A DNA stretch of 33,863 bases from Gracilibacteraceae bacterium (GTDB lineage Bacteria; Bacillota; Desulfitobacteriia; Desulfitobacteriales; Syntrophobotulaceae): assembly GCA_031266805.1 (NCBI GenBank), contig JAISAH010000112.1:1-33863 (forward strand). The letters are read 5' to 3'. Position 1 is the first letter of the stretch. Every line of letters starts with the position of its first letter. Both the position numbers and the translations under genes were made by a program. The notes under the pieces were generated by a model. That model ran no database searches. It saw nothing but the letters and a program-made list of their open reading frames with translations, and had not been told where the DNA came from. This document shows, one piece after another, positions 1 to 33,863 of this stretch.

Positions 1-207
1 GGGGGCGGGCGGCGGCGCGGCGGCGCCCCCGGCTTTGGCCTTGGTGACCGAGCTGGTGGCTAACCCCCTCGCGGGGCAGCCACCGGGGGCACCGCCGCCG
101 CTTTTGGCGGCGGCGGCCCCCCCTGAGGCTGCCGCGCGAGGGTGATAGCCTCCAGCTCGGTCAGCAAGGCCAAAGCAGGGAGCGCCGCCGCGCCGCCGCC
201 CGCCACC
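1..207. repeat. Long imperfect inverted repeat (101-nt arms)
   Basis: Bases 1-101 pair with 207-107 in a single register (i pairs with 208-i) with no insertion or deletion. I count 12 mismatches in 101 positions, about 88% identity, around a loop of about 5 nt (TTTTG). The right arm is inside the 3' end of the 375 aa gene and the left arm contains its stop codon. Read in the mirrored frame, the plus strand of the left arm encodes a peptide very like the one the minus strand encodes from the right arm. It is far longer than a normal terminator. It may be a real inverted duplication or a fold-back chimera at a contig end; the window alone cannot decide. Confidence 0.9.
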
Positions 208-1187
208 GCCCGCCCGGCGCTTTCTTCATGAAACGAGATGAAACGGCGGAGAGAATTTTGCGCCGTCTGATACAGGCCGATCCGCAAATCCAGCCACTGC
301 TCCCGCGCCGAGAGATAGTTTTCCGTCCGGCAGTTCAAGGCGCTGTCGATAAGCTGCAGGAGGGCGGCGGCCGTCGCCTGTTCCAGCACCTCTTTTTCCC
401 CGGCCGGCGCCGGCAGGATGTCGCCCAGTTCATAATGATTGCGATGGTAAAATATGTCTCCCCCGGTCAAAAACCCGGTTTGGCGGCGATACTCGTTCAG
501 CGTCAGCGTCAGCGCGCTCCGTTCGTATTCGGCCAAAAGCATCTCCCGCTCGCCGAGGCGCGTATAATTCTCGACGGAGCTGTGGGCGAAGCGGGCCAAC
601 GAGGCGATGATCCGAGCCGTATCCAGACGGCGGAAGATCTCGTTATGCAAATAATACTCGCGGCGCGCCGCCGGAGCGTCCTCCGCCGCGCCGCCCGCTT
701 TTTCCGCCGCGGGCCGGCGCGCTTCCGCTTCCGCCGCCGGAGATCCCCGCCGGACGGGCGGGTTTTCCTGATAAAGCCGGATTAGTTCGCGGGTATTGAG
801 TGTTTCCGACCGCAGCGCTCGCGCCTGTTCCATGAACAGGGCCACGTTTTCGATCCCCAGTTTACGCAGGGCCATATCGATATAAACCGAATCCTGATAA
901 GTCGCAGTGCTTTTATCCTCCAACAGAACGCGGTTGACGATGTTATTGACGATATCGACGGCCATATTAAGCGTGCTCCGGTCGCTGCGCTCCACGGCAA
1001 AGTTAAAGACGTCGCCCCCCGTATAGGGAGCTTCCGGCGGGTTGACCAGCAGGAACAGCAATTCCTTCGGGGTGAAGGCCGCCGCCATGATCGCGTAATT
1101 CGCTTTAATTTTTTCGCCGAAAGACGCAGGTAATATCACGGCGTCCGCCGCCGCGGTCAAGCTTATCGGCCGGCCAAGCGTCAGCAT
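60..1187 (-). CDS. Unrecognised 375 aa protein at the end of the CIS gene run
   Basis: I do not recognise a family. The start chosen is the ATG at 1187, preceded by GGGAGG at a good distance; a longer frame reading back to 1277 would translate the dispersed repeat at 1213-1275 and is unlikely. The protein is predicted soluble, with no signal peptide or membrane segment. Residues 1-150 look like a folded helical domain. A low-complexity Ala/Glu/Arg-rich linker follows around residues 150-180, then a second helical part rich in Tyr, Arg and Leu. The last ~45 residues are Ala/Pro/Gly-rich and lie entirely in the long palindrome at the window edge, so the natural C-terminus is uncertain. It follows tube-like genes on the same strand, so a structural or assembly role in the injection system is a guess from context. 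Confidence 0.7.
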   Translation of the reverse strand: MLTLGRPISLTAAADAVILPASFGEKIKANYAIMAAAFTPKELLFLLVNPPEAPYTGGDVFNFAVERSDRSTLNMAVDIVNNIVNRVLLEDKSTATYQDSVYIDMALRKLGIENVALFMEQARALRSETLNTRELIRLYQENPPVRRGSPAAEAEARRPAAEKAGGAAEDAPAARREYYLHNEIFRRLDTARIIASLARFAHSSVENYTRLGEREMLLAEYERSALTLTLNEYRRQTGFLTGGDIFYHRNHYELGDILPAPAGEKEVLEQATAAALLQLIDSALNCRTENYLSAREQWLDLRIGLYQTAQNSLRRFISFHEESAGRAVAGGGAAALPALALLTELEAITLARQPQGGPPPPKAAAVPPVAAPRGG

Positions 1188-1212
1188 GGGGCCTCCCTCT
1201 ACACTTTGGTGT

Positions 1213-1275
1213 ATTTTCCGTTCATGCCGCAAATGCGGGTCTGGATTGCTTCGTCGCTTCGCTCCTCGCAATGAC
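1213..1275. repeat. Dispersed REP-like palindromic repeat
   Basis: On the minus strand this begins GTCATTGCGAGGAGCGAAGC and continues with GACGAAGCAATCC, then a hairpin CCGC-ATTT-GCGG. The first part is itself partly palindromic (ATTGC...GCAAT around GCTTCGC). This core (cattgcgaggagcgaagcgaagcaatc-type) is familiar to me as a short interspersed palindrome found in many copies in unrelated bacterial genomes. It is non-coding and sits between the second tube-like gene and the 375 aa gene. It could form an RNA hairpin that uncouples expression of the two. Copy number in this genome cannot be seen from the window. Confidence 0.75.
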
Positions 1276-1297
1276 AATGCTCTGTAACTTTTAATTG

Positions 1298-1765
1298 CTA
1301 CAGGAACGCCATATCCAGACAGACCAATTCATGATAGGCGATGGTGACTATATCGGTCAGCAGACCGGAGTGCTCGGCGTTCAGCTCGCCGTAGACTTTT
1401 TTGGTGACAGTGCAGCCCGTGAACGTATAAGTGCGGGTCGGGGCGTAAAAACGGTCCGCGTTACGGCTGACGAGCAAGATCAAGGGCAAGATCAGATCGG
1501 CGCCAAGCGGCAGCGGGTCAATATAATCCGTGCCCGCGTAACGCTCCACTTCCAGAATAAACGGTTTGGTGATGGGTTTGCGCAGCATATGCACATAATC
1601 GTTCAGCCCGCCTTCCTGATAGATCTCATACTCCAATTCCCGGGTGAAGGCGCGGACGCTCTTGCAAGGCAGATCGTACAGCGCTTCCACCCGCAGCATG
1701 AAATTGAAATTGACCAGCGGCGTGCTTCCGCGATTCTGCACTATAATATTTGTATCGTCGGCCAT
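1298..1765 (-). CDS. Second tail-tube-like protein (T4 gp19 family)
   Basis: 155 aa, about the size of gp19-like tube proteins of contractile tails. The N-terminal part VNFNFMLRVEALYDLPCKSV, the central KPFILEVERY strand and the C-terminal AYHELVCLDM resemble the beta-rich tube/inner-collar family (phage_T4_gp19, PF06841, as in Pvc1 and Pvc5). It differs strongly from the tube protein at 2423-2935, so it is a paralogue with a separate position, probably a tube-initiator or baseplate-proximal ring rather than the bulk tube. In known extracellular CIS several gp19-like genes coexist. The start is the ATG at 1765 with GGAAG about 10 nt upstream. It lies 17 bp after the DUF6760-like gene. Confidence 0.8.
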   Translation of the reverse strand: MADDTNIIVQNRGSTPLVNFNFMLRVEALYDLPCKSVRAFTRELEYEIYQEGGLNDYVHMLRKPITKPFILEVERYAGTDYIDPLPLGADLILPLILLVSRNADRFYAPTRTYTFTGCTVTKKVYGELNAEHSGLLTDIVTIAYHELVCLDMAFL

Positions 1766-1782
1766 GATCGGTCACTTCCTGT

Positions 1783-2034
1783 TTATAGGCGCGGCGTCCG
1801 CCCCATTTCCAAAATACTCTTCTCTTTTTTCCGCGAGGGACTAAGGCTGGCGTTGATCTCCGATATCTCCCGGCACCAACGGCGGCGGTCGTTATGCGTC
1901 AATGACTGCACGTCCTCCCGCCCCCAATGAAAATAATAGGAAATAAAGGCCATCTCCCGGAACAGCGCCTCTTCCGGATACAGCGTTATCCCTCGCGCGT
2001 AAAATTTATCGGCGCCTGCGTCACTTTGCCGCAA
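1783..2034 (-). CDS. Small DUF6760-like CIS protein
   Basis: The conserved part, GITLYPEEALFREMAFISYY followed by FHW and then RRRWCREISEIN, matches my memory of the short DUF6760-type proteins coded next to the tail chaperone gene in CIS clusters. No enzymatic motif is visible. The gene overlaps the 3' end of the upstream 122 aa gene by about 50 bp. The only ATG/GTG/TTG start that keeps the conserved block is TTG at 2034, which has no Shine-Dalgarno; the next ATG would remove half of the conserved motif. A GAGGG stretch ends 6 nt before a CTG at the start of the LYPEE block, so coupled or non-standard initiation near the upstream stop is possible. Family call fairly secure, start uncertain. 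Confidence 0.65.
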   Translation of the reverse strand: MRQSDAGADKFYARGITLYPEEALFREMAFISYYFHWGREDVQSLTHNDRRRWCREISEINASLSPSRKKEKSILEMGRTPRL

Positions 2035-2354
2035 TCGGGGCAGACGACGGTCATGGTCGGCGGCTCGATATTATTGATTTTCTGATACATATCCTGCAAA
2101 AACGCCAGATCCGCGGTGAAAAACCGCTCGATCATCGTCGGAGCCAGACTTTCCATGCCTTCGATCTCCGTGATCACTCTGGACAGGATGACGACGGTCA
2201 GATAAGCGGGATTAGACATCACCCGCGGATCGCGCGTGGCGTGGATCTCATCGCCGGCCGTCGCCAGCCGCATTTTGCCTTTGCGGTGGACCTGCCCCGC
2301 GGAATCCACATAACCGCGCGGCAGCTCAAAATCATAAACGGTCACAATCGACAT
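1986..2354 (-). CDS. Small tail assembly chaperone-like protein with a CxxC knuckle
   Basis: 122 aa; ATG at 2354 with GAGAGGG 5 nt upstream. The N-terminal ELPRGYVDSAGQVHRKGKMR and RLATAGDEI, then RDPRVMSNPAYLTVVILSRV, resemble the small protein coded between tube and baseplate genes in many CIS and tailed-phage clusters, usually annotated as tail assembly protein. The central segment (TADLAFLQDMYQKIN) is helical, and the end carries one CPDCGK pair, half of a zinc ribbon. A single CxxC would need a second pair from a partner or dimer to bind zinc. Placement directly after the tube gene supports a tube-length or chaperone job; this is inference from context. Confidence 0.65.
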   Translation of the reverse strand: MSIVTVYDFELPRGYVDSAGQVHRKGKMRLATAGDEIHATRDPRVMSNPAYLTVVILSRVITEIEGMESLAPTMIERFFTADLAFLQDMYQKINNIEPPTMTVVCPDCGKVTQAPINFTREG

Positions 2355-2422
2355 GCTGCCCTCTCAAACCGCTCCGGGCGGAACGGGCCGCGGCCCGCTC
2401 CGTCTCCCGCGGCGCGCTCGTC

Positions 2423-2935
2423 TTAGTTCGGTATGGTCAATTCCTCATAGGCGATTTCCACGGACTCGATCGCCACTTCGCTCGTGCTGGCGTTAAGATC
2501 AGGTCCCGTGTATTTCGATACCCAGGCGTCCTGAAGGATCCAGATCGCCCCTGTCTTTCCGGTGGTCGTCTCGACTATGGTGCTCGGAGCGCCGGCTGTG
2601 ATATCGATCAGCTCTATCGTCACGTTATGGCGCGGGGTGCCCTTTTCCCGCCGCTCACTCACGCAGGCGACAACCCAGTCTTTGAAAGGCTGCGAGCGGG
2701 TGTAGCCCATTTTCAGAGTCAAATTACCATGTTTTACCAGTCCTTGGATCTTGACCGGCGCGAGACTGTTGGCATTGCCCTGCCGGAACTCGATGATATC
2801 GACCGAAGCGTCGATACCCGTTACTTCGCTAAAAGCGGCCACGCCGCTGACGCTGTCCACCGTGACCAGGAAATTCATCTTGGTCAGCGGATAATACAAA
2901 GCTACCGAATTTTTGGTTTCGTCACCCTCTGCCAT
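2423..2935 (-). CDS. CIS tail tube protein (T4 gp19-like)
   Basis: 170 aa; ATG at 2935 with GGAGGG 7 nt upstream. The sequence has the hallmarks of the Hcp/gp19-like tube family: an N-terminal strand NFLVTVDSVSGVAAFSEVTG, the IIEFRQG segment, KHGNLTLKMGYTRSQPFKDW, and a C-terminal SVEIAYEELTIPN strand. In contractile systems this protein stacks in hexameric rings to form the rigid inner tube that is driven out when the sheath contracts. It directly follows the sheath gene (52 bp gap), the usual order in phage-tail-like particles. The length is a little above the 145-150 aa typical of Pvc1-like tubes. It is likely the major tube; the protein at 1298-1765 is its divergent paralogue. Confidence 0.9.
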   Translation of the reverse strand: MAEGDETKNSVALYYPLTKMNFLVTVDSVSGVAAFSEVTGIDASVDIIEFRQGNANSLAPVKIQGLVKHGNLTLKMGYTRSQPFKDWVVACVSERREKGTPRHNVTIELIDITAGAPSTIVETTTGKTGAIWILQDAWVSKYTGPDLNASTSEVAIESVEIAYEELTIPN

Positions 2936-2987
2936 CAGGATACCCTCCTATCAATTCTAAATGAGGCCGCGCTCAAACCCCGCCGGA

Positions 2988-4694
2988 TCATTCGCCCTCG
3001 GCGGCGGCCTCCGCTTCCGAGGTGAACTGGGTCAGGCGGAAGATGACGAACTCCGCCGGCCTGGACGGCGCGATGCCGATATTGCAAATCAAACGGCCGT
3101 TCAGGATATCGTCCTGGCTCATCGTGGTCGGCCCGATCTCCACAAAATAGGCTTCGGCGGAACCGGCGCCGGCCAGCATACCGCTGCGGTAAAGCGTTTC
3201 CAGGAAAGAACCGACTGTCAGCTCCACCCGCGCCCACAGTGAAGTGTTGTTCGGCTCAAACACCACCCAGTTAGTGGCGAGTTTGATGCTTTGTTCCACA
3301 AAGATGAAAAGACGGCGCACATTAACATATTTGAAAGCGGAGTTGGAACTCGCGGTGCGCGCGCCCCAGACGCGGATGCCCTGCCCCGGCAGCGCCCGGA
3401 TCAGGTTGACCCCGGCGGGATTGAGGATGTCCTGCTCTCCGGCCGTATAGTTGACCGACAGGCCGGTGCAGACGACGGTCTCATTGGCCGGGGCCTTGTG
3501 AACGCCGCGGCTGACATCCGTGCGGGAAAACACGCCGGCCACCGCCCCGCTCGGCGGCATGAAACCGGGTTTTTTTGCCTCCCGGTCAAAAACCTGGACC
3601 CACGGATGATAGAAAGCGGCGTAAGTGCTGTCGAGCAAATTGCGATAATTGATGATCTCGCCGGTTTTTACCAGCTCTTTGGGGACGTCCAGGATGGCGA
3701 AACAATTTTTCTCCCGTTCGCAGAAAGCCGCCAGCGAGGCGACGACTTCGGGGATCGTTATGCCCGGCGCGGCGATGAGACTGATGTCGTTACTGCCGGC
3801 AAAGGCTTGCAATCCAGTTCTCCGCCCCGGTCCGTCGTCCGTGCCGATAAAAGTGCCGGCGTTGACTTCCTGGACCGTGCCGTCACTGCCGCCGGCAAAG
3901 GCGATCGTGCCTTTGACCGCGCCGGCGCCGAAAATGGCGGCGGTCGGGACGGCGATCTCCTCAAAAGCGTCAAGGGTGGCGACGACCAAAGAACTGGCCG
4001 CCAGTCTCTTGCCGAGATAAGCCGCCGACGCCTCATTCAGCGTTACGCCCGTGTAGTTCTCCGTCTCGGCGCCGCTGCGGACCGTCAGATCCATTTCCAC
4101 GGAGTAAACGAGAAGTTTCGGGATGATCGCGGCGTCGACGGGGCTTTTGCCGAACGGTTCCTCAAAAGTCACGGTATTTTCCGAGATGGAGACGATCCGG
4201 TTGACCTCGCCGGCAAATTCCACTATATCGCCTTCCCGGAATCCGGCCGCGGATTTAGCCATGAAAACGGTTTCGCTTGCCGCGGCGATCAGCTGCAGTT
4301 TGCGTTTATTCGTGGTGATAAAACCGATGGTGATCTTGTTGCCCCATTTTCCTTCATTAGCCGCCCGGAGATGCAGGATCCCCTGCGAAGCCGCGGCGGT
4401 TTTGGCGTCCTCCGGAATGACGCGGCTGATGAAGCAGCGGGTGCCGCCGTTGACAAAAAATTGTTCCACCGCCAGCGGCAGATAACGCAGTTCGCCGTGC
4501 GTGTACTCCGGCAAATAAGAACCGTACTGCCGCGTAAAATCGGCAAAATTGGTCACAAGTCCCGGCGCCCCGACTGTGGGGCCTTTGGCCGTTAGGCCGA
4601 TAAATCCCGCCGTACTCGTTCCGACCCCTTCAATGGATCGCGGCGAAGAATCATATTCTTCTACATATACACCCGGAGAAAGATATTCTGGCAT
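2988..4694 (-). CDS. Contractile tail sheath protein
   Basis: 568 aa. The N-terminus PEYLSPGVYVEEYDSSPRSI, then GVGTSTAGFIGLTAKGP, is diagnostic of phage tail sheath proteins. The C-terminal third contains the conserved sheath core: WGARTASS, YVNVRRLFIFVEQSI, FEPNN, LWARV, and a terminal strand (RPAEFVIFRLTQF) that in known sheaths swaps with neighbouring subunits. Residues ~130-330 form a variable insertion rich in beta strands and Gly/Ala. The sheath surrounds the tube in the extended state and contracts to propel it. The start is ATG at 4694; the local Shine-Dalgarno is weak (GAGAA), notable for a protein needed in many copies. It lies 57 bp after the PAAR-like gene, just upstream of the tube gene. 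Confidence 0.95.
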   Translation of the reverse strand: MPEYLSPGVYVEEYDSSPRSIEGVGTSTAGFIGLTAKGPTVGAPGLVTNFADFTRQYGSYLPEYTHGELRYLPLAVEQFFVNGGTRCFISRVIPEDAKTAAASQGILHLRAANEGKWGNKITIGFITTNKRKLQLIAAASETVFMAKSAAGFREGDIVEFAGEVNRIVSISENTVTFEEPFGKSPVDAAIIPKLLVYSVEMDLTVRSGAETENYTGVTLNEASAAYLGKRLAASSLVVATLDAFEEIAVPTAAIFGAGAVKGTIAFAGGSDGTVQEVNAGTFIGTDDGPGRRTGLQAFAGSNDISLIAAPGITIPEVVASLAAFCEREKNCFAILDVPKELVKTGEIINYRNLLDSTYAAFYHPWVQVFDREAKKPGFMPPSGAVAGVFSRTDVSRGVHKAPANETVVCTGLSVNYTAGEQDILNPAGVNLIRALPGQGIRVWGARTASSNSAFKYVNVRRLFIFVEQSIKLATNWVVFEPNNTSLWARVELTVGSFLETLYRSGMLAGAGSAEAYFVEIGPTTMSQDDILNGRLICNIGIAPSRPAEFVIFRLTQFTSEAEAAAEGE

Positions 4695-4751
4695 AATTCT
4701 CGCGATTCAGACCCGCGCCTGAACCATCCTCCCTTCACTGTAACAGTCAAA

Positions 4752-5132
4752 TTAATACAGGACCTTGGTCTGCCCGGGGGAAACGATAGTGAGTGATCCG
4801 CCGTATGCACACAGAAGCTTCGCTTCGCCGGACAATCCCGGCGTGCCGGAAATCAAAGGGCCCTTGCCGCCTATCCAGGTCCCCACGGGCGCCGGGATGC
4901 AGGGCTGCGGCGTCAGAACTCCCAGCGCCGCCGCCGTGGCGGAAGCGACCAGCGGATTGGACACGGTGGTGCAAAGCCCGCAAGGCGATACGGAAGCCAG
5001 CGGGACCGCGTCACTGATAGTGGCCGCCGGCATCCCCCCCGCCAAAACGCCGGCTTTAGCGGCTTTCAGCGTGCCGGGCGCCGTACCGAACGAACAAACA
5101 TATGTCGCGCCGGAAACCACGGCAATTCCCAT
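4752..5132 (-). CDS. PAAR-like spike-tip protein (DUF4280-like)
   Basis: 126 aa from the ATG at 5132, which has AAAGGAGG 6-7 nt upstream; a longer frame back to 5177 overlaps the previous gene and has no such site. The sequence is glycine-, alanine- and proline-rich with no long helices: GATYVCSFGTAPGTLK near the N-terminus, SPCGLCTTVSNP in the middle, and a C-terminal LLCAYGGSLTIVSPGQ. This pattern is that of the PAAR-like DUF4280/DUF4150 proteins, which form the sharp cone at the tip of the VgrG-type spike of contractile systems. Five cysteines may coordinate a metal, as PAAR tips do. No C-terminal effector domain is fused. The gene precedes the sheath gene; the spike trimer gene itself is not in the window. 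Confidence 0.8.
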   Translation of the reverse strand: MGIAVVSGATYVCSFGTAPGTLKAAKAGVLAGGMPAATISDAVPLASVSPCGLCTTVSNPLVASATAAALGVLTPQPCIPAPVGTWIGGKGPLISGTPGLSGEAKLLCAYGGSLTIVSPGQTKVLY

Positions 5133-5145
5133 AAATTTCCTCCTT

Positions 5146-5913
5146 TCATTCCTGCTGTACCGCGCGTAAAAACTCATCCTGATTCCACGCGGCCGGTTTA
5201 TTAAAATCCACCAAGGTGAATTTATCCGTTTCGTTCAGGCGGATCCGCACGATCCAGCGGCTGCCGGCCGCGTTTCTCCGCACCCGGAGCAAGTATTCCC
5301 CCTCCGGACCGGCCAGTCCGGAGACGACGGGGGTCAGGGGCAGATTGACGACGCCTTTGACCGTCAGCGGCCGGTCTGTTTTCAATACGTCGCCTGAGAC
5401 GCGCGTTTCCACCGCAAAGGGGGTGTAGCGGTTCTCGGCGATCTGGACGAGAGCGTAGAGAACGCGGTCAAACTCCAGCCGGTGCGGGTTGAAGACGGTC
5501 AGCCGCCGGCGGCGCGCGTCATAATCTTTGATCAGGCAGGCGCCGTCCCCCGGATTTACAGCGTCTATCGCGCCGAGACCCGGCAGGCGTCCTTCCAGGG
5601 TGTGAAACAACCCCTCGGTGCGCAAACTTTCCAGCGGGATCAATTCCAGACGGAGATCGGGCGGGATGACCCCCGGCTCTTTCAGCCGCACGCGCCGGCG
5701 TATCGGCGCGTAACCGCGGGCGCGCGCCTCCAGATCGTAATCCCGCTCCAGCAGCGCCTGATCCGTATAGATGAAATAACCGTTTGCTTTGCGCTGCGGC
5801 AGTTTTTCCGTCCCGTCGACCAAAAAAGTCACGTCATTTTCGATGCCCCTGCCGTCCGTGGCGTCCGAAAGACGCACCGCCAAAGCTAATTGATGTTTAA
5901 TTACCGCAGGCAC
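5146..5913 (-). CDS. CIS companion protein, beta-rich, next to the DUF4255 gene
   Basis: 255 aa, start GTG at 5913 with AAAGGGGGG about 6 nt upstream (MPAVIKHQLALAVRLSDATD). The order DUF4255-type gene, this gene, PAAR-like gene recurs in Firmicutes CIS clusters as far as I remember, and related proteins begin in the same way. The N-terminal ~100 residues look like a carboxypeptidase-regulatory/Ig-like sandwich (FLVDGTEKLPQRKANGYFIY, then YDLEARARGYAPIRRRVRL). A second beta-rich half follows, with FNPHRLEFDRVLYALVQIAE. No signal peptide, membrane segment or enzyme motif is visible. Its position suggests a structural or cap/baseplate accessory role, but I cannot name the function. It is 20 bp downstream of its neighbour and 13 bp upstream of the next gene. 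Confidence 0.7.
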   Translation of the reverse strand: MPAVIKHQLALAVRLSDATDGRGIENDVTFLVDGTEKLPQRKANGYFIYTDQALLERDYDLEARARGYAPIRRRVRLKEPGVIPPDLRLELIPLESLRTEGLFHTLEGRLPGLGAIDAVNPGDGACLIKDYDARRRRLTVFNPHRLEFDRVLYALVQIAENRYTPFAVETRVSGDVLKTDRPLTVKGVVNLPLTPVVSGLAGPEGEYLLRVRRNAAGSRWIVRIRLNETDKFTLVDFNKPAAWNQDEFLRAVQQE

Positions 5914-5933
5914 GCTCCGCCCCCCTTTCCGAA

Positions 5934-6521
5934 TTATTCCAGATTCTCGCCCCGCGCGGTGAGCGTGATGATCGCTTCGCGCACCGGCACTGTCTCCACG
6001 ACGATTTCGCTGGAGAGAAAGACCGGGGCCGCTTTATAAAAGAGACTGATCTGGTACGGTTTGCTGATCGCCGACCACACGCGCACTTTTTCCTCCAGCG
6101 CGATCTTGGAGGGCGTGAGGATGACTGGCGCTTCCTCATACTCCAGCCAGGACTGCAGCGTATTCGGGGAAACGGCGTTGCTGTCATTGAGGACCTGGGC
6201 CGCCCGGCCGATAATTTTTTGTATATCGTGCGCCTTCAGGCCCATTTGGGAGGAACCGTTGATAAAAAGCATGTAATACAGGCTGTACGGCTTGGGCGGT
6301 TTTCTCAGGCGCATGCGCCCCGTCCGGATCGGGCCGGAGGCGATCTCCCCCTCCTCGCGGATATCATAGAGGTAGAGACCGAGAATATAGTCCACGTCCT
6401 GCTCCGCCGGCGAGGAAACATCGATATTGTTCGGCGAGGGGATCGGTTCCGGGCACATCCGCTCCCGCAGTATCCTGACAATATAAGCGCTTATATCGGA
6501 AATAATCGGGTAATCAGCCAA
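5934..6521 (-). CDS. DUF4255 / Pvc16-like tube-sheath cap protein
   Basis: 195 aa, start TTG at 6521 (MADYPIISDISAYIVRILRE), supported by AAAGGAG 6 nt upstream. The N-terminal helix followed by SPAEQDVDYILGLYLYDIRE, the RKPPKPYSLYYMLF segment and a C-terminal beta part (YKAAPVFLSSEIV, VREAIITLTARG) match the DUF4255 family, represented by Pvc16/Afp16. In extracellular CIS this protein forms the cap that ends tube and sheath assembly at the distal end. The length is typical (about 190-300 aa). It sits between the secreted 862 aa protein and the 255 aa companion, and marks the point where the run passes from membrane/envelope genes to tail structural genes. Confidence 0.85.
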   Translation of the reverse strand: MADYPIISDISAYIVRILRERMCPEPIPSPNNIDVSSPAEQDVDYILGLYLYDIREEGEIASGPIRTGRMRLRKPPKPYSLYYMLFINGSSQMGLKAHDIQKIIGRAAQVLNDSNAVSPNTLQSWLEYEEAPVILTPSKIALEEKVRVWSAISKPYQISLFYKAAPVFLSSEIVVETVPVREAIITLTARGENLE

Positions 6522-6545
6522 AGCCTTCTCCTTTCCGCCCGCGGC

Positions 6546-9134
6546 TCAGTTGGTCCCGGCCGCGCGTAAAAGACGGCTCAACAGTTCGGCGGCGCAGTTA
6601 TCCGTCTCCGCCGTGACTAAAAACGCGTAATCCGTGCCCGGCGCCGGTTCGCTGCGCAGTCCGAACGTCTCAAAAGTATAATCAACCGGCAGATACAATT
6701 CTTCCCGGTATTTGGCCGGAAAAGCCATGTAGGCTAAATCGTCCGCGCCGGGACCCATGACGATCTCCGTCGAATAAACGGTAAAGAAATAGTAGTCGCC
6801 GCCGCGGGCCAGCGCTCCGCCGTTCAGGTTGCTGTTCCAGACATAGCGCATTTTCAGCTGCGCCGCCACTACGCGGGCAGGGATATAATACTGTCCGTTT
6901 TCTTCCAGATGTTGAAAAACAAGGGGGTTACCGGCTTCCATCTGCCGCTGGGCCTCCCCGCGCGCCGCGGCGGCCAGATTCTCATCCGCCAGCTCCGCGC
7001 CGCAGGCGGCCAGAGCCTGTACCAGCACCGCGCTCTGGGCTTCGGGGCTCAAAGCCGCCGGGCCGCCGCTTTCGCCGAGCACACCGGCGTCAAAGGCCCG
7101 CACCCCGCCGCTGTCGCCGCTGAAATACATATCGGCGGCTTCCTTGGCCGCGGCGGCGGACAATCCGCCGGCCGCCGCCTGATTGTAAGCGTCCCGGTTA
7201 TCCATGATCAGACTTTCCGCCGTAGCGATGGCCGCGGCAAAATCCTCGCGTCCCTCCAAATCGCGCAGCCGCGTCATATCCGCCCGCAGATCTTCCAGCA
7301 GAGGAAAAACCGCGGCGTAATTGGCCGGAAGCAGCCCGCCCAGCGCGTTGATCGCCGCGAGCAGATCATCCATATCGCCCCCGTTCGCGCCGGCGCCGCC
7401 CGCGCCCGCGGCGCTCAGCTCGCTGATCAGGCTTTTGGCGGCGGCGGCGGACTCAACCGCGGCCGCCGCCGCGGAAATACCCGCCGCGCCGCCCGCCCCG
7501 CCCGGCAGATCCGCTATTTGAGCGTCGATATCCGCTATCCGCGCCTGGATCAATTGGGCGGCGGCCAGATCGTCATTATCCAGCGCGGAGAGCAGTTCCG
7601 TCCGCAAAGCGTCTTTTTGCGCCTGCAGCTTATCCGCTTCATTCCCGCCCATGAGTAATTCCACACTGCGCCGCAGACGGGTCAAAAAATCGATATGCTC
7701 GGCCAAGGAGGCGCCGGCGGTCTCGGCAAAGGCGTCGGCCGGGATTGCCGCCGCGTATTCCTCTGTCAGCGCCAGCCGGTCGTCCAGAAAAGCAAGCCCC
7801 CCTTCCCCGTCCAGCCGCAAAACGGCGGCGTTGATGAAAAACTCCAATTCGCTCCGGCTGACCGTCAAGAGATTACGGGCTTTCTGCCTGATGCTGTTCA
7901 GCAGCACGGCGGCGGCGTTCTGCGCCGCGGCCGCGGCGTATTCCGCGTTCTCGCCGCCGGAGAGACCGGCGAGGTAGGCCGCCGCTGCTTCCGGCAGCAG
8001 CCGCTCGTCGAGCAAAACTCTTTCGCCCGTCTGGTCCGCGATCCGGCTGTTTTGGATATTGTCCAACATGACGATTTGCGATACGTCAACGTCGCAGTCG
8101 CCGTGATTGACGCTTTCGGCGTCGGCGATCAGGCGGAGACTGATTTCGTAGCGGGCCGCGGCCATGATCGTCGCGCCGGCGGACAGCATTTGGCCGCTGT
8201 GCAAATTATAAGAAGAAGTGACATTGGAGAGACTGTCGTTGACCGCCGTCTGCAGATTGGAATCACTGGCGCCGGCGGCGCTGGAATCTTCTTCCTCTTC
8301 GTCCTCGCCCTCGCCCTCGTCTTCACCCTCATCCTCGCTCACCGCGTCCGCCAGACTTTGCAAGGAGATGGCTAAATTTTCCAAAGCCCCGTCCAAAATG
8401 CTCATCACTTCCGCCCGGCGGGAGGCGTCAAGCGCCGCCATCACGCTCTGCACCGTATCCACGGCCGCCGGATCCGCGTCATTGGCGGTCAGAACGTCCA
8501 GATAGGCCTGCAGGGCAGCCAGACCCTCGTCGGCAGCCTGGGTGACGTCGTTCCGCACGGATGTGCGGAAAAACCCGGCGATTATCTCTATGCTCCTCCG
8601 GCCAAAATCGCTTTCGCTCTGCAGTTCCCGGGTCAGGTCATACTGGGTTTTGAGCGGCAGGAGTTCTTCCATGGACTCTAGGTCATACGGCGAGTAAATA
8701 TCAAAGATGTTGACGGCGGTGTTCAGGCGCAGATCGTAGGTGACGCCGTCCGATTTTGTGTGATGCGTCAGAAAAAGAGCGGCGATCTCGGCGCCATTGA
8801 CCGGGGCGCCGGCGGTCGTGATATCGGCGAGGGAGGAGGCCGCGGAAATATTGAACCAGACCCCGCCCGCCAGTTCGCTTTTGTAATACAGGCCGTCCTG
8901 TCCCGATTCCTCCGCGGATTGCCGGGCGACGTCATACAAGGTGTCGGTCAAGGCGCTGAGATGGATCAAATGCGTGCCGACGATCAAAGTCGAGTTTTCG
9001 ATCCCGGCGGGATCGATATGGACGGCGGCGTCCTCATTCCAGACGGCGCCCGACGGCGCGACGCTCAGGAGGAGCAAACAGGCGATGACGATCGAGATGC
9101 CGGCGATATTTTTGGCTGCGACTTTTTTCAACAT
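6546..9134 (-). CDS. Large secreted Ala-rich protein with acidic tract and stalk-like C-terminus
   Basis: 862 aa from the ATG at 9134, which has GGAGGA 5 nt upstream; an alternative ATG at 9155 overlaps the previous stop (ATGA) and would add 7 residues. Residues 1-30 are a signal peptide or anchor (AGISIVIACLLLLSVAPSGA). The mature part is Ala/Leu-rich and mainly helical, with a pure Asp/Glu/Gly/Ser run near residues 270-290 and an Ala/Gly-rich low-complexity part around residues 540-590. The C-terminal ~110 residues (YYIPARVVAAQLKMRYVW, then ELYLPVDYTFETFGL) resemble a copper-amine-oxidase N-terminal-like 'stalk' domain, common in exported Firmicutes proteins. I cannot assign a function. Its place within the CIS run suggests an envelope partner, shell or exported cargo. 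Confidence 0.75.
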   Translation of the reverse strand: MLKKVAAKNIAGISIVIACLLLLSVAPSGAVWNEDAAVHIDPAGIENSTLIVGTHLIHLSALTDTLYDVARQSAEESGQDGLYYKSELAGGVWFNISAASSLADITTAGAPVNGAEIAALFLTHHTKSDGVTYDLRLNTAVNIFDIYSPYDLESMEELLPLKTQYDLTRELQSESDFGRRSIEIIAGFFRTSVRNDVTQAADEGLAALQAYLDVLTANDADPAAVDTVQSVMAALDASRRAEVMSILDGALENLAISLQSLADAVSEDEGEDEGEGEDEEEEDSSAAGASDSNLQTAVNDSLSNVTSSYNLHSGQMLSAGATIMAAARYEISLRLIADAESVNHGDCDVDVSQIVMLDNIQNSRIADQTGERVLLDERLLPEAAAAYLAGLSGGENAEYAAAAAQNAAAVLLNSIRQKARNLLTVSRSELEFFINAAVLRLDGEGGLAFLDDRLALTEEYAAAIPADAFAETAGASLAEHIDFLTRLRRSVELLMGGNEADKLQAQKDALRTELLSALDNDDLAAAQLIQARIADIDAQIADLPGGAGGAAGISAAAAAVESAAAAKSLISELSAAGAGGAGANGGDMDDLLAAINALGGLLPANYAAVFPLLEDLRADMTRLRDLEGREDFAAAIATAESLIMDNRDAYNQAAAGGLSAAAAKEAADMYFSGDSGGVRAFDAGVLGESGGPAALSPEAQSAVLVQALAACGAELADENLAAAARGEAQRQMEAGNPLVFQHLEENGQYYIPARVVAAQLKMRYVWNSNLNGGALARGGDYYFFTVYSTEIVMGPGADDLAYMAFPAKYREELYLPVDYTFETFGLRSEPAPGTDYAFLVTAETDNCAAELLSRLLRAAGTN
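8285..8338. repeat. Short simple-sequence tract coding an acidic run
   Basis: The plus strand is an almost pure C/T tract built from TCC/TCG/CTC triplets with repeated CGCCCTCG units; on the coding (minus) strand it gives GAG/GAC/GGC codons for a Glu/Asp/Gly run. Such short triplet repeats can change length by slippage without breaking the frame. Confidence 0.6.
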
Positions 9135-9151
9135 GCGATCCTCCTCTCTCC

Positions 9152-11230
9152 TCATTGCTCGGCCAGCAAGGTCAGCGTCTCCGGCTCGAAGCGGGCGGTA
9201 TAAAGCAGTGTCTGATCCTGACTGTAAAACTCCGCCCGCACGGAGGACAGATCCGACAGCAGCGCCAGATAGCGGAATGGCTGACTGACCGGCGCCGGCT
9301 CGGTGTTCAGCAAACTGGCGCCGTCCGCTGTCAGCCGGTAAAAGACCGCTTCCGGCTCCCGCGGCGTCAGCGTGATTTCCGTGCGATCCAAGCCGCCGCT
9401 TCGCTCCGCCCGAACGGTGTAAGTCCCGACCACGCGCGGCGCCGGCGCGGACGGCGCCGCGCGGCCCTCGATCGGCAGCACGTCGCTGGGCACGGTCGTA
9501 TCTATTTCACACTCGGCAACAAATTCGCCGGCGTAAAATAACCTGACCGTCAGACGTTTCGTGGCGCCGTAATCCAGGACCAGATGGCGCAGCTCCCACG
9601 CGATCGGGGTGCGGGCGCCAATCAGCGTCCCTTCATACAGGATCTCAAACTCGTCTATGGCCGGCTCGTAATCGTCGGGGATCTGCAGGCCGAAGGCAAA
9701 AACCATGTCGGCCACATCGGAATAAATATGGTATGTGGGCAGATTAAGCCGGCCGCCCTCGCCCAATCCGCCGATTCCGCCGCCCGTTTCCTCGCTCTCG
9801 CCTTCGTCCGCCCAACTGAGACCGCTCTGGCCCACGTCGGCGCTGAAACCCGTCTCCGTCATCAGACGGCTGGCGCCGCCGCAGGTCAAACGGTCAAAAT
9901 CGACTAGCAGCTCATAGTAAGAAGCCAGCAGTTCGATCGCTTCCGCCTGCTGCTCCTCATAATCCGTCTGTTTGTCCTGCACTTCGGAAAATTCCGCCTT
10001 ACCCAGCCGGTTCAATTCCACGAGGCGGTCCAAGGCGGTCTTTGTTTCCCCTACGGCGTCCAGCAGCGACTCGGCGGAATTTCTGGCCGTCACGAGCGTT
10101 TCATAGGATGAGGCTATTTCCTTGCGCAGATCCCGCTCGGTCGTCTCCCGGTCCCGGAGCGCCGACAGATAATCGAGCGCGGCTGTATAAAGCGCGTACA
10201 TTTCATCCTGAATATAGCGGGTGCCGTCGATCTGCCCTTTCAGCCACTCGCGGGAAAAAGTAAAAAACAAAATGCGCTTGCGCCCGGCCCACGGGGCGTC
10301 AAAATTGCTCGTCATCGCGTCGTAAGCCATCCGGAAAGCGGCGTTGTCCACATCCACGCCGCCGCGGGCCTGATTGAGAAACGTGGAAATCGCGTTGACC
10401 TTGCCCCCGTATTGGCGGCGATATAAAGACTCATATGAGTTCAGGCTGATCCAGGCGATAGACTCCGCCATGCGGGCGGCAAAATAACGGTGGTCGTTCC
10501 GCAAAGTGTATTCCGTCAGCGTCTCCAGCTGCTCGCGCGTTATGTTCAGAATTTTCAGTGGATTCTTGAACACATAGCCCGTGCTGACGTCCAAGCGGAT
10601 CTGATCCCCCAATTCCTGCTTATCGGTTTCAAAAGCGCGCATATTCAAAGCCAGCTCCGCTTCCAGCGCCTTGACCGCTCCGGCGCCGGCGTCGATATCC
10701 GCCTGTTTAGCCTGTCCGAGCAGCAGGCGGTTCTGGTTGCGCTCCAGAGAACTCCGGGCCGCGGCCAGCCTTTTTTCCGTAAAAGCGATTTTCTCCTGCC
10801 CGATATAAACGCGCGTAAAGAGCTTCTCCGCCTTCTGCCTGACTTCGAACGTCAGATCGTCCTTTTCATGCTGCAGCGTGTCGATCTCGATCTGCAAAGT
10901 CAAAGGCGTCGCCGAAAGATCATATTCCAGCACCAGATCCAGTGGTTCCGGAAATTTGAAACTGAGCAGCGGCGACCAGCGGAAGGTGGCCATGTTCTTG
11001 GCTTTGATCCGCGCCCCCTCGACGGCCTCCGTATACTTGATCCGTTTCAGGATCAATTCGCTGTTCTTTTTTTTGATCGCGGTATCAGCCGCCAAAGCGA
11101 GGTTCTGCGCCTGTTCCGCGACGAGGATCTTCGGCGGTGCGGCCGCCTCCGCCGCACTGGGCGGATACAGCGGCATGAGCGTTAAAATGCTCAGAAGCAA
11201 AGCGGCGGCGACCGTATTTCTCACGCGCAC
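9152..11230 (-). CDS. Exported TolC-like coiled-coil protein with C-terminal beta domains
   Basis: 692 aa from GTG at 11230, preceded by AAAGGGGGG 5-6 nt upstream; the open frame runs back to 11389 but that extension overlaps the previous gene. Residues 1-29 are a clear signal peptide. From about 30 to 445 it has long helices with TolC/outer-membrane-factor character: KAEKLFTRVYIGQEKIAFTE, AAARSSLERNQNRLLLGQAK, and the second half-repeat with LLDAVGETKTALDRLVELNR and GKAEFSEVQDKQTDYEEQQA. The spacing mimics the tandem helical hairpins of TolC. A Gly-rich linker (GGGIGGLGEGG) leads to ~180 residues of beta-rich sequence that ordinary TolC lacks. If it really inserts in an outer membrane it implies a diderm cell; it might instead be a periplasmic scaffold. 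It overlaps nothing and is 17 bp from the next start. Confidence 0.7.
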   Translation of the reverse strand: MRVRNTVAAALLLSILTLMPLYPPSAAEAAAPPKILVAEQAQNLALAADTAIKKKNSELILKRIKYTEAVEGARIKAKNMATFRWSPLLSFKFPEPLDLVLEYDLSATPLTLQIEIDTLQHEKDDLTFEVRQKAEKLFTRVYIGQEKIAFTEKRLAAARSSLERNQNRLLLGQAKQADIDAGAGAVKALEAELALNMRAFETDKQELGDQIRLDVSTGYVFKNPLKILNITREQLETLTEYTLRNDHRYFAARMAESIAWISLNSYESLYRRQYGGKVNAISTFLNQARGGVDVDNAAFRMAYDAMTSNFDAPWAGRKRILFFTFSREWLKGQIDGTRYIQDEMYALYTAALDYLSALRDRETTERDLRKEIASSYETLVTARNSAESLLDAVGETKTALDRLVELNRLGKAEFSEVQDKQTDYEEQQAEAIELLASYYELLVDFDRLTCGGASRLMTETGFSADVGQSGLSWADEGESEETGGGIGGLGEGGRLNLPTYHIYSDVADMVFAFGLQIPDDYEPAIDEFEILYEGTLIGARTPIAWELRHLVLDYGATKRLTVRLFYAGEFVAECEIDTTVPSDVLPIEGRAAPSAPAPRVVGTYTVRAERSGGLDRTEITLTPREPEAVFYRLTADGASLLNTEPAPVSQPFRYLALLSDLSSVRAEFYSQDQTLLYTARFEPETLTLLAEQ

Positions 11231-11249
11231 AAATATCCCCCCTTTCCCC

Positions 11250-12458
11250 CTACTCGGCGCTGTAAAACAGGAATCCCGGCGCTGCGCCGGACTCGCAATA
11301 AAAAGTGTAGACAAAACCGTCGCTGGGAAAAACGTAGATATACATCCGCCGGTTCTCATCATAGGAATCGACCGAGTACACATCCTCAAACCCGGACCGC
11401 GTTTCCATGGCGACCGGGAGCAAAGCGTCCTGCTCCGACTGATTCAGCGCCACAGCGTCCGGCAAAGTCAGCCAGGTCTCGCCGAGATAGGCCGGCGCGC
11501 CCAAAACGGCTTTGATATCGCTGATCGCGCTCAGTTCCGCGCCGCCCTTGGCAAAAATATCGGTCAGGACGTAGACCCGCCCGATCTTCCATTCCTCATC
11601 CAAGGACTGTTCTCCGCTCAGCGACTCATATACCGCGTTTATATCGCTCATATAGACCGCGTATTCATCCGCCCCGTTATAGGAAACGACCCGGCCGCTG
11701 TACATCGCCGCCGCGGCAGCCGTCGTTTTGCCGATAAATTCCTCAAAAACGATCCGATTTGCCTGGAAATTTCCGGAAAAAATCAAATTGCCGCCGGCGT
11801 CAGAGAGCATGCCCGCGCCCTGCCGATTGCCGCTGACAAATTCGCCCTCGTATTCCGCCGTGCCTTCCGGCCGGTAGTAAGTTCCGCCGCCCTGAAAAAG
11901 ATTTTGGGAAAACGTCCCCTTGTACCGCACCGCCCCGCCCGGATAATAGGTTTCGCCCTGCCCCTCGTACATGTTGTTCTCGAACTCGCCGACATACATC
12001 AGTCCGCCGTCCGGGTCATAGAGCATCCCTGACCCGTTGGCCCGGCCCTTGGCGACCATGCCCACAAAAGCCGTCCGATCCGCCGCGTCGAGGATCCGCG
12101 CCTCGCCGCTGTAAAATTTGAGAGCCAGCGACTGATAGCGGTAAGTGGGTATCGCGCCGCCCCCCTCCCCCTCCCGCGGTGAAAGCGGCGACATGGCGTA
12201 CACATACCAGACGGCCATCACCCCGACGATCACGATGACGGCGAAGGCGAGACGCTTGCTGACCAGCCATCGGAGCATCCCGTAATAATCGTTCTTGTGC
12301 CGCGGCCGGAAGTCGAACAGCGTCGTAAAGAAAGCGCGCAGCATCTGGACGCCTTTGGTGCGCCAGAATGTCGGGCTGAGCCAGTAGCGCGCCTTGGTCC
12401 ACAGGGAGACAAAGCGGGCGCGCAGCGTAGTTATCAAGGTTGAGAATAACTGGTTCAT
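11250..12458 (-). CDS. Membrane-anchored MORN-repeat protein
   Basis: 402 aa, ATG at 12458 with GGAGG 12 nt upstream. About 70 basic residues at the N-terminus with amphipathic stretches precede one strong membrane helix around residues 72-92 (LAFAVIVIVGVMAVWYVYAM). Then come tandem MORN repeats (roughly residues 130-235): GRANGSGMLYDPDGGLMYVG, NNMYEGQGETYYPGGAVRYK, NLFQGGGTYYRPEGTAEYEG, NRQGAGMLSDAGGNLIFSG. MORN arrays form a beta-meander sheet that usually binds partners or membranes. A mixed alpha/beta region follows and ends with DGFVYTFYCESGAAPGFLFY. By orientation rules the basic N-terminus should be cytoplasmic and the repeats external. It is coded between two other membrane/exported proteins, which suggests a shared envelope complex for the injection system; that is inference. 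Confidence 0.85.
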   Translation of the reverse strand: MNQLFSTLITTLRARFVSLWTKARYWLSPTFWRTKGVQMLRAFFTTLFDFRPRHKNDYYGMLRWLVSKRLAFAVIVIVGVMAVWYVYAMSPLSPREGEGGGAIPTYRYQSLALKFYSGEARILDAADRTAFVGMVAKGRANGSGMLYDPDGGLMYVGEFENNMYEGQGETYYPGGAVRYKGTFSQNLFQGGGTYYRPEGTAEYEGEFVSGNRQGAGMLSDAGGNLIFSGNFQANRIVFEEFIGKTTAAAAAMYSGRVVSYNGADEYAVYMSDINAVYESLSGEQSLDEEWKIGRVYVLTDIFAKGGAELSAISDIKAVLGAPAYLGETWLTLPDAVALNQSEQDALLPVAMETRSGFEDVYSVDSYDENRRMYIYVFPSDGFVYTFYCESGAAPGFLFYSAE

Positions 12459-12494
12459 GCTTCGTGTTTTCCTCCGCGGCGGCGGTTTCGCCTG

Positions 12495-14732
12495 TTACTG
12501 TTCCATGCCGAAAATACTGTAATTTATCGTGGAAAAATCCGTCCGGTTAAACAGGCGCTCACAGGAGAAAATATACCATTTGGCTACCCCGTCTCCCGGA
12601 CAGTTCTTGAATATCTCCGAAAAAAGATTGCGCGCCAGGTAGAAATCATTCGTATAATAAAAGCGGATCGCCTGCTGAAATTTTTGGTTATACTGCTCGC
12701 GCAGATTCCTCTCGCTTTCGCGGTAGACGTCCAGCACCTCGTACAGCTTGATATTATGCTGTTCGTCCGAGGAGGCGACGTAACCGATATACCGCGTGGA
12801 AACGCTGTCTGTCAGAGTTTCCGCACACCCCTCCGTCACCAGCAGTTTGACGCCCAGACCGGCGAGTTTGACCGACATCTTAGCCAGAAGCCCCAGTTCA
12901 TATGACGACATAAAACTGATGGCCCTGTTTTCCTGTCCCGATACGCCGTATTCATAGCCGGCGTGGTGCAAAAGCAGCATGAATTCCGGCTGGGGTTCGC
13001 CTCGGGCCGCTTCGGCGGACTCTGTGGCCAGCCTGACGCCCATGCGCACGCCGTCTGTGGCGCCGGCCGGAAAAAGCAGGCGGAAATCCGTCAGCGAAAA
13101 CCACGTGGAAAGAAAGACGGCGCTGCCCGACGCCGCGGTGTAGATATGCCGGAACGCGGTAAAAACAAACTCCAGAAAACGGCGGTGACTCTCGCCGAAG
13201 CGTTTGGAAGCGCCGCGCGGCATCGTGGTCACTAGGCCGACCACACCGCTGCCCGCCGCGACGTCCCCGTATTCGATCTCCATCAAATTCGCGCGGCTTA
13301 ACAGGCGGTCCAGATCCTGCGGCATGAAGCGGCGATAACTGTTCATGGCGGAATTCATCTCATACCCGCGAATGGAAAGCGACAGGCAGATTTCCTGCAT
13401 CGCCCGCTGAACGCGGCCGACTTCGCCAAACGCGACGCGAATGCCGTCGTCCCAAACCATGCGGGCGGCGACGTCACTCATCTGACGCGGCAAACGCCGG
13501 AGCGGACTCAGCCAGTAAACGGTCAAAATCAGGCAGATGAGGTAAAACCCCAGTCCCAGTAAAGCGCATCGCGCGAGCGCCTGATAAAAAGCCGCCGCCG
13601 CGTCGCCGCCGCTCTCCCAGACGATCTGGGCGGCGATCCCCACCGCGCCAAAAACCAAAATCAACGTCAGGCAAAGCGGCAGCAAAATCAAGCGCCAAAA
13701 CAGCGAGGGGGCAAACGAGCAGGCAGCGGCGGCAAAAACAAAGCAAGCCACGGCGATGATAATGATCCCCGCGGGCGAAAAAGCGGCGGCCAAACTGAAG
13801 CGGAGATTGGCGCCCACGCCAGAGACGAGCGGGATCGGATCGCCGAAACTCGCGCCGGCGTAGCGCAGGAGCGCGGCGCCGCCGTCCGGGGCGGCGGCCA
13901 GCGCGACAAAACCGTCAGCCAAAGGAAGCCCGGCCGTTATCGTTTCCGAGCGCGCCGGCGGCACGGCGTGCGCGGGCAAAGAGTTCAAGGTGAAATGCGC
14001 GGAATTGGCCGCTGCGTCCACAAAAAACAGATTGTCGCCTCCGGCCCATAGCGCCGCCGTCTCCCCGCCCGTAAACTCCGTTTTGGCGCCGGCGGCGTTA
14101 AACGCCTGCACGCTGCCGTCAGACAGGGCGCAGTATAAATATTTACCGCTGTAAACGGCTGACCGGATCAAAGTGTCCGCTGGCGCGTCAACCGCCAGCG
14201 CCAACGTTCCGGCCGCGCCGCCGTCCGCGTTGACCGCGTAAGCGTAAGCACGGCGTCCGTCCGCCTCACGGTAACTCAGATATATCCGCTCGCCGTCGGC
14301 GCTGAGACGAAAACCGCCGCCGCGAAAAGTCAGCCGCGGCACCGCCGCCGCCGCTATCCCCGTCTCCGGGTCGAGCCGCCAGATCTGCCGCCGAACCGTT
14401 TCGCCGCCCTCCGGCCCATCTTCGCCCGCGCCCGCCTCCCGCAAGAGCCAGAGCTGGCCGCCGCTCCAGAGCAGATCGGCGACAGCGTAACGCCGGCCGC
14501 TTTCATCAACGGCTTTATCCGTATAAACAAAACCGACTTGCCCTCGCTCGTCCACGCCGAAAACAAAGGAACCATAGCTCCTGTTCACCGTGAAATAGCA
14601 GACGGATCCGTCCGGCGCCGCCGCGATCCGCGGCTCGGCTTCGGCCAGTGACGGCGCCGCCCACGGATTGAAGAGCGCGAATCCGAACAAGGCGGCGACT
14701 ATGACGACAGCGAGGATGAGAGCCTTCTTCAT
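12495..14732 (-). CDS. Membrane beta-propeller protein with a degenerate class III cyclase domain
   Basis: 745 aa from ATG at 14732 (AAAGG upstream); an upstream TTG at 14738 is less likely. An N-terminal signal/anchor (residues 3-22) is followed by ~280 residues of WD/PQQ-like beta-propeller sequence, presumably extracytoplasmic. Three membrane helices lie near residues 320-340, 345-370 and 387-410. After a HAMP-like linker, residues ~460-670 align with the class III adenylate cyclase fold: SYRRFMPQDLDRLL, then GDVAAGSGVVGLVTTMPRGA where FxDIRGFT is expected, and LLLHHAGYEYGVSGQENRAI where the HxGxxxxGxxG block lies. The two metal-binding Asp residues are not visible, so catalysis is unlikely. 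A TPR-like tail (RFYYTNDFYLARNLFSEIF) ends it, as in many real cyclases. Probably a sensor or scaffold. Confidence 0.75.
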   Translation of the reverse strand: MKKALILAVVIVAALFGFALFNPWAAPSLAEAEPRIAAAPDGSVCYFTVNRSYGSFVFGVDERGQVGFVYTDKAVDESGRRYAVADLLWSGGQLWLLREAGAGEDGPEGGETVRRQIWRLDPETGIAAAAVPRLTFRGGGFRLSADGERIYLSYREADGRRAYAYAVNADGGAAGTLALAVDAPADTLIRSAVYSGKYLYCALSDGSVQAFNAAGAKTEFTGGETAALWAGGDNLFFVDAAANSAHFTLNSLPAHAVPPARSETITAGLPLADGFVALAAAPDGGAALLRYAGASFGDPIPLVSGVGANLRFSLAAAFSPAGIIIIAVACFVFAAAACSFAPSLFWRLILLPLCLTLILVFGAVGIAAQIVWESGGDAAAAFYQALARCALLGLGFYLICLILTVYWLSPLRRLPRQMSDVAARMVWDDGIRVAFGEVGRVQRAMQEICLSLSIRGYEMNSAMNSYRRFMPQDLDRLLSRANLMEIEYGDVAAGSGVVGLVTTMPRGASKRFGESHRRFLEFVFTAFRHIYTAASGSAVFLSTWFSLTDFRLLFPAGATDGVRMGVRLATESAEAARGEPQPEFMLLLHHAGYEYGVSGQENRAISFMSSYELGLLAKMSVKLAGLGVKLLVTEGCAETLTDSVSTRYIGYVASSDEQHNIKLYEVLDVYRESERNLREQYNQKFQQAIRFYYTNDFYLARNLFSEIFKNCPGDGVAKWYIFSCERLFNRTDFSTINYSIFGMEQ

Positions 14733-14753
14733 TCCCAAACCTTTCCGGACAAA

Positions 14754-15596
14754 TCAGCGCAGAGAGCGCTCGCCGATAATGTCAAAACATTTTTCAAACA
14801 GGCGAAAGACCGGGACCTCACCGAAAATAAGCTGCGAAACAAGAACTGTTAAGGCGAAAACCGCCGCCGCCGCCGAAGCGGCCAGCAGGACGGCAAAAAA
14901 CCTGTCTTTATTGCGCCGCCATAATCCCCCTGCTTTTTCCTTGATATTCCTTTTTTGGGGAATTTCGGTGATCTTTATGTCGTGATACAGTTCGGGCAGA
15001 CTGCGGAAAGAATTATGGACCAGTTTTTTCCGCATCAGTTCTGCGCTTTTCAAGTGGCCGCGCAGCGAGAATAAGGATAACAGCATATCGGCGCAGAGAC
15101 AGGCGCAGACGGCTTCGCCGTTTTCCTCGCTCAGATCGGCCAGATCAAAATACGGCGCGAAAAATACGGTCCCGTCTTTCCGCAGATGGATATGCTTCTG
15201 TTTCAGGGCCAGCGCCAAGAGCGGAAAAGGCAGCGGCGACGAGAGGCAGGTCAGCACGAGACCGACGCTCACGGTCTCCCAATCCCGGGCCGTGAGGATC
15301 TGTCCGGGGGCAAAGAGATCCAGCCGTCTTTCCTCATGGTAATCAAACACATAGCACAGCAAGGTGTTTTGCGCAAAACAAGCGATATAAGGCCGCGCGC
15401 CGTCCGCCGCCGCCCGCCGGGAGTTTTCAAAAACCGTCACCAGTTTTTTGGCCGTTTTTTTATTGTTTACTGTCAGGAGCGTATAAAAAGCGTCCACAGG
15501 CGAACGAGAGTTCCGGCAGACAAAAACCGCGTTGTCCGGCCCGGTGAAAACTTCCCGCACGGGCTCCAGAACCATATCGCCGGCGTAAAAAATCAT
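14754..15596 (-). CDS. Single-span membrane protein, possible pseudokinase
   Basis: 280 aa, ATG at 15596; the nearest AGGT is very close and a further GAGG lies 11 nt upstream, so the start is only moderately sure. Residues 1-215 are cytoplasmic-looking. The stretch ALKQKHIHLRKDGTVFFAPY followed by FDLADL has the outline of a protein kinase catalytic loop and DFG region, but without the catalytic Asp and Asn. This is reminiscent of the pseudokinase part of EssB/YukC-type secretion proteins. One membrane helix (FFAVLLAASAAAAVFALTVL) lies near residues 231-255, followed by a short outside tail. It lies 11 bp after the 597 aa gene and 21 bp before the degenerate-cyclase gene. The kinase-like reading is from motif shape only and could be wrong. 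Confidence 0.6.
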   Translation of the reverse strand: MIFYAGDMVLEPVREVFTGPDNAVFVCRNSRSPVDAFYTLLTVNNKKTAKKLVTVFENSRRAAADGARPYIACFAQNTLLCYVFDYHEERRLDLFAPGQILTARDWETVSVGLVLTCLSSPLPFPLLALALKQKHIHLRKDGTVFFAPYFDLADLSEENGEAVCACLCADMLLSLFSLRGHLKSAELMRKKLVHNSFRSLPELYHDIKITEIPQKRNIKEKAGGLWRRNKDRFFAVLLAASAAAAVFALTVLVSQLIFGEVPVFRLFEKCFDIIGERSLR

Positions 15597-15607
15597 ACCT
15601 CACGACC

Positions 15608-17401
15608 TCAAGTTCTTTCATCCTCGTTCTCTTTGGTGAGTTCTTTTTTTACCACCGCGTAGGCATAAGAGCTGACAGCGGGCATGTCGGCGCATGATAT
15701 ACGTATTTCGTAAACTCCCTCCCGCGAAGGCGAGGTATATACGCCGTCCGTGGTAATCTGCCCTGAATTCTTTTCCGTGAGTTCGTAGGTCAGCGTGCAG
15801 GGTTCCATATTTTTGAAAGTCACGGCAAAAAAGTGCGTTTCCCTCATGCCCATCACTATGGTCGGCGTCAGCGCCGCGACGCTCATATCCGCCGTCCGGC
15901 GCGGCAGCAATTTGTCGTCGCCGAAAGGCAGTTTGGCCGCCACCCAGCGCAGCACGATCACCGCGAAATTCGTCTGCCGCGTGAGCGAGGCGGCGATGAC
16001 AAAACTGCCGCGCTCCGCGTAGACTTTTACCGCTGTGCGCGCGAAAGCAATCTGCGGGTTTTCTCCGGCGAACAACTCGGCGTCGCCGTAGATCGACATT
16101 TTTTCGGGCCTTCCCTCCCGCCCCGCTTCGACGATATAGTCAAAACCCACGTCCACATGGATGTTGCCGCTGCCGAGCCCGTGCATGATCTCATCGGAAA
16201 AGAACACTTCCCCTTTGCGGGGCGAGGAACCGAGCGGTATTTCGCAAACGCCCGTGGCGTAATACGGCTCCCGCGGCGAAGTCCTGTCCGGGACCGGCGC
16301 GGGGGGGTCTTCCGCGGTCATAGGCGCGGCGGAGCGGCGGCCGGTAAAATAAGAGGCGTACTCCCGGCGGAGTTTTTCCGCACCCATCCGGCGAATATAG
16401 TTTTTGCGCTCTTCAATTTTATCCACGATGTAATCGTTTTTGCTCCGCTGCAGCAGCAATTCCGCCAAGCACACCGCGTCCGCGTCCGCCGCCCCTAGCG
16501 TCGCTTCCAAATTGACGCGCCCGACGGCCTGCTCGAGCAATTCATGCACCGGCATATCCACCACATTCACTTTGAGCATGAGATCGCCGGCCGGCGGTTT
16601 GGGCTCGCCGTCAACGGTGAAACGGAGCAAAGAAGATTTGCCCAGCAGGAAAGACTCGGGCGCCGGATGGCCCTGGGCCTCCAGCACAAAACCAAATCTC
16701 TCCTCCTCGCCCCGCTCGATGGCGACGTCCTCCGCTTTGACCGCCAGCAAATGCTCGCCTTTATCATTCGTAAAGGCCGGCGCGTGGATCGTGCAGTCAA
16801 TTGACAGGAGCTTAGGCGTCTCGGAGAGTTTGCGCGCGGCGATATATCCCCGCACTCGCTCGCCGCAGCTGACATTGCAGGGGGCTACGATCTCGACCGC
16901 GTAATCGCCGTCCGCGTATAATTCGGATCTGGCCAAAAACTCCGTGTCCGCCAGCGGCGCGGCGGCGCCCGGTTCACTCAGAAACAGTTCCCATCCCTCG
17001 CGGACGCGGTTCATCTCGTATTCCGCGTCAGCCCGCTCGCCGCGCGCGACGGAATAAGCCGGGTGGACTGACTCCTCCCGGTAGCGCAGCATCAAAAGCG
17101 CCCGCTCTCCCGTGATGGACTCAAACCCGCTGATGGACGACAGTTTGCGAATCACCGCGCTTTCCAGCACGATCTCTCGCCCCGCTCCGTCTATGGCCGC
17201 CCCGGATTCCACGATGACGGAAACGTCGTCCAGATTATACACCCCAAGTCCGCAAACAACGCCGGCCCCGAACATCAAGGCGTTCAAAAAACGCCTTTTG
17301 TTGTTCAGATACATCTGCTCCGACAAAAAATCCGAGGACGTCAGCAGTTTGCCCACATAGAAACGGTTTCTTTCAAATGGCAGCAGTTGCTTGTTTTCCA
17401 T
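15608..17401 (-). CDS. Conserved CIS-cluster protein, first gene of the CIS part
   Basis: 597 aa from ATG at 17401, chosen because GAGGG lies 6 nt upstream; the ATG at 17407 would abut it. The N-terminus LLPFERNRFYVGKLLTSSDF, then YLNNKRRFLNALMFGAGVVC, is one I associate with proteins coded in contractile injection clusters of Gram-positive-type bacteria; I know no formal function. Residues ~60-240 are beta-rich with a self-contained fold (SGAAIDGAGREIVLESAVIR). A helical part around 285-350 includes LLLQRSKNDYIVDKIEERKN. The C-terminal ~100 residues look like an Ig-like domain (GVYTSPSREGVYEIRISCAD). There is no signal peptide or membrane helix. A candidate promoter lies just upstream, so this gene may open the CIS transcript. 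Confidence 0.7.
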   Translation of the reverse strand: MENKQLLPFERNRFYVGKLLTSSDFLSEQMYLNNKRRFLNALMFGAGVVCGLGVYNLDDVSVIVESGAAIDGAGREIVLESAVIRKLSSISGFESITGERALLMLRYREESVHPAYSVARGERADAEYEMNRVREGWELFLSEPGAAAPLADTEFLARSELYADGDYAVEIVAPCNVSCGERVRGYIAARKLSETPKLLSIDCTIHAPAFTNDKGEHLLAVKAEDVAIERGEEERFGFVLEAQGHPAPESFLLGKSSLLRFTVDGEPKPPAGDLMLKVNVVDMPVHELLEQAVGRVNLEATLGAADADAVCLAELLLQRSKNDYIVDKIEERKNYIRRMGAEKLRREYASYFTGRRSAAPMTAEDPPAPVPDRTSPREPYYATGVCEIPLGSSPRKGEVFFSDEIMHGLGSGNIHVDVGFDYIVEAGREGRPEKMSIYGDAELFAGENPQIAFARTAVKVYAERGSFVIAASLTRQTNFAVIVLRWVAAKLPFGDDKLLPRRTADMSVAALTPTIVMGMRETHFFAVTFKNMEPCTLTYELTEKNSGQITTDGVYTSPSREGVYEIRISCADMPAVSSYAYAVVKKELTKENEDERT

Positions 17402-17445
17402 ACTCATCCCTCATCGTCAGCTTTTCCCTTTTGTCATACACCGCG

Positions 17446-17474
17446 ACAATAACATCATAACACCGATCCGTCAA
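17446..17474 (-). promoter_or_regulatory. Candidate promoter for the CIS genes
   Basis: On the minus strand TTGACG (17474-17469) and TATTGT (17451-17446) are separated by exactly 17 nt, matching a sigma-A/sigma-70 consensus in 9 of 12 positions. A small inverted repeat TTGTC-N9-GACAA (17431-17449) overlaps the -10 box and could be an operator. The site is in the only sizeable gap between the signalling genes and the 597 aa gene, 45 bp before that start. Confidence 0.5.
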
Positions 17475-17481
17475 ATTTTGT

Positions 17482-20043
17482 CTAAAGATTTTCTAAAGAC
17501 TTCACCGCGTTTTTGGCCATGGTCACCACGTTTTTCCCGTGTTTTTCGTCGTAGCGCACATAGTCCATCAGCGTTCTGACCATATAGATCCCCAAACCAC
17601 CGATCTCGCGCTTTTCTGCGGGCAAGGCGGTGTCTGGGCTGGGCCGCGTGAGCGGGTTGTACGGCGTACCGCTGTCTTCGACTGTGACGACGACGCGGTT
17701 CGCCTTGCAGGAACAGGTCACTGTGGCCGAGCCTCCGCCCTGAGGGTAGGCATAGCGGGCAATATTGACAAAAACCTCCTCCAGCGCCACTTGCGGCGCG
17801 GCGCTCTCCGCCTCGGGAAACCCGGCCTCCTCCATGCAGGCAGCCAAGAAAGCCGTGACCGCGCCCAAATTGCGCGTATCCGCCGCGACAGTCAATTTTT
17901 TGCCGGCGGCGGCCCCCTTATAGAGCAGAACGAGCATGGTGATATCATCCGCCTGTTCCGCGCCGCGCGTGAACAAAGATACGCTCTCCCGCATTTTTTC
18001 CACGCAGTCCGCGGACAGAGCGCTGTCAGGGACGAGGACGTTCAAATCCTCCAATATTCTTTTTTCAGAAAAAAGTTCGCCCGCCGCGTCATTCGCTTCA
18101 CTCACGCCGTCGGTGTAGAGGAAGATCATATCGCCCGGCAGCAGCCGCGTACTCATGGCCGTATATTTGATGTTTTCCAGCCCGCCTAGGACGAACCCCG
18201 GCTCGACATTAAGCCAAGCGAAGCCGTTGCCGCTCCGCCGCAGCGCCGGCGGGTTATGGCCGGCGTTAACATAGGTAAACAGGCCCGTCTCCGTTTCCAG
18301 CACGCCCGCGAAAGCCGTCACAAACATGGTCTCCTCGTTGCGCTCCGCCAATTGGTTGTTGACGGTATAAAAGACCTGCTCCAGATCTTGCTGGAGCTGC
18401 ATTTGATTGCGCAGCAAAGTTTTGGCCACGACCATAAAGAGAGCCGCCGGCATGCTCTTGCCCGACACGTCCGCCACGATTACGCCGAGATGGGTTTCGT
18501 CCAGCAGGAAAAAATCATAGAAATCGCCGCCCACTTCCCGCGCCGGATGCATCAGGGCGTACATATCAAACTCATTTCTGTCCGGGAACGGCGGCATGGG
18601 CGGAAGCATGCTGGCCTGGATCTTTGTGGCTATATTGAGTTCCGCGGCGATGCGTTCTTTTTCCGCCATCGCCTCGGCCAAATTCCGGATATGTTCTTCC
18701 AGCCGCTGGGTCATGGCGTTGAAAGCCTGAGCCAGCTGCCCTATTTCATCATTGGAGCCTACGGTTATCACAGCGTCCAGATTGCCGGCGCTTACTTCCC
18801 GCACGCCTTGATTCAAACTGATGATCGGGCCGGTGATCCGCCGAGCGAAACGGAGCGAGAGAGCCACCGCCGCCAGAACAGCCAAGAGACTGACGGTGAG
18901 CAGCAAAAAAGAGGTGAGCGTAATATTCTCGTTCATGGCCTGTTCTGTCGAATCGTGCAGCGCGCTTATCTGGCGCCGCATGTCTTCCACCGGCGCCATC
19001 GCGTCCTTCTGGGCGACGACGACGCCGACCGACCAATTGTTTACGCCGAGCGGCGCATAACCCACATAAACGTCTTCCCCGTCCAGATTCGCCCGCCGGA
19101 CGCCGATTTGTCCGCCCGTCATCCGCTCCACCAGTTCGGCGGCGCCTTCCTCGTTGCCATATTTTTCCAATAAAAGATTGCCCCACTCATCCGTTTCATA
19201 CTTCGTCAGCCGGGGCGACATCATGATCTCGCCTTCGGCATTCAACAAAATAGCGTAGCCCGCTCCGCCGATATTCGTTTGGTCTATTACCGCGCGGATA
19301 TTGTCCAGCACGGCGCCGCAAGCGGCCACGCCCTTGAGTCTGGTCACGCCGCCCTCCGTGAGATAGAACGGCATGGAGCAGGACAGGCTGAGACCGCGGC
19401 CCGCCGAGTCCAAAAAAACGTCCGACCAATAGAGCCCGTTCTTTTCTTTCGCGCCGATGTACCAGGGGCGGGTGGTCGGGTCATAGTTCCTGTTTTCCGG
19501 GCCGGCCGCGTTTTTATCCACGGAGATAAAATAGCCGGAGTCCACGCCTATATAGTTGGCGTTGACGCCGATGTCCGTCACGAGGATGCCGCGCAGGGCG
19601 TCCTGCACGTTGGCGGCCAGATAGACTTCATCTTGGACGGAGGACAGCTCGACGCCGGGAGCGGTGCGGAGATGCGGCAGCGGGACGTTTTCCTGACCGG
19701 CCCGCAAATAATCAATCCGGCGCGGTTTGAACTCGTCCGGATGGGCAAAAATATATTCCGCCGCGCTTGCGGCGTAGCGCGTCTGGCCCTCGATAGCCGC
19801 CAGTTTTTCGCTGATGAGGGCGGCTTTATCCTCGGCGACTGTTTGCAGTTCATGTTCTATGATGCCGCCCAGCTCCTCCGCGCTTTGCGAAGCGACTTGC
19901 GCGCCCAGATCGTCCACTCCCCTGTTGATCCAGGCGCGCATATTGAAAACGCCGTACAGGCACACGGCGCTCATCAGCAGCAGGGCGCCCAGCGACAGGG
20001 ATATGAGGGTAAACAGCACTCTGTTTTTGATCGTGGTAAACAT
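17482..20043 (-). CDS. dCache-HAMP-SpoIIE phosphatase with C-terminal HATPase domain
   Basis: 853 aa from ATG at 20043, 2 bp after the GNAT stop. Layout: membrane helix (5-28); extracytoplasmic dCache sensor to ~345 with YDPTTRPWYIGAKEKNGLYW; second helix (~377-398); HAMP (~400-452, SNDEIGQLAQAFNAM); coiled coil; PPM/SpoIIE phosphatase (~490-710) with the metal motifs REVGGDFYD, ADVSGKSMPAALFM, NAGHNPP, LYTDGVSEA and ADDITML all intact; and an anti-sigma-type ATPase (~720-853) with N-box EEVFVNIARYAY, DSGTPYNP and GGLGIYMVRTL, also intact. In partner switching, SpoIIE-like phosphatases dephosphorylate a STAS antagonist and the ATPase domain acts as the opposing Ser/Thr kinase. The matching STAS gene lies upstream in the same run, so this is probably the input receptor for that circuit. 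Confidence 0.92.
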   Translation of the reverse strand: MFTTIKNRVLFTLISLSLGALLLMSAVCLYGVFNMRAWINRGVDDLGAQVASQSAEELGGIIEHELQTVAEDKAALISEKLAAIEGQTRYAASAAEYIFAHPDEFKPRRIDYLRAGQENVPLPHLRTAPGVELSSVQDEVYLAANVQDALRGILVTDIGVNANYIGVDSGYFISVDKNAAGPENRNYDPTTRPWYIGAKEKNGLYWSDVFLDSAGRGLSLSCSMPFYLTEGGVTRLKGVAACGAVLDNIRAVIDQTNIGGAGYAILLNAEGEIMMSPRLTKYETDEWGNLLLEKYGNEEGAAELVERMTGGQIGVRRANLDGEDVYVGYAPLGVNNWSVGVVVAQKDAMAPVEDMRRQISALHDSTEQAMNENITLTSFLLLTVSLLAVLAAVALSLRFARRITGPIISLNQGVREVSAGNLDAVITVGSNDEIGQLAQAFNAMTQRLEEHIRNLAEAMAEKERIAAELNIATKIQASMLPPMPPFPDRNEFDMYALMHPAREVGGDFYDFFLLDETHLGVIVADVSGKSMPAALFMVVAKTLLRNQMQLQQDLEQVFYTVNNQLAERNEETMFVTAFAGVLETETGLFTYVNAGHNPPALRRSGNGFAWLNVEPGFVLGGLENIKYTAMSTRLLPGDMIFLYTDGVSEANDAAGELFSEKRILEDLNVLVPDSALSADCVEKMRESVSLFTRGAEQADDITMLVLLYKGAAAGKKLTVAADTRNLGAVTAFLAACMEEAGFPEAESAAPQVALEEVFVNIARYAYPQGGGSATVTCSCKANRVVVTVEDSGTPYNPLTRPSPDTALPAEKREIGGLGIYMVRTLMDYVRYDEKHGKNVVTMAKNAVKSLENL

Positions 20044-20045
20044 CT

Positions 20046-21056
20046 TCAGGCTACATCCTTTATTTTTTCCCACAGAGCGCGAAAAGAAGGGTGTAAAGCG
20101 AGGCGGCCGCTATCAAGCGCGACGGAGGGCGAGCGGTAGAAGAGCAGATAAGCGCCGCCGGCGGCGAGCGGCGTCAGACCCGTGCAGACATAACCCTGCT
20201 CGCGCAAAACCCGGTAAGCGCCAAGGCAGTTCGCGTGCGCCATATTGAGGCTGACGCAATATGTCTGCGCCGGCAAAGCGTCATATCGCCGGGACGCGCG
20301 CAGCAGATCCGGCAAATCGCCGCCCGCGCGCTCGATCCATATTTCGCAATAGCGGTGTTCTTCACTCTGGACGAGCCGGAAAACTGAAGGTTCGCCGGCC
20401 AAACGCGACGACCGCGCGGCGGCCGCGCCCCGGCTAAAGCCGACGCCCAGCGCCCTAAGCACCTCGGTGGTAAAATCCGCCAGTTCGTCGGGGCAGAACA
20501 GCAGGCCCGCGTCCCTGCGGCTAAAAGCCTTGCATAACAGGAGATGACTGCGTTTGAGCGGCAGAGCCTCTCCCTCCAGATTCGCGGCGGCCGGGTCGAA
20601 GAAATAACGGTGCGGCAAGAGACCCGTGGGCACGTAGCCGCGTTTGACGCTGTCATGCTGGCTGGCGGTATCCAAAGCGAGACAATACATGCAGGTATAA
20701 GCGTAGCGGCCGAGCGGCAGACGGGTATCCAAAAAATCCTGCATCCGGCTGCCCAGGCCCTGTCCCCGCCAGGCGGGCAGCACCGTGAGCAAAGAAAAGA
20801 CCAGGACCGGCGGGTTATTGCTCTGAACGCCGGCGCAGATCATTCCGGCTGTTTCCCCGTCCCCAGCGACCGCGACCGCGAATCGGAGTTTTTCCGCCGC
20901 GACGGCTTCCGCGATAAATCTCTCGTCGTAATAATTCTCGCGCGGGTACAGACAGCCATGCTGCCGCCGCATCAGGCCGACCAGGCGAGGCGCTTCGTCC
21001 GGGCGCGCGAAACGGATGTCAATGCGTGGGGCGGTCGCGGTGTTTTTCGGCGGCAT
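20046..21056 (-). CDS. GNAT-family acetyltransferase, probably two-domain
   Basis: 336 aa, ATG at 21056 with AAGGAG 8-9 nt upstream. Residues ~12-150 form a GNAT domain: IRFARPDEAPRLVGLMRRQH at the start and the acetyl-CoA binding motif VLPAWRGQGLGSRMQDFL. The rest (~150-336) has a strand-helix pattern that could be a degenerate second GNAT fold (AQTYCVSLNMAHANCLGAYR, then EQGYVCTGLTPLAAGGAYLL). The substrate is unknown. It sits between the MATE-ATPase fusion and the SpoIIE receptor and ends 2 bp before the latter, so the three are almost certainly co-expressed. It may modify a component of the signalling circuit or be an unrelated passenger; the sequence does not tell. Confidence 0.8.
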   Translation of the reverse strand: MPPKNTATAPRIDIRFARPDEAPRLVGLMRRQHGCLYPRENYYDERFIAEAVAAEKLRFAVAVAGDGETAGMICAGVQSNNPPVLVFSLLTVLPAWRGQGLGSRMQDFLDTRLPLGRYAYTCMYCLALDTASQHDSVKRGYVPTGLLPHRYFFDPAAANLEGEALPLKRSHLLLCKAFSRRDAGLLFCPDELADFTTEVLRALGVGFSRGAAAARSSRLAGEPSVFRLVQSEEHRYCEIWIERAGGDLPDLLRASRRYDALPAQTYCVSLNMAHANCLGAYRVLREQGYVCTGLTPLAAGGAYLLFYRSPSVALDSGRLALHPSFRALWEKIKDVA

Positions 21057-21071
21057 GGCGTTTACTCCTTG

Positions 21072-22853
21072 TTAAATAACGATGAGAAGATTGTTAAACC
21101 CAAAAACCTGCCTGTATTCGACAGACGCGGCCAGGCTCCGGATCATCCTGACGCCGACGGCTCCGTCGTCGTCAGGGGCGCCCTCGGCCGCCGTCTCAGC
21201 GTAACGCAGCGGGTCAAAACGAGTCCCGGCGCAGCGGATCCGGAGCGTCAAATTCCGTGCCGTAACGGTAACGCGCACGTCGGCGAATTTTTCCTGCCGC
21301 CGGTCGAGGGCGTGTTCGTTGATCAGCACCAGCATTTCCTCCAGCGCCAGGCTCAGACACAGAGACTGCTGGTTCGGCGCGTCGTGGGCGGCGCAGAAAT
21401 CAACGACGCGTTCGGCGGCCAGAACCGCGGCCTCGTTCGTATTGACCACCGAAAAATCAATGGTGTTTTTCCCGGCCGCGAAAGCGGGATCCAGCAGCCA
21501 AAAGCGCGATAAATCCCGATCCCGCGCCCGGAGGCTTCTCAGCTTCAGGGCCAGAGCCGCCAGAGTCAGGATCTCGGCGGCGGGCAGACACAACCAGACC
21601 GCGATCACGCCCAATCTCGCCGCCAGCAGATAGGCGGGGACGACCATAAAGACCAGCAGGCGGCCCGCCGCGATCATATTGGCGAGGGCCGGACGCTTCG
21701 TGGCGTTGAAATAGTTGGCCGCTATATTGTTTAGAAAAGAAAGATTCAGACTCAAGGCCAGAAAAACCAGACCGACGCTCAGTTCATCCGCCGCGCCGCC
21801 GGGCGGCAGGCCGAACCAAAAGCCCAGCTTCCGGTGCAGCAGCAGCAAAATCAGCGCGCTCGCCCCGAGCAGCAAGCTGCCGGACAGGAATATTTTTTTG
21901 GTGATCTTGCGGATGCAGGATCCGTCTTTTTCCCCATAGGCAATGCTTACCAGCGGGAGCAATATTTGGGAAAACCCGAGGATCAAGGCCAGCACCGTCT
22001 CCTGGGCCACGCAGACGACGGCGTATGCCGGCAAAGAGGCGGGGGCGATTCGCAGCAGCAACAGATTGATAAACAGATACTGCCAGGCGCGGCAGAGATT
22101 GTTCAGGGCCGAAGCGCTGCCCAGAGCCAAAAGCGCCCGCAAATCGCCGGCGGAGAATTTCCAGGCCCTGAAAGCAAGTTCCGACCGGGCGCCGCCGAGA
22201 TGATAGACGCCAAAAATAAAGGCGGCCAGAGCGCCCAGACCGCTTCCTATCGCCACCCCCGCCGCCCGCGCCTCAAAAATCAGCACAAAAAAAGCGGAAA
22301 AGCCTATGCTGAGGAAACTCATGATAAGCAGCATCCCCATAGCGTGATTCGGTTTGCCGCATAGGCGAAGATAATTGAGCGGCGTATACATCAGGACGGT
22401 GAACATGCCGCCGACCGCCGCGACGCGAATGAAATCGCGGGTAAGCGGAAAAATTTCCCCCGCGGCGCCCAGCGCCGCCGCGATGGGACCGGCGGCCGCG
22501 AGACCGGCGAACGCCAGCAGCAGCCCGGTCGTGCCGGAGAGTATGTACGAGAGCGTGTATATCCTGTTACAGCCCTCCCGCTCCCCGCGGCCGAGGGCAA
22601 ACCCGGACAGGACGGACGCCCCCACGCCGAGTAAAGAGCCCAAGGCCAGATAAGTCAGAGTGACAGGCGCCACAATGGATAACACGCTAAGTCCCGCCGC
22701 GCCGAGCGCGTTGCCTAAAATCAGCCCGTTAGCCAAAGAACTGAGACGCGTGCCGATCATGGCCAGCACAGAGGGCAACAAATACCGGGCTACCACATTG
22801 TTGATAAAAGCGTCATTGGAGGTCAACCCGCCGGATCGAACAGTATCGCTCAT
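21072..22853 (-). CDS. MATE-family transporter fused to a HATPase (anti-sigma-type) domain
   Basis: 593 aa, ATG at 22853, 5 bp after the STAS stop, so probably coupled. Residues ~15-455 are about twelve hydrophobic helices typical of MATE/MOP exporters (RYLLPSVLAMIGTRLSSLAN at the start; PTVTLTYLAL-like region and later NNIAANYFNATKRPALANMI). Residues ~470-593 are an HATPase_c_2-type domain with an N-box-like LALEEMLVLINEHALD (Glu505, Glu506, Asn512) and a G2-like GAVGVRMIRSL. The G1 motif, normally DxGxPFxP, reads CAGTRFDP at residues 541-548: the adenine-contact Asp is replaced by Cys. A transporter joined to a regulatory kinase-like domain, next to a STAS protein, suggests a membrane protein that binds the STAS partner. 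The ATPase part may be weak or inactive. Confidence 0.88.
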   Translation of the reverse strand: MSDTVRSGGLTSNDAFINNVVARYLLPSVLAMIGTRLSSLANGLILGNALGAAGLSVLSIVAPVTLTYLALGSLLGVGASVLSGFALGRGEREGCNRIYTLSYILSGTTGLLLAFAGLAAAGPIAAALGAAGEIFPLTRDFIRVAAVGGMFTVLMYTPLNYLRLCGKPNHAMGMLLIMSFLSIGFSAFFVLIFEARAAGVAIGSGLGALAAFIFGVYHLGGARSELAFRAWKFSAGDLRALLALGSASALNNLCRAWQYLFINLLLLRIAPASLPAYAVVCVAQETVLALILGFSQILLPLVSIAYGEKDGSCIRKITKKIFLSGSLLLGASALILLLLHRKLGFWFGLPPGGAADELSVGLVFLALSLNLSFLNNIAANYFNATKRPALANMIAAGRLLVFMVVPAYLLAARLGVIAVWLCLPAAEILTLAALALKLRSLRARDRDLSRFWLLDPAFAAGKNTIDFSVVNTNEAAVLAAERVVDFCAAHDAPNQQSLCLSLALEEMLVLINEHALDRRQEKFADVRVTVTARNLTLRIRCAGTRFDPLRYAETAAEGAPDDDGAVGVRMIRSLAASVEYRQVFGFNNLLIVI

Positions 22854-22858
22854 GGAAT

Positions 22859-23167
22859 CTACGATTTAGGCCTGATGTGCAGCACTTTATCAAAGCCTAC
22901 GGAAGTGAGGACCGACGTCACGAATTCCGTGGGGCAGGCCAACTCCAGCACAGCTCCCTTGGATACGGCCTGTTTGTGTCCGAGCAATAAAGCGCGCAAT
23001 CCCGCGCTGCTGAGATACGGCACTTTGGCGAAATCCACCGTCACATGCTCCGCTGTTTGCAAGGCGGCAAGGATGGAACTCTGCAACTGCGGACTTGTGT
23101 TTGTATCGACCCGCCCGTCCACCGCCAGTACGATTCCGCTTTCGTCCTTATATTCTGTGATCGTCAT
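22859..23167 (-). CDS. STAS-domain anti-sigma factor antagonist-like protein
   Basis: 102 aa, ATG at 23167 with GAGGAG 5 nt upstream. It is a stand-alone STAS domain of normal length: VDGRVDTNTSPQLQSSIL, then VTVDFAKVPYLSSAGLRALL. The Ser pair at residues 53-54 is where SpoIIAA/RsbV-type antagonists are phosphorylated by the cognate ATPase-kinase and dephosphorylated by a PPM phosphatase; both candidate partners are coded just downstream. It is the first gene of the long minus-strand run, so its promoter region drives the signalling module at least. Its binding partner could be an unseen anti-sigma factor elsewhere or the ATPase domains of its neighbours. Confidence 0.93.
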   Translation of the reverse strand: MTITEYKDESGIVLAVDGRVDTNTSPQLQSSILAALQTAEHVTVDFAKVPYLSSAGLRALLLGHKQAVSKGAVLELACPTEFVTSVLTSVGFDKVLHIRPKS

Positions 23168-23184
23168 AAATGCTCCTCATTTAA

Positions 23185-23235
23185 CAGTAATGGCTCGGCA
23201 AGTTCATGTATAAACCCAAGTATAACACATTACTG
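23185..23235. promoter_or_regulatory. Inverted repeat in the uvrB/STAS divergent promoter region
   Basis: CAGTAATG (23185-23192) and CATTACTG (23228-23235) are perfect 8-bp inverted repeats separated by 35 bp. Between them, on the minus strand, is TATACT (23224-23219), a possible -10 box for the STAS gene, with only a poor -35 candidate 17 nt upstream. The arms could form an RNA stem in the leader or two half-sites for a regulator. This 221-bp intergenic region holds no gene that I can see. Confidence 0.35.
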
Positions 23236-23326
23236 GCATAACGTACAGGGTTCGGCAAATTTATCCTTGATGGGAAAACATAACAAATTCCGCGAAATTT
23301 CGCACAAACAAATGTTCGCAAAGCCC

Positions 23327-23355
23327 TTGAAATTTCCTTCATATTGTTGTATGAT
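23327..23355 (+). promoter_or_regulatory. Sigma-A promoter of uvrB
   Basis: TTGAAA (23327-23332) and TATGAT (23350-23355) are 17 nt apart, 10 of 12 consensus positions. The likely start of transcription is about 23362, giving a leader of about 27 nt that carries the GGAGGTGATC ribosome site. I see no clear LexA box in it. Confidence 0.75.
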
Positions 23356-23388
23356 ACTCCCGCGACGTTTTTGCCGCGGGAGGTGATC

Positions 23389-25350
23389 ATGGAATTTCAA
23401 CTGCAAGCGCCTTACTCTCTGTCCGGCGACCAGCCCCAGGCCGTGGATCAGCTCGTGCAGGGAGTGCTGGACGGTCGCCGGCATCAGACCTTGCTCGGCG
23501 TGACGGGATCCGGCAAGACTTTTACCATGGCCAATATCATCGCGCGCCTGAACAGGCCGGCGCTGGTGCTGGCGCATAACAAGACGCTGGCCGGTCAGCT
23601 TTACGGAGAATTCCGCGAGTTTTTCCCCGACAACGCCGTGGAATATTTTGTTAGCTATTACGATTATTACCAACCGGAGGCCTATGTCCCCTCCAGCGAC
23701 CTTTACATTGAAAAAGACGCCTCCATCAACGAGGAAATAGAAAAACTGCGCCATTCCGCGACAGCCGCTTTATTTGAGCGCCGCGACGTGATAGTCGTCG
23801 CCAGCGTTTCCTGTATTTACGGCCTGGGTTCGCCGGACGAGTACCGCGACATGGTGCTTTCGCTGCGTCAGGGGCAGGAAATCGACAGGAACACCATCCT
23901 GCGTCGTCTGGTGGAGATCCAGTATGACCGCAATGACTCCTCGTTTTCCCGCGGCACTTTCCGCGTGCGCGGCGACACGGTGGAGATCTGTCCCGCCGGT
24001 TCCAGTGAGCAGGCGATCCGCGTGGAGCTGTTCGGCGATGAAATAGAGCGTTTATACGAAATAAATATCCTGACGGGCGAAATACTGGGGGAACGCCGGC
24101 ACGTATCCGTTTTTCCCAACTCGCATTATGTGACAGAGCGGGAAAAAATGCTCGTCGCCGTGGAAAATATCGAAGCCGAGCTGGAAGGCCGCCTGACCGA
24201 ACTGCGCGGCGAAGGCAAACTGCTGGAAGCGCAGCGTCTGGAGCAGCGCACGCGCTATGATGTGGAAATGATGCGGGAAATGGGTTTTTGCAACGGGATT
24301 GAAAATTATTCCCGGCATATCACTTTTCGCCAGCCCGGCGAAACGCCGTATACTTTGCTGCATTTTTTCCCGCGTGATTTTCTGCTGTTCGTCGACGAAT
24401 CGCATCAGACGCTGCCGCAGGTGCGCGCCATGTCCGCCGGCGACCAGTCGCGAAAAACGACGCTGGTGGAATTCGGTTTCCGCCTGCCGTCAGCGCTCGA
24501 CAACCGCCCGCTTCGTTTTGAGGAATTTGACGTCATGACGCCGCTGCGCGTCTATTTGAGCGCGACGCCGGGACCTTACGAACTGGAGCATTGTCCGCAA
24601 GTCGTCGAACAGATCATTCGCCCGACCGGATTGCTGGATCCCGTGGTGGAAGTGCGCCCGTCCGCCGGGCAGATCGACCATCTGCTCGCGGAGATCCGCC
24701 GGCGGGTCGAGCGCAATGAGCGCACGCTCGTCACGACGCTGACAAAGCGCATGGCGGAGGATCTGACCGACTATCTGAAACAGCTGAACATCAAGGTGCG
24801 CTATTTACATTCCGATATCGCCACGCTGGAGCGCCTGCAAATCTTGCAGGAACTGCGCCGGGGCCAGATCGACGTTATCGTGGGCATCAATTTGCTGCGG
24901 GAAGGGCTTGATTTGCCGGAAGTGTCGCTGGTGGCCATACTGGACGCGGATAAAGAGGGGTTTTTGCGCGCCGAGCGCTCGCTGATCCAAACTATCGGCC
25001 GCGCGGCCCGCAACGCGGAAGGCAAAGTCCTCATGTACGCCGATACGATGACCGGCTCCATGCAGGCGGCGATCGGCGAAACAGAGCGCCGCCGCGGCAT
25101 CCAGGAAGCGTATAACAAATTGTTTGGGATCACGCCGCGGACGATTCGCAAAGACTTGCGCGCGTTGCCGGAAGCGACGATGGCGGCGGAGGAGCCGACC
25201 GAATACGCGGCGCGGGGACAGAAGATGACGCGAAGTGAAAAAGATAAATTCATCAAGAAGCTGGAGAAGGACATGCGCGCAGCGGCGAAAGATTTGGATT
25301 TTGAGCGGGCGGCCGAATTGCGCGACGCTATCATAGAGCTGAGGGTGTGA
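23389..25350 (+). CDS. uvrB: UvrABC excinuclease subunit B
   Basis: 653 aa. The start is ATG at 23389 because GGAGGTGATC directly precedes it; an open frame from TTG at 23344 lies within the promoter. UvrB receives the damage site from UvrA, verifies it with its helicase fold and beta-hairpin, and recruits UvrC. Seen: Walker [31 protein letters not shown] (beta-hairpin region); [12 protein letters not shown]; the DESHQTLPQ helicase motif; [29 protein letters not shown]; and a C-terminal UVR domain ([15 protein letters not shown]) that binds UvrC. All domains are complete and the length is normal (~660). It overlaps nothing but is 2 bp from the uvrA ATG, so the pair is one operon. Confidence 0.98.
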
Positions 25351-25352
25351 AT

Positions 25353-28202
25353 ATGGAGCAGGAATTCATCAAAGTGCGCGGCGCGCGCGTCCATAATCTG
25401 AAAAATATCGACGTAGACATTCCCCGCAACAAACTGGTCGTCGTCACGGGGTTATCAGGTTCCGGCAAGTCGTCGCTCGCCTTTGACACCATTTACGCCG
25501 AAGGGCAGCGGCGCTACGTCGAATCGCTCTCCGCTTACGCCCGCCAGTTCCTCGGCCAGATGAACAAACCGGACGTCGATTACATCGAGGGCCTCTCCCC
25601 CGCCATTTCCATCGACCAGAAAACGACGAGCAAAAACCCGCGCTCCACCGTGGGCACCGTGACCGAAGTCTATGATTATCTGCGCCTGCTCTATGCCCGC
25701 GTCGGCCATCCCCACTGCCATGTCTGCGGCAAACCCGTCACGCGCCAGACCGTGCAGCAGATGGCGGATCAGGTGCTGGCGCTCCCGCCGGGAACGCGGG
25801 CGCAGATCTTGGCGCCCGTGGTGCGCGGCAAAAAAGGCGAGCACAGCAAGGTGTTTGAAATGATCAAACGCAACGGGTATACGCGCCTGCGCGTGGACGG
25901 GGAAACGCGGGAAGCCGGCGAGGAATTCAAGCTCGTTAAAAATAAAAAACACAGCATCGAGGTCGTCGTCGACCGTCTCAACGTGCGGGCGGAAGCGAGC
26001 CAGCGTCTGGCTGAATCCCTGGAAACCGCTCTGCAGCTGGGCGAAGGGCTGGTGCTGGTCGGCGCGGAAGGGCATGACGAGATGCTGTTCAGCGAGAATT
26101 TTGCCTGTCCGGACTGCGGCGTCGCGCTGGAAGAACTCTCGCCCCGCAGTTTTTCCTTTAACAGCCCTTTTGGGGCCTGCCCGGCCTGCACCGGACTTGG
26201 AGCGAATCTGGAAGCGGACATCGATCTCATCATCCCTGATAAGAACAAAAGCTTGAGCGGCGGCGCCGTCCTGCCCTGGGCCAATTCCACCGCTAATTAT
26301 TATCAGCAAATGCTGTCCGCCGTGGCCGAGGCGGAGGGGTTCAGCCTGGATGAACCGGTGCGCCGCCTGACGGAAGCTCAATGGCAGGCGCTGGCTTACG
26401 GTTCCGGCCGCGAAATAGTTTTCAGCTACTATAATATGTTTAACGAGCGCAAAACCTGGCGGGCGCCGTTTGAAGGGCTTGTGCCGTATTTTAACCGCCG
26501 TTACCGCGAATCCGCCTCCGAATATGTGAAAAACGAGATGCTGAACTATATGACCGAGAAGCCCTGCCAGGTCTGCGGCGGTAAGCGCCTGCGCCCGGAA
26601 GTGCTGGCCGTGACGGTCGGCGGCCTCTCTATCTATGAATTGACGCGGCGGACGGTGCTGCAAAACCTGGAATTTTTTGACAACTTGCGCATGACGACCA
26701 AAGAGGAGGCGATCGCGCGGCAGGTTTTGAAAGAAATCAGGGCGCGGCTCGGATTTCTCGTCAACGTCGGTTTGGATTATCTGACTTTGGGACGGGCGGC
26801 CGGGTCGCTCTCCGGTGGCGAGGCGCAGCGCATCCGGCTGGCCACGCAGATAGGCTCCGGGCTGACCGGCGTCCTCTATGTCCTAGACGAACCCAGCATC
26901 GGCCTGCATCAGCGCGACAACGAGCGCCTGCTGCAGACGCTGGCCCGACTGCGCGATCAGGGCAATACGCTCCTGGTCGTCGAACACGACGAGGACACGA
27001 TGTACCACGCCGATCATATAATCGATATCGGCCCGGCCGCCGGGCTGCATGGCGGGCGCGTCGTGGCTCAGGGCACGCCGGAGGAGATCCGCTCCCATCC
27101 GGATTCGATCACGGGGCAGTATCTGCGCGGCGACAAGAGCATCGCCGTACCGGCCCTCCGTCGCCCGCCGAACGGCAAATGGCTGCGGGTGGTGGGCGCG
27201 GCCGAGCATAATCTGCGCGGGATAGACGCGGCTTTCCCGCTGGGCTCTTTTATCTGCGTGACGGGGGTTTCCGGCTCCGGCAAGAGCACGCTGGTGAATG
27301 AAGTGCTGTACAAGGCGCTGCTGACGGAACTGCGGATAAGCCATAAAGCGCGCCCCGGCCGGTACACGCGTTTGGAAGGCCTAGAATATGTGGATAAAGT
27401 GGTCTCCGTCGATCAGTCGCCCATAGGCCGCACGCCCCGCTCGAATCCCGCGACCTATACAGGGGTTTTCGACCATATCCGCGAACTTTTCGCCCAGACG
27501 CAGGAATCACGGTTGCGCGGCTATATGGCCGGCCGTTTCAGTTTTAACCTCAAAGGCGGACGCTGCGAAGCCTGCCGCGGCGACGGAATCATCAAGATCG
27601 AGATGCATTTTCTCCCGGATGTTTATGTGCCGTGCGAAGTGTGCGGCGGCAGGCGTTATAATCGCGAGAGTCTGGAGATAACCTTTAAAGGAAAAAATAT
27701 CGCTCAGGTGCTGGATATGACGGTGGATGAGGCGGCGGAGTTTTTCGCGGCCATTCCCAAAGTGGCGCATAAGATGGAAACCCTGCGCGACGTGGGACTC
27801 GGCTACATCCGCCTCGGCCAACCGGCCACGACCCTCTCCGGCGGCGAAGCCCAGCGCGTCAAACTGGCTACGTATCTGTCGCGCCGCAGCACGGGCAAAA
27901 CCCTGTTCATTCTGGATGAACCGACGACGGGCCTGCATATCGCCGACGTGGCCAAACTGCTGAAAGTGCTGCACCGTTTTGTGGACGCCGGCGATACGGT
28001 AATTGTGATCGAGCATAATCTGGACGTGATAAAAACAGCCGATTACCTGATCGACCTAGGGCCGGAAGGAGGGGACCGCGGCGGCGATATCGTCGCCAGC
28101 GGCGCTCCGGAAGAAGTGTCGGACTGCCCCGCTTCATACACGGGACAGTTTTTGCGCCGGCATCTGGATAAGGAACTGTTTGGAAATAAAGCAGCCATTT
28201 GA
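25353..28202 (+). CDS. uvrA: UvrABC excinuclease subunit A
   Basis: 949 aa, ATG at 25353 with GAGGG 7 nt upstream; a GTG at 25347 overlaps the uvrB stop and is a less likely start. UvrA is the ABC-type dimer that finds bulky DNA lesions. Seen: first Walker [15 protein letters not shown]; zinc-module cysteines CHVCGK, CPDCG and [18 protein letters not shown]; first signature [18 protein letters not shown] with Walker [14 protein letters not shown]; second Walker [15 protein letters not shown]; second zinc module CEACRGDG...CEVCGG; second signature [16 protein letters not shown] with [12 protein letters not shown]. Length and order are standard for the family. Its stop codon overlaps the -35 box of the next promoter, so the downstream genes have their own start as well as possible readthrough. 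Confidence 0.98.
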
Positions 28203-28227
28203 CTTAAACGGCGTTTTGGTTTATTCT
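28199..28227 (+). promoter_or_regulatory. Sigma-A promoter of the Asp23-fakA-recG genes
   Basis: TTGACT (28199-28204) and TATTCT (28222-28227) are separated by 17 nt, 9-10 of 12 consensus positions. The -35 box overlaps the uvrA TGA stop codon (28200-28202). Expected transcription start is near 28234, about 60 nt before the Asp23 start. No terminator separates it from uvrA. Confidence 0.65.
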
Positions 28228-28292
28228 GTATCAGTATAGGTTGAGCGGCGGTTTTTATCTGCGCGAATACATCTGAAAGTGAGGTCGCTGAT

Positions 28293-28649
28293 ATGGGGAA
28301 CACCATCGAAAACGATTTGGGCCGTATCAATATTTCGGAAGAAGTGGTCGCCAATCTGGCCGGTTCCGTAGCCGTGGAATGTTACGGCCTGATCGGCATG
28401 TCGCCCAGAAAAATCACGGACGGTATGGTGGGCCTGCTGAAGCGGGAAAACCTGTCCAGGGGCGTGGAAGTGAAAATAGAGGGCGGCAGCGTCGTTGTGG
28501 ATCTTTATGTGGTCGTGGGTTACGGCATTAAGATTTCGGAAGTGGCGGCTAATGTGATGGAGAGAGTGAAATACACTTTGGAATCCTCCGCCAAACTGAA
28601 AGTAACCGCGGTCAACGTGAATGTGCAAGGCGTGAGATTTTTAGCGTAG
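28293..28649 (+). CDS. Asp23/Gls24 family envelope-associated protein
   Basis: 118 aa, ATG at 28293 with GTGAGGT 6-8 nt upstream. The sequence fits the YloU-type Asp23 family throughout: GRINISEEVVANLAGSVAVE, CYGLIGMSPRKITDG, SVVVDLYVVVGYGIKISEVA and VTAVNVNVQGVRF at the end. These small cytoplasmic proteins are abundant in Firmicutes and in Staphylococcus are membrane-tethered and linked to cell-envelope stress. In Firmicutes genomes this gene commonly precedes fakA/yloV and recG, as here, 15 bp upstream of fakA. No membrane anchor is present in this copy. The precise molecular job of the family is not settled. Confidence 0.93.
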   Translation: MGNTIENDLGRINISEEVVANLAGSVAVECYGLIGMSPRKITDGMVGLLKRENLSRGVEVKIEGGSVVVDLYVVVGYGIKISEVAANVMERVKYTLESSAKLKVTAVNVNVQGVRFLA

Positions 28650-28664
28650 GCGGAGGGGATAAAC

Positions 28665-30371
28665 GTGACGGCGGAAAAAATTACATCTGTGCTGGACGGC
28701 GCGTGTTTTAAAAAAATATTACTTGGCGGCGCGCAAATGCTGGAGCGGCAAAAACAGGAAGTGGACGCCCTTAATGTATTCCCCGTGCCGGACGGCGATA
28801 CGGGCACCAATATGTTTCTTACTTACCGTTCGGCGACGGACGCCGCGGTCAGAGCGCCGGAGGGAGCGATAAGCGAAGTGGCGCGGGAAGCGTCCAACGG
28901 CTCGCTGATGGGCGCGCGGGGCAATTCCGGCGTTATTCTCTCCCAAATCATGCGCGGGCTGGCGCGGGGATTTGACGGGTTAAGCGAGGCGGACGCCGTG
29001 GCCGTGGCCAACGCTTTGCAGGCCGGAGTGGACACCGCCTATAAAGCTGTGATGAAGCCGGTGGAGGGAACAATTCTGACGGTCGTGAAGGAATTGGCCA
29101 AAGGGGCGCTGAGCAGCGCGCGCGCCGGCGAGACTGATATAGCCGCCCTCCTGCGCGCGGCAATCGCGGCGGGAGAACGGGCGCTGGCCCGCACGCCGGA
29201 CCTTTTGCCTGTGCTGAAACAAGCCGGGGTGGTGGACGCCGGCGGCAAAGGGCTGCTCGTTATCATGAGCGGGTGGCTGGCGGTGCTGGAAGGCGAAGAA
29301 ATCGCGCCGGTCACAGCGGCGGAAGAGCGGGCGGAGGAATTCCGCGCGCCGGAGACGCAAGGCATCACGAAAATCGAAGACTTGGAATTTCCCTATTGCA
29401 CGGAATTCCTGATTAAAGGCGCGGGACTCAGGCCGGACGCTATGAAACAGGCGCTCGCGGATAAAGGGGATTGCCTTCTGGTGGTCGGGACGGAAGAAGT
29501 GGTCAAGATCCATATCCATACTAAGAATCCCGGCCAGATACTGACATACGCCATTCAATTCGGCAGCCTGCACAGTGTGCAAATCAGCAATATGCTGTCC
29601 CAGAACGAGGCCATCGCCCATGAACGCAAAGAACAGGCCAAACTGGCGATGGTCGGCGAGACGAGCGATCTCGCGCCGGCCCCGCTTCCGGAACCGCCGG
29701 CGGCGGAATGGGGCGAATACGGTTTTGTGGCTGTGGCGATGGGAGAAGGGATAGCGGAGGTTTTTCAAAGTCTGGGCGTCGACCGGATCGTGACGGGCGG
29801 CCAGACGATGAATCCGAGTACGCGCGATTTGGCGGAAGCGGTGCGCTTGGTCCCGGCCCGGCATGTTTTTATTTTGCCTAACAACAGCAATATCATCATG
29901 GCGGCGGGACAGGTCCATGAACTGGTGGACAACCGTCAGGTACACGTCGTGCCGACGAAAGCGGCGCCGCAGGCGGTGGCCTCTCTCGTGGCTTATAACC
30001 CGGACGCCGGCGTGGAAGAAAACATGGCGGCGATGACCGCCGCCATAAACGAGGTGCGTTCCGGCGAGGTGACCTACGCCGTCCGCGATTCTTCCTTTGA
30101 GGGGATGACCATACGCGCCGGCGATGTGCTGGGGCTGGTCGAGGGCAAAATAGTTACGGCGTGCGATGATATTGAAGACGCGGCCCTGCGGGTCTTGGAT
30201 GAAATGGATTGGCGCGAGCGGAATGTGGTCACGGTTTTTTACGGCGAAGAAACGACCGGCGAAGCCGCCGGCAAACTGGCGGAGCGATTGCAAGCGGAGA
30301 GCGCCGACGTCGAAGTGGATGTACACGCCGGACGTCAGCCGCTTTATTATTATATTTTAGGCGTGGAGTGA
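28665..30371 (+). CDS. fakA: DAK2-domain fatty acid kinase subunit (FakA/YloV-like)
   Basis: 568 aa, GTG at 28665 with GGAGGGG 8 nt upstream. FakA phosphorylates fatty acids held by a FakB (DegV) partner, feeding exogenous fatty acids into phospholipid synthesis. Seen: DAK2 nucleotide-binding motifs ALNVFPVPDGDTGTNMFLTY and GSLMGARGNSGVILSQIMRG in the first 100 residues, VVDAGGKGLLVIM near the end of DAK2, the middle domain with FPYCTEFLIKG and VKIHIHTKNPGQIL, and the FakB-interacting C-terminal domain with TGGQTMNPSTRDL and LPNNSNIIMAAGQV. Length is typical (~550). No FakB gene is in the window. It lies between Asp23 and recG, 20 bp from the latter. Confidence 0.95.
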   Translation: MTAEKITSVLDGACFKKILLGGAQMLERQKQEVDALNVFPVPDGDTGTNMFLTYRSATDAAVRAPEGAISEVAREASNGSLMGARGNSGVILSQIMRGLARGFDGLSEADAVAVANALQAGVDTAYKAVMKPVEGTILTVVKELAKGALSSARAGETDIAALLRAAIAAGERALARTPDLLPVLKQAGVVDAGGKGLLVIMSGWLAVLEGEEIAPVTAAEERAEEFRAPETQGITKIEDLEFPYCTEFLIKGAGLRPDAMKQALADKGDCLLVVGTEEVVKIHIHTKNPGQILTYAIQFGSLHSVQISNMLSQNEAIAHERKEQAKLAMVGETSDLAPAPLPEPPAAEWGEYGFVAVAMGEGIAEVFQSLGVDRIVTGGQTMNPSTRDLAEAVRLVPARHVFILPNNSNIIMAAGQVHELVDNRQVHVVPTKAAPQAVASLVAYNPDAGVEENMAAMTAAINEVRSGEVTYAVRDSSFEGMTIRAGDVLGLVEGKIVTACDDIEDAALRVLDEMDWRERNVVTVFYGEETTGEAAGKLAERLQAESADVEVDVHAGRQPLYYYILGVE

Positions 30372-30391
30372 ATTAAAGCACCGGAGTTCGC

Positions 30392-32779
30392 ATGGAACTG
30401 GACAGTGTGGAGCGCGCTCTGCTGGCGGAGCGAAAGCAGGGTTATCTGAATACGGGCGCGTGGGAAGGTTTTCATAATTATATTATGAGGATCTTTTCCC
30501 GGTGCGGACCCGCGCTGACTCCGGAGCAATCCGCCCGGCTGAGAGAGACGGCCTCGCGGTACGGCGAAGCCAGCCCCTGGGACAGGCGCGCTTTGTGGAG
30601 CGCGATCAGCGAGACCTGGAAAGAGGCTCTGCCGGCTGTAAAAATATGGAATGAAGAACAGGCGGATGCGCCCCCTCCCTCGCCGCCCGCGATGGAGCAA
30701 CCCGCGGCTGAACGGCCCGCCTCGCAAACGACTGAATCACCGCCGCCGGCCCGGCCGACCGGGAAAAAAGGAACGGCAAGCGCGGGAGCGCTGTCGCTTC
30801 AGTATGTCAAAGGGGTCGGGCCGCAGCGGCGGAAATATCTGGAGGCTCTGGGCATTCGCACGGGAGAGGATGTATTGCGCCATTATCCCCGGCGCTACGA
30901 AGACAGAGCGCCGCGCCGTTTTGCCGACTTGCGGGACGGAGAGACGGCCACGGTCTGCGGCGTGGTACGCAGCGCCCAGATAAGGCAGGGCCGACTGAAG
31001 ATCGTGACCGTGCGTCTGGAGCAGGACGGCAGCCCTTTGGACGCCGTTTGGTTCAATCAGGTGCATATTGCCGAGCAGTATAAGGTGGGGGACGTGATCA
31101 CCGTAACGGGGAAGGCGCGGTTGCAGCGGCGCGTGCCGGAACTGCTGGCGAGCGACGTTCAGAAAGGCGAGACCGAGGAAGGCGCGCTGACGCCTGTTTA
31201 CCCGGAGACGGCGCAGCTCAGTTCCAAAGCGTTGCGCGCTATAGTGCGCAACGTACTGCCCTGGGCGGAGCGGCTTTTTCCCGAATATCTGCCGGAGGAA
31301 AAACGGGCGGAATGGATGCCGCGGGCGGAGGCTTTTCGCGCGATCCACGCCCCGGACAGTCCGCAGCAGGCGGAGGCGGCGCGCCGCCGTCTGGTGATGG
31401 AGGAACTGCTGTTTCTGCAACTGGCGTTGGCCGATCTGCGCCGCGCCGCCGAACGGAGCGAGCGGCCGATCCTTGCCGCCGGACAGGGACTAGTGGAGGA
31501 TTTTATCCGGGCGCTGCCGTTTAAGCTGACGGGCGCGCAGAAGCGGGTGCTGGAGGAAATATTTGCCGATATGGCCTCCGCCCGGGGCATGACGCGTCTG
31601 GTCCAGGGCGACGTGGGCTCCGGCAAGACTGTGGTGGCGGCGGCGGCCTTGCTCATGGCCGTCGGCTCGGGAATGCAGGGAGCCTTCATGGTTCCGACGG
31701 AAGTGCTGGCCTATCAGCATTTTACCTCTTTGCGCGCTCTGTTTGCCGGTCTGCCGGTCGAGGTGGTTTTGCTCGTGGGCGCTCAGGGGAAAAAAGAGCG
31801 CGAAGCGGTACTGGGAGGCATTTTGAGCGGCAAAGCCCACATCATCGTCGGCACGCAGGCCATGATCCAGGAAAAAGTGCGGTATAACGCGCTTGGCTTG
31901 GTCGTGACGGACGAGCAGCACCGTTTTGGCGTCCGGCAGCGCTCGCGTCTGGCGGCCAAAGGGGAAAACCCTCATGTGCTCGCCCTGTCCGCGACGCCTA
32001 TCCCCCGGACTTTGGCGCTGACCGCTTACGGAGATCTGCAGCTTTCCGCGCTGGATGAGATGCCGGCCGGACGCAAACCGGTGCTGACCCGCCATATAAC
32101 GGAAAAAAGCCGCGCGAAGCTTATCCAGTCGCTGGCGCGGGAAACGGGCAAAGGGCGGCAGGCTTATGTCGTCTGCCCTCTCGTGGCGGAAACGGAAAAA
32201 ATAGATCTGGCCTCGGCGGAGCAGCGGGCGGAGGAGTTGACCGCCGCCTTGCCAGAGCGCCGGGTGGCTCTGCTGCACGGCCGCATGAGCGGGGCGGATA
32301 AGGAGGATATCCTCAACCGTTTCACCACCGGGACGATAGACGTGCTGGTCACGACGACCGTGATCGAAGTGGGCGTCAATGTCCCCAACGCCACGGTCAT
32401 GATAATCGAGAGCGCCGAGCGTTTCGGCCTGGCCCAGCTGCACCAGCTCCGCGGCCGGGTGGGGCGGGGCGGCGAACAGTCATATTGTCTGCTGGTCAGC
32501 GAGGCGAAAAATAACGCCCGCCTGAAGATCCTCTGCCAAACGGAGGACGGGTTCCTGATAGCCGAGGAGGATTTGCGCCAGCGCGGGCCGGGCGAACTGC
32601 TGGGTTTGCGCCAGCACGGCCTGCCGGAACTTAAGCTGGCAGATTTTACCAAAGACGCGCGCCTGATTGAGTACGCATACCGTTTCACCCAGGATATCCT
32701 GGCCGCTCCGGAGGATCACGCGGAGATAATGGCGGAAGTGCGGCGCCAGTACCCGCGGAGCGGGACCGCGCTCAACTAG
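30392..32779 (+). CDS. recG: ATP-dependent DNA helicase RecG with N-terminal extension
   Basis: 795 aa, ATG at 30392 with GGAG 6 nt upstream. RecG remodels stalled replication forks and Holliday junctions. The wedge/OB part begins near residue 134 with SLQYVKGVGPQRRKYLEALG. Helicase motifs are complete: GDVGSGKTVVAAAALL, VTDEQHRFGVRQRSRL, ALSATPIPRTLALTAYGDLQ, DVLVTTTVIEVGVNVPNATV and QLRGRVGRG, ending with the C-terminal GPGELLGLRQHGLPEL. Most RecG proteins are 680-700 aa. Here ~130 extra residues precede the wedge: a helical 90-residue domain and a Pro/Ala/Glu-rich linker (residues ~92-130). Thermotoga RecG also carries an extra N-terminal domain. The stop overlaps the stop of the opposing gene by 8 bp. 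Confidence 0.97.
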   Translation: MELDSVERALLAERKQGYLNTGAWEGFHNYIMRIFSRCGPALTPEQSARLRETASRYGEASPWDRRALWSAISETWKEALPAVKIWNEEQADAPPPSPPAMEQPAAERPASQTTESPPPARPTGKKGTASAGALSLQYVKGVGPQRRKYLEALGIRTGEDVLRHYPRRYEDRAPRRFADLRDGETATVCGVVRSAQIRQGRLKIVTVRLEQDGSPLDAVWFNQVHIAEQYKVGDVITVTGKARLQRRVPELLASDVQKGETEEGALTPVYPETAQLSSKALRAIVRNVLPWAERLFPEYLPEEKRAEWMPRAEAFRAIHAPDSPQQAEAARRRLVMEELLFLQLALADLRRAAERSERPILAAGQGLVEDFIRALPFKLTGAQKRVLEEIFADMASARGMTRLVQGDVGSGKTVVAAAALLMAVGSGMQGAFMVPTEVLAYQHFTSLRALFAGLPVEVVLLVGAQGKKEREAVLGGILSGKAHIIVGTQAMIQEKVRYNALGLVVTDEQHRFGVRQRSRLAAKGENPHVLALSATPIPRTLALTAYGDLQLSALDEMPAGRKPVLTRHITEKSRAKLIQSLARETGKGRQAYVVCPLVAETEKIDLASAEQRAEELTAALPERRVALLHGRMSGADKEDILNRFTTGTIDVLVTTTVIEVGVNVPNATVMIIESAERFGLAQLHQLRGRVGRGGEQSYCLLVSEAKNNARLKILCQTEDGFLIAEEDLRQRGPGELLGLRQHGLPELKLADFTKDARLIEYAYRFTQDILAAPEDHAEIMAEVRRQYPRSGTALN

Positions 32780-33863
32780 TCGAATCTTCGGGTTCTGCCA
32801 TGCGCCAGTCCGCTATATTGCGTGTTTTAGAGTCGAAATTTACTCCGATTTTTACGATTTTCTTATTCGCCATAGCATAGGGAGCGGCGTAGTCTTTTTC
32901 CTCGATTTGCCGCAGCGCCTCGTCCACGCTTTTGTTGAGTTTGAACTCAAAGATATAGACCGCGTCTTTCGTCTCCGCAACCAAATCCGCTCGGCCTGCA
33001 GCGCTCCTTTTTTCCGCCGCCGGTGTCAGTCCGGTCAGCGTCAGGATCGCGTAGACCAAACCCTGATAGTACCCTTCTTTTTGGGCGGCGGCCGCTCTGT
33101 CGTTCAGATCGTAAGGGATGCCGGCGAAAAAGGTTCGCGCGGTTTCCATGAATCTGTCCAGATTGCCGTCAAGCAAGGCCCGCTTAAAAGATTTAGCGTA
33201 AGAATTGCTGTCTGGTACATACGAACGGAGCAATTCATTGAGAAATCCGCCCCGGACTTCCTCATTGGGGAAATCAAGGAGATATTCGTTATATTCCTTA
33301 TCATAATTTTTGATAGTCAGGTAGCCGCTCTGATAGAGGATGGGCACAGGATCATTGCCGTCCGCCCTATAATCGGTTATTGAGTTTGCCGAGACAGTCA
33401 CGCCTTTGGCAAAACCAGACAGGTCAAATCTGTCTCGCTCCAGCAGTTTTATGAGAAACGTCGGCGTACCCGTCTCAAACCAGTAATCGTTAAACTTACC
33501 TTCGTCCAGTGTCCTCAAAAGGCTGAAAGGATTGTACAAGCCCTCTGTGTTTTCGCAAAAATGATAGCCGTCGTAACGTTTTTGCATTTCTGCCATGGTT
33601 TCTTCTATGGTTATACCGGCGCGCTCCGCGAGCTGACGCAGTTCTGGCTCGAAATTGTCCCACAATTCCCCAGCGGTTATACCGCAAATATTTGTGTATT
33701 TATAGTTCATACTTATGTCGCTTAAATGGTTCAAATCGCTGAATACGCTGACCTTAGAAAACTTGGTCACGCCGGTCAGGAGGGAAAAGCGCAGGTTGGA
33801 TTTTTTCAACACACTGTAGAACGCTTTCAAGGTCTTCCGGAATTTTTCGTTTAAATCGCTGTT
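32772..33863 (-). CDS. AAA-ATPase-like / PD-(D/E)XK nuclease-like protein, 5' end outside the window
   Basis: The frame is open to the right edge (NSDLNEKFRKT... precedes the first in-window start codon), so about 364 residues of a longer protein are visible. The part seen, LRFSLLTGVTKFSKVSVFSD, then YDGYHFC and LYNPFSLL, is typical of the C-terminal half of the AAA-ATPase-like family, and the end has a PD-(D/E)XK nuclease-like core (GRADLVAETKDAVYIFEFKL). The N-terminal P-loop half is expected beyond the edge. These genes are often multi-copy, found in patchy fashion in anaerobic gut and rumen bacteria; no function is proven. It is convergent with recG with an 8-bp overlap and no terminator between them, and has lower GC than its surroundings, as expected for an acquired gene. 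Confidence 0.85.
   Translation of the reverse strand, partial: NSDLNEKFRKTLKAFYSVLKKSNLRFSLLTGVTKFSKVSVFSDLNHLSDISMNYKYTNICGITAGELWDNFEPELRQLAERAGITIEETMAEMQKRYDGYHFCENTEGLYNPFSLLRTLDEGKFNDYWFETGTPTFLIKLLERDRFDLSGFAKGVTVSANSITDYRADGNDPVPILYQSGYLTIKNYDKEYNEYLLDFPNEEVRGGFLNELLRSYVPDSNSYAKSFKRALLDGNLDRFMETARTFFAGIPYDLNDRAAAAQKEGYYQGLVYAILTLTGLTPAAEKRSAAGRADLVAETKDAVYIFEFKLNKSVDEALRQIEEKDYAAPYAMANKKIVKIGVNFDSKTRNIADWRMAEPEDSTS

What the first reader, a model, noticed from the sequence alone, without database searches (positions are those of the whole stretch)
9152..15596. Envelope cassette inside the CIS cluster: possible pseudokinase, propeller/pseudocyclase, MORN and TolC-like proteins
Four consecutive genes code for proteins with membrane anchors or export signals and unusual domain choices, followed by a fifth secreted protein. 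Free-floating CIS do not need such proteins. Together they could form a docking or channel complex anchoring the particle in a diderm envelope, an analogue of T6SS membrane complexes built from other parts.
Basis: inference. Interest (0 to 1): 0.75.

Follow-up and report, generated by a model that had tools for sequence, protein, structure and literature searches.

The report
Envelope anchor for Gram-positive injection machine
A block of five membrane and secreted proteins, including two enzymes that have lost their active sites, is always found next to a phage-tail-like injection machine in single-membrane gut bacteria, and it probably fastens that machine to the bacterium's own membrane and wall.

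Summary
The cassette encodes a bitopic pseudokinase (kinase fold, catalytic residues missing), a receptor with an extracellular β-propeller, transmembrane helices, a HAMP-like linker and a class III cyclase fold without catalytic residues, a membrane-anchored MORN protein, a secreted TolC-family protein and a secreted 869-aa protein. It lies directly downstream of a CIS13/eBAP3-type baseplate-adaptor gene inside a contractile injection system (CIS).

No Omp85 gene was found in this genome or 30 relatives, and the same cassette lies beside CIS13 in about 80 loci, mostly Lachnospiraceae and Oscillospiraceae, which are monoderm. It was never seen without CIS13: cassette-type MORN protein 5/5 and pseudokinase 4/4 genomes in a 299-genome phylum sample, pseudokinase 15/15 in 299 Lachnospiraceae. 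Gene order, tight spacing, purifying selection and co-varying divergence support one unit. The minimal core is CIS13–pseudokinase–MORN; the other three proteins are variable.

Best reading: a non-homologous, T6SS-like anchoring and firing-control complex for a CIS in Gram-positive bacteria. The TolC-like protein is probably a wall strut or collar, not an outer-membrane channel. Association is shown; docking is inferred (about 0.65). I found no description of it in the literature searched.

The parts
15608..17407 (-). CIS13-family protein, 599 aa: putative baseplate-attached, TssK-like adaptor; first gene of the conserved block
   Evidence: NF053767 CIS13_fam 1.9e-22 over residues 11-145, in 25/25 homologues; weak profile match (0.063) to the N-terminus of tCIS crown protein All3314; 11-bp gap to the pseudokinase gene
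14754..15596 (-). Bitopic pseudokinase, 280 aa: cytoplasmic kinase fold (residues 1-215, window ~15596-14952), TM ~230-252, short outside tail
   Evidence: AlphaFold + Foldseek/VIA; catalytic residues absent; in 78/80 CIS13 loci and in no sampled genome without CIS13
12495..14738 (-). Receptor-like membrane protein, 747 aa: signal anchor, extracellular beta-propeller (res. 28-305, ~14657-13824), TM helices 308-426, HAMP-like linker, pseudocyclase (res. 470-673, ~13331-12720), TPR-like end
   Evidence: AlphaFold + fold searches; HAMP in homologues; Guanylate_cyc 0.0015 in a homologue; active-site residues lost
11250..12458 (-). MORN protein, 402 aa: basic cytoplasmic tail (~70 aa), one TM (~71-92), extracellular MORN repeats (~131-230) and a conserved C-terminal domain
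   Evidence: Pfam MORN 5e-10; 28-member alignment; PDB MORN profile hits; follows CIS13-pseudokinase throughout
9152..11230 (-). Secreted TolC-family protein, ~692 aa (ORF listed from 11389; conserved GTG start ~11230), with an extra C-terminal region
   Evidence: OEP 2.4e-6; both TolC repeats matched by the family profile; N-terminal hydrophobic signal in 30/33 homologues; start from orthologues
6546..9155 (-). Secreted 869-aa protein with a weak copper-amine-oxidase-N-like C-terminal domain; likely partner of the TolC-like protein
   Evidence: Cu_amine_oxidN1 0.0013 (1.7e-12 in L018); fused to the TolC-like protein in L128; distance-matrix r=0.94 with the TolC-like protein
5934..6521 (-). 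Pvc16/Cis16 N-terminal domain protein (CIS cap), next gene after the cassette
   Evidence: Pvc16_N 9.4e-29
1298..5177 (-). CIS core: DUF4280 PAAR-like (4752-5177), sheath (2988-4694), tube (2423-2935), chaperone (1986-2354), second tube-like (1298-1765)
   Evidence: Pfam/PHROGs hits; the rest of the CIS (two CIS_tube, hub, OB spike, Cis11, Cis12, Tail_P2_I, AAA ATPase) is on contig C125 of the same genome

Best explanation
The cassette encodes an envelope-anchored docking and firing-control complex for a contractile injection system in monoderm (Gram-positive) Bacillota, analogous in role to T6SS membrane complexes but built from unrelated parts. Proposed working: the CIS13 trimer sits on the baseplate through its N-terminal domain, as eBAP3/TssK-like proteins do. 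Its body is captured at the cytoplasmic membrane by the pseudokinase domain of the bitopic protein and by the cytoplasmic tail of the MORN protein, which form the invariant core. The propeller protein senses or binds something outside (wall, ligand or contact) and passes this through its TM helices and HAMP-like linker to a dead cyclase/TPR platform that scaffolds or gates the baseplate. The extracellular MORN domain and, in many lineages, the TolC-like and 869-aa secreted proteins form struts or a collar across the peptidoglycan wall. SHOWN: domain identities, loss of catalytic residues, operon structure, strict association with CIS13, monoderm carriers. INFERRED: topology, direct contacts, docking, wall location, signalling.
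For: Strict synteny CIS13-pseudokinase-propeller-MORN-TolC-secreted-Cis16 over about 80 loci, all same strand, median gaps 4-33 bp. No pseudokinase without CIS13: 15/15 in 299 Lachnospiraceae and 4/4 in a 299-genome phylum sample; cassette-type MORN 5/5; sheath gene in 14 of 15 genomes checked. CIS13 carriers scored pseudokinase-negative still hold a ~285-aa gene with a TM at ~236-245 in the same slot plus the MORN gene (7 of 7 inspected). Pseudokinase, pseudocyclase and propeller folds with lost active sites fit scaffolding. CWB2 wall-binding domains in one propeller homologue. TolC-like and secreted proteins fused in L128. Correlated divergence, CIS13-pseudokinase r=0.91. Precedents: TssNQOPR (PMC10781749), CisA (PMC12237407), archaeal anchor (PMC11566945), EssB/YukC pseudokinase hub (PMC9600267), eBAP3 resembling TssK (PMC12923769).
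Against: No direct contact, localisation or phenotype data. No complex was predicted and CIS13 was not folded. Distance-matrix correlations include shared ancestry. The similarity of CIS13 to TssK is published for eBAP3 and visible in its N-terminal motif, but no TssK profile hit was obtained. The TolC-like protein still matches TolC over both repeats and its barrel segments are not obviously lost, which is hard to place without an outer membrane.
Confidence: 0.65

Rival explanations
1. The cassette is mainly a sensor and checkpoint: the propeller-HAMP-pseudocyclase receptor and the pseudokinase detect stress or an envelope signal and license firing, as proposed for CisA, while the CIS floats free and is recruited only at firing, possibly for self-lysis.
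For: Receptor-like architecture with HAMP; SpoIIE phosphatase, STAS and HATPase genes next to several of these CIS; CisA precedent in a monoderm (PMC12237407).
Against: The invariant core is the pseudokinase plus MORN pair, without the receptor in some loci (L114, L116); secreted TolC-like/869-aa proteins and CWB2 domains suggest a structural wall-spanning element.
Confidence: 0.2
2. Ordinary export or efflux: the TolC-like protein with its neighbours is a secretion or efflux channel that happens to sit in the CIS operon, or exports CIS cargo.
For: TolC-family assignment; shorter TolC-family-like proteins occur outside CIS in many genomes of the phylum.
Against: No pump or periplasmic adaptor gene in the block; no outer-membrane marker; full-length ~690-aa matches among 299 genomes were confined to two CIS carriers; strict linkage to CIS13.
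Confidence: 0.06
3. CIS13 is an ordinary target-binding tail fibre of a released particle, and the cassette is a cell-surface system for assembly, release or self-protection.
For: Proteins of this N-terminal type are catalogued as eBAP3 tail fibres (PMC12923769).
Against: In these loci CIS13 keeps a near-constant length (~580-630 aa) and an alignable C-terminus, unlike diversifying fibres; the membrane cassette follows it invariably.
Confidence: 0.07

Closest known systems
T6SSiii membrane complex TssNQOPR of Bacteroidota (PMC10781749)
   Same: Five-protein, CIS-specific envelope complex, non-homologous to TssJLM, encoded beside baseplate genes; only found with its injection system
   Different: Diderm host; different proteins (EccD-like TssN, PKD, vWA domains); biochemically proven, whereas this cassette is not
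Streptomyces CisA (PMC12237407)
   Same: Membrane protein linked to a CIS in a monoderm, proposed to recruit the particle and sense a signal
   Different: One bitopic protein with a largely unstructured cytosolic part and a solute-binding-like outer domain; here a multi-protein cassette including secreted proteins
Haloarchaeal T6SS with anchor Hbor_38620 (PMC11566945)
   Same: CIS used in T6SS mode in a monoderm cell; a conserved membrane protein marks the anchored subset; closest bacterial Cis11 relatives are Bacillota
   Different: Anchor is one protein with six TM helices and a ~150-residue cytoplasmic domain; no pseudokinase, MORN or TolC-like protein described
T7SSb pseudokinase EssB/YukC (PMC9600267, PMC10765036)
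   Same: N-terminal cytoplasmic pseudokinase (~206 residues) followed by one TM helix (~220-243) in a Bacillota secretion machine; binds partner domains without catalysis
   Different: YukC has a ~140-residue extracellular domain, here only ~28 residues; the YukC family is not among the Pfam matches listed for 38 homologues; neighbours are CIS genes, not EssC
Anabaena thylakoid-anchored tCIS (PMC8894136)
   Same: Membrane-anchored CIS; the N-terminal region of its crown protein All3314/Cis19 is weakly similar to CIS13 here
   Different: Anchored by helices of its own Cis12/Cis13, with no separate membrane complex known

Membership tests
T6SS (contact-dependent, membrane-anchored) | Baseplate attached to the producer's cytoplasmic membrane by a dedicated complex | not testable with these tools
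   Needs cryo-tomography and deletions; gene content only suggests it
T6SSi/T6SSiii membrane complexes (TssJLM, TssNQOPR) | Sequence homologues of TssJ/L/M or TssN/Q/O/P/R | tested here: inconclusive
   No confident Pfam/NCBIfam hit; one of 35 receptor homologues matched TssN at E 0.19, not significant
Pseudokinase | Protein-kinase fold with loss of VAIK Lys and HRD Asp | tested here: met
EssB/YukC family | YukC family profile match and extracellular dimerisation domain | tested here: inconclusive
   YukC family not among the Pfam matches listed for 38 homologues at E<=5 (25 of 29 families shown); EssB/YukC not among the fold rows shown, which does not exclude it; outside tail too short for a YukC-like domain
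Class III nucleotidyl cyclase | Fold | tested here: met
   Z 16.1, 196 residues; Foldseek 4e-8; Guanylate_cyc 0.0015 in a homologue
Class III nucleotidyl cyclase | Two metal-binding Asp and transition-state Asn/Arg (active enzyme) | tested here: not met
   Replaced in the window protein and in the homologues displayed: cyclase fold, not a cyclase enzyme
TolC/OEP family | Two-repeat TolC helical hairpins | tested here: met
   Profile hits TolC structures in both repeats; OEP above the Pfam cut-off
TolC/OEP family | Outer-membrane location with beta-barrel | tested here: inconclusive
   No Omp85 in the host lineage argues against; the protein was not folded, and repeat spacing does not show loss of barrel segments
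CIS13 (NF053767) / eBAP3 adaptor | CIS13_fam match and TssK-like structure | tested here: inconclusive
   N-terminus matches in 25/25, but the window protein is below the full-length cut-off; TssK likeness is from PMC12923769 and my reading of the motif, not a computed match
MORN repeat proteins | MORN repeats above the Pfam cut-off | tested here: met
   PF02493 5e-10, 39.1 bits vs cut-off 22.5

The most novel reading that the evidence does not exclude
Gut and environmental Gram-positive Bacillota carry a genuine cell-anchored, T6SS-like weapon whose trans-envelope complex is built from a pseudokinase, a pseudocyclase receptor, a MORN protein and a TolC-fold protein reused to cross a peptidoglycan wall without an outer membrane.
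Probability: 0.4. Interest if true: 0.88.

Novelty: new variant of a known kind. Interest (0 to 1): 0.76.

Why it matters
How a contractile injection system could fire outward through a thick Gram-positive wall from a living cell is open. A conserved, CIS-restricted envelope cassette in Lachnospiraceae and Oscillospiraceae, major gut lineages, gives named genes to delete, tag and image. If it docks the baseplate, it would be another independent invention of a CIS membrane complex beside TssJLM and TssNQOPR, would bear on Gram-positive T6SS-like antagonism in the gut, and would show dead signalling enzymes and a TolC-fold protein recruited as scaffolds in a monoderm.

Tried and rejected
MORN profile hits in 24 further genomes were discarded as generic MORN repeats because they do not cover the cassette-specific N-terminus. 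TolC profile hits of about 390 aa were not counted as cassette members. PDB profile searches with the pseudokinase and the 869-aa protein gave only chance or low-complexity matches. A TssK profile match for CIS13 was sought and not found. Fold searches list kinases but no EssB/YukC in the rows shown; this is not evidence of absence. Literature searches for CIS with TolC/MORN, Lachnospiraceae, monoderm, Bacillota or pseudokinase found no description of this cassette; the library lacks most subscription papers. One Omp85 family search is the only outer-membrane test made; LPS genes were not searched.
Full report
What is in the sequence. On the - strand the window carries a contractile injection system (CIS): sheath, two tube-type proteins, a tail-assembly chaperone, a DUF4280 PAAR-like protein and a Pvc16/Cis16-type cap protein. 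The remaining structural genes (two CIS_tube proteins, hub, OB-fold spike, Cis11, Cis12, Tail_P2_I, AAA ATPase) lie at the start of contig C125 of the same genome; the window ends at a contig edge inside the cluster. Between the cap gene and a CIS13-family gene (15608-17407; NF053767) sit the five genes of the finding. The gaps are 11, 15, 36, about 19 and -4 bp, so they read as one operon.

The pseudokinase. The 280-aa protein has no Pfam hit itself and none of 38 homologues has a kinase hit, and no relative of known structure by sequence. Its AlphaFold model is confident (pLDDT 88.6). Residues 1-215 have the protein-kinase fold (Foldseek 1.9e-7; VIA Z 13.8, rmsd 3.3 over 199 residues; bacterial YabT and PknB at 13.3). 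The beta-3 lysine and the catalytic-loop aspartate are not conserved. One TM helix follows at about 230-252. The layout parallels the T7SSb hub protein EssB/YukC (pseudokinase 3-206, TM 220-243; PMC9600267), but the outside part is only about 28 residues long.

The receptor. The 747-aa protein models well (pLDDT 85.1). It has a signal anchor, an NHL-like beta-propeller (Z 18.3, 237 residues), TM helices between 308 and 426, a HAMP-like linker, a class III cyclase fold (Z 16.1, 196 residues) and a TPR-like end. HAMP is recognised in 14 of 35 homologues, and Guanylate_cyc weakly in one distant homologue. The metal-binding aspartates and the transition-state residues are replaced. A distant homologue carries three CWB2 cell-wall-binding domains.

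The other three. The 402-aa protein has a basic N-tail, one TM and extracellular MORN repeats. The TolC-like protein (start near 11230, not 11389) matches OEP, and its family profile matches solved TolC in both repeats. The 869-aa secreted protein has a Cu_amine_oxidN1-type C-terminal domain, clear in a distant homologue. In L128 the TolC-like and secreted proteins are one 1558-aa polypeptide, and their distance matrices correlate at 0.94.

Distribution. A scan of 84,980 species genomes with a CIS13 alignment gave 510 related stretches, of which the best 80 were kept. In these, a pseudokinase gene follows CIS13 in 78, and the receptor, MORN, TolC-like and secreted genes follow in 69, 66, 65 and 55; many of the rest are cut by contig or flank ends. 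All are on one strand with median gaps of 4-33 bp. Carriers are mostly Lachnospiraceae and Oscillospiraceae, with termite-gut Gracilibacteraceae-type genomes nearest to the window. In a 299-genome phylum sample the cassette-type MORN protein occurs in five genomes and the pseudokinase in four; all have CIS13. In 299 Lachnospiraceae the pseudokinase profile hits 15 genomes, every one beside CIS13. Seven of the CIS13-positive, pseudokinase-negative genomes were inspected: each has a roughly 280-290-aa gene with a C-terminal TM in the same slot and the MORN gene after it. The sheath gene was found in 14 of 15 genomes checked; the exception is a fragmented assembly that has baseplate genes. The minimal form is CIS13-pseudokinase-MORN, with or without a short single-repeat-sized TolC-like protein (L114, L116, L129-L134). 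The receptor can move to another place in the cluster. The TolC-like and secreted proteins are accessory.

The envelope. Omp85 was found in none of 31 genomes (own and relatives), while the positive controls ring. Lachnospiraceae and Oscillospiraceae are monoderm by established knowledge. The TolC-like protein therefore probably does not sit in an outer membrane. A trimeric TolC lumen (about 35 angstrom, from general knowledge) is also too narrow for a CIS inner tube, so a central conduit is unlikely; a peripheral strut or collar across the wall fits better. This last step is inference, and the fold of this protein was not predicted.

Mechanism. CIS13 carries an N-terminal domain found in all 25 homologues tested and weakly related to the crown protein of the thylakoid-anchored CIS. 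A 2026 catalogue describes such domains (eBAP3-5) as baseplate attachment modules, notes that eBAP3 proteins resemble TssK and that Tail_P2_I proteins resemble TssG, and reports eBAP3 in Bacillota (PMC12923769). That I equate CIS13 here with eBAP3 is inference. TssK is the adaptor between baseplate and membrane complex in T6SS. An invariant CIS13-pseudokinase-MORN core is therefore read as adaptor plus membrane receptor, comparable to the TssK-TssN linkage in T6SSiii (PMC10781749). The alternative, a firing checkpoint like CisA (PMC12237407), is compatible with parts of the data and may coexist with docking.

What is known. T6SSi, T6SSiii, CisA and the archaeal anchor Hbor_38620 (PMC11566945) already show that CIS acquired membrane partners more than once. 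No paper in the held library describes this cassette. It is best called a new variant of a known kind: a candidate membrane complex for CIS of Gram-positive bacteria.

Limits. Nothing here shows contact, location or function. Distance correlations include shared descent. The top-80 cut favours close relatives, so the most divergent CIS13 systems are under-sampled; two phylum genomes (G176, G262) have a divergent CIS13 without MORN or pseudokinase.

Noticed in passing
window 17482-23167 (-): SpoIIE-type phosphatase with HAMP/dCache and HATPase, GNAT, MATE fused to HATPase_c_2, and STAS genes lie directly upstream of CIS13 (partner-switching set); replaced by other genes in the congener G004, but SpoIIE-like genes also flank CIS in L059, L074, L130, L131, L133 and a STAS gene lies in the G297 cluster (L121:11700-11996).
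   Followed up: partly
window 21072-22853 (-): MATE-family transporter fused to a HATPase_c_2 domain, an unusual combination.
   Followed up: no
L028:10429-14106 (G065): Receptor homologue with three CWB2 cell-wall-binding domains (E 5.9e-59) besides HAMP.
   Followed up: partly
299-genome phylum sample: About 48 genomes without the full-length cassette protein carry shorter (mostly ~390 aa) TolC-family-like proteins, many presumably monoderm; their function is unclear.
   Followed up: no
L127:5651-7948 (contig C125 of the same genome); L121:13283-16498 (G297): Large proteins with Q/E-rich starts near the ends of the CIS clusters and no confident family assignment; candidates for CIS cargo.
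   Followed up: no
window 14754-15596 (-): Nearly invariant cysteines in the pseudokinase (C27, C117, C164, C168), unexplained.
   Followed up: no
window 60-1277 (-): Conserved CIS-linked gene of unknown family at the contig edge; 621 aa in G297 (L111:17496-19358).
   Followed up: no
window 1986-2354 (-): Tail-assembly chaperone-like protein (phrog_508) ends in a CPDC zinc-ribbon-like motif.
   Followed up: no
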